Positions 1 to 64,000 of a DNA stretch of 64,000 nucleotides are shown one piece after another. How positions within the stretch are numbered: position 1 is the stretch's first letter; each line of letters starts with the position of its first letter. The position numbers were made by a program, and so were the translations under genes. Origin of the DNA: Streptomyces sp. TG1A-8 (GTDB taxonomy: Bacteria; Actinomycetota; Actinomycetes; Streptomycetales; Streptomycetaceae); NCBI RefSeq assembly GCF_030499535.1, contig NZ_JASTLB010000001.1, forward strand, positions 6,076,001 through 6,140,000, written 5' to 3'. The notes under the pieces were generated by a model. The model was not told the DNA's origin and searched no databases. It was given only the letters and a program-made list of their open reading frames with translations.

Positions 1-1676
1 TGGTGTCGATCTTGCCGTTGGGGGTCAGCGGCAGTCGGTCGAGGGTCACGAAGGCCGTCGGGACCATGTAGTCCGGCAGGTTCCGTTGCAGGTGGGCGCG
101 GAGGGAGCCGGTGTCGACCGGAGCGTCGGTCACGAGGTATGCGGTGAGTCGTTTGTCGCCGGGGGTGTCTTCGCGTGCGGTGACGGTGGTGGTGTGGATG
201 TGGGGGTGGGTGAGGAGGGCGGCTTCGATTTCGCCGAGTTCGATGCGGTAGCCGCGGAGTTTGATCTGGTTGTCGATGCGGCCGATGAATTCGAGGGTGC
301 CGTCGGGGCGCCATTTGACGAGGTCGCCGGTGTGGTAGGTGCGGGGATCGGGGTGGGGTGGGGTGAGGGGGTTGGGGGTGAAGCGGGTGGTGGTGAGGTC
401 GGGTCGGTGGTGGTAGCCGCGGGCGAGGCAGATGCCGCCGAGGAGGGCGTGTCCGGGGATGCCGATGGGGGCGGGTTGGTTGTGGTGGTCCAGGACGTAG
501 GCGGTGGTGTTGGTGATGGGGCGGCCGAGGGTGGTGGTGTCGCCGTGGGGGTCGGGTGTGGTGGTGAGGCTCATGACGTTGGCGACGGAGCCTTCGGTGG
601 CGCCGTATTCGTTGCTGATGGTGGTGTGGGTGGTGCTGTGGTTGAGGAGGCGGGTGACGAGGTGGGGGGTGAGGTTTTCGCCGCCGGCGACGATGGTGGT
701 GATGTGGTGGTGGGTGTGGCGTGTTTCGAGGTGGGCGGCGAGGACTTCGAGGTGGGAGGGGGTGGCTTTGAGGAAGCTGATGGGGGTGTTGGTGCAGATG
801 AGGTCGATGGCGGCGTCGAAGGCGCTCTGGCCGTCTTGGGGGTGGGGGATGGCGAGTTGTTGGCCTTGGATGAGGGGGAGGAAGAGGGCGGTGATGGTGA
901 GGTCGAAGGTGACGGAGGAGTAGAGGATGGTGCCGATGCCGCCGGGGGTGTGGGCGGGGTAGTTCTGGTCGCACCAGTGGAGGTAGTTGACGACTCCGCG
1001 GTGTTCGAGGGCGACGCCTTTGGGCTTGCCGGTGGAGCCTGAGGTGTAGATGACGTAGGCGAGGTGGTCGGGTGTGGCCAGGGGGGTGGGGTTGTGGGTG
1101 GGTGTGTGGGGCCATTGGGTGTCGACGAGGAGGTGTGGGGTGTGGGTGGGGAGGCGGTTGCTGAGGTTGCTGTGGGTGATGGTGAGGGTGGCGCGGGAGT
1201 CTTCGACCATGTGGGTGATGCGGTCGGTGGGGTAGTCGGGGTCGAGGGGGACGAAGGCGGCGCCGGCTTTGAGGATGCCGAGGATGGTGGTGATCAGGTC
1301 GGGGGTGCGGTCGAGGCAGACGGCGATGAGGGTGTCGGGGGTGGTGCCGGTGGTGCGCAGGTGGTGGGCGAGTTGGTTGGCGCGGGCGTTGAGTTGTGCG
1401 TAGGTCCACTGCTGGGTGCCGTGGGTGAGGGCGATGGCGTCGGGGCTGGTGGTGACGCGGTCCTCGATGAGCTGGTGGATGGTGGCGGTGTCGGGGTAGG
1501 GGCCGGTGGTGCCGTTCCAGTCGACCAGGACCTGCCGCCGCTCCCGCTCGGTGAGCATGTTCAACTCGGAGAGGCGGGCTCGCGGAGTGGCCGCGGCGGA
1601 GGCGGCGAGGGTGGCGAAGTGACCGGCCATCCGCTCCACCGTCGCCCGCTCGAACAGATCCGTCCGGTACTCGAGC
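1..1676. repeat. Near-identical A-domain repeat, copy 1
   Basis: Matches 3199-4874 at a constant offset of 3198 bp. I see only two differences (positions 28 and 346), both synonymous in the NRPS frame, so the encoded A domains are identical. The copy is cut by the left edge, so its full length is unknown. It ends abruptly in the C-A boundary region near 1676. Confidence 0.95.
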
Positions 1677-4600
1677 GCCGCCAGTAGCTCACCGTCCGCC
1701 TCCGCCGCTGTCAGCTGGAGGTCGAACTTGGCGTCCTGGCCCCGTACGCCGACCTGTTCGACCGCCAGGCCCGGCAGGCCCCAGGCGTCGCCGTCCGGCG
1801 TGTTCTGGAACACGAACAGGGTCTGGAACAGCGGGTTGCGGGACAGGTTGCGCTCGGGAGTCAGCTCGTCCACCAGGCGTTCGAAGGGCAGGTCCTGGTG
1901 GTCGTAGGCGCCCAGCGCGGTGTCCTTGACGCGGTCGAGGAGCTCGGTGAACGTCGGGTCGCCGGACAGGTCGGTGCGCATGACGAGGGTGTTGACGAAG
2001 AAGCCGATCAGGTCCTCGGTCTCGGCGCGGTTGCGGCCCGCGATCGGGCTGCCGACGGCGATGTCGTCCTGCCGGCAGTAACGGGCGAGGACGATCTGGA
2101 ACAGGGACAACAACGCCATGAACATGCTCGCGCCGTGCCGGGCCGCCGTCGTACGCAGCCCGTCCGCCACCTCGGCCGGCACCGAGAAGTGCACGGTGTC
2201 GCCTTCGGCGCTCACGCGTTCGGCCGGGCGCCCGTGATCCGTGGGAAGCTCCAGGACCGGCACCCCCGTGAGGCGGTCGCGCCAGTACGCCAACTGACGC
2301 TCCAGGAAGTCACCGCTGAGCCGCTCGCGCTGCCAGACGGCGAAGTCGGCGTACTGCACCGGCAGTTCGGGCAGTGACGAGGTGCGCGCGTCGAGGGCCG
2401 CCGCGTACAGCTCGCGCAGCTCCCGCGCCAGGACGCCGGACGACCAGCCGTCCGACACGATGTGGTGAACCGTCAACAGCAGGTACTGGTCGTCGTCCGC
2501 CACGCGTATCACGTCCACGCGCAGCAACCGCCCCCCGTCCAGCGCGAACGGCCGGCGCGCCTCGGCCGCCATGATTTCCAGCGCGGCCCGCTCCCTGTCC
2601 TCGGCGTCGCAGACGGTGCGGACGTCGTGCACCGTGGGAGTGACCGACCACGCGGCCTCCACGAACTGCGCGGGCCGACCGGAGTCGTCGGTGACGAACC
2701 GCGTGCGCAGGATCTCGTGCCTGTCCACCAGGCCGGTGAAGGCCGCTCCCAGCGCGCCGAGGTCGAGTTCGCCCCGCAGCCGCAGGCCGAACGGCACCAG
2801 GTACTCGGCGCTGCCGGGCGTCAACTGGTCCAGGAACCAGAGGCGCTGCTGCGCGAACGACAGCGGCAGCGGGTCCCCGTCGCGGCCGACCGGCACCAGC
2901 GGGGCTTCTTGGGCGGTCTCCAGCTCGTGCACGGCCGCGGCCAGCGTGGCCGGGGTCGGCGAGGTGAACAGGCTGCGGACCGGGACGTCGACGCCGAGCC
3001 TCTGCCGCAGACGTGACGTCACCCGGGTCGCGAGCAGCGAATGCCCGCCGAGCGTGAAGAAGTTGTCGTGGACGCCTACGGTCTCGACGCCCAGGACATC
3101 GGCCCAGATGGCGGTGATGGTGCGTTCGGTGTCGGTGCGGGGTGCGGTGTAGGTGGTGTCGAGGTGGGGGCGGTGGTGGTCGGGTGCGGGCAGGGCCTTG
3201 GTGTCGATCTTGCCGTTGGGGGTCAGTGGCAGTCGGTCGAGGGTCACGAAGGCCGTCGGGACCATGTAGTCCGGCAGGTTCCGTTGCAGGTGGGCGCGGA
3301 GGGAGCCGGTGTCGACCGGAGCGTCGGTCACGAGGTATGCGGTGAGTCGTTTGTCGCCGGGGGTGTCTTCGCGTGCGGTGACGGTGGTGGTGTGGATGTG
3401 GGGGTGGGTGAGGAGGGCGGCTTCGATTTCGCCGAGTTCGATGCGGTAGCCGCGGAGTTTGATCTGGTTGTCGATGCGGCCGATGAATTCGAGGGTGCCG
3501 TCGGGGCGCCATTTGACGAGGTCGCCGGTGTGGTAGGTGCGGGGGTCGGGGTGGGGTGGGGTGAGGGGGTTGGGGGTGAAGCGGGTGGTGGTGAGGTCGG
3601 GTCGGTGGTGGTAGCCGCGGGCGAGGCAGATGCCGCCGAGGAGGGCGTGTCCGGGGATGCCGATGGGGGCGGGTTGGTTGTGGTGGTCCAGGACGTAGGC
3701 GGTGGTGTTGGTGATGGGGCGGCCGAGGGTGGTGGTGTCGCCGTGGGGGTCGGGTGTGGTGGTGAGGCTCATGACGTTGGCGACGGAGCCTTCGGTGGCG
3801 CCGTATTCGTTGCTGATGGTGGTGTGGGTGGTGCTGTGGTTGAGGAGGCGGGTGACGAGGTGGGGGGTGAGGTTTTCGCCGCCGGCGACGATGGTGGTGA
3901 TGTGGTGGTGGGTGTGGCGTGTTTCGAGGTGGGCGGCGAGGACTTCGAGGTGGGAGGGGGTGGCTTTGAGGAAGCTGATGGGGGTGTTGGTGCAGATGAG
4001 GTCGATGGCGGCGTCGAAGGCGCTCTGGCCGTCTTGGGGGTGGGGGATGGCGAGTTGTTGGCCTTGGATGAGGGGGAGGAAGAGGGCGGTGATGGTGAGG
4101 TCGAAGGTGACGGAGGAGTAGAGGATGGTGCCGATGCCGCCGGGGGTGTGGGCGGGGTAGTTCTGGTCGCACCAGTGGAGGTAGTTGACGACTCCGCGGT
4201 GTTCGAGGGCGACGCCTTTGGGCTTGCCGGTGGAGCCTGAGGTGTAGATGACGTAGGCGAGGTGGTCGGGTGTGGCCAGGGGGGTGGGGTTGTGGGTGGG
4301 TGTGTGGGGCCATTGGGTGTCGACGAGGAGGTGTGGGGTGTGGGTGGGGAGGCGGTTGCTGAGGTTGCTGTGGGTGATGGTGAGGGTGGCGCGGGAGTCT
4401 TCGACCATGTGGGTGATGCGGTCGGTGGGGTAGTCGGGGTCGAGGGGGACGAAGGCGGCGCCGGCTTTGAGGATGCCGAGGATGGTGGTGATCAGGTCGG
4501 GGGTGCGGTCGAGGCAGACGGCGATGAGGGTGTCGGGGGTGGTGCCGGTGGTGCGCAGGTGGTGGGCGAGTTGGTTGGCGCGGGCGTTGAGTTGTGCGTA

Positions 4601-6160
4601 GGTCCACTGCTGGGTGCCGTGGGTGAGGGCGATGGCGTCGGGGCTGGTGGTGACGCGGTCCTCGATGAGCTGGTGGATGGTGGCGGTGTCGGGGTAGGGG
4701 CCGGTGGTGCCGTTCCAGTCGACCAGGACCTGCCGCCGCTCCCGCTCGGTGAGCATGTTCAACTCGGAGAGGCGGGCTCGCGGAGTGGCCGCGGCGGAGG
4801 CGGCGAGGGTGGCGAAGTGACCGGCCATCCGCTCCACCGTCGCCCGCTCGAACAGATCCGTCCGGTACTCGAGGACGGCACGCAGGCCGTCCGACGACTC
4901 GACCGCGGTCAGCGTCAGGTCGAACTTGGCCACTCCCCGCTCGATCTCGACCGGCTCGATGTCCGTTCCCGCCAGCTCCCACGCCTGTCCGTCCGCGCTC
5001 CCGGGAGCCTGGAGGACGAACATGGTCTGGAACAGCGGGTTGCGGGACGGGTCGCGGTCGGGGGCGAGCTCCTCGACGAGCCGTTCGAAGGGCAGGTCCT
5101 GGTGGTCGTAGGCGCCCAGCGCGGTGTCCTTGACGCGGTCGAGGAGCTCGGTGAACGTCGGGTCGCCGGACAGGTCGGTGCGCATGACGAGGGTGTTGAC
5201 GAAGAAGCCGATCAGGTCCTCGGTCTCGGCGCGGTTGCGGCCCGCGATCGGGCTGCCGACGGCGATGTCGTCCTGCCGGCAGTAACGGGCGAGGACGATC
5301 TGGAACAGGGACAACAACGTCATGAACATGCTCGCACCGTGCCGGGCCGCCGTCGTACGCAGCCCGTCCGCCACCTCGGCCGGCACCGAGAAGGTGACCA
5401 CGTCGCCACTGCCGCTCGGGCGGGCGGGACGCTGGTGGTCCGTGGGAAGTTCCAGCGGGGTGGTGCCGGCCAGGCGGTCACGCCAGTAGGCGAGTTGGCG
5501 CTCCAGCGCCGGACCGGTGAGCTGCTCGCGCTGCCAGAGGGCGAAGTCGGCGTACTGCACCGGCAGTTCGGGCAGTGACGAGGTGCGCGCGTCGAGGGCC
5601 GCCGCGTACAGCTCGCGCAGCTCCCGCGCCAGGACGCCGGACGACCAGCCGTCCGACACGATGTGGTGAACCGTCAGCAGCAGGTACTGGTCGTCGTCCG
5701 CGAGCCGTACCAGATCGGCCCGCAGGAGCCGTCCCGAACCGAGGTCGAACGGCCGGGTCGCCCCGGCCCGCAGCACCTCCCGGGCCCGCGCGTCGGCGTC
5801 CGGGACCCGGCGCAGGTCGTGCTCGGTGACGTCCACCGGCCACGGGGCCGTGACGACCTGCCGCGGCGTGCCGTCCTCGTCCGCCGGGAACGCCGTCCGC
5901 AGTACCTCGTGCCGGGCCACCAGGCCCGACAGGGCCGTGCCCAGCGCCGCCACGTCCAGCGCGCCGCGCACCCGCAGGGCCGTCGGCACCAGGTACTCGG
6001 CGCTGCCGGGGTTCAGGCGGTCCAGGAACCACAGCCGTTGCTGTGCGAACGACAGCGGCAACGCACCGGCGGCGTCCCTGTCGCCGGGTACGATCCGGGC
6101 CGCTTCCGCACGCCGTCGCATGCGGGCCAGCAGCCGCGCCTCAACCGAATTCTCGCCCAT
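1..6160 (-). CDS. Non-ribosomal peptide synthetase, modules C-A-T-C-A (3' end beyond window)
   Basis: Modular peptide synthetase; the start is complete (ATG at 6160, GAGGA about 9 nt upstream) and the gene runs off the left edge inside the A10 motif (PNGKID) of its second A domain. Domains read from the translation: C about residues 35-450 with active HHIVSDG near 167; A about 520-985; T with LGGHSLL near 1035; C about 1100-1510, again HHIVSDG; A about 1590-2053. Both A domains give the binding-pocket residues D-L-T-K-V-G-E-V-A, close to published Asn codes (DLTK-G-EVG type), so two consecutive Asn residues are predicted; this is inference. There is no epimerase or thioesterase in view. The gene lies 55 bp after the upstream NRPS and is probably co-transcribed. 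The A domains use Thr/His/Pro-rich protein and NNC codons unlike the rest of the gene. Confidence 0.95.
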   Translation of the reverse strand, partial: MGENSVEARLLARMRRRAEAARIVPGDRDAAGALPLSFAQQRLWFLDRLNPGSAEYLVPTALRVRGALDVAALGTALSGLVARHEVLRTAFPADEDGTPRQVVTAPWPVDVTEHDLRRVPDADARAREVLRAGATRPFDLGSGRLLRADLVRLADDDQYLLLTVHHIVSDGWSSGVLARELRELYAAALDARTSSLPELPVQYADFALWQREQLTGPALERQLAYWRDRLAGTTPLELPTDHQRPARPSGSGDVVTFSVPAEVADGLRTTAARHGASMFMTLLSLFQIVLARYCRQDDIAVGSPIAGRNRAETEDLIGFFVNTLVMRTDLSGDPTFTELLDRVKDTALGAYDHQDLPFERLVEELAPDRDPSRNPLFQTMFVLQAPGSADGQAWELAGTDIEPVEIERGVAKFDLTLTAVESSDGLRAVLEYRTDLFERATVERMAGHFATLAASAAATPRARLSELNMLTERERRQVLVDWNGTTGPYPDTATIHQLIEDRVTTSPDAIALTHGTQQWTYAQLNARANQLAHHLRTTGTTPDTLIAVCLDRTPDLITTILGILKAGAAFVPLDPDYPTDRITHMVEDSRATLTITHSNLSNRLPTHTPHLLVDTQWPHTPTHNPTPLATPDHLAYVIYTSGSTGKPKGVALEHRGVVNYLHWCDQNYPAHTPGGIGTILYSSVTFDLTITALFLPLIQGQQLAIPHPQDGQSAFDAAIDLICTNTPISFLKATPSHLEVLAAHLETRHTHHHITTIVAGGENLTPHLVTRLLNHSTTHTTISNEYGATEGSVANVMSLTTTPDPHGDTTTLGRPITNTTAYVLDHHNQPAPIGIPGHALLGGICLARGYHHRPDLTTTRFTPNPLTPPHPDPRTYHTGDLVKWRPDGTLEFIGRIDNQIKLRGYRIELGEIEAALLTHPHIHTTTVTAREDTPGDKRLTAYLVTDAPVDTGSLRAHLQRNLPDYMVPTAFVTLDRLPLTPNGKIDTKALPAPDHHRPHLDTTYTAPRTDTERTITAIWADVLGVETVGVHDNFFTLGGHSLLATRVTSRLRQRLGVDVPVRSLFTSPTPATLAAAVHELETAQEAPLVPVGRDGDPLPLSFAQQRLWFLDQLTPGSAEYLVPFGLRLRGELDLGALGAAFTGLVDRHEILRTRFVTDDSGRPAQFVEAAWSVTPTVHDVRTVCDAEDRERAALEIMAAEARRPFALDGGRLLRVDVIRVADDDQYLLLTVHHIVSDGWSSGVLARELRELYAAALDARTSSLPELPVQYADFAVWQRERLSGDFLERQLAYWRDRLTGVPVLELPTDHGRPAERVSAEGDTVHFSVPAEVADGLRTTAARHGASMFMALLSLFQIVLARYCRQDDIAVGSPIAGRNRAETEDLIGFFVNTLVMRTDLSGDPTFTELLDRVKDTALGAYDHQDLPFERLVDELTPERNLSRNPLFQTLFVFQNTPDGDAWGLPGLAVEQVGVRGQDAKFDLQLTAAEADGELLAALEYRTDLFERATVERMAGHFATLAASAAATPRARLSELNMLTERERRQVLVDWNGTTGPYPDTATIHQLIEDRVTTSPDAIALTHGTQQWTYAQLNARANQLAHHLRTTGTTPDTLIAVCLDRTPDLITTILGILKAGAAFVPLDPDYPTDRITHMVEDSRATLTITHSNLSNRLPTHTPHLLVDTQWPHTPTHNPTPLATPDHLAYVIYTSGSTGKPKGVALEHRGVVNYLHWCDQNYPAHTPGGIGTILYSSVTFDLTITALFLPLIQGQQLAIPHPQDGQSAFDAAIDLICTNTPISFLKATPSHLEVLAAHLETRHTHHHITTIVAGGENLTPHLVTRLLNHSTTHTTISNEYGATEGSVANVMSLTTTPDPHGDTTTLGRPITNTTAYVLDHHNQPAPIGIPGHALLGGICLARGYHHRPDLTTTRFTPNPLTPPHPDPRTYHTGDLVKWRPDGTLEFIGRIDNQIKLRGYRIELGEIEAALLTHPHIHTTTVTAREDTPGDKRLTAYLVTDAPVDTGSLRAHLQRNLPDYMVPTAFVTLDRLPLTPNGKIDT
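3199..4874. repeat. Near-identical A-domain repeat, copy 2
   Basis: Partner of 1-1676. The unusual G/T-rich plus strand (C/A-rich coding strand) spans about 3115-4730 and repeats in copy 1. The identity extends roughly 145 bp further upstream into normal-composition sequence before diverging at about 4874, which suggests homologous recombination or gene conversion across a module boundary. Confidence 0.95.
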
Positions 6161-6215
6161 GATGTTCCGTCCTCTTCTCTTCGCGCTCAATTCGCGTGGG
6201 CACCGGGCCGCTGGT

Positions 6216-9200
6216 TCAGGAAGCCTGTTCCTGCGTGTCGAACAATTCGAGGAGCTGTCGCTTGATACCGGCGACCGTCGGCGCCTGGAAAAGCCGGCGC
6301 AGGCCGATACGGACTCCGGTCGCCGCCTCGATACGATTGACGAGCTGGATGGCGAGCAGGGAATGACCGCCGAGTTCGAAGAAACCGTCGTGGACGCCGA
6401 CCCTTTCGGTGCCGAGCACGTCGGCCATCACGTGCGCGATCTCGGCCTCCACGTCGTCGCGCGGCGCGACGAATCCGGCGGTGGCGTCGCCGTCGCCCCC
6501 GGGTGCCGGCAGCGCCGCGTGGTCGACCTTGCCGTTCCGGTTGAGCGGGAGTTCCGGCAGGATCACGAACGCGGACGGCATCATGGCGCGCGGCAGCCGC
6601 TCGGCCGCCCAGCCGCGCAGCGCGCCGACGTCCACCGTGCCGCCGGGTGCGGGCACGCAGTAGGCGGCGAGCCGCTTGTCGCCGGGGGCGTCCTCGCGGA
6701 CGACCACCGCGCACACGCCCACCGCGCCGTGCGTGAGCAGCACCGCCTCGACCTCGCCGAGTTCGACGCGGACGCCGCGCAGCTTCACCTGGCGGTCGAT
6801 GCGGCCCAGCAGGTCGAGCTCACCGTCGGAGGTGAAACGGCCGAGGTCGCCGGTGCGGTACATGCGGCCGCCGGTGAACGGGTCGGGCACGAAGCGCTGT
6901 GCCGTCAGCTCGGGCCGCTCGTGGTAGCCGCGTCCGACGCTCGCGCCGCCCAGGTACACCTCGCCCAGCACGCCCGCGGGCACCGGACGGCGGTCCGGGT
7001 CGAGGACGTACACGGTCTGGTTCGCCATGGGCCGGCCCGCGAGGACCGGGCCCTGCGGGTCCGTGCGCGACGCCCGCCAGTACGTGGTGTCGACGGAGAC
7101 CTCGGTCGCGCCGTACAGGTTGACCAGGTCGCCGGGGAAGCGGTCGACGTAGCGGCCCACCAGCGTCGGCTGCAGCGGCTCGCCGCTGGCGAAGGCGTAG
7201 CGCAGGTGGGCGCAGTCCTCCGGCCGCACCCGGGAGACGAACAGGTCCAGCAGACTGGGCACGAAGTGCAGGCCGACCACGCGGTGCGCCCGCATCAGGC
7301 GCGACACCCCGGCCATGTCCAGCCGGTCGGAACCGGGCACCAGGACGACGGTCGCGCCCTGCCACAGCGGCCAGAAGATCTCGTACGCCGACACGTCGAA
7401 GGACAGCGGCGTGGCCTGGAGGAAGCCCTCGCCCGGGGCGAGCGGGAAGGCGTGCTGCATGCCGGCGAGGTAGTTCACCACGCCGCGGTGTTCGACGCGG
7501 ACGCCCTTCGGCCGGCCCGTCGACCCGCTGGTGTAGATCAGGTAGCACAGGTCACCGGGGCCCGCGACGGGCTCCGGGGCGGTGGCCGGCAGCGTGTCCG
7601 GCAGGTCCGCGGCCCGGTCGACGGCCAGCAGGTCCAGGCCCGCCGGCAGCAGAGCGGCGTGCGCGGTGTCGGTGACGACCAGCGGTGCGCCGGAGTCCTC
7701 CACCAGGTACGCCAGGCGCTCCGCCGGGTGCTCCGGGTCGAGCGGGACGTAGGCCGCACCGGCCTTCAGGATGCCCAGCAGTGTCCACACCATGGCGGGG
7801 GAGCGCTCCAGGCACACACCCACCGGCACGTCCGGTCCGATGCCCGGTACGGCGCGCAGCCGGTGGGCCAGCCGGTTGGCGTGCTCGTCCAGCTCCCGGA
7901 AGGTGAGCGTGTCCGTGCCGCAGACGACGGCGACCGCGTCCGGGTCCAGTGCCGCGCGCTCCTCGAAGAGCCGGTGCAGCGTGGCCGCCGCCGGGACCGG
8001 TGCCGCGGTGTCGTTCCACTCGGTCAGGATGCGGTGCCGTTCGTCCGCGCCCAGCATCTCCAGCTCGGACAGGGCGCTGTGCGGACGGGCCGTGGCCGCC
8101 GCCAGCAGGTTCTGGAAGTGGCCGGCCAGGCGGCGCGCGGTGGCCTCGGTGAACAGGTCGTCCGCGTAGACGACCGCGCCGTCCAGGGTGCCGTCGGCGG
8201 CCTCCGCGAGGTACAGCGACAGGTCGAACTTGGCGTCGCGGACGGGCATCTCGACGGGTTCCGCGGACAGGCCCGGCAGGTTCCAGGCGTCCGCGCCGGG
8301 CGTGTTCTGCAGCGTGAACAGGGTCTGGAACAGCGGGTTGCGCGACAGGTCGCGGTCGGGGGCGAGTTCCTCCACCAGGCGTTCGAAGGGGAGGTCCTGG
8401 TGGTCGTAGGCGCCCAGCGCGGTGTCCTTGACGCGGTCGAGGAGCTCGGTGAAGGCCGGGTCGCCGGACAGGTCGGTGCGCATGACGAGGGTGTTGACGA
8501 AGAAGCCGATCAGGTCCTCGGTCTCGGCGCGGTTGCGGCCCGCGATCGGGGTGCCCACCGCGATGTCCCGCTGTCCGCTGTAGCGGGCGAGCAGCAGCTG
8601 GAAGACCGACAGCAGCGTCATGAACAGGCTCACGCCGCTGTCGGCGGACACCGTCCTGGCGCGTGCGGCGATCGCGGCGGGCACCGAGAACCGGACGACC
8701 TCGCCCTTGCCGGTGCGCTCCGCCGGCCGTGGGTGGTCCGTCGGCAGTTCCAGTGGCTCCAGGGCGTCCAGCCGGTCCCGCCAGTAGGCCAGTTGGCGCT
8801 CCAGCGTCCCGCCCGACAGCCAGCCGCGCTGCCACAGCGCGTAGTCGGCGTACTGCACCGGCGGCGGCGCGAGGTCCGGTGCGGCGGGCCGCGCGCCGAG
8901 GGCCGCCGCGTACAGCGCGGACAGCTCGCGCACCAGCACGCCCACCGACCAGCCGTCGAAGGCGATGTGGTGCACGGTGACCGCCAGGACGTTCTCCTCC
9001 TCGGCCAGCCGCACCAGCAGCGCGCGCAGCACCGGGCCGGCACCGAGGTCCACCGGGCGCAGCCCGTCCTCGCGCAGGACCGCCGCGAGGGCGTCCTCGC
9101 GGGCCGCGGCGTCCCCGGCGGCACGCAGGTCCCGCACCGCCACCGTCACCGGCCCGGCCGGGTCGATCAGCTGGACCGGGGCGCCCGCGCCGTCCGTCCC

Positions 9201-12200
9201 GAACCGGGTGCGCAGCATCTCGTGCCGTGCCACCAGGGCGGTGAACGCGGTGTTCAGGGCGTCCACGTCCAGTTGGCCGCGGACGCGGAAGGCGAACGGC
9301 ATCAGGTACTCGGCCCGGCCCGGCTCCAGCTGGTCGAGGAACCACAGCCGCTGCTGGGCGAAGCTCAGCGGCGGCGCGGTGCCGTCGCGCGGCACCGGCA
9401 CGATCCGGGACGTCCCGGCGTCGTCCAGGTCCGCGACGGCCGCGGCCAGCAGCGCCGGCGTCGGCGCGCTGAACAGCGTCCGCACCGGCACGTCGACGCC
9501 CAGCCGCCGGCGCAGCCGCGACACGACCTGCGTGGCCAGCAGCGAGTGGCCGCCCAGTGCGAAGAAGTCGTCGTCCACGCCGACCGTGTCGATGCCCAGC
9601 ACCTGCGACCAGACCGCGGCCACCGTCCGCTCGGTGTCCGTGCGCGGAGCGGTGTACGCGGCGCCCAGGTCGGGGCGGTCGGAGGCGGGCGCGGGCAGGG
9701 CGCGGCGGTCCGTCTTGCCGTTCGGGGTGAGCGGGATGCGGTCCAGGGGCACGAACGCCGCGGGCACCATGTAGTCCGGCAGGTCGCGCTGGAGGTGGGC
9801 GCGCAGCCCGCCCGCGTCGACGGGCGGGTCCGCCACCACGTACGCCACCAGCCGCGGCATGCCGGGCGTGTCCTCGCGCAGGACGACGGTGGCCCCGGTC
9901 ACGCACGGGTGGCTCAGCAGGGCCGTCTCGATCTCGCCCGGCTCGATGCGGTAGCCGCGCAGCTTGACCTGGTTGTCGGCCCGGCCGACGAACTCCAGCC
10001 GCCCGTCCGCGTGCCACTTGGCGAGGTCGCCGGTGCGGTAGACGCGCCGCGGCGTCCCGTCCACGGTGACCACCGCGAACTTCTCCGCGGTCAGCTCCGG
10101 CCGGCCCAGGTAGCCGCGGGCCAGTCCGGGACAGGCGATCCACATCTCGCCCGGCACCCCCACCGGCACCGGCCGGCCGTGGCGGTCCACCACGAACACC
10201 TTCGCGCCGGCGACGGGGCGGCCGATCGGCACGTGGTCGCCGGGGCCGGTGATCCGGGCGGTCGTGGCCTCCTGCGCGGCCTCCGTCGGTCCGTAGCCGT
10301 TGACCAGGGGCACGGAGGTGTGCCGGAACCACTGCCGCACCTGTTCGCGCTGCAGCGCCTCGCCGCCGAGCCGGACCAGCCGCAGTTCCGGGCCCAGCGC
10401 GTCCGGCCCGTCGAGTTCGGCGGCGAGCGCGCCGAACGCCGACGGGGTCAGCCAGGCCACCGTCACCCCGTTGGTGCGCAGCGCCTGCGCGAGCCGGCCG
10501 GGGTCCCAGGCCTCGTCGCGCAGCACCAGGGACGCGCCTGAGGTGAGCGGTGCGAACAACTGCCCCACCGAGGAGTCGAAGGCGATCGACGCGAACTGCA
10601 GGACCCGGTCCTCGTGCGTGAGCCCCAGCTGCCGGCGCGTCTCCCGCATCCGCGCCCGCAGGGCGCCGTGGGTGATCTGCACGCCCTTGGGACGGCCAGT
10701 GGAACCGCTCGTGTAGATCACGTAGGCGAGGTCGTCCGGGCCGGGCCGCGGCACGCAGCCGCCGGGCGGGCCGGCGGGCAGGTCCGCCGGCCAGGAGCCC
10801 TCCAGCAGCAGGCACGGCGTGCCGGCGGGCAGCCGGCCGGTGTGCGCGGACTGCGTGACGATCAGCGGTGCGCCGCAGTCCCGCACCATGTGGGCGAGCC
10901 GGTCCGTGGGGTACGCCGGGTCCAGGGGGACGTAGGCGGCGCCCGACTTGAGGATGCCGAGCAGCGCGCTCACCATGTCGGTGCCGCGGTCCAGGCACAC
11001 CGCCACCAGCGTCCCGGGACCGGCGCCGCGCTCGCGCAGCCGGCCGGCGATCCACTCGGCCCGCGCGTCCAGCTCCCGGTAGGTCAGGTGATCGGTGCCG
11101 CAGGTCACGGCGGGGGAGTCGGGGCGCTGCGCGGCCCGCTCCTCGAACAGCCGGTGCACGGTCAGCGCGTCCGGGGCGTCGGCGTCGGCGCCGTTCCAGT
11201 CGGCCAGGACCTCCTGGCGCTCGTCGGCGGTCAGCATCTCCAGCGCGGACAGCCGGGCCGTGGGGGTGCGGGCGGCGGAGGCGAGCAGGGTCTCGAAGTG
11301 CCCGGCCAGCCGCACCATCGTGGCCTCGTCGAACAGGTCGGTGGAGTAGACGATCGTGCCGTCCAGCGCCCCGTCGGCGGCCTCGGCGGCGTAGAAGGTG
11401 AAGTCGAACTTGGAGTCCTGCGCGACCACCTCCAGCTGCCGGACGCCGAGCCCGGGCAGGTCCCACGAGCGGCTGTCGGGCGTGTTCTGCAGCACGAACA
11501 TGGTCTGGAACAGCGGGTTGCGGGACAGGTCCCGCCGGGGTGCCAGCTCCTCCACCAGGCGTTCGAAGGGCAGGTCCTGGTGGTCGTAGGCGCCCAGCGC
11601 GGTGTCCTTGACCCGGTCGAGGAGCTCGGTGAACGTCGGGTCGCCCGACAGGTCGGTGCGCATGACCAGCGTGTTCACGAAGAAGCCGATCATGTCCTCG
11701 ATCTCGGCCCGGTTGCGGCCCGCGATCGGGGTGCCGACCGCGATGTCCTCCTGGCCGCTGTAGCGGGACAGCACGAGCTGGAACACCGCGAGCAGCGTCA
11801 TGAACAGGCTCGCGCCGGTGTCGTGCGCCAGCCTGCGCGCGCCGTCGGCGGTCCCCGCGGGGATCCGGAACGTGAGCATGGCGCCGTTGCCGCTGCGCCG
11901 CGCCGGACGCCTGCGGTCGGTGGGCAGCTCCAGCGGCTCGGTGCCCGCCAGCCGCCCGCGCCAGTAGTCCAGCTGCCCGTCGAGCACGTCACCGGTGAAC
12001 CACTCGCGCTGCCAGACGGCGAAGTCGGCGTACTGCAGGGGAGGTTCGGGCAGACCGTCGGCGGCTCCCGTGACGTGTCGCGTGTACAGCGCGGTCAGTT
12101 CCCGCGAGAGCACGCCCGCCGACCAGCCGTCGAAGGCGATGTGGTGGACCGTCAGCGACAGCAGGTGTTCCTCGTCGGCCAGCCGGATCAGCAGGGCGCG

Positions 12201-12962
12201 GACCACGGGGCCGGTGGCGAGGTCCATGGGCCGGAAGCCCTCGGTGTCCACCAGCGCGGTGGCCGCCTCCTCCCGGGCGGCGGCGTCCCCGACGCCGCGC
12301 AGGTCGTGGACGGCCAGCGGCAGCGGCCGGGGGGCGTCGACGACCTGGCCGGGGTCGCCGTCCCCGTCGGTGACGAAGCGGGTGCGCAGCACCTCGTGCC
12401 GTGCCACCAGCTCGGACAGCGACGCCTCCAGCGCCGGCACGTCGAGGGGGCCCTGGACGCGCAGTCCCATGGGGATGAGGTATTCGGCGCGGCCCGGCTC
12501 CAGCTGGTCCAGGAACCACAGCCGGCGCTGCGCGAACGACAGCGGCAGGGGACGCCCGTCCCGGACCGCGGCGCGGATGACGGGGACGTCGTCGGGGGCG
12601 CCGGCACCCGGCAGGCCGGCCACGGAATCCAGGTCCGGGAGATCCGCGTCGACGGACTCGAACAGCCGGCGGGCCCTGAGCAGGGCCTCCTCCGCGAGGA
12701 ACGACGCCACGGCTGCGACCGTCAGCGGTGACGGTACCGTCCGGGCGCACAATTCCGAACCGAATTCCTCCGCGACCCGGCGGGCCATTTCCGCCGCCTG
12801 GTCCTCGGTGCCGCCCAGCCGGAAGAAATCGCAATCCGCTGTCGTCACCTCGGTGCCCAGCACGGAACCCCACACCGCGGCGATGCGGGCCTCGGCCGGG
12901 GAAAGGCCCGGTTGCGCCGTTTCCCGCCCGTGCGCCGGGGCCACCATCGGATTCGTAGTCAT
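6216..12962 (-). CDS. Non-ribosomal peptide synthetase, degenerate T-C-A-T-C-A-T
   Basis: 2248-residue NRPS, first gene of the NRPS operon. Order: a carrier-like N-terminus (about 20-95), C (about 138-560, HHIAFDG near 273), A (about 620-1085), T (LGGHSLL near 1134), C (about 1200-1620, HHIAFDG near 1334), A (about 1690-2145), T (LGGHSLL near 2194). In the N-terminal carrier-like domain the phosphopantetheine motif reads LGGTED (residues 49-54), so the attachment serine is replaced by Glu53. The first A domain gives D-S-G-W-R-G-G-Q-E, which I do not recognise. The second gives D-V-Y-H-F-S-L-V-D, one change from the Ser code DVWHFSLVD. Predicted order with the next gene: X-Ser-Asn-Asn. The start ATG is preceded by GGTGGAG at short spacing; Met6 is an alternative. 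Confidence 0.96.
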   Translation of the reverse strand: MTTNPMVAPAHGRETAQPGLSPAEARIAAVWGSVLGTEVTTADCDFFRLGGTEDQAAEMARRVAEEFGSELCARTVPSPLTVAAVASFLAEEALLRARRLFESVDADLPDLDSVAGLPGAGAPDDVPVIRAAVRDGRPLPLSFAQRRLWFLDQLEPGRAEYLIPMGLRVQGPLDVPALEASLSELVARHEVLRTRFVTDGDGDPGQVVDAPRPLPLAVHDLRGVGDAAAREEAATALVDTEGFRPMDLATGPVVRALLIRLADEEHLLSLTVHHIAFDGWSAGVLSRELTALYTRHVTGAADGLPEPPLQYADFAVWQREWFTGDVLDGQLDYWRGRLAGTEPLELPTDRRRPARRSGNGAMLTFRIPAGTADGARRLAHDTGASLFMTLLAVFQLVLSRYSGQEDIAVGTPIAGRNRAEIEDMIGFFVNTLVMRTDLSGDPTFTELLDRVKDTALGAYDHQDLPFERLVEELAPRRDLSRNPLFQTMFVLQNTPDSRSWDLPGLGVRQLEVVAQDSKFDFTFYAAEAADGALDGTIVYSTDLFDEATMVRLAGHFETLLASAARTPTARLSALEMLTADERQEVLADWNGADADAPDALTVHRLFEERAAQRPDSPAVTCGTDHLTYRELDARAEWIAGRLRERGAGPGTLVAVCLDRGTDMVSALLGILKSGAAYVPLDPAYPTDRLAHMVRDCGAPLIVTQSAHTGRLPAGTPCLLLEGSWPADLPAGPPGGCVPRPGPDDLAYVIYTSGSTGRPKGVQITHGALRARMRETRRQLGLTHEDRVLQFASIAFDSSVGQLFAPLTSGASLVLRDEAWDPGRLAQALRTNGVTVAWLTPSAFGALAAELDGPDALGPELRLVRLGGEALQREQVRQWFRHTSVPLVNGYGPTEAAQEATTARITGPGDHVPIGRPVAGAKVFVVDRHGRPVPVGVPGEMWIACPGLARGYLGRPELTAEKFAVVTVDGTPRRVYRTGDLAKWHADGRLEFVGRADNQVKLRGYRIEPGEIETALLSHPCVTGATVVLREDTPGMPRLVAYVVADPPVDAGGLRAHLQRDLPDYMVPAAFVPLDRIPLTPNGKTDRRALPAPASDRPDLGAAYTAPRTDTERTVAAVWSQVLGIDTVGVDDDFFALGGHSLLATQVVSRLRRRLGVDVPVRTLFSAPTPALLAAAVADLDDAGTSRIVPVPRDGTAPPLSFAQQRLWFLDQLEPGRAEYLMPFAFRVRGQLDVDALNTAFTALVARHEMLRTRFGTDGAGAPVQLIDPAGPVTVAVRDLRAAGDAAAREDALAAVLREDGLRPVDLGAGPVLRALLVRLAEEENVLAVTVHHIAFDGWSVGVLVRELSALYAAALGARPAAPDLAPPPVQYADYALWQRGWLSGGTLERQLAYWRDRLDALEPLELPTDHPRPAERTGKGEVVRFSVPAAIAARARTVSADSGVSLFMTLLSVFQLLLARYSGQRDIAVGTPIAGRNRAETEDLIGFFVNTLVMRTDLSGDPAFTELLDRVKDTALGAYDHQDLPFERLVEELAPDRDLSRNPLFQTLFTLQNTPGADAWNLPGLSAEPVEMPVRDAKFDLSLYLAEAADGTLDGAVVYADDLFTEATARRLAGHFQNLLAAATARPHSALSELEMLGADERHRILTEWNDTAAPVPAAATLHRLFEERAALDPDAVAVVCGTDTLTFRELDEHANRLAHRLRAVPGIGPDVPVGVCLERSPAMVWTLLGILKAGAAYVPLDPEHPAERLAYLVEDSGAPLVVTDTAHAALLPAGLDLLAVDRAADLPDTLPATAPEPVAGPGDLCYLIYTSGSTGRPKGVRVEHRGVVNYLAGMQHAFPLAPGEGFLQATPLSFDVSAYEIFWPLWQGATVVLVPGSDRLDMAGVSRLMRAHRVVGLHFVPSLLDLFVSRVRPEDCAHLRYAFASGEPLQPTLVGRYVDRFPGDLVNLYGATEVSVDTTYWRASRTDPQGPVLAGRPMANQTVYVLDPDRRPVPAGVLGEVYLGGASVGRGYHERPELTAQRFVPDPFTGGRMYRTGDLGRFTSDGELDLLGRIDRQVKLRGVRVELGEVEAVLLTHGAVGVCAVVVREDAPGDKRLAAYCVPAPGGTVDVGALRGWAAERLPRAMMPSAFVILPELPLNRNGKVDHAALPAPGGDGDATAGFVAPRDDVEAEIAHVMADVLGTERVGVHDGFFELGGHSLLAIQLVNRIEAATGVRIGLRRLFQAPTVAGIKRQLLELFDTQEQAS

Positions 12963-13046
12963 GCTCCACCAGTTCCTCGTCGTCGGCCGTAACGCAAGGC
13001 CCTCGGATACTCAGCCGAATTCGATGCTGGCAGAGCGGTCCTGACG

Positions 13047-13092
13047 AGATAACTGGTTACTTCTGCCCGCCGGACCTGGTCACTTCTACCCG
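13047..13092 (-). promoter_or_regulatory. Candidate SARP-type promoter of the NRPS operon
   Basis: Two direct repeats, CTGGTTACTTCTGCCCG (13053-13069) and CTGGTCACTTCTACCCG (13076-13092), match at 15 of 17 positions with a 23-bp period. On the minus strand the core AGAAGTRACC precedes a possible -10 TTATCT at 13047-13052 by a few bases, about 85 nt upstream of the NRPS start. Two-turn-spaced direct repeats just upstream of -10 are typical of SARP activator sites. The link to the SARP at 21150 is inference. Confidence 0.45.
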
Positions 13093-13119
13093 TGGTCCGT
13101 GGTCCGTGGTCCGTGGCCG
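13092..13119. repeat. Short tandem repeat GTGGTCC
   Basis: Three exact GTGGTCC units followed by a degenerate GTGGCCG, in the intergenic stretch between the NRPS operon and the exporter gene. No function is apparent; it adjoins the putative NRPS promoter repeats. The remaining intergenic sequence to 13259 shows no other clear element. Confidence 0.8.
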
Positions 13120-13259
13120 CGTGCGCCCGTGGAGGGCGCACGCCCCCGCCCGCGCGGGACGGCTGCCGGCGGTGCGCGACGGCCGTACGGGAAACGGGGG
13201 ACCGGCGCGGGCCGGGCGGGTGGAGCGCCACGGCCTGCACCGGTCCCCCGTCGCGCCGG

Positions 13260-14648
13260 TCAGGCGGCGGCGGTCATCGAGGGCTCGCCGGGCACGGCCT
13301 GTCCGGGCGGGTGCGCCACCGCGCCCCCGGTGTCGTCGGCGCCGGACGCCGTCCGCTTGCGCATGCCGGCCCACTCCCGGCTCGTGCCGGGCACCACGAT
13401 CGCGACGAGGTACAGCCCGCCCACGATCCACAGCGCCCCCGACGTACCGGTCACGGTCACCAGGGCCGCGCCCAGCAGTCCGCCGAACGGGATGCCCGCC
13501 CAGGTGACGGCCTGCGCCATCGTCTTGACCCGGCCCAGCAGCGGCGTCGGGATCAGCTCGTAGGTCACGGCCCCCACGATCGGGTTGACGAAGCCGGACC
13601 CCAGGCCGCCCACCGCGAGCACCGTCAGGACCAGCCACAGCGGTGCCCCCGCCGCCATCGCCGCGAAGCGCGGCACCCCGCCCAGGGTGAAGCCGATCAG
13701 GTAGACGGTGCGCCGCGGCAGCCGCTCGGCCACCCCGGCGGCCGCCAGCGCGGCGACGATCGACGTCGCGGCGAAGACGCTGACCACCAGGCCGACGGCC
13801 TCCGCGCCGTTGCCCGACTCCTTCGCCCACACCGGCAGCAGCACCGACATGAACGCCTGGTCGAGGAGGTTGGTCATCGCCAGCATGCCCACGATGGACC
13901 GCAGCAGCTTCGCGTCGCGCAGGAACGCGGCGCCCTGACGCAGCCGGGTGAGATAGCTGTCGGCCTCCTCGACCGGCGTCTCGTGGGGCTCCGGCACCGG
14001 ATCGCTCAGGGTCGTGGAGACGACCAGCGCCGACACCGCGAACAGCGCGGCGGTGACCCACAGCGCGTACAGGCTGCCGAAGGCGGTGACGACCACGCCC
14101 GCGAGGGCCGGTCCGACGGTGGTCGCGGTCCGTTCGACCGCCGCCGACAGACCGGTGCCCCGCTCGATGGGCACGCGGGCCGCCCTGGTGGCCGACGGCA
14201 CGAAGAGCCCCTTGGCGCCGTTGGCCGGCCCGTCGGCGGCGCCGACCACGGCCAGCAGCGCCAGCAGCAGTCCGAAGGACAGGTGCCCCGTCAGGTACAG
14301 CAGCGGTGCGGTGGCCATCGCGACGGTGGAGGCCAGGTCACCCGCCACGCTGATCCGCTTGGGGCCGAGCCGGTCGATGACCGGGCCCGCCAGTGCCTGC
14401 GCGATCACGTACGGCACGATCTGGCAGAAGGCCACCAGACCGGTCTTGCCGACGCTCCCGGTCGTGGTCAGGACGAACCAGGGCAGGGCGATCGACAGCA
14501 CCCGGTTGGCCGACAGGGCCGCCGCGTTGGCCGAGAGCATGCCGACCAGGCCGCGCAGGACCCGCGGGCCGGTCTCCGGGGCGGCCGGGGAGGGCGCCGG
14601 TGCGCTGCTGTCCGCCGCCGTCGTGGCGGCCGTGTGCTCAGGGGGCAT
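13260..14648 (-). CDS. MFS drug-type exporter
   Basis: 462-residue major facilitator superfamily transporter with about twelve hydrophobic segments and an N-terminal, Pro/Ala-rich cytosolic tail (first 35 residues). It has the DRLGPKR loop after the second helix, typical of drug:proton antiporters of the EmrB/TetV/MdtH type. It starts 5 bp after the preceding ArsR-like regulator gene, so the two form an operon. The position directly after the NRPS operon makes self-resistance or export of the peptide plausible, but nothing in the sequence fixes the substrate. A second, homologous regulator/exporter pair lies at 37790-39694. Confidence 0.9.
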   Translation of the reverse strand: MPPEHTAATTAADSSAPAPSPAAPETGPRVLRGLVGMLSANAAALSANRVLSIALPWFVLTTTGSVGKTGLVAFCQIVPYVIAQALAGPVIDRLGPKRISVAGDLASTVAMATAPLLYLTGHLSFGLLLALLAVVGAADGPANGAKGLFVPSATRAARVPIERGTGLSAAVERTATTVGPALAGVVVTAFGSLYALWVTAALFAVSALVVSTTLSDPVPEPHETPVEEADSYLTRLRQGAAFLRDAKLLRSIVGMLAMTNLLDQAFMSVLLPVWAKESGNGAEAVGLVVSVFAATSIVAALAAAGVAERLPRRTVYLIGFTLGGVPRFAAMAAGAPLWLVLTVLAVGGLGSGFVNPIVGAVTYELIPTPLLGRVKTMAQAVTWAGIPFGGLLGAALVTVTGTSGALWIVGGLYLVAIVVPGTSREWAGMRKRTASGADDTGGAVAHPPGQAVPGEPSMTAAA

Positions 14649-14653
14649 CTTTC

Positions 14654-15268
14654 TCACTCCGTGTCGGTGGGGTGGGTGACGTGCCGGTCCGTGCCGGTGG
14701 GGAACAACTGGAACTGGAACGCGACCCGCGCCGCGCCCTCCGGGAGCGGTGAACCGGCCGGCGGGGAGGCGGAGGTGCGCCGCCGGAGCAGTTCGTGGAT
14801 CTCCGCCATCAACTCCTTGGCGCCGGCCGGGGTGAGTGACAGCGCGTAGTCGCCGAAGTCCTGGGCGTCGCGCCACTCGGGCGGGAGCGAGGGGGTCGTG
14901 TCGATGGCGGCCGTCATGGCCTCGGACCAGACCCGGCCGAGCGCCTGCAGGTAGACCACGCCGAGCCCGTCGCCCTCCTGCAGCGCCTCGTCGTCCGGCA
15001 CGACGGTGTTGGCGTGCGCCGCCTGCCACCACCGCTCGCGGCGCCCGCCCCGGGAGGGGGCCTCCACGATGAAGCCGTACTCGGCGAGCTGGCGCAGGTG
15101 GTAGCTGGTCGCGCCGGTGTTGTGGTCCAGCCGCCGGGCCAGCGTGGTCGCCGTGGCCGGGCCCTCCGTCCGCAGGATCGTGAGGATCCGCACCCGCAGG
15201 GGGTGGGCGATCCCGCGCAGGTTGCGGGCGGTCAGGTGCACTTGGGACGGCTGCTCCGGAAGTTCCAT
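14654..15268 (-). CDS. ArsR-like winged-helix regulator (HTH_20 type)
   Basis: About 204 residues. Residues 15-95 form a winged helix: RGIAHPLRVRILTIL, then TTLARRLDHNTGATSYHLRQLAEYG as the recognition region, then the wing with GGRRERWW. The C-terminal half is the ligand or dimer domain common in Streptomyces regulators of this group. The ATG at 15268 is chosen because homologous proteins begin shortly before the winged helix and because operator-like repeats lie just upstream. No good Shine-Dalgarno is present, so the mRNA may be leaderless or start at the in-frame GTG at 15277. It probably represses itself and the exporter downstream. Confidence 0.88.
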   Translation of the reverse strand: MELPEQPSQVHLTARNLRGIAHPLRVRILTILRTEGPATATTLARRLDHNTGATSYHLRQLAEYGFIVEAPSRGGRRERWWQAAHANTVVPDDEALQEGDGLGVVYLQALGRVWSEAMTAAIDTTPSLPPEWRDAQDFGDYALSLTPAGAKELMAEIHELLRRRTSASPPAGSPLPEGAARVAFQFQLFPTGTDRHVTHPTDTE

Positions 15269-15289
15269 GCCGTTCACGGTAGATGACAC

Positions 15290-15331
15290 AGAAGTCTTTG
15301 CATAGAAGTCTGTGCACAGATTTCCGTGCAG
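15290..15331. promoter_or_regulatory. Operator-like triple 14-bp repeat
   Basis: Three tandem 14-mers: AGAAGTCTTTGCAT, AGAAGTCTGTGCAC and AGATTTCCGTGCAG, at 15290, 15304 and 15318. Within them TGCATAGA-AG-TCTGTGCA (15299-15316) is a near-perfect palindrome, suited to a winged-helix dimer. They lie 22 bp upstream of the ArsR-like regulator start, so autoregulation is likely. Confidence 0.6.
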
Positions 15332-15380
15332 TACGGATGTGCCACGGCGCGCCGCTCCCGCCCCGGGCGGGCCCACGGAA

Positions 15381-15427
15381 ACGGGTCCGGGCCGGACGCG
15401 GTGGTACCGCGTCCGGCCCGGACCCGT
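15381..15427. terminator. Strong hairpin terminator after the glucanase gene
   Basis: A perfect 22-bp stem (15381-15402 with 15406-15427) closed by a 3-nt loop. It lies 38 bp past the stop of the GH64 gene and before the ArsR-like regulator, isolating the two minus-strand units. No U-tract follows, as is usual in Streptomyces. Confidence 0.85.
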
Positions 15428-15464
15428 GGAAGAGCGGTCGGGCGCCTGGGGCCGCCCGGGGCGT

Positions 15465-16823
15465 CTACCAGCCGACGGCCACCATCAGCCACTGCGGGTC
15501 GCCGTGGGAGACGAAGGACGATTGGCCCGCGACGTCGTCGTAGGGGAAGCCGTAGGCCAGGTGGCCGATGGCGTTGTCGTGCCAGAACTCGGCGTAGTAG
15601 TTGGCGGGTGCCGCCTTGTAGAACTGGGCCGGGTCGGCCTGTTGGGAGGACGGCAGCGTGGCCACGTGGCGGTTGAGGGCCGCGCACATGTCGGGGTTGC
15701 CGGCCAGGGCGGCGGCGCAGCCGAAGATGTCGGACGTGGCCGCGTTGACGCCGACGGACCGGGCGTAGGAGGTGAAGTAGTCGGCGTTGGCGCCGCCGGC
15801 GCGGAAGCTCGGGTCGCTGCCGGGCGCGATGATCCGGTACGGGGCCTGGGTCCGGGCCAGCACCTTGAACTGGTCCGGCACCGCGTCGATGAACCGCTGG
15901 AAGGTCGTGGCGCGGTCCTCGGCGAACGTCTGCCGGTTCTCGCCGACCTCGACGTCGTAGCCGTCCTTGGCGTGCAGCCGCATGGCCAGTTTGAGGCCGA
16001 AGGCGTCGACGCGGGTGGTGTTGCCGTTGAAGACGCCGTTGCCGACCGTGAACTCGATGAAGTCGTAGTAGGGGCTGTTGGGCGAGCCGAGGTAGAAGTA
16101 CATCCGGCCCGCGGAGTTCGCCGGCATGTCCAGGTAGGGCTGTTCGGCGATGGAGTGGACCTGCCCGTTGAAGCTCCAGTACACCTGGCTGTCGGGGTAC
16201 TTGCCGTTGGTGCGGTTCAGGATCTTCACTTCGACGGCGTTGCTCGCGGGGGGTATGTCGCTCGTGCTGCCCCAGAAGTCGTCCGGCGGAGTGGTGGTGC
16301 CGCCGGGGCCGTAGACCTGGAACTCCCACAGGGAGTACCCGTAGGCGGTGGCCCGTGCCGTCGCGTAGAGGCGCACGTAGCGGCCGCTGCCGGTCACGCC
16401 GAGGTTCTGGGTGCCACCGGTGGCGGTGGTGGTGGAGTACAGGGTGGTCCAGGTCCGCGCGTCGGTGGAGGTCTGGATCTGGTAGGCCTTCGCGTAGGCG
16501 GCCTCCCAGTTCAGGGTGAGGCGGGTGAACTGCTGGACGGAGCCGAGGTCCACCTGGAGCCACTGCGGGTCGGCGAAGGCGGAGGACCAGCGGGTGCCGG
16601 GGTCGCCGTCGACCGCCGCCGTCGCCGGGAAGGCCGCGCTCTCGCTCGAGGAGGCCGTGGCCGGCCGTCCCTGGGACAGCACCTGGTCGGCGGCGCGCGC
16701 GGATGACGGCGCCAGGGCGGCGAAACAGGCCGCGAGCAGGATGACGACCGCGCCCAGGGCCGTGCGGGAGCGGGCGCGGTGGGGCGATGGTCTGCGCACG
16801 AGTGCGCTGGGGGAAGTCTGCAC
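15465..16823 (-). CDS. Secreted GH64 beta-1,3-glucanase with discoidin-type carbohydrate-binding domain
   Basis: Endo-beta-1,3-glucanase of glycoside hydrolase family 64 (thaumatin-like fold), secreted to attack fungal or algal cell walls. From the chosen start: signal peptide (Arg/His-rich start, then ALGAVVILLAACFAAL and an ARA-AD cleavage site near residue 45), F5/8 type C/CBM32-like domain of about 125 residues, a short PPDD linker, and a GH64 domain of about 255 residues starting EVKILNRTNGKYP. The GTG at 16823 has GGAG 5 nt upstream. An upstream ATG at 16907 would place the operator palindrome inside the gene, so GTG is preferred. Single-gene unit, probably unrelated to the NRPS. Confidence 0.9.
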   Translation of the reverse strand: MQTSPSALVRRPSPHRARSRTALGAVVILLAACFAALAPSSARAADQVLSQGRPATASSSESAAFPATAAVDGDPGTRWSSAFADPQWLQVDLGSVQQFTRLTLNWEAAYAKAYQIQTSTDARTWTTLYSTTTATGGTQNLGVTGSGRYVRLYATARATAYGYSLWEFQVYGPGGTTTPPDDFWGSTSDIPPASNAVEVKILNRTNGKYPDSQVYWSFNGQVHSIAEQPYLDMPANSAGRMYFYLGSPNSPYYDFIEFTVGNGVFNGNTTRVDAFGLKLAMRLHAKDGYDVEVGENRQTFAEDRATTFQRFIDAVPDQFKVLARTQAPYRIIAPGSDPSFRAGGANADYFTSYARSVGVNAATSDIFGCAAALAGNPDMCAALNRHVATLPSSQQADPAQFYKAAPANYYAEFWHDNAIGHLAYGFPYDDVAGQSSFVSHGDPQWLMVAVGW

Positions 16824-16877
16824 GGGATCTCCGGAAGCCGGGTCGGCATACGTGGGGGATGGAGCGGAAGCACGCGT

Positions 16878-16889
16878 GAGAGCGCTCTC
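16878..16889. promoter_or_regulatory. LacI-family operator-like palindrome
   Basis: Perfect palindrome GAGAGCGCTCTC, 55 bp upstream of the glucanase GTG start. It resembles CebR/LacI-family operators of actinomycete glycosidase genes (TGGGAGCGCTCCCA), suggesting repression until a glucan-derived sugar is present. The rest of 16890-17260 shows no other element I can support. Confidence 0.6.
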
Positions 16890-17267
16890 TCCGGGTTGTA
16901 TCCCCATCTCTGTCCGGCGTCAACAACTGAAGCCGTATTCAGTGCGGTTGGTGTTCCGGGCGCGTTACGACGCTGGCAGTGCCGGCAGGGGGGCGCGCGG
17001 GGACCGGCGCCCCGTTCGGGTCCCGGCCGGCCGGTCGGGAGCGGGACGCCGCAAGCGTTCACTACTTGACGTGGGCCGGCGGCCGGCGTGGGGCGGACCC
17101 GGTCCGGTGGCGGCCGGCAGCGGTCGCGCCGCCACCGGGCGCCACGCGTTTCGGCGCGGAGTCGTGCCATCGTCCCATATGGTTGACTCATTATCTTTTC
17201 TCTGTCGGTCGAGGGTGTCCTTTCCGTCCTGGAGTGCTTGCTTGCACCTCCCCTCCCTTCGTAATGG

Positions 17268-17296
17268 TTGATGTGTCATGTAATTGCAGTTAAATT
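17268..17296 (+). promoter_or_regulatory. Putative promoter of the SDR gene
   Basis: TTGATG (17268-17273), 17-bp spacer, TAAATT (17291-17296), in an unusually A/T-rich patch 55 bp upstream of the SDR start. AATT half-sites flank the -10 region (AATTGCAGTTAAATT), a possible site for the MarR regulator encoded downstream; that is inference. Confidence 0.5.
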
Positions 17297-17350
17297 GGTT
17301 GAGCTTTGAACGAACTGCTTCGGGGCTCCGCGCGAGATCGGGAGAGCGTC

Positions 17351-18100
17351 ATGGGACAGCTTGACGGTAAGACCGCCGTCGTCACGGGTGGCACCAGCGG
17401 TATCGGGCTCGCCGCGGCGCGCCGGTTCAGCGAGGAGGGCGCCCGCGTCTACGTCACCGGACGGCGCAAGGAGGCCCTGGACGAGGCCGCCGCGCTGATC
17501 GGCGGGGCGGTGACCGCCGTCCGGGCCGACAGTGCGGACCCGGCGGACCTGGACCGGCTCTACGCCGCCGCCGCCGAGCGGGGGCACCGCGTCGACGTCC
17601 TGTTCGCCAACGCCGGCGGAGGCGAGTTCGCCACCCTCGAACAGGTCACCGAGGAGCACTTCGACGCGACGTTCGACACCAACGTCAAGGGAGTGCTGTT
17701 CACGGTGCAGAAGGCACTGCCGCTGCTGAACGAGGGCGCCTCGGTGATCCTGACCGGATCCACCGCGGCGACCGTGGGCGATGAGGCGTTCGGCGTCTAC
17801 GGGGCGTCGAAGGCGGCGGTACGGTCCTTCGCGCGCACCTGGGCCAACGAACTGAAGGGGCGCGGCATCCGCGTCAACACCCTCGTCCCCGGCCCGATCG
17901 AGACGCCCGGATTCAACGGGCTCGCCCCCGACGACCGGCAGGCCGCACAGCTGCGGGACCAGCTGGCGGGCACCGTGCCGCTGGGACGCATGGGCCGGCC
18001 GGAGGAGATCGCCTCCGCCGCCCTGTTCCTGGCGACCGCCGAGAGCAGTTTCATCGCCGGCGCCGAGATCCACGTCGACGGCGGCGCCAACCAGGTCTGA
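17351..18100 (+). CDS. Short-chain dehydrogenase/reductase
   Basis: 249-residue classical SDR. It shows the TGGTSGIG nucleotide-binding motif, NAGG, the catalytic Ser in LTGST, YGASK as the YxxxK pair, and the C-terminal PGPIETPG segment. The NADP preference is suggested by TGRRKE after the second strand. ATG at 17351 has GGAGAG 4 nt upstream; a longer in-frame start at 17306 lacks a ribosome site and adds a non-SDR tail. It is followed by a MarR gene, a common arrangement in which the regulator senses a compound handled by the enzyme. Substrate unknown. Confidence 0.92.
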   Translation: MGQLDGKTAVVTGGTSGIGLAAARRFSEEGARVYVTGRRKEALDEAAALIGGAVTAVRADSADPADLDRLYAAAAERGHRVDVLFANAGGGEFATLEQVTEEHFDATFDTNVKGVLFTVQKALPLLNEGASVILTGSTAATVGDEAFGVYGASKAAVRSFARTWANELKGRGIRVNTLVPGPIETPGFNGLAPDDRQAAQLRDQLAGTVPLGRMGRPEEIASAALFLATAESSFIAGAEIHVDGGANQV

Positions 18101-18188
18101 CCCGACTCACGGCCGACCGGTCGCACGGGCGGCCCCACGCGCCGCGCCCGGCCGCGGGCGACGCGCCGGCCTTCCGTAGGGTGAAACC

Positions 18189-18653
18189 ATGAGTGCCGAA
18201 CCCCGCTGGCTGAGCGGGACCGAGGAACAGGCGTGGCGCGGGCTGCTGCGCATGCACGACCTGTTGGTCAGCCGCGCCGGCCGGTCCCTGCAGAGCCGGT
18301 TCGGACTGTCCGGCACCGATTACACGGTCCTCGCGGAGCTGACGCGCGCTGCGGACGGACGGCTGCGGATGTCCGAACTGGCGCAGGTCCTGGGGTGGGA
18401 GAAGAGCCGGTTGTCCCACCACCTCACCCGCATGGCCAAGCGCGACCTCGTCGCCCGCGAGGAGTGCGCCGACGACCGGCGCGGAGCGTTCGTGGTGGTC
18501 ACCCCGCAGGGCCGGGCCGCCATCACCGCGGCCGCCCCCCACCACGTGGCGGACGTCCGGCGGTACTTCCTCGACCACCTCACCCCGGGTCAGATCGCGT
18601 TGCTGGGGGAGATCGCCGAGCTGGTCGTCCGGAAGAACGGCGCCGAGGACTGA
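18189..18653 (+). CDS. MarR-family transcriptional regulator
   Basis: 154 residues, the usual MarR length. Winged helix at about 45-110, with SELAQVLGWEKSRLSHHLTRM as the recognition region and ADDRRGAFVVVTPQG as the wing, including the conserved DxRG motif. It lies 88 bp downstream of the SDR gene on the same strand and probably regulates it. No dedicated operator is obvious immediately upstream. Confidence 0.92.
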   Translation: MSAEPRWLSGTEEQAWRGLLRMHDLLVSRAGRSLQSRFGLSGTDYTVLAELTRAADGRLRMSELAQVLGWEKSRLSHHLTRMAKRDLVAREECADDRRGAFVVVTPQGRAAITAAAPHHVADVRRYFLDHLTPGQIALLGEIAELVVRKNGAED

Positions 18654-18716
18654 CGTCCCTTCGCCGGACGCCTCCGTCCCGGGGCGGGAGCGGGGGACCG
18701 TCCCGGCGGACGTCAG
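18650..18716. terminator. Possible bidirectional terminator
   Basis: CTGACGTCC (18650-18658) and GGACGTCAG (18708-18716) are perfect 9-bp inverted arms that contain the stop codons of the converging MarR gene and the SDR remnant. The 49-nt loop holds further G/C-rich pairing. Weak support because of the loop length. Confidence 0.35.
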
Positions 18717-18990
18717 GCGATGCCGCCGTTGGCGTGGAGGACCTGGCCGTTGACCCAGCGCCCGGGACCGGCCAGGAAGGCGACGGCCGCGGCGACGTCG
18801 TCCGGGGGTGCCGAGGCGTTCGAGGGGGGCGGCGGCGATCCGTGCGACCAGTTCCTCGCCCTTGTCCTCCAGGAACAACGGCGTGGCCGTCGGGCCGGGC
18901 GCCACGGCGTTCACGGTGACGTCCCGCCCGCGCAGTTCCCGGGCGAGGATCAGCGTCATGGCCTCGACCGCCCCCTTGCCGATTCCTCGC
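18713..18990 (-). pseudogene. SDR pseudogene, 5'-truncated and frameshifted
   Basis: Remnant of the C-terminal third of a short-chain dehydrogenase. GKGAVEAMTLILARELR and VNAVAPGPTATPLF are recognisable in one frame. Near 18815 the frame changes: DDVAAAVAFLAG and GQVLHANGGIA follow in another frame up to TGA at 18713. The Rossmann motif, NAG motif and the Tyr of YxxxK are missing. Sequence from 18991 to 19160 shows no further SDR homology that I can read. It is not a copy of the adjacent intact SDR. Confidence 0.75.
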
Positions 18991-19160
18991 GTCGCGGGCC
19001 CGCGGGACGGGGCGCGACGCCCGGACCGGGCGGCCGGTCCTGCGGACGCCGGGACGCCGGACCGGCCGCCCGGGCGTGACTCACAGCGGGCCGTCACCGC
19101 CGGCCGGCGCGGGTCCCGGCCGCCGCGCCGCGCTCCGCCCGGGGCGCCCCGGGCGAGGTG

Positions 19161-20426
19161 TCACTCGGCTGGGCGGGCCCCCGTCGCGGAGGGCGTACAG
19201 GTCGCGTTCTGGTGCACTTCGGCGAGCGTCGTCGCCAGGGAATGCCAGATCTGGGCGGCGAGGTCGAGGTTCTTGGACTCGGTGGCCTGCTGTCCGAGTC
19301 GCTGCAGCGTCGCGATGCCCTCGTCCGCCTGGCCCTCCAGGATCATCAGCCGGCCGGACAGCGCGCGAAGGCGCGTCCCGTCCCGGTAGGACAGGCGCGG
19401 TCCGTCGTCGCCGAGCAGTTGGTCGCACAGGCGCCTGGCGTCCCGCAGGCGGCCCTCGTGGAAGGCGAGGTGGGCCTGCAGCGAGCGGATCTCCTTGGCC
19501 TGCAGCGGCGTTCCGATCAGCTCGACGGCCGGCTCCGCCTCGCTCAACCAGCGGCGGGCGGAGTCGATGTGGGCCGGCATCATCTGCAGCGCCGCGGCGG
19601 TGGCCGCCGCCCTCAGCCGCATCCACAGGCCGAGGTTGTCCTTGCCCTCCACCAGCTCCAGGGCCCGTTCGAGCCGTGACTTGGCGGCCGGGAAATCACC
19701 CTGGCGGGTGCTGACCATCGCCGCGGTCCACAGCGCCTCGGCGGCCTGGGCCGGAACGGAGGCGGGCAGCCACTTCTCCTCCAGCTCCTGCACGTGGCGG
19801 ACGGCGGAGTCCATCGCCCCGCTCTCGGCCTCGACGCTTATCAGCACCATGAGGGCGGCGACGCAGTCGCCGACGGACAGGTCCTGCGTGCGCGCGATGT
19901 CGAGGGCCTGCGTGGCCGCGGGCTCGGCGCTCTTCATGTCGCCGAGCGCCCGCAGGCAACGCGCGTAGCCCACGCGTGCCCTGACCCGCAGTTCCGGGCT
20001 CGTGAGCAGATCGCTCAGTTCGACGAGTTCCTTCAGCTGGTCCAGTTCGCGCTCGTGGTCGCCGTTGCGGTTGTTGATGCGGCTGAGCATCCACAGTGCC
20101 TGCCAGCGGGCCGCCGGATCGGTCCGCTCGTCGTCGTCGATGGCCTGCAGCAGGGCGGTGGTGCTGTCCACGGCGGCCGGCGCCGAGGCGGCGGCGGCGA
20201 GCGCCTCGCTGAGCGTGCTGCTGACGTGCCGGCTGAGCACCGTCACGTCGACACCGAGCCGCTGTGCCAGATGGGCCACCACCCGGTCGTTGGGCCGCCG
20301 CTCCCCGGACTCCAGCCGGGAGAGGTATCCGGTGGACATGCCGTCACCCGCGACCTGGACCTGACTCAGACCGCGCTCCAGCCTGAGCTTCCTCAGGCGG
20401 CGGCCGAAGTGCGGCTGCTCGAGCAT
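19161..20426 (-). CDS. XRE-family regulator with TPR-like sensor domain
   Basis: 421 residues. N-terminal Cro/CI-type helix-turn-helix at about 9-64 (RRLRKLRLERGLSQVQVAG, then STGYLSRLESGERRP). The remaining 350 residues are all-alpha with repeated paired helices rich in Ala/Leu, typical of the TPR domains of Streptomyces XRE regulators that bind peptides or partner proteins. The start has GAGAGGTGGG just upstream. A perfect inverted repeat lies 79 bp upstream of the start, suggesting autoregulation. It lies between the biosynthetic blocks, but a link to either is not shown. Confidence 0.88.
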   Translation of the reverse strand: MLEQPHFGRRLRKLRLERGLSQVQVAGDGMSTGYLSRLESGERRPNDRVVAHLAQRLGVDVTVLSRHVSSTLSEALAAAASAPAAVDSTTALLQAIDDDERTDPAARWQALWMLSRINNRNGDHERELDQLKELVELSDLLTSPELRVRARVGYARCLRALGDMKSAEPAATQALDIARTQDLSVGDCVAALMVLISVEAESGAMDSAVRHVQELEEKWLPASVPAQAAEALWTAAMVSTRQGDFPAAKSRLERALELVEGKDNLGLWMRLRAAATAAALQMMPAHIDSARRWLSEAEPAVELIGTPLQAKEIRSLQAHLAFHEGRLRDARRLCDQLLGDDGPRLSYRDGTRLRALSGRLMILEGQADEGIATLQRLGQQATESKNLDLAAQIWHSLATTLAEVHQNATCTPSATGARPAE

Positions 20427-20442
20427 TTTCCCACCTCTCGGA

Positions 20443-20724
20443 TCATGGTGTCTGACCGTGGTAATCCTCCGTCCCCGAAGATGCCGAACGGGCGCGCGGA
20501 CACGTTGCCAGGAACTCTACGGATTCCTGGCAACCCCAGGCAACCCTTTGCGTGCGCCCGAAGATCTTTTCATGGAGGGCTTGACAGTGCCCTGTCAGGG
20601 CGTTCGCCGAGGGGAAGGCTCGGAACGAGCGACTTCTTCGCGCCGTCAGAGATTCGCTTAATGCCTCCAGCGCTTCATAATTGGCAATGTCCTTAGGGTC
20701 GTCAGACAAACGCTTGTCAGCCAA
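20443..20724 (-). CDS. Small hypothetical ORF upstream of the XRE gene (candidate)
   Basis: 93-residue ORF starting with TTG at 20724, preceded by GTAGGAGA at good spacing and ending 17 bp before the XRE start. The hydrophilic, acidic N-terminus (ADKRLSDDPKDIANYEALEAL) reads like protein, yet codon use is unlike the neighbours: TTA, ATT, TAT, CCT and TTG occur in the first 30 codons. The C-terminal half is Arg/Ser-rich without recognisable domain. It could be a real small gene co-transcribed with the regulator, a decayed gene, or simply leader DNA. No family is recognised. Confidence 0.35.
   Translation of the reverse strand: MADKRLSDDPKDIANYEALEALSESLTARRSRSFRAFPSANALTGHCQALHEKIFGRTQRVAWGCQESVEFLATCPRARSASSGTEDYHGQTP
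20505..20533. promoter_or_regulatory. Perfect inverted repeat upstream of the XRE regulator
   Basis: TTGCCAGGAA (20505-20514) and TTCCTGGCAA (20524-20533), exact 10-bp arms with a 9-nt spacer. A third half-site CAGGCAA follows at 20537. A second short palindrome GCCCTGTCAGGGC sits at 20589-20601. A likely dimer site for the XRE regulator, though it lies inside the candidate ORF 20443-20724. Confidence 0.55.
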
Positions 20725-20783
20725 CTTGCCGATCTCCTACGCTCCTTGCGTCCAGTCCGGTCGACTCGTGAGAGGTGTCCGAC

Positions 20784-20996
20784 GTGTCCTTTCTTCTCTG
20801 TCCCCCGCTGCAGCGGTCGCTGGCCGCCCGGTGGGCCGTCGCCGCCCTCGTCCTCACCGGTCTGGTGGTCGTGCCGCTGCTCGCCCGGTGGTTGCCCGGC
20901 CCGGGCATCGCCGACAGGCTATTGGCGAAGTCCGACACGGTCGTCGCGGCGCGCACCGTCCCCCCGGTGGGCGGCGAGGAGATCGAATGGCCATGA
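20784..20996 (+). CDS. Small single-span membrane protein (candidate)
   Basis: 70 residues from GTG at 20784, with GAGAGG 8 nt upstream; an alternative GTG is at 20775. One hydrophobic helix (AVAALVLTGLVVVPLLARWL) follows a short basic N-terminus, and the rest is soluble and ends with an acidic tail. No family is recognised. It lies between the XRE gene and the SARP gene and could be co-transcribed with the SARP, 153 bp downstream. Confidence 0.45.
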   Translation: MSFLLCPPLQRSLAARWAVAALVLTGLVVVPLLARWLPGPGIADRLLAKSDTVVAARTVPPVGGEEIEWP

Positions 20997-21149
20997 CCCG
21001 GCCGTGACCCGACGAACGACGCCCGCAGCAGAGCACGCCCGGGCAGCCGCCCGGCCGAGAGCGCTCCTCCCGGCCCGGTGACCACCACCCGCACGGCCGT
21101 CCACCCGCCGAGGACGGGACGGGCAGAGCCGGCCCGAAAGTGAGGTTCA

Positions 21150-22709
21150 GTGGATTTCCGCTTACTGGGGCCCCTGCAGGCGAGCGTGGACGGCGCGACC
21201 GTACCGCTCGGCGGGGTGATCAAACGCAGACTGGTCGCCTATCTGCTCCTGAACGCCAACCGAGTCGTGGCCACGCGCAAGCTGCTCGACGTCCTGTGGC
21301 CGGACGAGACCCCGCGCACCGCACGCAAGATGCTCGGCAACGCCGTCCGTGACCTGCGCCGCGACCTGGCGCACGGGAACCCGGAGACCCGGGCGTCCCT
21401 GCTGACCCGTGCCCCCGGGTACCAACTGCGCATCGAGCCCGACACCGTGGACCTGTTCCGGTTCCGCCGGGCCGTGGAGCGCGGGCGCGCCGAGGCGGAC
21501 GCCGGTGCCCACACCGCGGCCGCGCGCATGCTGCGCGAGGCGCTCGGCCTGTGGCGCGGAGCCGCGCTCGCCGACCTCGCGGAGGCCCGGCTGGGCTGGC
21601 CGGAGCTGGAGCGCCTGGAGAGCGAGCGGCTCAGCGCCCTCGAAGACCTCTTCGAGGCCGAACTGACGGCCGGCAACCACCACGCGCTCCTGGGCGAGTT
21701 GCAGACGGCCGTCGCCGCGGACCCGGTGCGCGAACGGCTGAGCGGTCAGCTGATGCTGGCGCTGTACCGGTGCGGCCGGCAGACCGACGCCCTCGCGGTG
21801 TTCCGGCGCATCCGGACCGAACTCGTGGAGCAGTACGGCCTGGAGCCGTCGCGCGAGCTGCGACGACTGGAACGTGCCATCCTCGATCACGCCCCCGACC
21901 TGGACCCGCCGGTGCGGCCGCTGGCGGAGCAGCACCGCGACCAGGGGCGGGTGCGGTCCCTGCTGGCCGCCCAGCAGCAGGCGGCCCGCCGGGTGGAGGC
22001 ATCCGCCGCACCCGGCCCGTCCCCGGTGCGCGCGGCCCCGCGGCCGGCCCCCGACTGCGGGTGCGAGCGGCAGGTGGTGCCCGCCCTCGCCGAGGCCGGC
22101 GGCCGGTCACGGGCAGGGCGCCGGGCGGCTCCGCGGCGCAGACGGGTCAGCGTCGTCCTGGTCTGGGCGCGCCACGACCTGCCCGGCGACCGCGATCTGG
22201 ACGACGTCCAGGACGCCATGCTGGACGTCGCGGCGGTCGTGCAGCAGGAGTGCACGCGCATGGGCGGCACGACCGGCCGGATGACGGCACCGGTGTTCTC
22301 CGCGCTGTTCGGTGTCGACGGCACCCGGCGGGACGACGCCGCGCGTGCGGTGCGCGCGGCCTTCGCCATCCGGGACCGGCTCGGCGGCCGCGCCGGGAAC
22401 GCCACGTTGGGTGTCCGCCTGCACGTCGCCGTGGCCACCGGGGAGGCGTGCCTGTCGTTCCTGCCGGGGCAGGAGGACGTCCCGGCGGTGACGGGGGAGG
22501 TGTCCGACCGGTGCTTCCGCCTGCTGACGATGGCCCCCGAGGGACAGGTGCGGGTGTGCGAGGCCACCCGTCAGGCGACCGAGTCGGAGGTGTCCTACCA
22601 CCTCGGCCCCGAACCCCCCGACGGCTGGAAGGCGGTCCGCATCCGGCCCGCGGTGGCCGGCGGTCCCTCGGTGCACCGGCACGAAATACCCTCGTCGGCA
22701 GCCATCTGA
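21150..22709 (+). CDS. SARP regulator fused to a cyclase-like domain
   Basis: 519 residues. OmpR-like winged helix about 1-95 (FRLLGPLQASVDG, then KRRLVAYLLLNANRVV), bacterial transcriptional activation domain about 100-245, disordered linker, then a class III nucleotide cyclase-like domain about 330-500 (RRVSVVLVWARHDL, then ARAVRAAFAIRDRL and VRLHVAVATGEACLS). I do not see a canonical paired metal-binding Asp set, so the cyclase part is probably a sensor. The fifth codon is TTA (21162-21164), which would make translation depend on the bldA tRNA. The GTG start has GAGG 6 nt upstream. Probable pathway activator for the NRPS and/or the 24-37 kb genes. Confidence 0.92.
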   Translation: MDFRLLGPLQASVDGATVPLGGVIKRRLVAYLLLNANRVVATRKLLDVLWPDETPRTARKMLGNAVRDLRRDLAHGNPETRASLLTRAPGYQLRIEPDTVDLFRFRRAVERGRAEADAGAHTAAARMLREALGLWRGAALADLAEARLGWPELERLESERLSALEDLFEAELTAGNHHALLGELQTAVAADPVRERLSGQLMLALYRCGRQTDALAVFRRIRTELVEQYGLEPSRELRRLERAILDHAPDLDPPVRPLAEQHRDQGRVRSLLAAQQQAARRVEASAAPGPSPVRAAPRPAPDCGCERQVVPALAEAGGRSRAGRRAAPRRRRVSVVLVWARHDLPGDRDLDDVQDAMLDVAAVVQQECTRMGGTTGRMTAPVFSALFGVDGTRRDDAARAVRAAFAIRDRLGGRAGNATLGVRLHVAVATGEACLSFLPGQEDVPAVTGEVSDRCFRLLTMAPEGQVRVCEATRQATESEVSYHLGPEPPDGWKAVRIRPAVAGGPSVHRHEIPSSAAI

Positions 22710-22735
22710 GCCCACCCGGCAGGCCGGCGGTGCGT

Positions 22736-22781
22736 GCGGCCGGCAGCGGTTGCGGACCCCCGCGTCACCGCTGCCGGCCGC
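22736..22781. terminator. Hairpin terminator after the SARP gene
   Basis: Perfect 15-bp inverted arms (22736-22750 with 22767-22781) and a 16-nt loop, between the converging SARP and Nudix genes. A further direct copy of the right arm core, ACCGCTGCCGGCC, begins at about 22791. Confidence 0.75.
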
Positions 22782-22821
22782 GACCGCGTCACCGCTGCCG
22801 GCCGGGCCGGTGCGCGCCGGC

Positions 22822-23347
22822 TCACGGATCCAGCCGTGTGCGGCCGGCGAGGGCGGCGGCCAGTGCCCGCGTGTGCCCGGGAAAGGCGAGCTCCACCGCT
22901 TCGTCCAGCACACAGCGGCCCTCGGTCTCGGAGGTGCGCGCCGGCTCGGGCAACCCGGCCGCCGCACACGCCGGCAGCAGCCCGAACAGCTCCAGGGTGT
23001 CCCGGGTGCTGTGCGCGCCGAAGAGACGCACGTCCCGGGCGCGGGCGTGCAGACCCGTCTCCTCGTGCAGCTCGCGCACGGCCGCTTCCTGCCAGCTCTC
23101 CCCGACGTCCACGTATCCGCCGGGCAGCGCCAGCCGGCCGCGCCCGGGGGAGCGAGCGCCGGATCACGACGATCCCGCGGCGGCCGGCCCCGTCCGTCAC
23201 CGGTTGCAGGACGACCGCGACGGGAAACGGGTTGCGCCACTGCGTCTCACCGCACGCCAGGCACTCCAGCGGCCAGTCGGTGCTGTCCGCGTAGCCGGAG
23301 CCGCAGTACGGGCAGTGCGTGATGCGGCGCCCGTGCGTGAATCCCAT
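22822..23347 (-). pseudogene. Nudix hydrolase with zinc-ribbon N-terminus, frameshifted
   Basis: Two frames together encode a normal Nudix hydrolase of about 174 residues. Frame one runs from ATG at 23347 with a CPYCGSG...CLACGE zinc ribbon and the first strands of the fold (PVAVVLQPV, IVVIRRS). Frame two carries [16 protein letters not shown] and the Nudix box [18 protein letters not shown] through the stop at 22822. The change of frame coincides with a tandem duplication of the four bases GAGC (23150-23157). Removing one copy restores the expected sequence. The damage is therefore recent or a base-calling error; a downstream start at 23112 gives only a truncated protein. Confidence 0.8.
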
Positions 23348-23585
23348 GCACGCCTCGTTTCCACTGGTGGCGGGGTCTCGTCGCCGGAACCCCGTCGAGG
23401 GCGCGGCCGGGGGACGACCCGGAAAGGTGCCGTCGTGCACCGGCGGTCCCAGGGGGCGGCGTCGGAGACCTGTGCGTGGCCCGCAATTTAACGACGGCCG
23501 GAGAATCCACGGGTAATCGGCCGGACACCGGGGCGGTCCACCGGGCTCCTCGCGATTCCCCGGCGATTCCGGCACCGCCCCTAGC

Positions 23586-24818
23586 GTGAACCACGTGCTG
23601 AGTCGAATACTCCCCGCCGCGGGACCGGGCCGCGTCCTCGCCGTCGCCACCTTGCTGATGACGGTGGGTCAGGGCGCGTTCATGACGTGCTCGGCCCTGT
23701 ACTTCACCACCGTCGCGGGGCTGTCGGTCCCCCAGTGGGAACTGGGCCTGACCATCGCCGCGGCGGTCGGCCTGTTCGCCGGCATCCCCCTCGGACACCT
23801 GGCGGACCGCAGGGGGCCGCGCGGTACGACAGCCGTCCTGGTCGCCCTCAACGGCCTCGCGGCCGCCGCGTACCTCCTGGTGGGCTCCTTCGCCCAGTTC
23901 GTGCTGGTCGCCTGTGTCTTCGTCGTCATGGAACGCGGAAGCCGCTCGGCCCTGCAGGCGGCGGTCGCCGGCGCGCTGAAGGCCTACGACCTCGTGTCCA
24001 CGCGGGCCTACCTCCGGTCCGTCACGAACGTGGGGGTGGCCCTCGGCGCCGCGCTCGCCGGTGTGGCCCTGAACCTGGGCTCCGCCACGGCCCTGCGCAC
24101 CGTCCTGGTGATGGACGCCCTGGCCTTCCTGGCCTCGGCGGCGACGCTGACCGCGCTGCCGCCCCTGCCGGCGGCCTCGCCGGCGAAGGGCGAGCACCAG
24201 CTGGCGGTGCTGCGGGACCGGCCCTTCGCCCTGGTGACCGCCCTCAGCGCGGTGCTGTCCCTGCCCGCGCTGCTCCTGGAGATGGTGATCCCCCTGTGGA
24301 TCGCCCACCACACGAGCGCCCCGCGCTGGATGGTGACCGTCCTGTTCCTGGTCAACTCGGCAGGCGTGATCGCCTTCCAGGTGCGCATCGCCAAGGGCGT
24401 TGCGGACCTGTCCCGCGCGGTGCGCGCGGCGAGGCTGGCCGGCGGGGTGCAGGCCGCGGCCTGCCTCCTCTTCGCCGCCTCCTCCACCCACGCCGCGCTG
24501 GTCTCGGTGACGTTCCTCGTCCTGGCCGCGGGAGTCCAGGTCTACGGGGAGATGGTCTTCGCGGCGGCGGCGTGGACCATCGGATTCGACCTCGCCCCGC
24601 CCCACCGGCAGGGCCAGTACCAGGGTTTCTTCTTCACCGGCTACGCCCTGGCCGTCATGGCCGCACCCACCTGTCTGACCGGCACGGTCGTCGGGGGCGG
24701 CACCCTCGGCTGGCTGGTGCCGGCGGTCCTCTTCGCCGCAGCCGGCCTCGCCCTCGGCCCGGCGGTCGGCTGGGCCGAACGCAACCGGCCCGCGGTCCTC
24801 GTGGCCTCCGGCGGCTGA
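23586..24818 (+). CDS. MFS transporter
   Basis: About 410 residues with roughly twelve hydrophobic helices and the HLADRRGPRG loop after helix two. It opens the plus-strand gene run and ends 25 bp before the dioxygenase gene, so it is probably the dedicated exporter of that pathway. No clear ribosome site precedes the GTG at 23586. A TAGCGT hexamer at 23582 would, as a -10 box, give a leaderless message at the in-frame GTG 23595. Substrate not predictable. Confidence 0.88.
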   Translation: MNHVLSRILPAAGPGRVLAVATLLMTVGQGAFMTCSALYFTTVAGLSVPQWELGLTIAAAVGLFAGIPLGHLADRRGPRGTTAVLVALNGLAAAAYLLVGSFAQFVLVACVFVVMERGSRSALQAAVAGALKAYDLVSTRAYLRSVTNVGVALGAALAGVALNLGSATALRTVLVMDALAFLASAATLTALPPLPAASPAKGEHQLAVLRDRPFALVTALSAVLSLPALLLEMVIPLWIAHHTSAPRWMVTVLFLVNSAGVIAFQVRIAKGVADLSRAVRAARLAGGVQAAACLLFAASSTHAALVSVTFLVLAAGVQVYGEMVFAAAAWTIGFDLAPPHRQGQYQGFFFTGYALAVMAAPTCLTGTVVGGGTLGWLVPAVLFAAAGLALGPAVGWAERNRPAVLVASGG

Positions 24819-24843
24819 CTCGTCCCGAGCAAAGGAGCCAGGC

Positions 24844-25797
24844 ATGGAACAACACGCCCCCGCAATCGCCGAAACGGGAGGTCCCACCGGAACCGAGGAC
24901 GCGCCGCCCCTGCGCACGGCCTCCCGCACGGCGGGGCACGACGCCGTCCACGGAAGCTTCCGGGCATCGCCGTCCGACCCGCACGTCGCCCCGCGCGAGA
25001 TGCTGCTGGGCAACGCGACGCACCCGCGCGGTCCGGCCGTACGGACCCTGGAGGGCCGGCCGGCCGACGCCGACCACCTGCACCGGGAGGTCACCGAACA
25101 GCTGTGGAGCCGCGGCATGGCCGTCGTCCAGCTCGACCAGCCGCTGCCGCACCACCGCTTCACCGCCCTCGGCGAGTTCCTGGGCACGGCGATACCGGAG
25201 ACGGACCCCGCGGTGCAGCCCTACGTGCAGGAGGGGATCGTCCTCAACCTGCGCAGCGAGCACGCGCCCACGGCGAACGTGTCGCTGCAGCCCTTCGCGC
25301 GCAACTCGCTCAGCCTGCACTCCGAGAGCAGCGGTGCCGCCGTGGCGAAGCAGCCCCGGTACATCGTGCTGATGTGCGTCGCACCCGGCGACGACACCGA
25401 CCACGCCCGGACCGTGCTGGTGCCGATGCGGGAGGTGGCGCGCCGGCTCCCGGCCGGCACGCTGGAGCTGCTCTCCCGCACCAGGTACCGCGACAGCCCC
25501 GAGGCGCCGCCCATCGCGCGCCGCGTCGACGGCCACTGGGTGTTCTCCTTCCGGGACTTCCTCGACCAGGAACTGCGGTGGACGCACGACCGGCCGGGCA
25601 CCGACCCGGAGACGGTCAACGCGGCGCTGCGCGAACTGCTGGCCGCCATGTACGCGCCCGGAGAAGCGGTCGGGGTGCGCTGGCGCAGCGGACTGCTCGT
25701 CGTGATCGACAACACGTACCACTTCCACGGCCGGACCGCCGGTGCCGCGGCACCGCCGCGGCAGCAACGGCACCTGCAGCGCCTGCGCATCCGCTAG
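24844..25797 (+). CDS. Fe(II)/2-oxoglutarate dioxygenase, clavaminate synthase-like
   Basis: 317-residue non-haem iron dioxygenase of the TauD/clavaminate synthase superfamily. Metal ligands read as H159-x-E161 (SLHSES) and H295, with R297 (DNTYHFHGRT) as the 2OG-binding Arg; the HxE rather than HxD form matches the CAS/AsnO/VioC-type amino acid hydroxylases. The N-terminal 50 residues look disordered. AAAGGAG lies 6 nt upstream of ATG. Since the NRPS A domains look Asn-specific, an Asn beta-hydroxylase role (AsnO-like) is attractive but unproven; it could act on another amino acid made here. Confidence 0.88.
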   Translation: MEQHAPAIAETGGPTGTEDAPPLRTASRTAGHDAVHGSFRASPSDPHVAPREMLLGNATHPRGPAVRTLEGRPADADHLHREVTEQLWSRGMAVVQLDQPLPHHRFTALGEFLGTAIPETDPAVQPYVQEGIVLNLRSEHAPTANVSLQPFARNSLSLHSESSGAAVAKQPRYIVLMCVAPGDDTDHARTVLVPMREVARRLPAGTLELLSRTRYRDSPEAPPIARRVDGHWVFSFRDFLDQELRWTHDRPGTDPETVNAALRELLAAMYAPGEAVGVRWRSGLLVVIDNTYHFHGRTAGAAAPPRQQRHLQRLRIR

Positions 25798-25846
25798 CGC
25801 CGGACCGAGTCCGGGCCCACCCCCCACCCCCCTACGCGAGAAGCCG

Positions 25847-27418
25847 ATGACACTCTTCGACTCCGTCCTGGCCCCGCGCCCTCCGCACGCGTCGCCGGAC
25901 GCCCTTGCGGCGGCGGGGCGCGCACCGCGCCCCGCCGGGACGTCCGACACCTTCGTCACCCGGGTCGACGAGCGGGTGCTCGACGTCTTCGCCCGGGCCC
26001 GCCGCCCCGACGACCCGCTCGAACTGCGCGACCTGTGGCTGGGCCGCGTGGAGCACGAACTGGGCGCCGACGCGCGGCATCCGGCGCTCGCCGAGCAGTG
26101 GCGGGGCAGCCGCCGCCTGCGCCCGGTGGAACCGGAGCAGGTGCTGAACTCCCGGGCCACCGTCCGCTTCGTCAAGGAACTGTTCAACTGGTTCTTCCGC
26201 GACGACCTGTACGGCGACCTCAGGGACAACGCGCGCTACATCCTCTCCGGCGGAGCGGTGGACGAGGAGCGCTGGGGGCTGCCGCAGAGCCTGAAGGACT
26301 GCATCCGCTACGCCCTGGACCGCGACTGGTACGGCTACTCCGACTCACGCGGGCGCTACCCGGCGCGCGAGGCGATCGCCGCCTACGAGAGCGCCCGGCT
26401 CGACGGCGTGCGCTACGGGGCGGAGCACGTCGCCATGACCATGGGCGGCACCTTCGCCGTGAGCACCCTCGCGGACTTCGTGCTGCACGGCCGCTCCCCG
26501 TCTGCCTCACCGGCGCTGTGCGCGGTGCCCAACTACCCGCCCCTGGTCGAAACGGTGGCCCGCCGGCACGGCGTCCAGCTGGTCCCGCTGGCCAGCGAGC
26601 ACGGACGGACCTCGATCGAGCCGCTCATCGCGGCCCTCACCCCCGACACCCCCCTGGTGCTGCTGCAGACCGTGGGCAACCCCACCGGCGCGGCCGTCAC
26701 GGAGGAGGGCCTCGCCCGGCTCGTCCGGGCCGCCTCCCCCTCCACGGTCATCGTGCTGGACGAGTGCCACGAGTGGCTGGGCGACTACGAGCAGCGCACC
26801 GCCGCGCGCGGCGCGCCCAACGTCGTGCGCGTCTCCAGCCTCTCCAAGACCTGGTTGGCCCCGGGGCTGAAGGCGGGCTGGTTCCTCGCCGACCCCGGCT
26901 TCATCGCCGACTACTACGAGTACGCCTCCTCGTCCTTCGGCGGGCCGCCCTCGTTCTTCTACACGGTGGTGGAAGTGCTGGCCCGCATGGAGCGCTGGCT
27001 GATCACCGGTGTGGACGAGCCCGGGCCCAACGAGCTGAAGGAGTTCGAGGCGTCGTACGGACTCGACCTGGAGCGGCTGCGGCACGCCTACCGCACCTAC
27101 CGGACGGACCGGCTGCGACGGGCCGAGGAACTCACCACGCTGCGCGACGCGGCGACCGTCCGCCTGGCGGAGACCCCCGCGCGGGTGCTCGTGCCGCGCT
27201 TCTCCATCAACACCACCGTGGAGCTGCCCGGCTGGGACGACTCCTACCGGTGCTTCCGCGACGTCCTGCGGGAGACGGGGGTGTCCCTCTTCCCCGGCAT
27301 CCTCACCTTCTGCTTCTCCGGCGCCGTCATGCGGATCACCACCGCCCGTCCCTGGGACCAGCTCGCCCCCGCCCTGGACCGGCTGGGATCCCACCTCGCG
27401 ACCACGACCGCCCGGTGA
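25847..27418 (+). CDS. PLP-dependent aminotransferase, class I/II
   Basis: 523 residues, fold type I PLP enzyme. PLP lysine K334 in VSSLSKTWLAPGLKAG, the cofactor-binding DECHEW segment and NPTG(A) are visible, together with GGTFAVS where the phosphate-binding loop lies. It is longer than the usual 400 because of about 110 extra N-terminal residues without clear domain. It lies 49 bp after the dioxygenase. It probably forms or removes an amino group on a pathway intermediate; the substrate is not readable. Confidence 0.88.
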   Translation: MTLFDSVLAPRPPHASPDALAAAGRAPRPAGTSDTFVTRVDERVLDVFARARRPDDPLELRDLWLGRVEHELGADARHPALAEQWRGSRRLRPVEPEQVLNSRATVRFVKELFNWFFRDDLYGDLRDNARYILSGGAVDEERWGLPQSLKDCIRYALDRDWYGYSDSRGRYPAREAIAAYESARLDGVRYGAEHVAMTMGGTFAVSTLADFVLHGRSPSASPALCAVPNYPPLVETVARRHGVQLVPLASEHGRTSIEPLIAALTPDTPLVLLQTVGNPTGAAVTEEGLARLVRAASPSTVIVLDECHEWLGDYEQRTAARGAPNVVRVSSLSKTWLAPGLKAGWFLADPGFIADYYEYASSSFGGPPSFFYTVVEVLARMERWLITGVDEPGPNELKEFEASYGLDLERLRHAYRTYRTDRLRRAEELTTLRDAATVRLAETPARVLVPRFSINTTVELPGWDDSYRCFRDVLRETGVSLFPGILTFCFSGAVMRITTARPWDQLAPALDRLGSHLATTTAR

Positions 27419-27443
27419 CGGCCCCCCACGGAGGACGAGACAC

Positions 27444-28250
27444 ATGAGCACCTGGACCCCACCCGGCGGCGGACACAAGCTGATCCTCGGCATGGTGCAC
27501 CTGGCGCCCCTGCCCGGCACCCCCTTCCACCGGCCCGGCACCTTCTCCGACATCCTCGACACGGCGGTGGCGTCCGCGCGGGCCCTGTACGAGGGCGGGG
27601 CGGACGGCTGCCTCATCCAGACGGTCGACCGCGTCTACAGCGTCGCCGACGAGTCCGACCCGGCGCGCACCGCCGCCATGGGCCTGATCGTGCGCGCGGT
27701 CGTCGAGGCGACCGGTGCGCCCTTCCGCGTCGGCGTCCAGATGATGCGCAACGCCACCAGGGCCTCCCTCGGCGTCGCCCGGGTGGCCGGCGGCGACTAC
27801 GTCCGGGCCGGCGCCCTGGTGGGACAGACCCTGACCGCCCACGGCATGGTGCGGCCCGATCCGCTGGAGGTGATGGGCTACCGCCGCTCGATCGACGCGG
27901 AGGCCGTCGGCATCGTGGCGGACATCGACTCCATGCACTTCAAGTGGTTCGGGGGGGAGAAGACCACCGCGGAGGTGGCACGCGCGGCCCGCACCGTCGG
28001 CGCGGACGCGGTGTCGCTGTCGCACCCGGACGAACGCACCGTCCTGGAGATGATCGCCTCCGTCCGCGACGCCGTCCCCGGCCTGCCCGTCATCCTGGCC
28101 GGGCACACCGACCACGGCAACGCCGCCCGGCTGCTGGCCGCCGCCGACGGCGCCTTCGTGGGCACGTGCCTGGAGAGCGGCGGCTGGGGCGGCAGGATCG
28201 ACGTCGACCGCGTGCGCCGCTACGTCGACCTCGTCCGGGAGGCCGGCTGA
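27444..28250 (+). CDS. BtpA/SgcQ-family TIM-barrel protein
   Basis: 268 residues matching the BtpA/SgcQ family: LILGMVHLAPLPGTP at the N-terminus, EGGADGCLIQT, the GVQMMRNAT strand, HFKWFGGEK in the middle, and LAGHTDHGNAARLLAAADGAFVGT at the C-terminus. Family members are named for a photosystem I factor and for an E. coli sugar-operon protein, but the reaction is largely unknown; a phosphosugar or nucleoside role is often assumed. Here it is translationally coupled (TGATG) to a SIS sugar-phosphate-type protein, which supports a phosphosugar step. Confidence 0.85.
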   Translation: MSTWTPPGGGHKLILGMVHLAPLPGTPFHRPGTFSDILDTAVASARALYEGGADGCLIQTVDRVYSVADESDPARTAAMGLIVRAVVEATGAPFRVGVQMMRNATRASLGVARVAGGDYVRAGALVGQTLTAHGMVRPDPLEVMGYRRSIDAEAVGIVADIDSMHFKWFGGEKTTAEVARAARTVGADAVSLSHPDERTVLEMIASVRDAVPGLPVILAGHTDHGNAARLLAAADGAFVGTCLESGGWGGRIDVDRVRRYVDLVREAG

Positions 28251-29404
28251 TGGCGCCCGCCACCACCGGCCCGGCCCCCGTCCCGGCCGGAGCACCGGTC
28301 ATCGCCCCCGAGGTGATGCTCCGTCAGGCACACCGTCTCGCCGACGACCTGCGGACCCGCACGGACGACTTCGACGAGCAGGTGCGGGCACTGCCGGACG
28401 CCGTGCGCCTGGCCGCCACCGAGTCGGTGGTCATCGTCGGCGACGGGGACAGCGACCACGCCGCCCGGGCCGTCGAGATGGCGTTCCGGTCCCTCGCGGG
28501 CGTCGACTGCCGCCCGGTGAGCGCGCTGCCCCACACCCACTACGGGGTGCCGTCCGCCGTCCCCGGCCGCGTCCTCACCCTCGCCGTCTCCGCCTCCGGC
28601 CGCACCCCGCTCGTCGTACGGGCGGCCGAGCAGGCGCGGGCGGACGGCGGGACGGCCGTCGCCCTCACCGGGGACGCGGCGAGCCCGCTGGCCCGGTCCG
28701 CCGACGCCACCGTCCAGCTCGAACTGCCCGACCGCGAACCGTCCCCGGGCGTACGCACCTACCAGGCCAGCCTGCTCGGCGCCCTGCTGCTGGCGATCCG
28801 GCTCGGGCAGGCGCGCGGGCGCCTCGGACGCGGGGACGCCGACGCCCTGCGCGACGAACTCCCCGGCCTCGCCGGCGCGGTGGAGGCCACCGTGGACGAG
28901 ATGACCGGGCGGACCCGGCAACTCGCCGACCGCATCGCCGACGCGCCGGTGCTGACCGTGCTCGGCAGCGGACCGTCCCACGGCACCGCCCTGTACGGCG
29001 CGGCGAAGGTGATCGAGACCTCCGCGGTCTTCGCCACCGGCCAGGACCTCGAGGAGTGGTGCCACGTCGAACGGTTCGCCCGGCCCACCGACCTGCCGAC
29101 CTTCGTCGTGGCACCGCCCGGCCGGTCCGCCCGGCACGCCCGCCACGTCGCGCAGCGCGCCACCGCGCTGGGCCGACGGCTCGTCGCCGTCGCCCCCGCG
29201 GACGACCTCCCGGACTTCGCGGCCTGGGCGCACCTGCCCGTCCACGGGCAGGTGCGCGAGGAGTTCTCCCCGCTGCTCTACCACCTGTTCGCCGCCCCCC
29301 TGGCCTGCCACCTCGCCCAGCGCCTGGACCGGACGCCGTTCGCCGCCGGCCGGCCGGAACCGGCGGCCGGAGGGCAGGACAGGGCGCACGGCGCAAGCCC
29401 CTGA
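28250..29404 (+). CDS. SIS-domain protein, GlmS/AgaS-like
   Basis: 384 residues with two tandem SIS (sugar isomerase) domains. The first contains SVVIVGDGDSDHAARAVE and AVSASGRTPLVV. The second contains VLTVLGSGPSHGTALYGAAKVIETS and DLEEWCHVERF, the latter resembling the conserved loop of the GlmS/AgaS/FrlB phosphosugar isomerases and deglycases. There is no glutaminase domain. Its ATG overlaps the stop of the BtpA-like gene by one base. Likely converts a keto- or amino-sugar phosphate; specificity unknown. Confidence 0.87.
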   Translation: MAPATTGPAPVPAGAPVIAPEVMLRQAHRLADDLRTRTDDFDEQVRALPDAVRLAATESVVIVGDGDSDHAARAVEMAFRSLAGVDCRPVSALPHTHYGVPSAVPGRVLTLAVSASGRTPLVVRAAEQARADGGTAVALTGDAASPLARSADATVQLELPDREPSPGVRTYQASLLGALLLAIRLGQARGRLGRGDADALRDELPGLAGAVEATVDEMTGRTRQLADRIADAPVLTVLGSGPSHGTALYGAAKVIETSAVFATGQDLEEWCHVERFARPTDLPTFVVAPPGRSARHARHVAQRATALGRRLVAVAPADDLPDFAAWAHLPVHGQVREEFSPLLYHLFAAPLACHLAQRLDRTPFAAGRPEPAAGGQDRAHGASP

Positions 29405-29504
29405 CCGCCCCGGGACACCCCCTCCAGCCGCCGGGCCGCGCCCCGCGCGGCACCGGCCCGCCCCGTCGGCGCACACCGACGACCGACACGATCGAAGGAA
29501 TGCC

Positions 29505-30215
29505 TTGACCGAGACAATGAACGGCCTGCCCACCGAACAGGTCATCGACGTCCTGACCGAGGAACTGCACAACCTCGCCCCGGCCGAACGGGAGGCCAAG
29601 GCGGTGCAGCTGCTGTCGGTCCTGGGCCGGTCCAAGGCCGCCGCGGCCTCCGCGGCCCGGCCCCCCGCCGAGCCCGGCGACACCCGCAGGGCCCCCCTGC
29701 TCATCTGCGACTGGGCCACCGACCTCGGCCTGGACGGCACCACCCAGCAGCTCGGCATCGACGTCGCCCCCGGCCCCACCCGGGTGTCGAAGACCGCCGA
29801 CGCCACCGGCCACTCCCTGCTCTCCAGCGGCCACGTCGGCGCCGACATCCTGCACGTGCCCGCCGGCAGCGGCTTCGCCCCGCACACCCACCCCGGCGAC
29901 CACCTGCTGTTCGTCCTGGCCGGCACCGGCACCATCGCCGTCGCCGGCGAGATCGTGGAAACCCGCCCCGGACAGGTCTACATGGTGGAAGGCGCCATCA
30001 CCCACGCGGTGGGCGCGGTGACCGACCACATGATCCTCTCCGTGGGCGCACCCCACCGCCACCTGGACAGCCCCGAACGCCAGGAACTCACCGCCTACAC
30101 CGCCCTGCTGGGCGACCTGGGCCACATCACCTGCCGCCTCTGCGACATCCAGGCCTCCAGCGGCGAGGAACTGGCCGCCAAGGGCTGCCCCCACTCCCCG
30201 CACCGGTTCGGGTGA
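29505..30215 (+). CDS. Cupin-domain protein with Cys-containing C-terminus
   Basis: 236 residues. The single cupin barrel covers about 105-185, with metal ligand candidates H127 and H129 (APHTHPGDH), H133 and H167. The first 60 residues look like a helical segment (EQVIDVLTEELHNLAPAERE) and a linker. The C-terminus adds CRLCDIQASS and a final KGCPH with three cysteines. The start is TTG at 29505, with GAAGGA 5 nt upstream. Could be an isomerase, dioxygenase or anti-sigma-like sensor of the ChrR type; the context favours an enzyme. Confidence 0.85.
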   Translation: MTETMNGLPTEQVIDVLTEELHNLAPAEREAKAVQLLSVLGRSKAAAASAARPPAEPGDTRRAPLLICDWATDLGLDGTTQQLGIDVAPGPTRVSKTADATGHSLLSSGHVGADILHVPAGSGFAPHTHPGDHLLFVLAGTGTIAVAGEIVETRPGQVYMVEGAITHAVGAVTDHMILSVGAPHRHLDSPERQELTAYTALLGDLGHITCRLCDIQASSGEELAAKGCPHSPHRFG

Positions 30216-30221
30216 ACCACG

Positions 30222-31862
30222 ATGGCGCCGTCCCCCACCGATTTCGACCGCGCGCACACCTACCTCGGCAAGCCGCTCGCGGAGCGGCTGACGCCCTGGC
30301 CGACGGTGCTGTCCCGCCTCGACCACCACGCCCGGGTCCGGCCCGGCGCGCCGTTCCTGACCACCCCGACGCCCACGGGCGACACCGTGACGCTGTCCTA
30401 CGGGGAGGCCGACGCGCTGAGCCGGCGACTGGCGGCATGGCTGCGCCGTGACCGGGCCGTCCGGCCCGGGTCGACCGTGGCCCTCGCCCCGGTCAACGAC
30501 GCCGCCTCGGTACTGACCGTCCTGGCGGTGCTGCGCGCCGGCTGCTCACTGCTGATGCTCAGCCCGCAGGACCCCGCCGCCCGCCGCCGGGAGCTGACCG
30601 GGGCCGCCGGCGCCGAACTGGTGCTGCGGCCCGCCACGCTCGCGGCGCAGGCACTGCCGGAAGCGGTGGCCGTGCCCGACGCGCACACCCTGGACGCGCA
30701 GGCGGAGCTGCCGTCCGACCCGGCGGCCGACCCGTCGGCCGGCGCCTTCTGCTTCGCCACCTCCGGCTCGACCGCGGCGGGCAAACTGGTCGTCCAGTCC
30801 CACTACGCGGCGGCGGTCAACGCCGAGGCGCTGCGCCGCCACCACGGTCTGCGCCCGGGGGACCGGGTGCTGGGGTGCCTGCCCATCCAGCACGTCAACG
30901 GGCTGCACTTCACCGTGCTCGGCGTCCTGGCCGCCGGCGCCCACGTCCTGCTGGCGCCCGGATTCGACCCGCTGCGCTACCCGGGGCTCCTGGAACGCTT
31001 CCGGCCCCGCATCGCCAGCGTCGTCCCGAGCATCCTCGAAGCCCTCACGGAGACCTGGCGGCAGCCCGAACTGCCGTCCGACTTCCACTACTTCGTGTCC
31101 GCCGCGGCACCGCTGAGCGCGCGTACCGCGCGCGCGGTCGGGCAGCGCACGGGCGCCCGCGTCCTACAGGGGTACGGCCTCACGGAGACGGTGAACTTCT
31201 CCACCACCCTGCCCGCCGACCTGTCCGAGGACGCCTACCGCAGGCTGATGCTGGACACCGACATCCCCACCATCGGCACGGCCCTGTACGGCAACGAGGT
31301 CGCGGTGCTCACCTCCGGCGGCGAACGGGCGGCACCGGGGGAGGAGGGGGAGATCTGCATGCGCGGGCACAACGTCATGACCCGCTACCAGGGCAACGAG
31401 CAGGCCACGGCCGAGGCCTTCGCCGGAGGCTGGTTCCACTCCCAGGACCTGGGCACGCAGATCACCGACCCGGAGTCCGGCAGGACGTTCGTCGTCGTCA
31501 CCGGCCGGCGCAAGAACATCGCCAAGGTGGGGGGCGAGGCCGTCTCCCTGGACGAGGTGGACCGCGTGCTGCGGGCGGTGCCGCACCTGCGGGACGCGGC
31601 GAGCGTGGCGCTGCCGCACCGGTTCCTCGGCGAGGAGGTCGTGGCGGCCGTCGTGCCCGCGCCGGGCGCCGACGCGGTGGCGCAGGCGCGCACCGCACTG
31701 GCGCGGTCCTTCCGGCCCACCTGCCGGCCCGGCCGGATCGTCGTCCTGGAGGCCATCCCGCGGACCGCCACGGGAAAGGTGCTGCGCCGCGACCTCGCCG
31801 CCACGATCGCCCGGGTGGCGCCGTCCCCCGAATCCCTTCCGTCTCCCCGGAGCGCCACGTGA
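30222..31862 (+). CDS. AMP-dependent acyl-CoA/acyl-ACP synthetase
   Basis: 546-residue ANL-family adenylating enzyme. P-loop-like motif TSGSTAAGK (A3), YGLTE (A5), HSQDLG (A7 region), GRRKNIAKVGGEAVS (hinge and A8) and the catalytic Lys in PRTATGKVLRR (A10) are all present. It starts 7 bp after the cupin stop. It should activate a carboxylic acid as an acyl-AMP and pass it to CoA or, given the free-standing carrier at 34961, to that ACP. The acid is unknown. Confidence 0.9.
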   Translation: MAPSPTDFDRAHTYLGKPLAERLTPWPTVLSRLDHHARVRPGAPFLTTPTPTGDTVTLSYGEADALSRRLAAWLRRDRAVRPGSTVALAPVNDAASVLTVLAVLRAGCSLLMLSPQDPAARRRELTGAAGAELVLRPATLAAQALPEAVAVPDAHTLDAQAELPSDPAADPSAGAFCFATSGSTAAGKLVVQSHYAAAVNAEALRRHHGLRPGDRVLGCLPIQHVNGLHFTVLGVLAAGAHVLLAPGFDPLRYPGLLERFRPRIASVVPSILEALTETWRQPELPSDFHYFVSAAAPLSARTARAVGQRTGARVLQGYGLTETVNFSTTLPADLSEDAYRRLMLDTDIPTIGTALYGNEVAVLTSGGERAAPGEEGEICMRGHNVMTRYQGNEQATAEAFAGGWFHSQDLGTQITDPESGRTFVVVTGRRKNIAKVGGEAVSLDEVDRVLRAVPHLRDAASVALPHRFLGEEVVAAVVPAPGADAVAQARTALARSFRPTCRPGRIVVLEAIPRTATGKVLRRDLAATIARVAPSPESLPSPRSAT

Positions 31863-31965
31863 ACGGGCCCGACCGGGCCCGGCCCGCCCGACCCGCGCCC
31901 GGGGCGCCGGGCGCGACGACGGCCCGCCCCGTTCCGACCGAGACCACCCAGCCGGAGAGCTGACG

Positions 31966-33330
31966 ATGCCACAGACCCTCCCCGCCCCGTCCCTGACCGA
32001 CCCGCGCACCGGCCGGCCGCGGCCGGCCGTCGCCGTCGGCCGCGAGACCGACGTCCGCGCCACCGTGGCCGCGGCCCGCTCCGCGCAGCCCGCCTGGGCC
32101 GGCCTCACCCCCCGGGACCGCGCACGGCGCCTGCTGCGGTTCGCGGACCTCATCGAGGAACGCTCCGCCGAGTACGTGCAGGCCGAGCAGGCCGGCACCG
32201 GAAAGCCCGCCGCCGAGGCGCACGGCGAGGTCGAGAACTGCGCGGACCTGCTGCGCTTCTACGCCGGCGCCGTGCGCGCCGACACCGCGCCCGCGGCCGG
32301 CCGGCACATGCACGACCGCGAGAGCTGGGTGCGGTGGGAGCCCGTGGGCGTCGTCGCCGCGATCGTGCCCTGGAACTACCCGCTGATGATGGCCGCCTGG
32401 CGCATCGGCCCGGCGCTCGCCGCCGGCAACACGGTCGTGCTCAAACCCGCCCTGACCACCCCGGACACCGCTGTGCTGCTCGCCCGGGACGCCGCCGCCA
32501 CCCTCGGCTCCGACGTGCTGCTGACCGTCACCGGCGACCGCGACACCGGCCGCCTGCTGGTCGCCGGGGACGTCGACGCGGTGGCCTTCACCGGCAGCGA
32601 GGCGGGCGGCCGGGACGTCGCCGCCCGCGCGGGCCTGCGCCGGATCAGCCTCGAACTGGGCGGCAACTGCCCCGCCCTGGTCCTCCCGGACGCCCCCGAG
32701 GACACCTGCGAGGCGCTGGTGCGGGCCGTCACCTACAACGCCGGACAGAGCTGCGCCGCCCCGGCCCGGGTGATCACCCTGCGGGAGAACCACGACCGGG
32801 TGGTCGACGAGCTGGCCAAGGCGATGAGCGCCCGGCGCGCCGGGGCCGACTTCGGGCCGCTCAACAACCCCGACCAGGTCGCGCGCCACGACCGCATCCT
32901 CGCGAGCAGCGCGGCGGGCGTCCAGCACGTCGCCGACGTCGCGCCGGGGCCGGGGCAGGAGGGTGGCTACTGGCGGCCCGGACGCGTCCTGGCCGGCCTG
33001 GCACCCGACGACCCGGCCGTGGTCGAGGAGGTGTTCGGCCCCGTGCTGACGGTGCAGGCGGCGGACGGCGTCGAGGAGGCGCTGGCACTGGCCAACTCCG
33101 TGCGGCAGGCCCTCGCCGCGAGCGTGTGGGGCTCCGACACGGCCACCGTGCTCGGTGTGGCCGGCGCGCTGAACGCCGGGGAGGTCTGGGTCAACTGCCA
33201 CCTGGACCAGAGCGCCGAGCTGCCCCACGGCGGCCGCGGCAGCTCGGGGCACGGCACGGACATGAGCGTGCTCGCGCTCACCGAGTACCAGCGTCCCAAG
33301 ACCGTCACCGTGCGCCTCGGCGAGCGCTGA
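31966..33330 (+). CDS. Aldehyde dehydrogenase
   Basis: 454-residue NAD(P)-dependent ALDH-superfamily enzyme. The oxyanion Asn137 (PWNYPL), general base E230 (SLELGGNCP) and nucleophile C263 (NAGQSCAAP) are in the expected places. It looks closest to betaine/aminobutyraldehyde dehydrogenases. GGAGAG precedes the ATG. Oxidises an aldehyde of the pathway to an acid, possibly feeding the adjacent acyl-AMP ligase. The roughly 100-bp gap before it holds no other gene. Confidence 0.9.
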   Translation: MPQTLPAPSLTDPRTGRPRPAVAVGRETDVRATVAAARSAQPAWAGLTPRDRARRLLRFADLIEERSAEYVQAEQAGTGKPAAEAHGEVENCADLLRFYAGAVRADTAPAAGRHMHDRESWVRWEPVGVVAAIVPWNYPLMMAAWRIGPALAAGNTVVLKPALTTPDTAVLLARDAAATLGSDVLLTVTGDRDTGRLLVAGDVDAVAFTGSEAGGRDVAARAGLRRISLELGGNCPALVLPDAPEDTCEALVRAVTYNAGQSCAAPARVITLRENHDRVVDELAKAMSARRAGADFGPLNNPDQVARHDRILASSAAGVQHVADVAPGPGQEGGYWRPGRVLAGLAPDDPAVVEEVFGPVLTVQAADGVEEALALANSVRQALAASVWGSDTATVLGVAGALNAGEVWVNCHLDQSAELPHGGRGSSGHGTDMSVLALTEYQRPKTVTVRLGER

Positions 33331-33344
33331 GGAGAGGAGACACC

Positions 33345-33905
33345 ATGCACCCACCCGACGCGCCCGGCACCGAACCCTGCGACTGGAGCTGGGAGACGGC
33401 GGCCGACCCCGACGAGGTGCACGCGCTGCTGACCGCGTGCGACGCCCACCAGGCGACGGCCTCCGGCACCCCCGCCCCGCGGCGGCGCCCGGAGACGACG
33501 CGGTGGCTGGTCGAATCCGGTTCCGTGCACCTGCTGCGCCACACCACCGGACCGGCCGGCATGTTCACCCTCACCGCGCGCCCGCCCTCCGGCACGGACG
33601 AGTCCGTCTTCCCGCCCGCCGAACACCCGCTGTACCTGTCCCGACTGGCGGTGGCCCCCGCGTGGCTGGCCGGCGGCGCCCTGGTGGGGCTGCGGTGCGT
33701 GCGCCAGGCCGTGGAGACGGCGGCCGGCCTGGGCGGCGACACCCTGCGCGCGCAGGTCAACCCCGACCTGCGCGACACCTGCTCCCTGCTGGACCTGCTG
33801 GGCTTCACCCCGTGCGGACCGGCGTCCGCCGACGAGACGGGCCGGCGCCACGCCCACCTGCACAGACCGCTGACCGCCCCGGCGGCCGACCGGAGAGGGG
33901 ACTGA
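33345..33905 (+). CDS. GNAT-like acyltransferase (probable)
   Basis: 186 residues. YLSRLAVAPAWLAGGALVGLRCVRQAVE fits strand beta4 and the acyl-CoA-binding helix of GNAT N-acetyltransferases, although the pyrophosphate loop (Q/R-x-x-G-x-G/A) is imperfect. The C-terminal DLLGFTPCG matches the usual end of the fold. ATG follows GGAGAGGAG. It starts 15 bp after the ALDH stop and ends 6 bp before the epimerase, so it belongs to the same operon. It may acylate an amino group or serve in self-resistance. Confidence 0.65.
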   Translation: MHPPDAPGTEPCDWSWETAADPDEVHALLTACDAHQATASGTPAPRRRPETTRWLVESGSVHLLRHTTGPAGMFTLTARPPSGTDESVFPPAEHPLYLSRLAVAPAWLAGGALVGLRCVRQAVETAAGLGGDTLRAQVNPDLRDTCSLLDLLGFTPCGPASADETGRRHAHLHRPLTAPAADRRGD

Positions 33906-33910
33906 CGCGC

Positions 33911-34915
33911 ATGGCGGCGACCATACGACGCGAGAGCGTCGGCACCACGGCCGGCCACGCGGGCCAGGAACCCACCCCGGTGGACGCCTACACCCTCGAC
34001 ACCGGCGACGGCCTCGCCGTCACCGTGTGGACGTACGGAGCCGGCCTCGTCGAGGTGCTGGTGCCCGACCGCCGCGGACACACGGCGAACGTGGTGGTGC
34101 GCCTGCCGGACCTCGCCTCCTACGAGGACCGCGCCCGCAACCCCTACGTCGGCTCGACCGTCGGCCGGTACTGCCGGTGCGTGTCGCACGCCCGCCTGCG
34201 GCTCGACGGCGACGAGTACCTGCTCGACCGCAACGACGGGCGGCACCACGTCCACGGCGGCACCCTCGGCTTCGACCGCTACGTGTGGCGGGCGCACCCC
34301 GAGCTGCACGGGGACCGGGCCGTGCTCCGCCTGCGCCTGGACAGCCCGGACGGCGACCAGGGGTACCCCGGCACCCTGTCCGCCGAAGTCGCCTACGAGG
34401 TGGCGCCCGGCGGCCGGCTCACCCTCGACTACCGGGCCACCACCACGGCGAGCACCGTGGTCGGCCTGACCAACCACGCCTACTGGAACCTGGCCGGGAC
34501 CGGCCGCGTCGACGGTCACACCCTGGCCGTCAACTCCACGCGGACCACCGTCTTCGACGACGAGCTCCTGCCCCTGCCCGGCCCGCCCGCCGACATCACC
34601 GGCACCCGGCTCGACCTCACGCGGCCCAGGTCCCTCGACGGGCAGGCGCTGGACAACTGCTTCGTCCTGGACGATCCGGCGTGGGCCGCCCACCTGCACG
34701 ACCCGGCCTCCGGCCGCACCATGCGCGTGGTCACCGACCAGCCCGCCGTCGGCGTCTACACCGCCGACCACTTCACCGGGCGGCGGCGGTCGGGCATCTG
34801 CCTGGAGACCGGCGCCCTGCCCGACGCCCCCAACCGCGACGACTACCCCCCGGTCCGGCTCGATCCCGGCCAGGTGTACCGCCATCGCACCGTGCACCAC
34901 TTCTCCGCCGGCTGA
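33911..34915 (+). CDS. Aldose 1-epimerase (galactose mutarotase family)
   Basis: 334 residues. Family hallmarks: NPYVGSTVGRYCRCV near the N-terminus, HHVHGGTLGFDRYVW with the catalytic His pair region, LTNHAYWNLAG (second catalytic His) and a C-terminal GICLETGALPDAPN with the Glu base. In the mutarotase family this Glu/His pair interconverts anomers. With the SIS and BtpA-like genes it indicates that a sugar or sugar-like ring is made or processed in the pathway. Confidence 0.9.
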   Translation: MAATIRRESVGTTAGHAGQEPTPVDAYTLDTGDGLAVTVWTYGAGLVEVLVPDRRGHTANVVVRLPDLASYEDRARNPYVGSTVGRYCRCVSHARLRLDGDEYLLDRNDGRHHVHGGTLGFDRYVWRAHPELHGDRAVLRLRLDSPDGDQGYPGTLSAEVAYEVAPGGRLTLDYRATTTASTVVGLTNHAYWNLAGTGRVDGHTLAVNSTRTTVFDDELLPLPGPPADITGTRLDLTRPRSLDGQALDNCFVLDDPAWAAHLHDPASGRTMRVVTDQPAVGVYTADHFTGRRRSGICLETGALPDAPNRDDYPPVRLDPGQVYRHRTVHHFSAG

Positions 34916-34960
34916 CCGGACGGCCCGCCCCAGCGGCATCCCAGCGAAAAGGACACATCC

Positions 34961-35245
34961 ATGGACTCCCTCATGACCTCGGTCGCCCGGGCGGTGCGGC
35001 ACCGCGCCGGATCCGACACCCCGGCGGCGGACCTGGACCCGGACACCGAGCTGTCGGCACTCGGACTGACCTCCCTCGGCGTCGCCGGACTCCTCGTCGA
35101 CCTGGAGGCCGCCTTCGACGTGCGGTTCCCCGCGGACGCCGTCACCCCGGAGGTCTTCCGCACCCTGGCGACCCTCACGGAGACGGTCCGCGCCCTGCGC
35201 GCCGCCTCGGAGGAGCGGCCCGGCACGCCGTCGGCGCAGCGGTGA
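34961..35245 (+). CDS. Free-standing acyl/peptidyl carrier protein
   Basis: 94 residues, typical size for a discrete ACP/PCP. The phosphopantetheine attachment site is Ser38 in LGLTSLGVAG (TSL instead of the more usual DSL). Helix two (GVAGLLVDLEAAFDVRFP) and helix three (TPEVFRTLATLTETV) follow normally. GAAAAGGA lies upstream. Probably loaded by the acyl-AMP ligase at 30222 and acted on by neighbouring oxygenase or aminotransferase; it could also donate to the first C domain of the NRPS. Confidence 0.88.
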   Translation: MDSLMTSVARAVRHRAGSDTPAADLDPDTELSALGLTSLGVAGLLVDLEAAFDVRFPADAVTPEVFRTLATLTETVRALRAASEERPGTPSAQR

Positions 35246-35272
35246 CGGCCGCGGGCGAACGGAGGGGAACCG

Positions 35273-36238
35273 ATGCAGATCCACGCTGACACCGTCCGGG
35301 TCGGCATCCACTCGGGCCAGCAGTACCGCACCTTCGAGGAGGCGCTCGGCCTGTGGCAGCGGGCCGAGCGGCTCGGCTTCGACTGGGTGTCCCTCTTCGA
35401 CCACTTCCGGCCGCCGCTCGGCGGCCCGGCCGGCCCCTGCCTCGACGGGCTGTCCCTGCTCTCCGCCCTGGCGGCGCGCACCACGCGCATCCGCTGCGCC
35501 GTGCTCGTCTCGGCGGTGACGTGGCGCCACCCCGCCCTCGCCGCCGCAGCGGCGGCGACCGTCGACCACGTCTCGGGCGGCCGGCTGGAGTTCGGCATCG
35601 GCGCCGCCGGCCCCGACCTGGCCTACGAGCAGTACGGCATTCCCTTCCCGTCCGCCGGGACCCGGCTGGACATGCTGGACGAGGCCTGCCACGTCCTGCG
35701 CGGCCTGTGGAGCGCCCCGTCGACCAGCTTCGAGGGCAAGCACTTCCGGCTCACCGACGCCCACCTGGAACCCAAGCCGGTCCAGCGGCACCTGCCGCTG
35801 GTGATCGGCGGCGAGGGCGAGCGGCGGATGCTGCGCATCGTCGCCGAACACGCCGACATCTGGAACACCCTCGCCGGCACGCCCGATCACTACCAGCGCA
35901 AACTGACGAGCCTGCGCCGCCACTGCGCCGAGGTGGGACGCGACCCCGACGACATCCGCAAGTCGGTGACCTTCCGGGCGGTCCTCGGCAGCAGCCCGCA
36001 GGAGGCCGAACAGCGCGCCCGGGAACTGCGCCACCGCATCGGCGCCGACTCGCCGGTGTGGTCCGAGTACGTCGTGATCGGCACGCCGGAGCAGTGCGTC
36101 GAACGCCTGCGGCCCTACCTCGACCTCGGCGTCCGCGACTTCCTGCTCGGTGCCCGGCCACCGGTCGACTGGCACACGTGCGAGCTGTTCGCCCGGCACG
36201 TGGCCCCCGCACTGCGGGCCTACGCCCCGGCCGGCTGA
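35273..36238 (+). CDS. LLM-class flavin-dependent monooxygenase
   Basis: 321-residue luciferase-like TIM-barrel oxidoreductase using FMNH2 or F420H2. Typical segments: RAERLGFDWVSLFDHF, RIRCAVLVSAVTWRHPALAAAAAATVDHVSGGRLEFGIGAA, and the C-terminal GTPEQCVERLRPYLDLGVRDFLL. GGAGGGG precedes the ATG. It directly follows the ACP gene, so an ACP-bound substrate is possible, as in the luciferase-like hydroxylases of some NRPS/PKS pathways; F420-dependent reduction is the alternative. Confidence 0.9.
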   Translation: MQIHADTVRVGIHSGQQYRTFEEALGLWQRAERLGFDWVSLFDHFRPPLGGPAGPCLDGLSLLSALAARTTRIRCAVLVSAVTWRHPALAAAAAATVDHVSGGRLEFGIGAAGPDLAYEQYGIPFPSAGTRLDMLDEACHVLRGLWSAPSTSFEGKHFRLTDAHLEPKPVQRHLPLVIGGEGERRMLRIVAEHADIWNTLAGTPDHYQRKLTSLRRHCAEVGRDPDDIRKSVTFRAVLGSSPQEAEQRARELRHRIGADSPVWSEYVVIGTPEQCVERLRPYLDLGVRDFLLGARPPVDWHTCELFARHVAPALRAYAPAG

Positions 36239-36321
36239 CGCCGCCGGTCCCTCCTCCGGCGTCCCCGGGCCGGCGCCCGGCACCCGAGCAGACACTCATT
36301 CCCACACACACGGAAGGCGAC

Positions 36322-37101
36322 ATGGGCAGCTACTACTACGAGGACGGCTTCGCCCGTTTCTTCGACGGCCAGTACACCGGGTGGACCCACACGTTCTCGC
36401 CCCGGCTCGCCGATCACCTGGACCGGCAGCAACTCCCCGCGCGCACGGTCATCGACCTGTGCTGCGGCACGGGAGTGACCGCAGCGATCCTGAGCGCCTC
36501 CGGCTGGCGGGTCACCGGCGTCGACGGTTCCGCCGCCATGCTCGACATCGCGCGCAAGAAGCTCGCCGCCGAACTCGACAGCGGCGCGGTCACCCTGCTG
36601 GAGGGGGACGCCCGCGACTTCCGCGTACCCGAGCGGGCGGCCGCCTGCGTCAGCCTGGACGGCGCCCTCAACCACTTGGAGTCCCCGGCCGAACTGGTCC
36701 GGTGCTTCACCGCGGTGCGCGAAGCCCTCGTCGAGGGCGGCGAGTTCGTCTTCGACCTGTTCACCGCCTCCCACTTCCGCCACTGGAACAACGCCACGCT
36801 GACGGACGATCCCGACGCCGTCGTCGTCAAGCGCGGCGTGTGGGACGACCGGGCGCGCACGGGCATGCTGCGCGTCTCCGGCGTCGTCGGCACGGGCCCC
36901 GCCGCGGTGCGCGTGGACCAGACCCTGCGCAGCTGGGAGTACGACGCGCAGCAGGTGTCCCAGGCACTGACCGAGGCCGGACTGGTACCCGTCGACCACG
37001 ACTTCGAGTCCGCCTACGTCAACTGCGAGTCCGGTTCGTGCTCGCGCACCAGCGTGCCCTGCCGCACCCTGCACCGCGCTCGCAAGCCCGTGGCCGGATG
37101 A
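36322..37101 (+). CDS. Class I SAM-dependent methyltransferase
   Basis: 259 residues. SAM-binding motif I VIDLCCGTGVTAAIL (about 43-57), motif II acidic residue in VTGVDGSAAML, and LEGDARDF as motif III are clear. The C-terminal CESGSCSRTSVPC holds four cysteines, an unusual feature that could bind metal. Last gene of the plus-strand run; after it there are nearly 700 bp without a clear gene. O-, N- or C-methylation cannot be told from sequence. Confidence 0.9.
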   Translation: MGSYYYEDGFARFFDGQYTGWTHTFSPRLADHLDRQQLPARTVIDLCCGTGVTAAILSASGWRVTGVDGSAAMLDIARKKLAAELDSGAVTLLEGDARDFRVPERAAACVSLDGALNHLESPAELVRCFTAVREALVEGGEFVFDLFTASHFRHWNNATLTDDPDAVVVKRGVWDDRARTGMLRVSGVVGTGPAAVRVDQTLRSWEYDAQQVSQALTEAGLVPVDHDFESAYVNCESGSCSRTSVPCRTLHRARKPVAG

Positions 37102-37735
37102 GCGACGGCCCCCGGTGCGCCGCCCGGCCGGGCCGCGCACCGGGGGTCGGCACCGCGGCCCACCGGCTCGGCGTCACCTCCGCCGGCGCCTCCGGGAGGG
37201 GACGCCCGGTGACGGCGGCGCGGCACCCCGCGCACGCACCGGGTGCCGGCGGTCCGGGGCGGACCGTCTCCTGACACGGCCGGCGGCACCCTGCTCCCCC
37301 TGCCCGGGCGGGCGCCGCCGGACCCCGGTGGGCGCGGGGCCCGTCCGGGCGCGGGCCTGGAGGCCGCCCGCGCCGGTAGCGGCCGCTTCGTGCGGTGCCG
37401 GCCGCGGCCCCCGGCCGATGGTGGTGACCGGCCCGCTCCCCACCGGCCCTAACCCGCGGTGTCCTCGGGCGGGAGCGGCACGGGGTAGGGCTCGCCGAAG
37501 TCGGCCGAGCGGCTGACCTCCGCCCGGGCGGTCGCCTCGGCGAGTTGGCGGCGGGAGTGCTCCAGCGCCATGGATTGCCCCGGAGTCCTGGCCCAGACAC
37601 CAGGGAGCAAGTAACCCGCCGGTAGTTTTAAGCGGTTCAGATCCGCCGTTATTTATGAGCAACACCGTCCGTCACTCCTGGGGCCACACGGCTACTCGGT
37701 CGTCCCGTCTCACCCGCCGCGCTGACAGCGACGCC
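37102..37735. other. Gene-poor stretch after the biosynthetic run
   Basis: No convincing gene of ordinary size. The only item of note is a 40-codon minus-strand ORF at 37449-37571 (MALEHSRRQLAEATARAEVS..., ending PLPPEDTAG), which has protein-like composition but no good ribosome site; it could be a small gene or a fragment. 37600-37680 is markedly A/T-richer than the surroundings. I see no terminator hairpin that I can place exactly. Confidence 0.5.
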
Positions 37736-37752
37736 TTGCAGTGGCAGAATTT

Positions 37753-37764
37753 CCTCTGCAGAGG
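37753..37764. promoter_or_regulatory. Operator-like palindrome before the second ArsR-like gene
   Basis: Perfect palindrome CCTCTGCAGAGG, 25 bp upstream of the regulator ATG, with a further TGCAG at 37737. TACGCT at 37778-37783 could be the -10 of a leaderless transcript starting at the ATG (37790). The position parallels the 15290-15331 repeats of the paralogous regulator. Confidence 0.5.
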
Positions 37765-37789
37765 GGACTCAGCAACCTACGCTGCTGGC

Positions 37790-38374
37790 ATGTCCGACCG
37801 ACCCGAACGCACATCACAGCCCGTCAAGCCCACCCGGCGCCTTGATGCGCGCAGCCTGCGAGGGCTGGCCCACCCGCTGCGGATGAACATCTTCGAGCTG
37901 CTCAGCCTGGACGGCCCCGCTACCGCCACCAGGCTCGCCGAACGCCTCGGGGAGAACACCGGCACCATCAGTTGGCACCTGCGCCACCTCGCCGAACACG
38001 GCTTCATCGTGGAGGAAACCGGACGGGGCACGAAACGCGAGCGCTGGTGGAGAAGGGCCGACGTCCCCAATGAGCTGAACACCGCCGATTTCCGCGACGA
38101 TCCCGACACCGAGGGCGCGCTGTCGGTCTACTTGCACGAACTGCTGCAGCAGCACTTCAGCCGGGTCGTGAACTACATCGGCGAGGACTGGGACGACACG
38201 TGGCGGAGCGCCGGCACTGTCTCGGACTGGAGTGACCTGCGGATGACCCCGAAGCAGTTGGAGGCGCTCAACGCGGAGCTGATGGCTGTCATCGCCCGCC
38301 ATACCCCTGCGCCGGCCACCGAGCCCGCTCCCCGTCGTCGTGCAGCTCCAATCGTTCCCCCGCAAGGAGCATGA
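37790..38374 (+). CDS. ArsR-like winged-helix regulator (HTH_20 type), second copy
   Basis: 194 residues. RSLRGLAHPLRMNIFELL, TRLAERLGENTGTISWHLRHLAEHG and the wing TKRERWW align with the regulator at 14654-15268 (same fold, same order). ATG at 37790 is chosen because the region before it holds operator-like DNA and there is no coding reason to extend; no Shine-Dalgarno is seen, so the mRNA is probably leaderless. It is followed after 6 bp by an MFS gene, as in the first pair, and likely represses it. Confidence 0.88.
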   Translation: MSDRPERTSQPVKPTRRLDARSLRGLAHPLRMNIFELLSLDGPATATRLAERLGENTGTISWHLRHLAEHGFIVEETGRGTKRERWWRRADVPNELNTADFRDDPDTEGALSVYLHELLQQHFSRVVNYIGEDWDDTWRSAGTVSDWSDLRMTPKQLEALNAELMAVIARHTPAPATEPAPRRRAAPIVPPQGA

Positions 38375-38380
38375 CTCCGC

Positions 38381-39694
38381 ATGAGCTACGGCATACACGG
38401 TCGCCTCCTGCGTCGCCACCGTGATTTCCGCCTGCTGTGGTACGGCGAGACCGCCGGCAAGTTCGGCGCGTCCGTCACCGGGGTGGCGATGCCGCTGGTC
38501 GCCGTCTCCACCTTGCACGCCAGCACGTTCGAGGTCGGCCTGCTGAGCGCCGCAGCCTGGGCCCCTTGGCTGATCATCGGTCTCCCGGTCGGTGTCTGGG
38601 TGGACCGGCTGCGCCGCAGACCGATCATGTTGGCCGCCGCCGCGGTCTCCCTCGTGCTCTTCGCCAGCGTCCCGGTCACCGCATGGTCCGGCCTGCTGGG
38701 TATCGGACCACTACTGGCCGTCGCCCTGCTGACAGGCACGGCAGCGGTGTTCTTCCAAACCGCCTACACCGCCTATCTCCCCACCATTCTGGAACCCGAT
38801 GACCAGCCCGAGGGCAACGCCAAACTGCACGGCAGTGCATCCGCCGCGCAGATTGCCGGGCTCGGCTCCGGCGGCCTGATCGCGCAGTTGGCAGGCGCGG
38901 TGAACGGGATGTTCGCCAATGCCGCGACATTCCTCGTCTCCCTTCTGTGCCTCGCAGGCATCCGGCATCGCGAGCCACGCATCACCAGAACCGAACACCG
39001 CCCCACTTCACTGGTCAGTGAAGTCCGCGAAGGCCTGCGGCTGATCGCCTATGACCCCTGGTTCCGCACGTTCACACTCTTCGGAGCCGCCTCCAATCTG
39101 GCCCTTATGGGATACCAGTCAATCCAGGTGGTCTTCCTGGTCCGAAGCGTCGGCCTGACCCCGGGAACGGTCGGCGTACTCATCGCGGCGACCAGCGCCG
39201 GAGGTGTAGCCGGGGCATTCGCCGCACGCCGGGTCGCTCACCGGATCGGCACGGGCCGCGCGACACTGCTGTTCGAACTGGGACTTCCCACACTCGGTCT
39301 GCTCATCCCGCTGACCGCCGGCGGAGCCGGGATCCTGCTCTTTGTGACAGGTGGCTTCAGCGTCTCCGCAGGTGTCGTCGCCGGCAACATCATCAAGGCG
39401 AGCTTCCAGCAACGCTACTGCCCGCCGGATCTCCTCGGCCGTCTCACCGCAAGCACAGCATTCCTCAGCTACGGAGCGATCCCCATCGGCGCATTGCTCG
39501 GCGGCGTGCTCGGAACCGCACTCGGCCTCCGCACCGCCATGGCCATCACGACGGCGGGGATCCCGCTCGCCGCACTGATCCTGCTCTTCTCCCCGATCCG
39601 GCGTTCCCGGGACCTGCCGACGTCCCGCCAGACGACGAGTAATCCCCAACTTCCGCTCGCCTCTGATGACGAACCGGCCCTACCTCTTCACTGA
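38381..39694 (+). CDS. MFS exporter, second regulator/exporter pair
   Basis: 437 residues, about twelve transmembrane helices, with WVDRLRRRP as the loop after helix two and a central YQSIQVVFL helix. Resembles enterobactin-exporter/MFS_3-type transporters. Codon use is somewhat less G/C-biased than in the biosynthetic genes. Probably a drug or metabolite pump controlled by the preceding regulator; nothing ties it to the clusters beyond proximity. Confidence 0.88.
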   Translation: MSYGIHGRLLRRHRDFRLLWYGETAGKFGASVTGVAMPLVAVSTLHASTFEVGLLSAAAWAPWLIIGLPVGVWVDRLRRRPIMLAAAAVSLVLFASVPVTAWSGLLGIGPLLAVALLTGTAAVFFQTAYTAYLPTILEPDDQPEGNAKLHGSASAAQIAGLGSGGLIAQLAGAVNGMFANAATFLVSLLCLAGIRHREPRITRTEHRPTSLVSEVREGLRLIAYDPWFRTFTLFGAASNLALMGYQSIQVVFLVRSVGLTPGTVGVLIAATSAGGVAGAFAARRVAHRIGTGRATLLFELGLPTLGLLIPLTAGGAGILLFVTGGFSVSAGVVAGNIIKASFQQRYCPPDLLGRLTASTAFLSYGAIPIGALLGGVLGTALGLRTAMAITTAGIPLAALILLFSPIRRSRDLPTSRQTTSNPQLPLASDDEPALPLH

Positions 39695-39797
39695 TCACCA
39701 TCGCACCGGACAATTCCCTCACCTCCCGTCGGCCATCAAGTCGCAGGCTCCCAGGCAGCGGGCGTTGTCCCCGAGGGGTGGACACCTGTTCGTGTCG

Positions 39798-40684
39798 TTA
39801 TGCGGCAAGTGTCAGGGTAGCTGACTGCTGTTCGTAGACGATCGGTGCCTGCTGTCCGTTCGCCGAATGCCGGCGGCGGGTGTTGTAGCGCGTGGTCCAG
39901 CGGAAGACCGCCAGGCGGCAGGCGCGGGCCCCGTCGAAGCGGCGGGCGCCACGGAGCGTCTCGCGTTTGAGGGCGGCGTTGAACGACTCGGCGAGTGCGT
40001 TGTCCGCACTCGTGCCGACCGCGCCCATGGACTGCCGCACCCCCAGCTCAGCCCAGACAGCGGCGAATTGGCGGGAGGTGTACTGGGCTGCGTGATCGCT
40101 GTGGAAGACGGCTCCGGCCAGGCTGCCGCGGGTCGCGGCGGCTGCCCTGAGCGCGTCGGTGACCAGCGAGGTGCGCATGTGGTCGGCGATCGACCAGCCC
40201 ACCAGACGGCGCGGGAAGCAGTCGATCACCGTCGCCGGATACAGGAACTCGCCGTCACCCACCGGCAGGTAGGTGATGGTGCCGACGTACTTGGTGTTCG
40301 GCGCGCTGGCGGTGAAGTCGCGCCCCAGCAGGTCCGGCACCGGTGTGGCGGACGGTTCGGGCACGGTGGTGACCTGGCGCTTGCGCAGCCGCAGCCCGGT
40401 GATGCCGAACTTCCGCGTGAGCTCTCCGACGCGCTGGTGATTCACGCGTTCACCGTCCTCGCGCAGCTCGGCGGTGATGCGAGGACGACCGTAGGTGCCG
40501 TCCCACTCGGCATGCACGGCCCTGATCCGCTCGGCAAGTGCCGCGTCCGCCCGCTCACGCGCGGCGCGGGTCGCGCGGCCGGACCGCCATTTGTAGAAGC
40601 TGGACCGGGCGACCTCCAGCACGGCACACAACCGCTTCACGCCCCAGGCGCGGTGTGGTCCTCAATGAACTGGCAGCGGTTCAC
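39798..40684 (-). pseudogene. IS3-family transposase OrfB, frameshifted near its start
   Basis: The catalytic domain is intact from about 40640: HTH_21 region, the DDE set in YVGTITYLPVGDG, VFHSDHAAQYTS and the Glu of NALAESFNAALK. But the expected N-terminus NRCQFIEDH (from GTG 40684, overlapping orfA) is in another frame. Two extra bases (CACACC, near 40653-40657) separate it from the RAWGVKRLCAVLEV continuation. A downstream GTG at 40640 could still start a shorter OrfB, but the OrfAB fusion should not form, so the element is probably not self-mobile. Confidence 0.7.
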
Positions 40685-41025
40685 CAGGTCATCTCCTGTG
40701 CGGAAAACTTCGTCGCCTTGCGCAGGACGTCCCGTTCGGTGGCCAGTTTCCGGTTCTCCTTGCGCACGGCCTTCAGCTCCGTGCGCAGGGCCGCGATCTC
40801 GGCCTCCAGTTCCTGCCTCGTGGCCTCGCTCACCGGGACGTCCTTCGTGTTCGTGTTTGTGGTGCCGCTCTCACCGCGGCGGGCCCGCTCGGCCCGCACC
40901 CGGTTGCGCAGCGTCTCCCGGCTGATCCCCAGGTCCTTGCCGATGCCCTCGAAGGTGTGGCTCGGGTCCGACAGGTACAGCGCGACGGCGTCCGCCTCGA
41001 ACTCGGGCGAGTAGACCTTCATCAC
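40681..41025 (-). CDS. IS3-family transposase OrfA
   Basis: 114 residues: helix-turn-helix (FEGIGKDLGISRETLRNRVR) followed by a leucine-zipper-like coiled coil (ATRQELEAEIAALRTELKAVRKENRKLATERDVLRKA). The GTG/ATG start lies 46 bp inside the right inverted repeat. Its stop overlaps the normal orfB start (GTGA), where a programmed -1 shift would make the OrfAB transposase. Confidence 0.9.
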   Translation of the reverse strand: MMKVYSPEFEADAVALYLSDPSHTFEGIGKDLGISRETLRNRVRAERARRGESGTTNTNTKDVPVSEATRQELEAEIAALRTELKAVRKENRKLATERDVLRKATKFSAQEMTW

Positions 41026-41131
41026 CGTAAGAGATTCCTCTTCCCCGGCCCCTGGCGGGGCCGGGCTCAGAGGTGTCCACTCCTCGGGGACAGGTCCCCT
41101 CTGCCCAGGACGACGGCTTTACCACCCATCG

Positions 41132-41935
41132 TCATGCCCCCTCGGCGGTGAGCCGGCCGATGGCCCGGATGACCTGCCGCCGGGTGGCCAAGCGGCGGGC
41201 GAGGAAGGCCATCACCCGGTTCATGCGGCCTGCGATGACGCTGGGCGGCGGGTTCCTGCGGTCCAGGGCGGTCAGCGCGGTGCGGACGACGTCGACGGGC
41301 GAGGCGAGCCTGGACTTTCCGGCGGCCTGCGTGGTGCCCACGACGTCGAAGAACTCGGTCCGGGTCGCGCCGGGGGACAGGGCCAGCACCCGCAGACCGG
41401 TACCGCGTGACTCCTCCCACAGAGCCTCGGTGAGGCTGAGCACGAACGCCTTGGTCGCCCCGTAGAGCGCCATACGCGGGTTGGGCTGGTAGGCCGCCAT
41501 ACTCGCCACGTTGACCAGCACTCCGCGCCCCTCCGTGCGCAGTTGCTCGATGAAGGCCCGGCTGACGTCGGCCACGGCGGTCACGTCGACGGCGACCTCC
41601 CGGCGCAGCCGTTCCGGATCTGCTTGGTGGAAGGGGCCGAAGGTGGCGAACCCGGCGTTGTTGATCAGGCTCGTGACGTGTAGGCCGAGCTGGTCCATCC
41701 GCGTGGCCAGCGCCTGCCCGGGGTTGTCCGTGGCCAGGTCCATCTCCACCACGTGCACCTGGATGTGGTGGTGTGCGCGCAACTCGGCGGCCAGCTCCTC
41801 CAGGCGTTCCTTGCGGCGGGCGACCAGCACCAGGTCGGAGTCGCGGGCGGCGAGCTGGCGGGCGAACTCGGCGCCGAGGCCCGCGCTGGCCCCGGTGATC
41901 AGTGTGGTCTGTCCGCGGTAGTCGACGGCTGTCAC
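41132..41935 (-). CDS. Short-chain dehydrogenase, DltE/YqjQ-like
   Basis: 267 residues. TLITGASAGLGAEFARQLA nucleotide motif, INNAGFATFG, VASMAAY (catalytic Ser) and YGATKAF (YxxxK) are present, with a longer C-terminal tail of about 60 residues typical of the DltE/YqjQ-type SDRs. GTG start with GAAGG upstream. Divergent from the TetR gene with a shared 82-bp intergenic region that contains a palindrome, so it is probably the TetR target. Confidence 0.92.
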   Translation of the reverse strand: MTAVDYRGQTTLITGASAGLGAEFARQLAARDSDLVLVARRKERLEELAAELRAHHHIQVHVVEMDLATDNPGQALATRMDQLGLHVTSLINNAGFATFGPFHQADPERLRREVAVDVTAVADVSRAFIEQLRTEGRGVLVNVASMAAYQPNPRMALYGATKAFVLSLTEALWEESRGTGLRVLALSPGATRTEFFDVVGTTQAAGKSRLASPVDVVRTALTALDRRNPPPSVIAGRMNRVMAFLARRLATRRQVIRAIGRLTAEGA

Positions 41936-41963
41936 GGTCGCCTTCTTTCAGTCGCTGCCTTTC

Positions 41964-41978
41964 TGGCAGTTAATGCCA
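41964..41978. promoter_or_regulatory. TetR operator-like palindrome in the SDR/TetR intergenic region
   Basis: TGGCA-GTTAA-TGCCA, perfect 5-bp arms, 39 bp from the TetR ATG and 28 bp from the SDR GTG, a usual layout for autoregulated divergent TetR pairs. Confidence 0.55.
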
Positions 41979-42017
41979 CCTAGGCGGCTGCTGTCCAGAG
42001 GCGATAGCCTGACGCCC

Positions 42018-42602
42018 ATGACGACTTTGTGGGATCGCTCGCGACAGGTCGCCGCCCAGGCGATCCTGGATACGGCGGTTCGCCTGTTCGCCGAGCAGGG
42101 CTACGAGCAGACGACGATCGCGCAGATCGCCCGGGAGGCAGGGATCTCGCAGCGTTCCTTGTTCCGCTACTTCGGCACCAAAGAGGATCTGGTCTGCGGG
42201 GATCAGGATGCGCTGGGGGAACTGCTGAAACAGACCGTCGAACAGCAGTCGGCCGAGGTCTCCGCATGGGACGCCCTGCGCGCCGGCTTCGAGGTTCTCC
42301 TGACCGCCAACCACACTCCTGAGCGGGCGTTGGAACTTTCCCGTCTCATCTTCGACACCCCCGCCCTGCACGCCCGGTACATCGAGAAACGACTGCGCTG
42401 GCAGGCCGCACTCGTCCCGGTCATCCAGGCACGGCTGGGCACCGCCCCCGGCCCGACCCCCAACCCGCGTGCTAAGGCGATCGTCGCGACGGTCTTCGCC
42501 TGCGCCGACACGGCAACCGAGCTCTGGGCCAGACACGACGGACGACTCGACCTGGTAGACCTCTACGACCAATGCCTCGCGGCGGTGCGGGGCCGCAGCT
42601 GA
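42018..42602 (+). CDS. TetR-family regulator
   Basis: 194 residues. N-terminal TetR helix-turn-helix: AILDTAVRLFAEQGYEQTTIAQIAREAGISQRSLFRYF, residues about 15-52, followed by the all-helical ligand domain (MftR-like C-terminus with FDTPALHARYIEKRLRWQ). No ribosome site before the ATG, consistent with a leaderless transcript. Probably represses itself and the divergent SDR gene. Confidence 0.92.
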   Translation: MTTLWDRSRQVAAQAILDTAVRLFAEQGYEQTTIAQIAREAGISQRSLFRYFGTKEDLVCGDQDALGELLKQTVEQQSAEVSAWDALRAGFEVLLTANHTPERALELSRLIFDTPALHARYIEKRLRWQAALVPVIQARLGTAPGPTPNPRAKAIVATVFACADTATELWARHDGRLDLVDLYDQCLAAVRGRS

Positions 42603-42738
42603 GGGGCGGATCCCAGCACTGCGCAACCGATCGCTTTGCCGGTCGCCCCGGGCGTCAGCGGCACGGCCCACTCGCGCCGTACAGGCGCAGGTCCATACGG
42701 TCTCCACGGTGGTTCGCGCGGTCTGGTCGGCCGGGGCC

Positions 42739-43709
42739 CTAGATGAATGGGCCCGATGTTCGTGCTGGTCGCGACCAGGCGAAGGGCGCCCGTTGGCCAG
42801 TGTGTGAAGACAAACCCGGACGCCCTTCCGGCGGCACTGTACGTGTTCATCGACGACCGTGTGGCTCCTTGTCGCCGGATCGGGCGGCCCCCGAAACTGA
42901 CGGACGCCGAGCTGTTGTGCCCGGCCGTCGCCCAGTTCCTGCTGGGCTTTCCCTCAGCCCGCCACTGGATCCGCTTCGCCCACGCCCGGCTGGGGCACCT
43001 GTTCCGCTACCTGCCCCAGCAGTCCGCCTACAACAAACGGCTCAACGCGGCCGGGCCACTGATCAGCCGCGTGATCGAGGCCTTGGCCCGGCAGGTGCCG
43101 ACCTGGAACGACGACCTGCGGCTGATCGACTCCACCCCGCTGCCCGGCGCGGCCTCCCGGGAGACCGTCAAACGCTCCGATCTCGCCGGGCACCGCGGTT
43201 ACGGATACTGCCGCAGCCGCTCCCGCTTCTTCTGGGGCTTTCGGCTCTACCTCGTCACCACCGCGGAGGGCATGCCGTCACCTGGTGCCTGGCCAACCCG
43301 AAGACCGGCGAGCGGGAGGTGACGGCCGTGCTGCTCGAACGCGACCACCACCTCGTTCGCGCCGGGCAGGTGATCCTCGCCGACAAGGGCTTCGCCGGGA
43401 AGGAGTTCGAGACTTTCGTCAGCGAGCGCCTCGGCGCCCACCTCGTGCGGCCGGACCGCAAGGACGAACCGGTCCGGCACGGGAAGATCGCCCGGGGCCG
43501 CCAGTGGATCGAGGCTGTCATCGACACCCTCAAAGGCCAGCTCAGCCTCGAACAGCACGGCGGCAGAACTCCGGCCGGAGTCTTCGCCCGCACCGGCCAA
43601 CGCCTCCTCGCCCTCGCCGCCGGCATCTGGCACAACTGGACCACCGAAGCCACAGTCAAAGCTCACTGATCGCCTATGACCACTGAAGACATCGGACTCA
43701 TTCATCTAG
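42739..43709 (+). mobile_element. IS982-family-like insertion sequence
   Basis: 971-bp element with terminal inverted repeats starting CTAGATGAATG (left 42739-42770, right 43678-43709; about 24 of 32 positions match). It encodes one transposase broken by a single-base deletion. Its right end abuts an IS5-type transposase fragment, so it seems to have inserted into an older element. No clear target duplication is seen. Confidence 0.85.
42804..43669 (+). pseudogene. IS982-like transposase, frameshifted
   Basis: Two frames give one transposase of about 288 residues. First frame: LPAALYVFIDDRV, GRPPKLTDAELLCPAVAQFLLG, LRLIDSTPLPGAASRETVKRSDLAGH (first Asp) and FWGFRLYLVTTAEGMP. Second frame: VTWCLANPKTGEREV, VILADKGFAGKEFE (second Asp), then RGRQWIEAVIDTLKGQLSLE with the Glu. 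The break is a missing base near 43276 (CCG TCA where CCG GTC ACC is expected). The start is taken at GTG 42804 because the family begins just before LxTALYV; an upstream ATG at 42747 is possible. Confidence 0.85.
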
Positions 43710-43973
43710 CAGGGCGGCGTGCGGGCGGGGCCAGACGCCGGCCTCGGTCCACTCCCGCAGCCGACGCCAGGCCGTGACTCCGGAGCAGCCCACGGTCCCG
43801 GCCGGAACGTCGCGCCAGGCAACGCCGGTCCGCAGGACGTCCACGATGCCCGCGAGAGCCGCCCGGTCCGGAACGCGAAGCCGCCCGGGATGCCGGCGGC
43901 ACCGGTCGGGAGGTGGTGGCAGCAGCGGGGCCACCCGCTCCCACAGGTCGTCAGGAACAAGATCAGCACGCAC
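43710..43973 (-). pseudogene. IS5-family transposase N-terminal fragment
   Basis: From GTG 43973: MRADLVPDDLWERVAPLLPP, then AALAGIVDVLRTGVAWRDVPAG and TAWRRLREWTEAGVW, the N-terminal DUF4096-like part of IS5/IS1182-type transposases. The frame is cut after about 85 residues by the end of the IS982-like element. The DDE part is absent, and I could not find it on the other side (42603-42738). Confidence 0.8.
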
Positions 43974-44039
43974 CCGGACACCCTGCCGACCAAGATCGGC
44001 GAGTGCAAGGCCCGCAGCCCAACCCATTCTGAAACGATC

Positions 44040-44572
44040 AGTAAGCCGGCCCTGCTGCGCTACTTCGAGACGAGGGAGCAGATCTTCCTCAGGCTCACGG
44101 CGGAGGGCCGGCGGCAGTGGTCCGCCGACCTGCGCGGCGATCCCGGACGCCGGGCCCACTCCACCGCGGCGGAGGTCGCCGGGGTCGTCACCGTCACGCT
44201 GGCGGCGCGGCCGGTGTTCTGCGACCTGCTGGCCCAGGCGTCGATGAACCCGAGCGCAACGTGTCGATCGACGCGGTGCGCGCCTTCAAACTCATGACCC
44301 ACGAGGAGATCACGCTGATCGGCGGGGAACTGCGACGGCTGCTCGGCCTGACCGAGCTGCAGACCGTCGGCCTGGTCGCCACGGCGACCGGCATGGCCGG
44401 GGCGCTGTGGCAGATGGCCACCCCCGGCCCGCGCCTGCGGGAGCCCTACGAGTCCGGCCCCCGGCTCGGCCACGCCGCCGTCGAGGTCGAACCCCGCCCG
44501 TGCCGCGTCCTGACCGCCTTCCTCGCCGGCCTCGGCGCGCAGCCCGCGGCGGCCCCGGGGGACACGCCGTAG
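44040..44572 (+). pseudogene. TetR-family regulator remnant, 5'-truncated and frameshifted
   Basis: Begins within the DNA-binding domain (SKPALLRYFETREQIFLRLTAEG); the first helices are lost at the junction with the IS5-type fragment. The ligand domain continues to AQASMN. It then needs a one-base correction near 44250 to proceed as RNVSIDAVRAFKLMTHEEI through the stop at 44570-44572. Two lesions mean no functional regulator. Confidence 0.8.
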
Positions 44573-44601
44573 CCGGTCGGCCGGTCGGCCGGTCGGCTAC
44601 G
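44568..44601. terminator. Hairpin between the TetR remnant and the CIS locus
   Basis: CGTAGCCG (44568-44575) pairs with CGGCTACG (44594-44601), and the enclosed repeats of GGTCGGCC add further pairing. It lies between converging units and probably terminates both, including the 19-kb CIS operon. Confidence 0.65.
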
Positions 44602-44652
44602 CCCGGTGCGGCCCGCGCCGCGGCGGGAGACCGCGGCCCGCGTCGCCGGCCG

Positions 44653-46119
44653 TCAGCCCCGCCGGAAGAACTCCACCTCCGCGACCGCGACGTGACGACC
44701 GGGCGTGAGCTTCACGACCGACCGCAGCACCAGGCGCACGGTCACCACGTCGTTGATCCCGCTGGGGAAGGTCTGCGGTCCCGGCTTGTCGTCGAGGACG
44801 AGTTCCCCGTGGCGCACCGTGCCGTCCGCCGACGTGATCCACGCGTCCATCCGGAGCGCCCGGGCCTCGCGGGCGTACTGCTCGGGCACCGTGGACGCGC
44901 CGTTCGTGACGATGAGGTCGACCAGCCGGAACGGCTTGCCGAAGGTGTACGTCACCGAGGCCCCCGGCCCGGGCGCGCCCCAGTAGCGGTTGCTGAGGCC
45001 GTCCGTGGTGCCGGCCGCCGGGTGCGCGGGCACCTGGGCGCTGGCCGTGACCCCCGCGGGGGTGACGGCCCTGGCGCCACCGAGCTTGTCCCGGGTGTCC
45101 TCGATCAGGGCGCGTCCGGCGGGCAGCAGGAGGAACCCGGCCGCGCACAGGGCCACGACCACGGCCAGGACCACCAGCAGGCGCACCGCCCGCCCGGAGC
45201 CGGCCCGCACCCCGCGGCGGCGGAACGGCCAGACGGTCCGCCACCACGGCAGCGCGGCGGACGCCGCCGCCGGCTTCAGCGGGGCGGCGCACCGGCGGCA
45301 GAACCGGCGGTCCGGTGCGTTGGGCGTGCCGCACCTGGGGCACGGCAGCCCCGCCCCCTCCTGCGGCGCCACCACGGGGCGCACCACGGGACGCGGCGCG
45401 ACCGGCTTCGCGGGCCGCACGGGCAGCACCGGCTCGGACCGCGGCGCGGCCCGCTCCGGCGCGGCCGGGGGCCGGGCACCGGGAACGTCCGGTGCGGGGC
45501 CGCCCCCGGGAGCCCGGCCGCCGCCCGCTCCCCGCGCGCGCGGGGGCGGCGGTGCCGCGTCCGGTGCCGGGACCGCCGGCGTCGCGTCAGCCCCCCTCGG
45601 GGCCGGTCCCGTCGTTGCCGGCCCCGGCTCCGAGCCCGGCCCCCCCGGCCGGGAGCCGTCCTCGCGGGAGCCCGCCGGTTCCGGGACGGCGGGTACGCCC
45701 GGCGCCCCCGCCGCGGGCGTCCCCGGCCCCTCGGGGCGGTGTGCCCCGGGCCGCGTGCCGGTGTCCTCCGCGTCCCGGCGGACGCGGCCCGCCAGCCGGG
45801 TCCGGAAGGACGGCGTACCCGACGGCGCGGGGCGGGAGGCGGTGGGCCCGCCGGACGGCGGGGCGGGCTCCGCGCCGGGCCCGCCGTCCGGTGACGCGGA
45901 CCCCGCGCCGGACCCGCCGGCCGGTGCGGCGGGCTCCGTCGCGGACCCGTGCGCCGGCGGGGCGCCGGACGGCCCGGCCACCGGGTCCGGCGGCTCTGGG
46001 GCGGCGGCGCGCGCGGACCGGCCGCGCGCGCCGTCGGACCAGCCCAGGTACGAACCGCAGTTGCCGCAGAAGTCGTCCTCGGGACCGTTGGACGCCCCGC
46101 ACACGGGACAGGCGCGCAC
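44653..46119 (-). CDS. CIS-associated zinc-ribbon, membrane and lectin-like protein
   Basis: 488 residues. Zinc ribbon at the very N-terminus (CPVCG...CGNCG), about 220 residues of disordered Pro/Ala/Gly-rich linker, a second zinc ribbon (CPRCG...CRRC, near 260-280), a basic stretch (WPFRRRG), one membrane helix (VRLLVVLAVVVALCAAGFLLLP, near 315), and a C-terminal discoidin/NADase-type glycan-binding-like domain (SNRYWGAPGPGASVTYTFGKPFRLVDLIVTNG... to VAVAEVEFF). Last gene of the CIS run. Layout and position recall the membrane protein that tethers the Streptomyces CIS and mediates cell death (CisA), but equivalence is inferred. Confidence 0.85.
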   Translation of the reverse strand: MRACPVCGASNGPEDDFCGNCGSYLGWSDGARGRSARAAAPEPPDPVAGPSGAPPAHGSATEPAAPAGGSGAGSASPDGGPGAEPAPPSGGPTASRPAPSGTPSFRTRLAGRVRRDAEDTGTRPGAHRPEGPGTPAAGAPGVPAVPEPAGSREDGSRPGGPGSEPGPATTGPAPRGADATPAVPAPDAAPPPPRARGAGGGRAPGGGPAPDVPGARPPAAPERAAPRSEPVLPVRPAKPVAPRPVVRPVVAPQEGAGLPCPRCGTPNAPDRRFCRRCAAPLKPAAASAALPWWRTVWPFRRRGVRAGSGRAVRLLVVLAVVVALCAAGFLLLPAGRALIEDTRDKLGGARAVTPAGVTASAQVPAHPAAGTTDGLSNRYWGAPGPGASVTYTFGKPFRLVDLIVTNGASTVPEQYAREARALRMDAWITSADGTVRHGELVLDDKPGPQTFPSGINDVVTVRLVLRSVVKLTPGRHVAVAEVEFFRRG

Positions 46120-46123
46120 GGCG

Positions 46124-46687
46124 TCACCTCCCTTCGTCGGCGGGCGGGCCGGGCAGGACCTCCACCCGGCACGAAACGTGGACGGGGCACAGGTCCCGGA
46201 CGGCCTCCCGGACCCGGGCCCCGTCCACCTCCGGACCCCGGCCCGGCCACACCCGGACCACCACCTCGCCGGACGGCTCGGGCGGCAGGCCGGCGCCCGC
46301 GGTGGAGGACCACACCGCCCCGCCGTCGCCGACGACGTCGGCGTGCACGCCCAGCGTGAGCCAAAGCCGTTCGACCAGGCCGCGCCGGGTGCCGCGCCGG
46401 CGGTGCAGCTCCACCGCGCGCACCACCGCCTCGCGGCGCAGCTCCGCGGGCCACCGCGGGTCGTCGGCGGCGCCCACCCACGACGCCAGCCAGGCGACGA
46501 AGTCGAGCGGAGCCACCCGCGCGTCGAGATAGGCGGGCAGGCTGTCGAGGGTCGCGAACACCGGGGCGAGGACGGTGTCCAGTCCGGCGGTGAACCGCTG
46601 GGCGAAGTCGTCGTCCGCGTAGAGCGCGGGCAGCAGCCCGCCGATCGGGTGCCGGCTCGGCAGACCGGGGACGGTGGCGCGGCTCAT
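46124..46687 (-). CDS. CIS baseplate protein, phage tail protein I-like
   Basis: 187 residues. PIGGLLPALYADDDFAQRFTAGLDTVLAPVFATLDSLPAYLDARVAPLDFVAWLASWVG is the hallmark start of the P2 gpI-like family in contractile systems; RRGTRRGLVERL follows. Its ATG overlaps the stop of the J-like gene (ATGA). In the baseplate it probably sits with the J-like wedge protein. Confidence 0.88.
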   Translation of the reverse strand: MSRATVPGLPSRHPIGGLLPALYADDDFAQRFTAGLDTVLAPVFATLDSLPAYLDARVAPLDFVAWLASWVGAADDPRWPAELRREAVVRAVELHRRRGTRRGLVERLWLTLGVHADVVGDGGAVWSSTAGAGLPPEPSGEVVVRVWPGRGPEVDGARVREAVRDLCPVHVSCRVEVLPGPPADEGR

Positions 46688-48642
46688 GCCCGGGCCTCCG
46701 GCTCGATCGGCTGCACGACGACCTGGTGGCGGTACGAGAACACCAGCGCGCCCGGGGCCACGTCGACGCGGTCCACCGGCGCGCCGCGCCGCCCGGTGAC
46801 CGGATCGGCGGCGAACAGCCGGATGTCCTCCACCAGCGCGTTGCCGGTGGCGCGTTGCAGCACGGCGAACACCTCCCCGTACTGCACCGGCCGCCCGAAG
46901 GGCCACCCGGTGCCGTCCGGCCCGCCGTGCAGCGGATCGAGGTGCCGGAACAGCGCGGTGAGCGCCGCCTCCCGCACCCGGTCGGTGTCGCCGGGCGCCA
47001 CCGCGAGCCGGGCGACCACGGTGACGCCCTGGTAGACCGGCGGCTCCACCACCAGCCGGGTCCCGATCAGCCGCCGCTCGTCCAGGCTCGCAGTGATCGC
47101 GGCGAGCACCTGGTCCGACGGGATCAGCTGCTCGAACCGGAGCCGGTCACCGTCGTCGGCCACCGCGTCGGGCACCACCAGCACCCGCACCGCGCCCGCC
47201 TCGTCCGCGGCGGGCAGGCAGCGCACGCGCCGCACCGAGGGGGCCGCCTGCCGGCTGATGGTCTCGTAGTCCTCGGCGGTCACCGCCCGCTCCTGCATCC
47301 GCAGCGCGTCCGGGGCCCGCAGCTTGGCGTTGGCGACGGTCTCCCCGTCCACCCCGCCGCGCGCCGCCTCCCGGTTGGTGACCCGCGCGACGTACGGAAC
47401 GGAGCTGCGCAGCACCGAGATCGCGCCGCGGGCGACGTTGCCGGCCGGGCCGCCGCCGGTGCGGTAGCGGGACACCCGCACCTGGGCGCCCTTCTCCGGC
47501 ACCGCGCCGCACAGCCGCAGGGTGCCGTCCGGTTCGCGCAGTGCCGGGGGGAACGTGAACTCACCGGTGGTGGCGTCCACCCGGACGTGCCGGTCGGCGG
47601 GGCCCGACCGGCCGAAGTGCTCCACCACCTCCCAGCGCAGCCAGCCGTCGGCCGAGGAGACCTCCACCACCGGCGGCTCGCCGTCCAGCAGCACGGGCGG
47701 CCGGCCGAGCCGGAACGTCTGGCCCGCGACCCCCTCCGAGGTGCCGAGCGGGACGTCGGTGACGGTCTCGGCGTGCTCCACGCGGGTGGTGCCGCCGACG
47801 GTGAACACCGTCGCCTCGCGCACCGTCGGGGACTCCGAGTAGAACGGCTGGCCCGGCTCCGCCTCGGTGACCCGGCAGCGCAGCCAGCCCGCCCGGACCC
47901 CGCCGATCACGGACGCCGCGTGCCCGGGCGGCACGTACACGATCACCTCGCCCGGCCGGTTCAGGCCACCGGTGGTGTCCGGGCCGGTCTCGCACGACCG
48001 CCAGCGGCCGCCGTCCCACGCCTCCCACACCAGCGGCGGCTGGCGCGGGTCCACGCCCACGCCCTCCACCCGGCTGTCCAGGCGTACCGCGACCACGCAG
48101 CGCGGCACCGCCGCGGGCAGCCCGAACAGCAGCGCGTCACCCGGCTCGGGGGCGGACCCGAAGCACGGCACGTCGCGGCCCTCGGCGAGCGCGCCGGTCC
48201 GGTCGGTCTGCTCACCGCTGCGCGGGGCGGTCACCAGCCGGATCAACTCGCTCGGTACGATGCGCAGTTCGTCCGTGGTCGCGAACACCACGGGATCCTC
48301 CGTCTCGCCGTCGGCGGTGGTCACCTCGGTGCCGGCGGGCAGCGTCACCGTGTCCGGCTGCGGCGCCGACAGCCAGAAGTCGACCTCGGCGCCCGCCGCC
48401 GCCGGAGGGAACAGGCGGATGCCCAGGAGGTCGAGGAAAGCGGTGTAGTTCTTGTCCGGCACCCGGTTCAGGCGGTACAGCAACTGGTCCACGAGGTACG
48501 CGAACGTCTCGATCAGGGTGACGCCCGGGTCGGAGACGTTGTGGTCGGTCCACTCCGGGGCGCGCTGCTGCACGTACCGCTTCGCCTCGTCGACGAGTTG
48601 CTGGAACCGCCGGTCGTCCAGGTTGGGGGAGGGCAGGGCCAT
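46684..48642 (-). CDS. CIS baseplate wedge protein, gpJ-like
   Basis: 652 residues, baseplate assembly J family (T4 gp6 / Afp11-type). Family signatures: N-terminal DDRRFQQLVDEAKRYVQQRAPEWTDHNVSDPGVTLIETFAYLVDQLLYRLNRVPDKNY, and the mid/C-terminal ITREDY-like segment RAVTAEDYETISRQAAPSVRRV. It forms the baseplate wedge that triggers sheath contraction. The start overlaps the stop of the gp25 gene by one base. Confidence 0.92.
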   Translation of the reverse strand: MALPSPNLDDRRFQQLVDEAKRYVQQRAPEWTDHNVSDPGVTLIETFAYLVDQLLYRLNRVPDKNYTAFLDLLGIRLFPPAAAGAEVDFWLSAPQPDTVTLPAGTEVTTADGETEDPVVFATTDELRIVPSELIRLVTAPRSGEQTDRTGALAEGRDVPCFGSAPEPGDALLFGLPAAVPRCVVAVRLDSRVEGVGVDPRQPPLVWEAWDGGRWRSCETGPDTTGGLNRPGEVIVYVPPGHAASVIGGVRAGWLRCRVTEAEPGQPFYSESPTVREATVFTVGGTTRVEHAETVTDVPLGTSEGVAGQTFRLGRPPVLLDGEPPVVEVSSADGWLRWEVVEHFGRSGPADRHVRVDATTGEFTFPPALREPDGTLRLCGAVPEKGAQVRVSRYRTGGGPAGNVARGAISVLRSSVPYVARVTNREAARGGVDGETVANAKLRAPDALRMQERAVTAEDYETISRQAAPSVRRVRCLPAADEAGAVRVLVVPDAVADDGDRLRFEQLIPSDQVLAAITASLDERRLIGTRLVVEPPVYQGVTVVARLAVAPGDTDRVREAALTALFRHLDPLHGGPDGTGWPFGRPVQYGEVFAVLQRATGNALVEDIRLFAADPVTGRRGAPVDRVDVAPGALVFSYRHQVVVQPIEPEARA

Positions 48643-49064
48643 CAGTCCGCGACCGCTTCCTCGGTCCCCTCCTCGGAGGGGATCGTGTAGAAGGGAAACA
48701 CCAGGTTGCGCCGGTCGTTGGTGGACCGCACCGTGTAGCGCACGTCGATGTAGAGGGTGCCGGCGTCCACCGCGTCGAAGGCCACCACCACGTCCTCCAC
48801 CCCGATCCGCGGCTCCCACCGCTCCAGCGCCTCGCGCACCCGCTGGGCGATCCGCCCCGCGGTGGCGCCGTCGCCGGGCGCGAAGACGTAGTCGTGGATG
48901 CCGCAGCCGAATTCCGGCCGCATCGGCCGCTCGCCGGGCGCGGTGCCCAGGACCAGCCGGATCGCCTCCTCGATCTCCCGTTCCCGCTCCACCATGGCGA
49001 TCCCGCCGGTCGGCCCGACCCGCAACGGGAACGCCCAGCCCCGCCCGATGAACCGCTCGCTCAC
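48642..49064 (-). CDS. CIS baseplate protein gp25-like (GPW/gp25 family)
   Basis: 140 residues. RGWAFPLRVGPTGGIAMVEREREIEEAIRLVLGTAPGERPMRPEFGCGIHDYVF is the classical gp25 lysozyme-like fold signature, including the E-R-P-x-x-P-x-F-G motif. GTG start overlapping the stop of the PAAR gene. Connects sheath to baseplate. Confidence 0.95.
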   Translation of the reverse strand: MSERFIGRGWAFPLRVGPTGGIAMVEREREIEEAIRLVLGTAPGERPMRPEFGCGIHDYVFAPGDGATAGRIAQRVREALERWEPRIGVEDVVVAFDAVDAGTLYIDVRYTVRSTNDRRNLVFPFYTIPSEEGTEEAVAD

Positions 49065-49375
49065 AGCGCGCCTCCGATCTGCACGTTCACGGCGCCCAGG
49101 GCCACTTTTCCGGTGCACGCCGTGGTGTCGCCCATCCGTGCGGCCGGTATCCCGCCGATCAGTACGGCGCCGGCCGCGAGCGCCGTCGGGTTGGGCAGGA
49201 TCACGTTGGCGGGGCCGAGTTCGGGGTGCGCGGGGCACACGTGGAGGCTCCCCTGGACCGCGGCGGGACGCCCGCCGACCAGTACCCGCGCGACCGCGGC
49301 GGCGGCCGCGGGCGGCGGAGCGGTGATCACCCCCCCGTGACTGGTGGGGTCACCGATACGGACTGCGGCGGGCAT
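49061..49375 (-). CDS. PAAR-domain spike tip protein
   Basis: 104 residues, single PAAR domain: AVRIGDPTSHGGVI, a central VLVGGRPAAVQGSLHVCPAH, and a final VLIGGIPAARMGDTTACTGKVALGAVNVQIGG. Two Cys and several His could bind the tip metal. It caps the VgrG spike. No C-terminal toxin is attached. A 103-bp gap without gene separates it from VgrG. Confidence 0.93.
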   Translation of the reverse strand: MPAAVRIGDPTSHGGVITAPPPAAAAAVARVLVGGRPAAVQGSLHVCPAHPELGPANVILPNPTALAAGAVLIGGIPAARMGDTTACTGKVALGAVNVQIGGAL

Positions 49376-49478
49376 GCCGGGCTCCTCCGGAGGGGTCGTG
49401 GCCCGCGAGGGCCCTGGAACGCGTACGGGTCGTCACCGGGGTGCGGCCGGGGAACGCTCCGGCCGCACCGACGGGGCG

Positions 49479-51305
49479 TCAGTTGATGCGGATCAGATCC
49501 GCCTTCAGCACTCCCAGCAGGCCGCCGTCGAGCGTGAGGTCCGCCTGCCCGGCGACGTTCACGGACCGGCCGCCGATCCGGACCGCGGTGGTGCCGTCGA
49601 TCTCCACGCTGCCGCCCTTCACCCGCACCCTGCCGCTCCGTGCGTCGAGCGTGATGCCCTGTTCGTCCAGCCGCAGCGAGGACAGCGGGCGCCGGCCGCC
49701 GGCCGCGGACACCGTCACCTCGATCCTGTGGTCGCGGTCGTGCAGCAGCACCTCCAGCCGCCCGTCCGCGGTGCGCAGCCGCACCCCGGACGGACCCGGC
49801 GCCGGAGCGTCGAGCAGTTCCACCCGGTGACCCGAACGCGACACCACCGAACGGCGGTTGACCTTCCCGCTGGTCGAGTCCACCAGCGGCACGTCGTGCG
49901 GGGAGGCCCGGTCCACGCCGTTGTAGAGGCCGCCGATGACATAGGGGCTGTCCAGCAGGCCCTGCTCGAAGCCGACCAGCACCTCGTCGTTGACCTCGGG
50001 GCTCACCACACCGCCGCCGCCCTTGCCGCCCCACTGCACGGTGCGCACCCAGTCGGTCACGTACGTGTCGTCCAGCCAGGGGAACTTGAGCCGGACCCCG
50101 CCGTTCTGCGCGCCGCCCGGCTCGCGCACGTCCGTCACCACGCCGATCGCCAGCCCCGGCAGGCGCGGGCCGCGGCCGGGCGCGTTCGCCCCGGTCACCA
50201 GTCCGGCCAGGGACCGGTCCGCACTGGCGCTGACCCACACCGTCGTCCGGTAGCCGCCGTGCGGGTCCAGGCCGTGCTGCACCGCCGTCGCCGTGTACCG
50301 GCCGGAGAACGCCTGCCCCACGTTGCCGAGCGCGACCGGACTGCCCGCCCGCAGCCGCGGATTGCCCTCGACCACCGCCTCCAGCTCGCCGAAACCGGCG
50401 CTGACCCGAGCGGCCGTCGCACTGGCGACCGCCGTCGTCTCGGCCTGCGTGCGGTACGGGGTGTCCGTCACCGTCAGCTTCGCCGAGGCCCCGAAGCGGG
50501 CGGCCAGCGCCGGACTGAGCCCCGGCAGCACCGTGTCGCTGGTCACGGACGGGTGCCTGGCCACCAGCGGGGTCTTGGTGGTGGCGTCCCAGCCCCGCAC
50601 CTCGACCGAGCCCGCGCCGTCCGCACCCGAGAGCGAGGCCCGCAGCGCCAGCAGGTTCCGCCCGTACTCCAGCACCATCGGGCTCTGCGTGGCCGGGGTG
50701 GACGGCGCGGGCGCACCGGCCGCCCTGCGGGGCCGGGTGAACTGCAGCACCCCCTTGTCGTCGACCCGCACCTGCGCACCGCTCTCGCCCGCCAGGTACT
50801 GCAGGAAGTCCCAGTCGGAGACGTTCGCCTGCGACAGTTGTCGGTAGGTGACCGGCGCGGCCTCCACCTTCCCGCAGGCCAGACCCGCCCCGGCGGCCAC
50901 CTTGCGGACGATGGCGGCGGCCGTCATGTTCCGGTACGCCACCACCTTCCGGCCGCGCTGCAGCCGGTGCGCGGTGGAGTAGGCGCGCACCACCGTGAAC
51001 GACCCGGTGCCGTCCCGGTCGATCTCCACCGCCGTGACCTCGCCGTTGAACAACCGCTCGCGCGCCTGCCCCGCGACCGTCACCACCGACACCCGCAGCG
51101 GCGTGCCGAGGGTGATGCCGGTCGACTTCAGGAACTCGTGGTCGGGGTCGCGGTAGGTGAGCACCGCGGCGTCCGGCAGGCCCACGTTCTCGTCCACCAG
51201 ACAGCTCACCAGTTGCGCCGCCCAGATCGGCGGCAGCTCGTCGGGCGCCTCCACGACGGGGTCCGCCGCGAACGACCGGCCGCCCCGGGCCTCGGGTGTG
51301 CTCAC
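49479..51305 (-). CDS. CIS spike protein, VgrG/gp5-gp27-like
   Basis: 608 residues. N-terminal gp27-like part (about 20-370), OB-fold (IGVVTDVREPGGAQNGGVRLKFPWLDDTYVTDWVRT) and the gp5 needle-like C-terminus with LLDSPYVIGGLYNG, ending in a beta-rich segment (GGSVEIDGTTAVRIGGRSVNVAG). There is no lysozyme or effector extension. GTG start overlaps the stop of the LysM protein gene. Confidence 0.93.
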   Translation of the reverse strand: MSTPEARGGRSFAADPVVEAPDELPPIWAAQLVSCLVDENVGLPDAAVLTYRDPDHEFLKSTGITLGTPLRVSVVTVAGQARERLFNGEVTAVEIDRDGTGSFTVVRAYSTAHRLQRGRKVVAYRNMTAAAIVRKVAAGAGLACGKVEAAPVTYRQLSQANVSDWDFLQYLAGESGAQVRVDDKGVLQFTRPRRAAGAPAPSTPATQSPMVLEYGRNLLALRASLSGADGAGSVEVRGWDATTKTPLVARHPSVTSDTVLPGLSPALAARFGASAKLTVTDTPYRTQAETTAVASATAARVSAGFGELEAVVEGNPRLRAGSPVALGNVGQAFSGRYTATAVQHGLDPHGGYRTTVWVSASADRSLAGLVTGANAPGRGPRLPGLAIGVVTDVREPGGAQNGGVRLKFPWLDDTYVTDWVRTVQWGGKGGGGVVSPEVNDEVLVGFEQGLLDSPYVIGGLYNGVDRASPHDVPLVDSTSGKVNRRSVVSRSGHRVELLDAPAPGPSGVRLRTADGRLEVLLHDRDHRIEVTVSAAGGRRPLSSLRLDEQGITLDARSGRVRVKGGSVEIDGTTAVRIGGRSVNVAGQADLTLDGGLLGVLKADLIRIN

Positions 51306-52024
51306 CGCTCCTCCTCACCGTCCGCGCCCACCGGCCCCGGCACCACCAGTTCGGTGCCGGGCACCAGGGCCATCGGGTCGTCGATCCCGTTCGCCTCCGC
51401 GATGACCCGCCAGGCCGTCGCGTCGCCGTACTCCCGCCAGGCCAGCAGCGCCAGGCTGTCCCCGGCCACCACGGTGTGCGTGCTGCGGGCCGTGCGCGCG
51501 CCGGAGGTGGGGTTCTGCCCCGGGGGGTCGACGCTCGCCTCCTCGACCGACAGCGCGCACGTGGCCCGCAGCGGCTTGCCGTCCACGTCGAAGAGGGTGT
51601 ACGTCACCGACAGGCTCGACAGCACCCCGTCGAACGAGGTCGTCCGGGCGGTGCCCCACTCGAAGCGCACCCACGGACTGGCCGGCTTCTTCCGCGCGAG
51701 GCTCGACGGTGTCGGCACGCATGCCTTCATCAGTTTCTCCACCGCCTGCTCGACGGAGTTGTCGTGCGTCGAGGTCGCGTCGAGGAAGACCTCCAGGCTC
51801 AGTTCCCGGGGCCCGCTGCCGACGAACTCGGGCAGCGCCGACTGCCCGGCCATCCGCGACGGGCTGCGCCGCCACTCGGTGGTCTTGCTCAGCCGGAGCG
51901 TGGTCGGGTTGAACTGCAGGTCCAGCCGCGCGATCGTCCCGCCGGGCTTGGCACCGACCGCCGCCGGCGGTTCCTTCAGGGTCAGCTGGGCCCTGGCCCG
52001 GCTGGTACGGACCGCAGAGGACAT
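51302..52024 (-). CDS. CIS tube-initiator protein with LysM domain
   Basis: 240 residues: the CIS tube protein domain (Afp7/Pvc7-like), with LDLQFNPTTLRLSKTTEWRRSPSR and SLEVFLDATSTHDNSVEQAVEKL at about 30-165, then a C-terminal LysM-like module (HTVVAGDSLALLAWREYGDATAWRVIAEANGIDDPMALVPGTELVVP). It joins tube to spike (T4 gp53/54-like role). The start lies 70 bp after the second tube gene. Confidence 0.92.
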   Translation of the reverse strand: MSSAVRTSRARAQLTLKEPPAAVGAKPGGTIARLDLQFNPTTLRLSKTTEWRRSPSRMAGQSALPEFVGSGPRELSLEVFLDATSTHDNSVEQAVEKLMKACVPTPSSLARKKPASPWVRFEWGTARTTSFDGVLSSLSVTYTLFDVDGKPLRATCALSVEEASVDPPGQNPTSGARTARSTHTVVAGDSLALLAWREYGDATAWRVIAEANGIDDPMALVPGTELVVPGPVGADGEEER

Positions 52025-52094
52025 ACCGGGAACTCCTTCCGTACGGATGGGGCGCGGGTGGCGGGGCGTGTGCCGGACTACGCGCGGCGGGCCG

Positions 52095-52520
52095 TCACGA
52101 GGGCCGCAGCCCCTCGTGCGCGATCTCCAGCGTCTCGACGGCCGGCTGCGAGGAGGACGGGTCGAAGGACGGCCCCTGCCAGCGCACCGGCACGATGCCG
52201 AGCACCTGCCAGCTGATGATCCGGGTCAGGTCCGGTTTCAGCGCCACGATCTCGCCGTCCTTGGGCTCCACCCGCCGCAGCGTCTGGTCGAGCCAGCGTC
52301 CGATCTTCGCCGTGTCGGCCGTGACCGGCCGGGTGAGCGTGATGTTCGACCAGGTGACGCGGCCGGGCAACTGCCAGGTGAAGCCGTTGTTGCCGCCCTC
52401 GGCGTAGCTCTCCATCTCCACCTGCGCCCCCATGCCCGAGCAGGTGTGGAAGGCCCCCAGGTCGTTGCCGCCGATCGCGAGCCGGAAGAACACGCTCGTC
52501 GCGAAGATGTTGTCCGTCAT
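52095..52520 (-). CDS. CIS tail tube protein (gp19-like), copy 2
   Basis: 141 residues of the T4 gp19-like tube fold: FFRLAIGGNDLGAFHTCSGMGAQVEMESYAEGGNNGFTWQLPGRVTWSNITLTRPVT, then WQVLGIVPVRWQGPSF and AVETLEIAHEGL. Probably the adaptor tube paralogue next to the spike rather than the main tube, by position beside the LysM protein. Confidence 0.93.
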   Translation of the reverse strand: MTDNIFATSVFFRLAIGGNDLGAFHTCSGMGAQVEMESYAEGGNNGFTWQLPGRVTWSNITLTRPVTADTAKIGRWLDQTLRRVEPKDGEIVALKPDLTRIISWQVLGIVPVRWQGPSFDPSSSQPAVETLEIAHEGLRPS

Positions 52521-52544
52521 CCCTTGGCCATCCGTTCGGTCTCC

Positions 52545-55500
52545 TCAGCGGCGTCCGTCGTGGGGGCGGCCCGCGCGTTCCCGGCCGCGCCGCAGGTCGG
52601 CGCGGAGCAGCCGGGACACCGGGTCCAGGAGGCGCCGTGCCAGGTCGTCCAGGTCGATGCCGGGCTCCCCGGACGCGCCCCTCGGCCGGCCCGTGCCCCC
52701 TTCGGGGGTCCCTCCGGAGGGCTTCGCGGCGGTCCTCGCGGCGGGCGGCGGCGCGGAGGCCGACCGCTGCCTCCCGTGCGCGGACACCTCCCGCTGGACC
52801 ACCGGCACCTCCGCCCCACCGGTACGCCCCGGTGCCGTCGCCGGCGCACGCGCGGCGCGGACCACGGGCACGGCCGGGCCGGACGCCGCGCGCGGCGACG
52901 GGCGGTCCTGGAGCGGGGACGGGTGCGGACCGGGCAACGGCAGCCCGTGCGGGCGCATCAGCGCGTCCCCGCCGGGCACGGCCCGCTGGACGGGCGGATT
53001 CGGCCGCACGACCGGAACGGGCCGGTGAGGCGCCGGGTGACCGGCATCGGACGCCCGCGAGTCGTACGGGCCCGGCGGCGCCGGGAGGGAGGGGGCGGTC
53101 CGCCGCGCCCGTGGCGCCCCGGGCCCCCCGGACACACCAGCAGCCGGTCCCCCCGGCCCGCCCACCGCCGGGGTGCGGGGCGCGCGCGGCGACGGGTCCG
53201 GTTCGCGGCGCCAGGACGCGGCCACGACGGGACGCCCGGCGGTGCGGGTGCCGGAGGGCGGTGCGACGCCTTCCGGGACCCGGGTGCGGACGGTGAGCGG
53301 ACGCGCGGCGAGCAGCGAGAGGGCGCGGGGCGCCGGCGGCCGCCGTGGGGCGTGCGGGCGCCGGCCGCCGGCGCCGGACGTCCGCACGCCGTCACGGACC
53401 GGCACCCCACCGGGCACGGGGACGGTCCGGGCGAGGACGACCGGTCCGGGTACGCCGTGGCCGCCCGCGACGGGTCCGCCGGCGCCCGTGCCGGCCGCTG
53501 CCGTCGGCCCGCCGGGTGCCGTACGGGGGCGCGACGGGCCCGCGGAGGACTGCCCGGCGGTCTCGTCGGGCGGGGCCGCCGGGAGATCCGGCGGGGCCGC
53601 GCGCCGCACGGGGGCGGGCACGGCTGCGGCCGAAGGGGCCGGCCGCGGGGTCCCCGGCATCACCGGCGGCGTGGCGGGCACCGTCCGCCCGGACTCCGGG
53701 GAGCCGCTCACCAGGTTGTGCCGTGCGGTGTCCGCCGTGCCCAGCAGGGGTGCGGTACCGGCGCGGGTGCCGGAGGCCCGCCCCGGTGCACCCGTGGCGC
53801 CGGCGTCCGGGCGCGCCGGGGCGCGCTGGACGTCCTGGACGTCCCGGGCGGCCGGACGGCCACCCGGACCGGCCGGGCGGGGCACGTCGGCGGTCGGCGG
53901 CATCGCGGGCAGCGGTGCCCCCAGACCGGTGCGGGTCCGGGCCCCGGGCGGGCCGGGCCGGGCGGCCCGGCGGGCGGGCACGGCCCCGTCGCCCGGGGAC
54001 GCCGCGGGGCCCCCGCCGCGGGGGCCCGGTGCGGGAGCCGGGGCGTCCGCCGGGCGCCGTACGACCGGCAGCGTCGGTCCGCCCGCCGGGTGCGCGTCGG
54101 CACCGGGGCGGGACGTCTGCGGCTCCTCGGCGGTCAGCGGCCTTGCCGTGGCGGGCAGGCCGTTCACGGGTGCGCCCAGGGGCGACCGGCCGCCCGGTCG
54201 CCCCTGGGTGGTGGCGCGCTGTGCGGGCGGTGCGGCACCGGTAGTCCCGTCGGTGGCGGCCGCGGGACCCGCCTCCGGCCTCACGCCCGGGGGAGCACCC
54301 GGAGTCCCGGCCGGGGGGACGCCGGGCCGCAGCACCACGATCCGGCGCACCGGTGCGGACGTCCACCGGGCAACGGTCGACGGGGGCCCCAGTGGCCGGG
54401 TGCGCACGGCCCGCGCGTTCCCGCCGCGGGCGCCCTCGGAGTCCGGTCCACCCCCTGCCGGAGCGCGCCGGGTCACGGCGTCGGACGGCGTGCGCCCCCT
54501 CCGTCCGGCGTCCGGCCGCGCACCGCCTCCGGCCCGTGGCGGTGCGGGCGGGGGAGCTGGGACCCCACCCGGTCCGTCCGGGGAGGTCCGGTCCGCCCGT
54601 CCGCCGCCCGAGGTGCCCGGCACCGCGGTGATGCGCCGGACCACCGGCATCCCCGGTCCCTCCGGCGGGCGGCCGGGGCCGGCGGGACGGACCGCCTGTT
54701 CGCCGGCCCCGGGAGCGGCCCGCCGGCCGGACGCCTCCGGTGAGGCGGGGGGCACGAGGCCACCGGCAGGCGCGGGCGCGCGGCCGGGCCGAGGTCCGGC
54801 GGAGCGCTGGAGCGGGGGGAGCGGAGGGGATGGGGGGACGGCGGTGGTGTCGGCCCGCCCGGGCGTGCGGGAGGGCGCCGTGGCCCTCGTGCCCGGGGAC
54901 GTGGCGGGTGCGCCGGTGCCAGGGGTTCCCGGACTCCCCTGCGCGGGACGGGGGTCCGCCGTCGCGGCCGGTGACGGGGCGCGGGATCCGTCCGCCCGCC
55001 GGGCGGACCCGGAGCCGCCCCCGGCCCCTGTGTCCCGGGCCGGCGCGGTCCGGGCCGGCGGCCCCGGTGGCGTCCTGCGCGGCACCCGGGGCGGGTGCGG
55101 GGCGGACGGCCGCGCCGTGCCGGCCGCGGGCCCGGCCCCGGCGGGCCCCGGGCCGTCCGGGTGCGGCGCCCGCAACAGCAGCGGGCCGCCGTCGCCGTGC
55201 GCGGTGGCGCGGGGCGCGGCCGGACGGGTGACCCCGTGGATCAGACCGGCCGGGGCGGAGGGCAGCAGCGCGTGCCCGAGGCCCGCGTCGAAGGACGGGT
55301 TCCCCCAGGACGCGAGGCCCGAGCGGAAGGCGAGGCCGTCGCTGACGGCGAGCCGGGTGCGGGCCACGGTCAGCGCCGGCGGCGGGGCGGCGCGCCAGCC
55401 GCCGTCCCAGTCACCGGGCACGGAGGGACCCGCGGACCCGCTGTCGGCCGGAGGGCGGCCCTCGCCGGCCGTCCCGGCCGCCGCCTGGGGGACCGGCCGC

Positions 55501-55553
55501 CCGGCCGCGTCCGCCGCCGAGGCCCGGCGGCGCAGTCCGTCCCGCCATGCCAT
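52545..55553 (-). CDS. Large disordered Pro/Ala/Arg-rich CIS protein, function unknown
   Basis: 1002 residues, almost entirely low-complexity Pro/Gly/Ala/Arg/Thr. Two short parts look ordered: the N-terminus (about 50-110, [20 protein letters not shown]) and a C-terminal helical segment [28 protein letters not shown]. Between them short motifs of the type PVVRR / VPVVR / VVLRPG / PVQRA recur about a dozen times. It lies between the DUF6760 and second tube genes in the CIS operon. Candidates: tape measure, scaffold or disordered cargo; none can be proven here. The reading frame is real: no stop over 3 kb, coupled spacing on both sides, and G/C-rich third positions. Confidence 0.8.
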
Positions 55554-55556
55554 GAG

Positions 55557-55715
55557 TCAACCACTCTCGTTCATACGGGTGTTGATGCGAGCGATCTCGC
55601 TCACCCACTGCCGGCGCTCGGCGTGGGTGAGGCCGAGGATCTCCTCGCGCTGCCAGTGGAAGTGGTAGGCGACGTACGCGACTTCCTCCCGGAGCCGGGG
55701 GAGCGCGTACGTCAC
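55557..55715 (-). CDS. Small CIS protein, DUF6760-like
   Basis: 52 residues from GTG 55715: VTYALPRLREEVAYVAYHF, then HWQREEILGLTHAERRQWVSEI, then ARINTRMNESG. Matches the short conserved helical protein found after the tail assembly chaperone in actinobacterial CIS loci. Its start overlaps the preceding stop by 4 bp and it ends 3 bp before the large disordered protein. Probably a tail assembly partner. Confidence 0.88.
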   Translation of the reverse strand: MTYALPRLREEVAYVAYHFHWQREEILGLTHAERRQWVSEIARINTRMNESG

Positions 55716-56203
55716 GATTCCCCCAGGCGCCCACCCGAGAGATCCACCTCGAAGGCTCCCTCGCAGTGCGGGCAGGTCACCGCCGCGCGCGTGTGCCCCT
55801 CGCTGTTCACGCGGCGGTAGAAGTCCTGGAGGAACGCCACGTCGGTGGCGTACATCCGCTCCACGATCCCCGCGTGCACGTCGGTGAGCGCCCCGAGGCG
55901 GGTGATCACCTGGCTCAGCAGCACCACGCTCAGGTAGGCCGGGTTCTCCTTGACCCGCAGGTCGATCTGGGGGCGCAGCTCGTCCCGGGCGGTGGCCAGG
56001 CGCATCGCACCGTACCGGTGCACCGTGCCCGCCTCGTCCACGTACCCGCGCGGCAGCTCGAACTCGAACTCGGTGCGCAGTCCGTGCTCCTGGGGTGTCG
56101 CGGGGCGGGGGGCCGGGGCCTGCGACGGCTCGGGTGCCGGGACGGGCGCCGTCGCCTCCAGGATCTCCTCCAGGCTGCCCGCCGTGACCGTACGGCGCCT
56201 CAT
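55712..56203 (-). CDS. CIS tail assembly protein with CxxC motif
   Basis: 163 residues. Disordered Pro-rich segment (about 20-45), then FEFELPRGYVDEAGTVHRYGAMRLATARDELRPQIDLRVKENPAYLSVVLLSQVITRLG, typical of the T4-like tail assembly chaperone family of CIS loci, and a C-terminal CPHCEG zinc-knuckle-like motif. ATG overlaps the tube gene stop by 4 bp. With the DUF6760 protein it may guide tube or tape-measure assembly. Confidence 0.82.
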   Translation of the reverse strand: MRRRTVTAGSLEEILEATAPVPAPEPSQAPAPRPATPQEHGLRTEFEFELPRGYVDEAGTVHRYGAMRLATARDELRPQIDLRVKENPAYLSVVLLSQVITRLGALTDVHAGIVERMYATDVAFLQDFYRRVNSEGHTRAAVTCPHCEGAFEVDLSGGRLGES

Positions 56204-56640
56204 TCGACGACGATCTCCTCGAACACGATCGTGACGGACTCGGTGGCCGCGGAGGACTCGCCGGCCTTGAGCGACGGACCCTCCCACTTGGAGGCCCAGC
56301 CCTGCATCAACTGGATGCGGCGGACCGTGTCGCCCGTGGAGTCCTTGATCTCGATGGTCAGGTTCTGCCGGGCGGAGTCGACGGCTCCCTTGTTCAGGGT
56401 CTCCTTGATCCACTTGGTGAACTCGCTGCTCTTGTCGAGCCCCCGGGTGATGGTGACCTCGCCGGCCTGCCGGGCGCCGGGCTGCTTGCGGATGATCTGC
56501 TTGCCCTCCGCGGTGACCTGTCGGACCTCGACGACTTCCTCCTCGACGGTCAGCCCGCTGATCTCCTGGATCGACTCCACCAGGTACCCGCCGAGCTGCA
56601 CGCCGAAGACGTGGGTGGAAAGAGCATCGCCCTCTGCCAT
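56200..56640 (-). CDS. CIS tail tube protein (gp19-like), copy 1
   Basis: 146 residues: FGVQLGGYLVESIQEISGLTVEEEVVEVRQVTAEGKQIIRKQPGARQAGEVTITRGLDKSSEFTKWI, the standard inner-tube fold of contractile systems. It lies 34 bp downstream of the sheath gene, so this is taken as the major tube subunit. Confidence 0.94.
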   Translation of the reverse strand: MAEGDALSTHVFGVQLGGYLVESIQEISGLTVEEEVVEVRQVTAEGKQIIRKQPGARQAGEVTITRGLDKSSEFTKWIKETLNKGAVDSARQNLTIEIKDSTGDTVRRIQLMQGWASKWEGPSLKAGESSAATESVTIVFEEIVVE

Positions 56641-56674
56641 GACTGTCCGTCACCTTTCCCTGCGGACCCGCGGG

Positions 56675-58237
56675 TCACTCGTCGATGAGGCTGGTGCTGT
56701 CGGAGAACTGGGCCAGCCGGAACACCACGAACTCGGCCGGCTTGACCGGCGAGACGCCGATCTCGCAGACCACCCGGCCCTGGTCGATGGACTCCTGCGG
56801 ATTGTTGCCGCGGTCGCACTTCACGTAGAACGCCTCCTCGGCGGTGCGGCCGAAGAGGGCGCCCCGGCGCCACTCCTCGGTGAGGAAGGCGGTGACGTTG
56901 CGCCGGATGCTCGACCACAGCCGGTCGTCGTTCGGCTCGAAGACGACCCACTGGGTGCCCAGCAGGATGGACTCCTCGAGGTAGTTGAACAGGCGTCGCA
57001 CGTTCAGGTACCGCCACGCCGGGTCGGAGGACAGGGTGCGGGCGCCCCACACCCGGATGCCGCGGCCCGGGAAGGCGCGCACGCAGTTCACGCCGATCGG
57101 GTTGAGCAGGTCCTGCTCGCCCTTGCTGAGGCGGATCTCCAGGTCCACCGCGCCCCGGATCACCTCGTTGGCGGGCGCCTTGTGCACACCGCGCTCGGCG
57201 TCGCTGCGCGCCCACACGCCCGCGACGTGCCCGCTCGGCGGGACCGTGGTGTTGCGGCCGGCCGCCGGGTCGAAGACCCGCACCCACGGGTAGTAGAGGG
57301 TGGCGTACCGCGAGTCGTAGCCCGCTTCGTCGTTGCGCCAGGTGCGTACCTGCTGGGCCGTGAGCCCGGGCGGGGTGTCCAGGACCGCCACCCGGTCGCC
57401 CATCTGTTCGCAGTGCGAGATCACCGCGAGCTGTACGGTGCGCACCCCCTCGTCGTCGATGTCGCCGCGTTCGTGGGCGCTCATCAGGTCGGGCACCGCG
57501 ACCATGGTGACCTCGTCGACGGCCTCCAGACCGGCGAACCCGGTGCGGGCGGCCGCGTCGCCGACGTACTCGGCCGGGCCGAGCCGGGACACCTCGCCGG
57601 AGGCGGGCACCGCGGGGGAGGCGGGTGCCTCGGGGAGCGCCACCGTCTGGCTGGCGGGCCGGGTCTGGGCGGCGTCGCGCTGCTCGGTGACCTCGATCAG
57701 CTTGGAGGCGCGGGTCTGGCCGACCACGTATCCCCTGACGTTCTTGCGGGTGGAGACGTCGTACGTCTCCACCACCTGGTCGCCCTGGCGGACCAGCAGC
57801 CTGAAGCGGTCCTCGGGAGGGTTCTCGCCGTCCGGGTCGGCGATCTCCACCGACAGCCCGGAGGTGCCGGGCCGGGCCGAGACGAGGAACCCGCCGAGCG
57901 CCACCGGCTCGGCCGGCCGCGCCTCGCGGGACCGCCGGCCGTCGTCGGCCGCCGGGGCCGAGGAGTCCTCGCCGGAGCCGCCGACCCGTACCACGTAGGC
58001 CGCGCCGCCGCCGTTGGAGAAGTAGCCGTACACGGCGTGCGGGAGATAGGTGCCCTCGGTGAAGCCGCCGAACAGCTGGGTGTACTGGTCCCAGTTGGTG
58101 ACCAGGGTCGGTTCGTGGAACGGACCGGTCTGGGAGAACCCGACGAACGCGGCCACGGCCGTGCCGACCCCTTCGATCGGACGGGCGCCGGACTGCACCT
58201 CCTCCACGTACACGCCCGGGGTGAGGTACGTCGGCAT
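56675..58237 (-). CDS. CIS tail sheath protein
   Basis: 520-residue contractile sheath subunit. N-terminal PGVYVEEVQSGARPIEGVGTAVAAFVGFS, central variable domain, and the C-terminal sheath core: RVFDPAAGRNTTVPPSGHVAGVWARSDAERGVHKAPANE, then VFEPNDDRLWSSIRRNVTAFLTEEWRRGALFG and EIGVSPVKPAEFVVFRL. ATG 58237 with AAGGAG 6 nt upstream; first gene after a 376-bp gap, so it probably has its own promoter. Confidence 0.96.
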   Translation of the reverse strand: MPTYLTPGVYVEEVQSGARPIEGVGTAVAAFVGFSQTGPFHEPTLVTNWDQYTQLFGGFTEGTYLPHAVYGYFSNGGGAAYVVRVGGSGEDSSAPAADDGRRSREARPAEPVALGGFLVSARPGTSGLSVEIADPDGENPPEDRFRLLVRQGDQVVETYDVSTRKNVRGYVVGQTRASKLIEVTEQRDAAQTRPASQTVALPEAPASPAVPASGEVSRLGPAEYVGDAAARTGFAGLEAVDEVTMVAVPDLMSAHERGDIDDEGVRTVQLAVISHCEQMGDRVAVLDTPPGLTAQQVRTWRNDEAGYDSRYATLYYPWVRVFDPAAGRNTTVPPSGHVAGVWARSDAERGVHKAPANEVIRGAVDLEIRLSKGEQDLLNPIGVNCVRAFPGRGIRVWGARTLSSDPAWRYLNVRRLFNYLEESILLGTQWVVFEPNDDRLWSSIRRNVTAFLTEEWRRGALFGRTAEEAFYVKCDRGNNPQESIDQGRVVCEIGVSPVKPAEFVVFRLAQFSDSTSLIDE

Positions 58238-58613
58238 GCTCGCTCCTTCACGGTCCTGGATCACTCGCGTCGGTGTCGAGTCTCCGAGGCGGGTCCGGCG
58301 CCGCGACAGGGGCGGGGGGACCTGGCCGGGGGCAGCCGCGCTGCCTTCCCGGACGCCCGGCCGGGCCGTCCGGGCGTCCCGCCCGGGCCCCCGCGGCCTT
58401 GGACACCGCTCCGCCCGCCGGGACCGGGTGCCGGTCCTCTCCCGGACACCCCTGGCGACGTCCGGGACGAGGAGCGCGGCCGGACCCGGCAGCCGTGGTG
58501 GTCCTGAGATTCCGGGGCGCGGCCGTCCGGACCGCGGCGGCGGCCCGGGCGTCCTCGGCCGGCAGCGGGCGAGGCAGTCCGCCTTCCCTTTCGGGCACCC
58601 CGCCCCGCCGCCC
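58238..58613. other. Intergenic region upstream of the sheath gene
   Basis: The only long gap in the CIS run. Very G/C-rich with no convincing ORF in either strand, no clear -35/-10 pair and no perfect long hairpin that I could place. It is expected to hold the promoter of the abundant sheath and tube genes. Confidence 0.6.
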
Positions 58614-60704
58614 TCACCCCTCGGCCGGCACGTGCGCGGTCCACGGCCCGAACTCGCCCTCCAGGACCAACCGCCCCAGCTTCCGGTACTCCTGCGCCAC
58701 CGCCGTCACCAACTGCCCCATGGCGAGCGGTTCACCGGACTCCGCCGCCAGGTAGGCGGCCGTCACCGCGCAGGCCCGGATCGAGCCGCCGGCCAGTTCG
58801 AAGCGGTCCGCGCAGAAGCGGAGGTCCAGGTCGGCGGCGCGCGGCAGGCGTTCCCCCAGGCACCGTTCCCACAGGACCAGCCGGTGGGCGGCGTCGGGCA
58901 CAGGGAACTCCGCCACCACGTCCAGCCGCCGGGTGAACGCCTCGTCCAGGTTGGCCCGGAGGTTGGTGGTCAGCACGGCGATCCCGTCGAACGACTCCAT
59001 GCGCTGCAGCAGGTACGCCGACTCGACGTTGGCGTGCCGGTCGTGCGCGTCCCTGACCTCCGAGCGCTTCCCGAAGATCGCGTCGGCCTCGTCGAAGAGC
59101 AGCACCGCGTTGACCGCGGACGCCTCGGTGAAGATCCGCTCCAGGTTCTTCTCGGTCTCCCCGAGGTACTTGTCGACGACCGTGGACAGGTCGACCACGT
59201 ACAGGTCCATACCGAGGTCCGCCGCGACCACCTCGGCGGACATGGTCTTGCCCGTGCCCGACCCGCCGGCGAACAGGGCGATCACGCCGTGGCCCCGGCC
59301 GCCGCCCGGCCGCATCCGCCACTGTCCGAGCACCTGCTCGCGGTGGCGGGCGCGCACCGCGAGCTCCCGCAGGCTGCGGCGGGTCGGCGGGGGCAGCACC
59401 AGGTCCTCCCAGCCGACGTCCGGCTCCACCCTGCGGGCCAGCCGGGCGAGTCCCGCGCCGTTCTGCGCCCGTACGGCGGAGCGCAGGTCGTCGGGGGAGA
59501 GCGGGCGGCCGGCCAGGCCGGCGGTGCGCACCGCCGCGTCGGCGGCGCGGCGCAACTGCCCGCCGTCCAGGCGGTGCGCGGCGACCGCCCGGGCCAGCGC
59601 GTCGGCGTCACCGCTCACCGAGCCGTCCGTCCCGGCCCCGGCGAGGGCGTGCCGCCAGCGCGCGGACCACCGCTCGGCGGAGGGCGGGGCCACCGGCAGG
59701 ACGACCGGGGTGTCGGCCGCCCACGCCGGATCCCAGCCGCCCGCGCCGTACGTGAACAGGGGGGTCCCGCGCAGCGCCGCGCACACCGCGCGCATGCTCC
59801 GGGTCCGTTCGGCGGGTTCCGGGGGCATCGCCTCCAGCGGGCCGAGGACGACGCCCGCCCCGGTCAGCAGGGCCTCCCGCGCCGCCACCCGGGCGATCGC
59901 GGGCACGTCACCGCGGTGCCGGGCGAGTTCCGCCGCGTCGAGGGCCAGCGGGCGCAACCCGGCCGCGCGCAGGGCCGCGACGGCGAGCCCCGGAGCGTCA
60001 CCGCCCCGGCCGAGCAGGTGCACCAGGCCCGTCCCGGAACAGGCCGCGGCCGCCGCCCGGCCGACTTCCGCCGCCTCGGCCGTCGGGTCCTCCCCGGCCT
60101 CGCCGAGCACCCCGGCGAGGCGGGCGTCCGGCTCCGCACCGCCCAGCAGGTGCGCGGTGACCCGGTCCGGGACGGCCAGCACCCGTGACAGCGGCGGACG
60201 GTCCGTTTCGGTGACCTCCACCAGACCACCCGCGACCAGGGGGGCTCCCGGGGAGAACCGGAACCGTGCGGCCGACGCGGCCGGGAGCCCGCACAGTTCC
60301 AGGGCCAGCCCCGTCGTCGGCCGGCGCCGCGTCAGGTCGTCGTTGAGGTAGCCGTACAGGCGCTCGAACCGGGCGTCCAGGTCCGGCGCCGTCGCGATCA
60401 GCAGCAGGTCCGTGTCCAGCGGCGACAGGCCGAACCGCTCGGCGAGCGTGCCGAGCACGGACCCGGGCGGCGGGGGCAGCGGCTCGTACCCCGGCACCTC
60501 GGGGCCGCCCCGCCCGTCCAGGATGCGTTCCACCGCCGCGGGGGAGAGGTACTGGCCCCGGTAGGGGTCGTCGGGGTCGGGGTCGACGGCGCGGCGGGCC
60601 GCCACCGCGTACCGCACCCGCTCCTCGACCCGGCGCAGCCGCGACCACAGGGGGTCCGCCCCGGCGGCGCCGCCGGCGGTGACGGCGTCGGCGGTGTACG
60701 TCAC
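58614..60704 (-). CDS. CIS AAA+ ATPase
   Basis: 696 residues. Winged N-terminal part of about 430 residues (first block DPLWSRLRRVEERVRYAVAARR; FGLSPLDTDLLLIATAPDLDARFERLYGYLNDD), then an AAA+ core: Walker A GGSGTGKT with K486, Walker B LLFDEADA with D538, sensor TTNLRANLDEAFTRRLD with the Arg finger. Matches the Afp15-like ATPase of extracellular CIS and related systems, thought to act in assembly or disassembly. GTG start overlaps the DUF4255 stop by 4 bp. Confidence 0.94.
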   Translation of the reverse strand: MTYTADAVTAGGAAGADPLWSRLRRVEERVRYAVAARRAVDPDPDDPYRGQYLSPAAVERILDGRGGPEVPGYEPLPPPPGSVLGTLAERFGLSPLDTDLLLIATAPDLDARFERLYGYLNDDLTRRRPTTGLALELCGLPAASAARFRFSPGAPLVAGGLVEVTETDRPPLSRVLAVPDRVTAHLLGGAEPDARLAGVLGEAGEDPTAEAAEVGRAAAAACSGTGLVHLLGRGGDAPGLAVAALRAAGLRPLALDAAELARHRGDVPAIARVAAREALLTGAGVVLGPLEAMPPEPAERTRSMRAVCAALRGTPLFTYGAGGWDPAWAADTPVVLPVAPPSAERWSARWRHALAGAGTDGSVSGDADALARAVAAHRLDGGQLRRAADAAVRTAGLAGRPLSPDDLRSAVRAQNGAGLARLARRVEPDVGWEDLVLPPPTRRSLRELAVRARHREQVLGQWRMRPGGGRGHGVIALFAGGSGTGKTMSAEVVAADLGMDLYVVDLSTVVDKYLGETEKNLERIFTEASAVNAVLLFDEADAIFGKRSEVRDAHDRHANVESAYLLQRMESFDGIAVLTTNLRANLDEAFTRRLDVVAEFPVPDAAHRLVLWERCLGERLPRAADLDLRFCADRFELAGGSIRACAVTAAYLAAESGEPLAMGQLVTAVAQEYRKLGRLVLEGEFGPWTAHVPAEG

Positions 60705-61405
60705 GGCTGCCGGCCTCCCCGGCGGCGGCGGGCGGGGGCGGGGAGGCGCTCGCGCGGGCCGGCGAAGCCCTCCGGACCGGGGTCGGCCACCTCCTCGTAC
60801 CGCAGCCGGCGCCCCGGCACCGGCTCCCCGTCCTGCCACCGGGGGGCGGAGCGCACCACGAGCCCCTCGGTCACCGGCGGCGCGGCGGCCCGGTTCACCC
60901 CGGCGAGCGGCGCGCGCACCCGCACGCCGAGCGACGCCTTCAGCTCACCGCCGAGCGCCGACCACACGTCGGAGGCGGCCGGCGCGTCGGGTCCGACCCC
61001 CGCGGTCTCCAGGCCCACCGCCAGGCCGAGTTCGGCGAGCGTGCCGGTGAGCAGCCGCTCGGGCAGCGTGCCGGTGCCCACCAGACCGGCCAGCACCTGC
61101 GAGAGCAGCCGGTGCTCGTCCTGCGGGCGGGCGGCCCACGCCGTGACCAGGTACGTCAGCTGGAACCAGCGGGGCGGCGTGCGCCGCGCCACCACGTACC
61201 CGTCCGCGTCGTGGACCTCTCCGGCACCGCTGCCGCGCCGGGTGGCGTCCTCCCGGATGTCGTACAGGAACGCGCAGACCGTGGGGGCGGTGCGGCGCGC
61301 CGCCCAGTCGCGGGTGGGCGCGTCGAGGACGACCTCGACGCCGGCCGCCTCCAGCCCGGACTCGCGGAGCAGGCCGCGCAGCGCTTCGTCGACCTCGTGG
61401 ATCAC
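60701..61405 (-). CDS. CIS DUF4255 protein (Afp16/Pvc16-like tail terminator)
   Basis: 234 residues: IHEVDEALRGLLRESGLEAAGVEVVLDAPTRDWAARRTAPTVCAFLYDIREDATRR, then RWFQLTYLVTAWAARPQDEHRLLSQVLAGL, the DUF4255 signature. The family caps the sheath and tube (gp15-like). The C-terminal 50 residues are basic and probably disordered. GTG start overlaps the upstream stop by 4 bp. Confidence 0.92.
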   Translation of the reverse strand: MIHEVDEALRGLLRESGLEAAGVEVVLDAPTRDWAARRTAPTVCAFLYDIREDATRRGSGAGEVHDADGYVVARRTPPRWFQLTYLVTAWAARPQDEHRLLSQVLAGLVGTGTLPERLLTGTLAELGLAVGLETAGVGPDAPAASDVWSALGGELKASLGVRVRAPLAGVNRAAAPPVTEGLVVRSAPRWQDGEPVPGRRLRYEEVADPGPEGFAGPRERLPAPARRRRGGRQP

Positions 61406-64000
61406 CGGCGGGTCACCTCGTCGGGCGGCTGCACGCTGCCGTTCACCACCAGGAAGTCGGTCCTCACCCGGGAGAACCCCGGCCCGCGCGCGGTGATGGT
61501 GCGCGGCCCCGTCTGGTCCTTGGCGAGGATCAGCAGCTGGCCGATGAAGGTGCCGTCCGGCTTCGGCACGGTCGGCGCCGCGGCGGCGGTGATCCCCGGC
61601 CGCCAGGTGAACCGCACCGGTGCCCCCGGCGGGAAGTCCCTGCCGCGCACGGAGGTGACGAAGCCGGGCCTGCCGATCGGGGGGACCGCGACGATCCGCG
61701 GCTGGAGGATCCGCAGCCCGGTGCGTGCCGTGTTGTCGCCCGGGTCGGCGTCCGTCCCGGTGGTGGTGAGGACGCCGGTGGCGCGGCCGGTCAGCGCCCG
61801 GTCGGGGGCGAGCACCACCTGGACGACGCTGGTGGCGCCCGGCGCCAGGTCCGGCAGCGCGCACACCCACGAGGCGTCGCAGCCCGGCGGGGGGCCGCCG
61901 CCCGGGATTCCGGCGGGCAGCCCGACGCGCAGGCGCAGCCCGGTCGCGAGCGCGCCGCGGCCGTTGCGCACGGTGTACGTCACCACGACCCGGCCGCCGA
62001 CGTAGCCGGGGTCCGGCTGCGCGGTGACCCGAACCCCGGGTCCCGCCTCCGGGGCGGGCGGCGCCGGGGGCGGGGGCGGGGCGGGTGCCGGCGGGGTGGT
62101 ACCGGGGGGCGGGCCCGGGGTGGGGGCCGGCGGTGCGGCCTCGCGCACCGGCACCACGGTCCGGGCGGTGTTGTCGCCGGGCTGCGGGTCGAGGACGCTG
62201 CCGGTGACCGACCAGTCCACCGGCCGGTCGCCGGGAACGCGCCCGGTCAGCGTCACGGTCACCGGCACGGTCGCACCGGGCGGCACCACCCCGATGACGC
62301 ACTGGAGGGAGGCCGCGTCACAGGTGCCGCCCGGGTGGCGGATCGCGGTGACGCCCACACCGGACGGCGGCGCGACCGTCAGCCGGGTGCCGGGGGAGGC
62401 GGCCGGGCCGAGGTTGACGAGGTCGACGCGGACGTCCGTGCCGGTGCCGACGGCGACCGCGGGCACGGTGCCCGGGGCGCGCACCGTCAGGTCCACCGAC
62501 TGCTGGACGGCGGGCTCCTTCTGACGTCCGGGCAGCTCGGTGGTCAGCGGCGACAGGTCGCCGGTCGCGACGTCCAGGCGGCTCAGCTTCTCGGGGCAGT
62601 TGGCGGGCAGGTCGCTGCGGGAGCTGATGACGAGCGCGGTGCCGTCCGGGGTCCAGGCCGCGTCGCGCGGCTGGTGCGGTCCGGCGGCCGAGGTGTCGGG
62701 CAGCTCCTGGTGGCAGCCGTCGGCGGTGCCCCGCGCCGCCCCGGGCAGCAGGACCCGGCAGTCGTCACCGGACACGGACGTCAGGAGGATGCCGTTGTGC
62801 TCGTCGAGCCGGCCGCCGCCGTTCTTCCGGTTCAGGGCGAGGGAGCTTCCGTCCGGGGAGAACGCGGGGCTGTCGTCGATGACCTCGCAGTCCCCGGGGC
62901 AGATCGCGGCACTGAGGTCGCGCTGCCGGCCGAGGGCGTCCACGGGGACGGTCCAGACGTGCTTGCTGCCGCCGCGTCCGCCGATCACCGCGTTGCGGGT
63001 GAAGGCGAGGGTGGTGCCGTCGGGGGACCAGGTGGGCTGGGCGTCGCCGCCCGCCGGCTGCCCGGCCGGCGGGGTGATCCCGCGGACGATCGCGCCGGTG
63101 GCGACGTCGGCGATCAGGATGCGGCCGGGACCCGAGGCGGAGCCGGCGCCCCCCGGCGACGTCCGGGTGAAGGCGAGGTACCTGCCGTCCGGGGAGAACG
63201 TGGGGTCGGTGTCCCAGTCCCGCGGCCCGCGTCCGGCCAGTGGCATCGGCGCCGGGTGGGAGCCGTCGGCGTCGACGGTCCAGATCCGCTCGATCCGCCC
63301 GTCGGCACCGTCCTCGAACCGGGTGACCACGATGCGGCGGCCGTCCGGCGTGTAGGTCTGCCGCTCGGTCCACGGGTCGTAGCCGGGGGCCGGCTCGAAC
63401 AGCGGGTCCTTCGCCGGATCGGTGTTGGTGTCGGCCGCCGGATCCTCCTTCAGGAGGGTCAGCCCGAGGTCGCGCGGATCGGCGCCGTCCGTCCGGGCGT
63501 CCTGGAGCGTCACCACGTGCGGGCCGGGCGCCGACGTCCGGTCGACCACCACGTGACCGCCGTCGAGCGGACCGGCCCAGGTGGGCCGGCCGACCGCGCG
63601 GTCCTCGCTGAGCACCAGCTGCGGGGCGTCCGCGGAGTGCGCCGGCACCCGGAACACGTGGTCCCAGTCGCCCTCGCAGCCGCAGGTGCGGTCCGGGCTG
63701 AGGAACAGCACCCCGTCCCCGTCGGGCAGCCAGGCTGCCCCGCGGGTCCGCCACTGTGCCTGCGTGCCCGCCAGGAGCGGCTGGTCCCCGGCGGCGGAGC
63801 CGGTCACCCGCAGCCGTGGTCCCGTCCCCGCGTCCGCCGTGAAGGTGTACGCGACGAGGTCCCGGTGCGCCGGGTCGTCCACCGGATTCCACACCGGTTC
63901 CGAGGCCGTGCCGCCGAGCGCGCCGGTGACCCGGGTCGCGGTTCCCCCGGCCAGCGGTCGCACGTAGATCTGCTGCCGGACCCCGGGACCGCCGTCACCG
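61402..64000 (-). CDS. CIS-associated beta-propeller and CARDB/DUF11 protein (5' end beyond window)
   Basis: At least 866 residues; the frame is open through the right edge, so the start is not in view. TolB/PD40-like repeats (DPTFSPDGRYLAFTR, QPTWSPDGTTLAFTRN, SPAFSPDGSSLALNRK, DAAWTPDGTALVISS) cover about the first 500 residues. Two CARDB/DUF11-type beta sandwiches follow, with a Pro-rich linker (PAPPPPPAPPAPE) between them, and then an IPT-like domain (RIVAVPPIGRPGFVTSVRGRDFPPGAPVRFTW). First CIS-linked gene seen. Probably surface-exposed or particle-associated; role unknown. A paralogous upstream gene cannot be excluded. Confidence 0.88.
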   Translation of the reverse strand, partial: GDGGPGVRQQIYVRPLAGGTATRVTGALGGTASEPVWNPVDDPAHRDLVAYTFTADAGTGPRLRVTGSAAGDQPLLAGTQAQWRTRGAAWLPDGDGVLFLSPDRTCGCEGDWDHVFRVPAHSADAPQLVLSEDRAVGRPTWAGPLDGGHVVVDRTSAPGPHVVTLQDARTDGADPRDLGLTLLKEDPAADTNTDPAKDPLFEPAPGYDPWTERQTYTPDGRRIVVTRFEDGADGRIERIWTVDADGSHPAPMPLAGRGPRDWDTDPTFSPDGRYLAFTRTSPGGAGSASGPGRILIADVATGAIVRGITPPAGQPAGGDAQPTWSPDGTTLAFTRNAVIGGRGGSKHVWTVPVDALGRQRDLSAAICPGDCEVIDDSPAFSPDGSSLALNRKNGGGRLDEHNGILLTSVSGDDCRVLLPGAARGTADGCHQELPDTSAAGPHQPRDAAWTPDGTALVISSRSDLPANCPEKLSRLDVATGDLSPLTTELPGRQKEPAVQQSVDLTVRAPGTVPAVAVGTGTDVRVDLVNLGPAASPGTRLTVAPPSGVGVTAIRHPGGTCDAASLQCVIGVVPPGATVPVTVTLTGRVPGDRPVDWSVTGSVLDPQPGDNTARTVVPVREAAPPAPTPGPPPGTTPPAPAPPPPPAPPAPEAGPGVRVTAQPDPGYVGGRVVVTYTVRNGRGALATGLRLRVGLPAGIPGGGPPPGCDASWVCALPDLAPGATSVVQVVLAPDRALTGRATGVLTTTGTDADPGDNTARTGLRILQPRIVAVPPIGRPGFVTSVRGRDFPPGAPVRFTWRPGITAAAAPTVPKPDGTFIGQLLILAKDQTGPRTITARGPGFSRVRTDFLVVNGSVQPPDEVTRR

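Follow-up and report, generated by a model that had tools for sequence, protein, structure and literature searches.

The closest described system is the sbz cluster of Streptomyces sp. NCIMB 40513 (altemicidin, SB-203207, and SB-203208). In the available text of the sbz paper (PMC6331615), the 18 genes of the cluster are split between the operons sbzD-R and sbzA-C, with the cupin assigned as SbzM, the aldehyde dehydrogenase (ALDH) as SbzJ, the ligase as SbzL, the GNAT as SbzI, and the carriers as SbzG and SbzK, which are interchangeable in vitro; S. antioxidans MUSC 164 is named there as the bearer of a homologous cluster. SbzP uses NAD and SAM as substrates (PMC11610977; likewise in the available part of PMC10491745), and the available portion of a review puts the number of enzymatic steps that lead from NAD to altemicidin at eight (PMC10971088).

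The window (the whole 64,000-nucleotide stretch of DNA analyzed here) carries an exporter gene followed by 12 genes, all on the plus strand between 23586 and 37101 and ordered MFS-TauD-SbzP-BtpA-SIS-cupin-ligase-ALDH-GNAT-epimerase-ACP-LLM-MT (Table 1). We are highly confident that these genes form an operon for altemicidin-type (sbz1-type) biosynthesis, a Streptomyces form of the established route from NAD and cysteine to this sulfonamide antibiotic. The first-pass annotation had rightly proposed one biosynthetic operon joining sugar-phosphate-type enzymes with carrier-bound acyl chemistry, but was mistaken in finding no known pathway to match; the sbz cluster, as far as the available text describes it (PMC6331615), is a characterized cluster with the same gene set, which that annotation had named as the finding that would overturn its claim. 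The odd mixture is explained by the proposed chemistry: NAD supplies the ring, its ribose-phosphate would have to be removed, and sulfamoylacetate rides on the ACP.

Table 1. Genes of the run and its probable regulator (positions in the window; identities are to the related loci named)
Feature	Position	Strand	Evidence
SARP-type (BTAD) regulator, probable cluster regulator	21150..22709	+	BTAD 1.1e-43
MFS exporter (sbzR position)	23586..24818	+	MFS_1 3.8e-17; orthologue 65-69%, same place, in L005-L008 and L026
TauD-family Fe(II)/2OG dioxygenase (sbzQ position)	24844..25797	+	TauD 1.4e-16
SbzP-type PLP enzyme, NAD + SAM [3+2] annulation	25847..27418	+	Aminotran_1_2 4e-17
BtpA family protein (sbzO position)	27444..28250	+	PF03437 2.3e-41
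SIS-domain sugar-phosphate isomerase-like protein (sbzN position)	28250..29404	+	SIS 6.6e-16; resembles GlmS isomerase domain
SbzM-type cupin, cysteine to 2-sulfamoylacetaldehyde	29505..30215	+	Cupin_2 9.9e-10; start TTG 29505 or ATG 29517
Acyl-AMP ligase, SbzL-type (loads sulfamoylacetate)	30222..31862	+	AMP-binding 3.5e-61; 71% to L007
Aldehyde dehydrogenase, SbzJ-type	31966..33330	+	Aldedh 1.2e-110; 79% to L007
Probable GNAT N-acyltransferase, SbzI-type	33345..33905	+	Same slot: 58% to L007, 75% to L004
Aldose 1-epimerase family protein (sbzH position)	33911..34915	+	Aldose_epim 7.7e-62
Free acyl carrier protein, SbzG-type	34961..35245	+	PP-binding 8.1e-09; start 34961 or 34973
Luciferase-like oxidoreductase, TIGR03560, F420-dependent type (sbzF position)	35273..36238	+	Bac_luciferase 5e-60
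SAM methyltransferase (sbzE position)	36322..37101	+	Methyltransf_25 6.1e-15; 72-83% in L004, L006-L008, L026

The layout is as the first-pass annotation described it, a one-strand run with short gaps and an exporter ahead: from the exporter onward the intergenic gaps are 25, 49, 25, -1, 100, 6, 103, 14, 5, 45, 27, and 83 nt (range, -1 to 103 nt), and the single start/stop overlap, between the BtpA and SIS genes, is real. Eleven of its 12 family assignments are confirmed by Pfam profiles at the positions listed; the twelfth, the GNAT, scores below threshold and stands by orthology and position. Codon-position GC backs most of the open reading frames, and the SIS, GNAT, and MT frames, missed by a simple codon-GC caller, are based on Pfam matches, orthologues, or both. 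Likely starts lie within the longest open reading frames for the PLP enzyme (25847), SIS (28250), GNAT (33345), epimerase (33911), and MT (36322) genes. A terminator scan of the run returned two sites, compared with 2.1 in shuffled sequence, both within the MT gene, and a promoter scan gave a single promoter-like site, at 37722, within the gene after MT. The BTAD regulator upstream probably controls the cluster, and SARP genes lie near homologous clusters in several related loci.

Presumed catalytic residues of the run are invariant across aligned loci. In the dioxygenase, the residues presumed to be the Fe ligands (H159/E161/H295) are conserved in 21 of 21 aligned loci, and the presumed PLP lysine of the SbzP-type enzyme (K334) in 25 of 25. 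The dioxygenase aligns to the N-terminal half of PseP (PDB 8k3h; 204 bits) and the PLP enzyme to its C-terminal half (545 bits); the latter is 79% identical to the S. antioxidans copy and 76 to 80% to those of the collinear relatives L005-L008, so that, judged by sequence, the run has the SbzP-type annulase expected of an altemicidin cluster. NCBIfam scores far below cut-offs led us to drop a capreomycidine/enduracididine-type reading of the TauD and PLP pair. For the sulfonamide arm, the cupin and ALDH are each 79% identical to their S. antioxidans copies; the cupin also matches PDB 9ug7 (145.6 bits), and, numbered from 29517, its His 123/125/129/163 are invariant in 19 of 19 aligned sequences and its C-terminal C206/C209/C224/H226 in 11 of 11. 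The acyl-transfer set is likewise present: the ligase, a carrier (67% to L007) whose Ser34 (numbered from 34973) is invariant in 19 of 19 aligned sequences, and a probable GNAT, which is assigned from orthologous reading frames in the same slot of collinear relatives (58 to 75% identity) and its sbzI position. Its match to Acetyltransf_1 is sub-threshold (E = 0.25; 12.1 bits, with the cut-off at 20.7), none of three relatives matches that profile, and a query starting 13 codons too late had no NCBIfam match. The luciferase-like (LLM) enzyme exceeds the TIGR03560 cut-off (234.5 versus 231.4 bits). BtpA is the sole match to its family in the genome at E<=0.001 and has no sequence relative of solved structure at E<=0.01; its AlphaFold2 model (pLDDT 91.2) is a predicted TIM barrel whose best Foldseek matches include ThiE, MJ1099, KDPGal aldolase, RPE, HisA, and TrpA, so the predicted fold suggests only a barrel resembling several phosphate-binding ones. 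The letters E, F, H, N, O, Q, and R were given by gene order, not by comparison with the sbz sequences of NCIMB 40513.

The reactions of SbzP, SbzM, SbzJ, SbzL, SbzG, and SbzI are established for characterized homologues, and we infer the order and chemistry of the remaining steps from the product structure. The SbzP-type enzyme would join NAD and SAM into a 6-azatetrahydroindane ring, which the dioxygenase, probably a beta-hydroxylase of the annulated ring, would hydroxylate. The ribose-phosphate would be stripped by the BtpA, SIS, and epimerase proteins, with BtpA probably acting on this part of the molecule; the LLM enzyme would then reduce the ring, probably at its iminium, and the methyltransferase would probably methylate the ring nitrogen. 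Cysteine would be converted to 2-sulfamoylacetic acid by the cupin and ALDH and loaded onto the ACP by the ligase, from which the GNAT would pass the sulfamoyl­acetyl group to the amine on the ring; the resulting altemicidin, or a near analogue of it, would leave the cell through the MFS exporter. The core enzymes that we count (SbzP, TauD, BtpA, SIS, epimerase, LLM, MT, and GNAT) number eight, equal to the step count of the review.

The window operon lacks sbzK, sbzD, and sbzA-C. It thus has one carrier protein in place of SbzG and SbzK, which does not exclude an altemicidin pathway, because the two were interchangeable in the published assays. The SbzA (IleRS-like), SbzB, and SbzC genes that would mark SB-203208 are not at the cluster, and an isoleucyl step is not expected, because a single IleRS in the genome is over the cut-off; we read the weaker matches as class I synthetases of other kinds. 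That the run instead encodes a kosinostatin-like pyrrolopyrrole pathway from nicotinate and ribose, suggested by a related locus (L021) in the kosinostatin producer M. okii TP-A0468, is extremely improbable: the available description of the kst cluster is of a type II PKS cluster with no established link to L021, no ketosynthase was found among 39 window reading frames scanned with Pfam, and every gene of the run has an sbz counterpart. This identity was dropped as outweighed by the sbz match.

Searching with the PLP enzyme alone, and taking up to 10 kb on each side, we collected 25 related loci, leaving out L001, which is a piece of the window. Clustering of the families exceeds chance: eight or more of the 12 are present in 20 of the 25 loci, often in reshuffled order, and six loci have all 12, among them L020, with a short non-SbzM cupin. 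In this tally, a 27% ligase match in L002 was scored as present (10 families without it), and weak, short cupin matches in eight loci count as cupin, not as SbzM-type. The MFS-to-MT order recurs in L006, L007, L008, and L026, except that these four have an additional sbzK-type ACP, which also occurs in L004 (the query came from L008). L007, from S. antioxidans MUSC 164, matches the run gene for gene and in order at 58 to 79% identity and, with its contig (L068), served for comparison with the published gene order in place of sbz itself; beyond the core, L068 has a reading frame where sbzD would be expected, followed by genes resembling SbzC, SbzB, and IleRS (SbzA), a layout that fits the two published operons.

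A second locus lies on the same chromosome 4.7 Mb from the window operon (C1:1.418-1.433 Mb), with SbzB-, SbzC-, and SbzK-type genes, glutamate-mutase-like MutS/MutE genes, an asparagine synthase, and a second SbzP (SbzP2). The cupin stretch at 29502..30187 (+; 686 bp) is identical to a second copy at C1:1418293-1418978. At this locus, 11 of the 13 core genes are missing or survive as traces; a protein-level search for traces of 10 core families (11 queries) recovered one of MT only, and short DNA matches correspond to the ends of the epimerase and GNAT genes and the start of the MFS gene. The SbzC-type GNAT is found once in the genome, here, and a strict search with the second-locus ligase (E<=1e-200) across 61 genomes of the family returned only the genome's own.

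It is plausible, at slightly short of an even chance, that one pathway spans both loci, with the altemicidin core made by the window and a further acyl group, probably 3-methylaspartate, added at the second locus by way of MutS/MutE, an Asp-type ligase, a carrier, and the SbzC-type GNAT. The second locus has types of gene that the window lacks (sbzB, sbzC, and sbzK), and these tailoring genes, with MutS/MutE-like and asparagine synthase genes, adjoin the core in L002/L073, L003/L064, L011/L065, and, without the mutase, L015/L066. Among 392 genomes sampled from the genus, all six with an SbzC-type gene (E<=1e-60) fall within the 12 with SbzP (p = 2e-10), the two genes lying 11 to 28 kb apart in the other five; no SbzC-type match was found in the remaining six SbzP genomes, which shows that the core can also be present without this gene. 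The second locus retains six of seven tailoring genes versus two of 13 core genes (p = 0.004, on our own gene lists), with branch dN/dS of 0.09 to 0.41 in the retained genes, but the carrier, GNAT, ligase, and mutase form one block and their retention is not independent. The ligase pocket, DLTKMGHIGK, agrees at 9 of 10 positions with an aspartate code; neither MutS nor MutE reaches its NCBIfam equivalog cut-off, although MutE is above its Pfam cut-off. SbzP2 shares 75% identity with Kutzneria L015 but 61% with L002/L011, which makes the ancestry mosaic and counts against a single pathway; the genome-wide search for core genes covered SbzP and BtpA.

The gene traces bear on both explanations. 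The MT, epimerase, GNAT, and MFS remnants speak for the split and, with the fragmentary GluRS-like gene, also for the alternative that the second locus is just what is left of another sbz-type cluster in decay, with the window alone yielding plain altemicidin; we consider this alternative nearly, though not quite, an even prospect. The available text reports that the sbz1 operon by itself gives altemicidin (PMC6331615), and half of the SbzP genomes in the genus lack an SbzC-type gene. Decay sits poorly with six tailoring genes and SbzP2 that are full length, with branch dN/dS within the range of control branches, and with a cupin copy identical over 686 bp. Our tentative proposal, which we hold at rather less than an even chance, is that complementary gene loss in two related clusters has left one NAD-derived alkaloid pathway encoded by two loci, the window having kept the core and the other locus the finishing genes and the identical cupin copy; its product would then be a new analogue of SB-203208, carrying 3-methylaspartate in place of beta-methylphenylalanine. 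A literature search for altemicidin together with "methylaspart-" found no co-mention in the papers searched. If a pathway split between the two loci is real, cluster-finding tools that consider only neighboring genes would miss its finishing steps. A methylaspartyl sulfonamide would be the predicted product of the related clusters that carry MutS/MutE. What had been an unexplained gene run can be assigned to a defined pathway for an antibiotic, featuring annulation by SbzP and sulfonamide formation by SbzM; the small SbzP set also gains one genome.

Among known systems, PseP (PDB 8k3h, 8k3i) shares the TauD-like and SbzP-like domains, fused in one 815-residue protein, whereas these are separate genes in the window; a literature search on PseP and 8K3H gave no relevant paper among the matches listed. 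Loci of the S. rishiriensis, S. kronopolitis, and S. albospinus type (L011, L002, and L003) resemble the run in TauD, SbzP, BtpA, SIS, cupin, and ALDH (75 to 89%), but differ in LLM (57 to 58%) and MT (59% in L002 and L003), in their diverged ligase, GNAT, and epimerase genes placed elsewhere in the cluster, and in having asparagine synthase, SbzB/C/K-type, and MutS/MutE genes within the same cluster; a GluRS-like gene was detected in L002 and L003 and not in L011. The closest relative with the full set, S. sparsogenes L004, has all 12 families at 74 to 88% identity, but has its own sbzK-type ACP, and SbzB/SbzC-type genes adjoin its dioxygenase; no MFS match was found in L004 or L070, and a sparsomycin link prompted by this relative was a dead end in the literature. 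The sbz cluster itself differs in that the window lacks sbzK, sbzD, and sbzA-C, the counterparts of B, C, and K being 4.7 Mb away, and agrees in its enzyme functions, in the exporter-to-methyltransferase order as seen via S. antioxidans MUSC 164, and in combining the SbzM/SbzJ/SbzL/SbzG/SbzI sulfonamide arm with the SbzP ring arm.

The first-pass claim that the run matches no known pathway does not hold: the sbz (altemicidin/SB-203208) cluster of Streptomyces sp. NCIMB 40513 is its counterpart, and the run is an additional representative of this known pathway type. Its physical description stands, as gene calling and Pfam place the twelve genes at the given coordinates on one strand of a 7.66-Mb, four-contig genome (window, C1:6076001-6140000) whose relatives mark it as a Streptomyces. 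Intergenic distances run from -1 to 103 nt, there is a single overlap, and the exporter belongs to the run. Eleven of the twelve named families are recovered by Pfam; the exception is the probable N-acyltransferase (GNAT), whose match is sub-threshold (E 0.25) and whose putative assignment rests on orthologues and position.

In PMC6331615, sbz comprises 18 genes in two operons, with sbzD-R leading to altemicidin and sbzA-C converting altemicidin to SB-203207/208; the cupin SbzM and ALDH SbzJ convert cysteine to 2-sulfamoylacetate, which the ligase SbzL loads onto carriers SbzG/K and the GNAT SbzI transfers. The same paper credits a homologous cluster to S. antioxidans MUSC 164, and PMC11610977 and PMC10491745 describe the joining of NAD and SAM by SbzP. 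The MUSC 164 locus (L007) shares the window's gene order, with identities of 58-79%, and its contig continuation (L068) carries an sbzK-type ACP, SbzC-, SbzB-, and IleRS-like genes, and, in the sbzD position, a methyltransferase-like ORF under the cut-offs. The window genes take the sbz letters R (MFS), Q (TauD), P (PLP), O (BtpA), N (SIS), M (cupin), L (ligase), J (ALDH), I (GNAT), H (epimerase), G (ACP), F (luciferase-like oxidoreductase, LLM), and E (methyltransferase, MT), with I, J, L, M, P, and G resting on published functions, and E, F, H, N, O, Q, and R on gene order. PseP (PDB 8k3h), a fused single protein of solved structure, matches the PLP enzyme (523 aa) in one half and the dioxygenase (317 aa) in the other.

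Coordinates of the operon, the second locus, and surrounding or related features
Feature	Location	Strand	Details
Exporter	window 23586-24818	+	
Twelve-gene run	window 24844-37101	+	
Second SbzP locus	L037/L038, C1:1418236-1433447		
Second cupin (SbzM copy)	L037 10309-11007		
NRPS genes	window 1-12962	-	Condensation, AMP-binding, PP-binding in 6216-12962
Direct repeat	window 1-2868 and 3199-6060		~2.9 kb, 92% identical
Integrase-core (rve) transposase ORF	window 39798-40640	-	right of HTH_20/MFS pair neighbouring operon
Contractile injection system genes	window 46684-60839	-	tail tube gp19 twice, sheath, CIS_tube, baseplate J, Phage_GPD, AAA ATPase
GluRS-like gene, S. kronopolitis	L073 8453-10288	-	TIGR00464 over cut-off; sbz-like cluster
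GluRS-like gene, S. albospinus	L064 2599-4116	-	TIGR00464 over cut-off; sbz-like cluster
IleRS-like matches (32-56%)	L022 17105-20515; L066, L067, L068, L069, L071		in or beside sbz-like clusters; two in Kutzneria L066

The direct repeat among the NRPS genes is probably a module duplication. The tabulated GluRS-like genes possibly have a role equivalent to that of the IleRS-like SbzA of sbz, and could serve in self-resistance or as aminoacyl transferases.

By analogy with steps established for homologues only, the SbzP-type PLP enzyme would perform NAD and SAM annulation, and cysteine would be converted to sulfamoylacetate, followed by carrier loading and N-acylation. From the altemicidin structure (PMC9113183), we infer that TauD would carry out beta-hydroxylation, the BtpA, SIS, and epimerase proteins would remove ribose-phosphate, the LLM enzyme (TIGR03560 match over cut-off) would reduce the ring iminium, and the MT would N-methylate. 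A review (PMC10971088) gives eight steps from NAD to altemicidin, the same as the number of core enzymes that we count in the operon. The predicted BtpA structure (pLDDT 91.2) resembles TIM barrels such as ThiE, KDPGal aldolase, RPE, HisA, and TrpA (TM-scores ~0.5-0.6 by query length), a likeness compatible with, rather than proof of, a ribose-phosphate substrate.

A contig scan of genomes with the window PLP enzyme yielded 25 loci, whose fetched stretches were tallied using the twelve window genes as queries. At least eight of the twelve families are present in 20 loci, and all twelve in six (L004, L006, L007, L008, L020, and L026, counting a short, not SbzM-like cupin in L020); the five with fewer are the short contigs L005 and L024, plus L010, L013, and L023. 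Gene order is reshuffled in many loci, which supports a shared pathway more strongly than conserved order would. The presumed PLP lysine is unchanged in all 25 aligned loci, the presumed Fe ligands of the dioxygenase in 21 of 21, and the cupin histidines and carrier serine each in 19 of 19, residue roles that we take from family motifs. An SbzM-type cupin with the C-terminal Cys/His motif occurs in 11 of the 25; eight others have short, weak cupin matches only and six have no cupin match in the fetched stretch (together 14, including L009, L010, L014, L015, L017, L019, and L025). This restricted distribution suggests that many SbzP clusters probably use acyl groups other than the sulfonamide type, and that these 14 loci probably specify azaindane alkaloids with different acyl groups.

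A second SbzP homologue (SbzP2, C1:1422739) is 63% identical to that of the window, and this is the only one of 392 genus genomes with two copies, SbzP being found in 12 (E<=1e-100). The SbzC-type GNAT (E<=1e-60) occurs in six of the 392, all within the 12 SbzP carriers (p 2e-10), with no match in the other six carriers. Its distance to SbzP is 11.0, 10.9, 11.0, 15.0, and 27.7 kb in the five other genomes that have it; in the window's genome, SbzP2 is 4.5 kb away from it and the window SbzP 4.67 Mb away. It was also found in 16 of 24 entries (12 of the 25 SbzP loci plus the 12 genus genomes, four genomes being in twice), or 12 of 20 distinct genomes as judged by coordinates. The 34 kb around SbzP2 also encode an SbzB-type, amino-acid-type ligase (TIGR01733, 316.6, slightly below the cut-off of 317.4), an AfsR-type regulator, an Asn synthase, an SbzK-type carrier protein, and two proteins resembling MutS and MutE (the MutE-like one passes its Pfam cut-off, and neither reaches its NCBIfam equivalog cut-off); the SbzC-type GNAT there scores 24.5 bits to Acetyltransf_9, slightly below the cut-off of 25. 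The second cupin shows no difference from the window's at any of the 232 aligned residues or across 686 bp of DNA, and its flanks are diverged, a pattern that suggests gene conversion or the recent copying of a single gene.

Judged from sequence, it is nearly an even question whether the window and second locus work together or the second locus is a simple relic. Eleven of its 13 core genes are absent or mere traces, the intergenic remnants being an MT trace at the protein level (40% over 85 residues), short stretches of DNA that match the 3' end of the GNAT gene and the 5' end of the epimerase gene, and a 183-bp match (76.5%) across the MFS start; its GluRS-like gene is in pieces, and the genome has only one BtpA gene. 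Retention differs between tailoring (6/7) and core genes (2/13; Fisher p 0.004), in a test that uses an inferred ancestral gene set and is optimistic because block-linked genes are not independent. By a crude parsimony count, the retained genes have branch dN/dS values of 0.09-0.41, within the control-branch range (0.00-0.76).

For the ligase of the second locus, pocket residues picked out by eye using GrsA numbering spell DLTKMGHIGK, and the comparator is the aspartate code DLTKVGHIGK. This aspartate-like pocket, together with the adjoining MutS/MutE, points to 3-methylaspartate as the predicted substrate; we found no publications mentioning both 'altemicidin' and 'methylaspart-' in the literature searched. 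The two-locus arrangement could be the new part. In the S. kronopolitis, S. albospinus, and S. rishiriensis loci, the finishing genes and MutS/MutE share a cluster with the core, and the first two have the GluRS-like gene; the Kutzneria locus has finishing genes beside the core, and no mutase genes were found in it. In SB-203208, beta-methylphenylalanine has a role parallel to that of the 3-methylaspartate predicted for the second locus.
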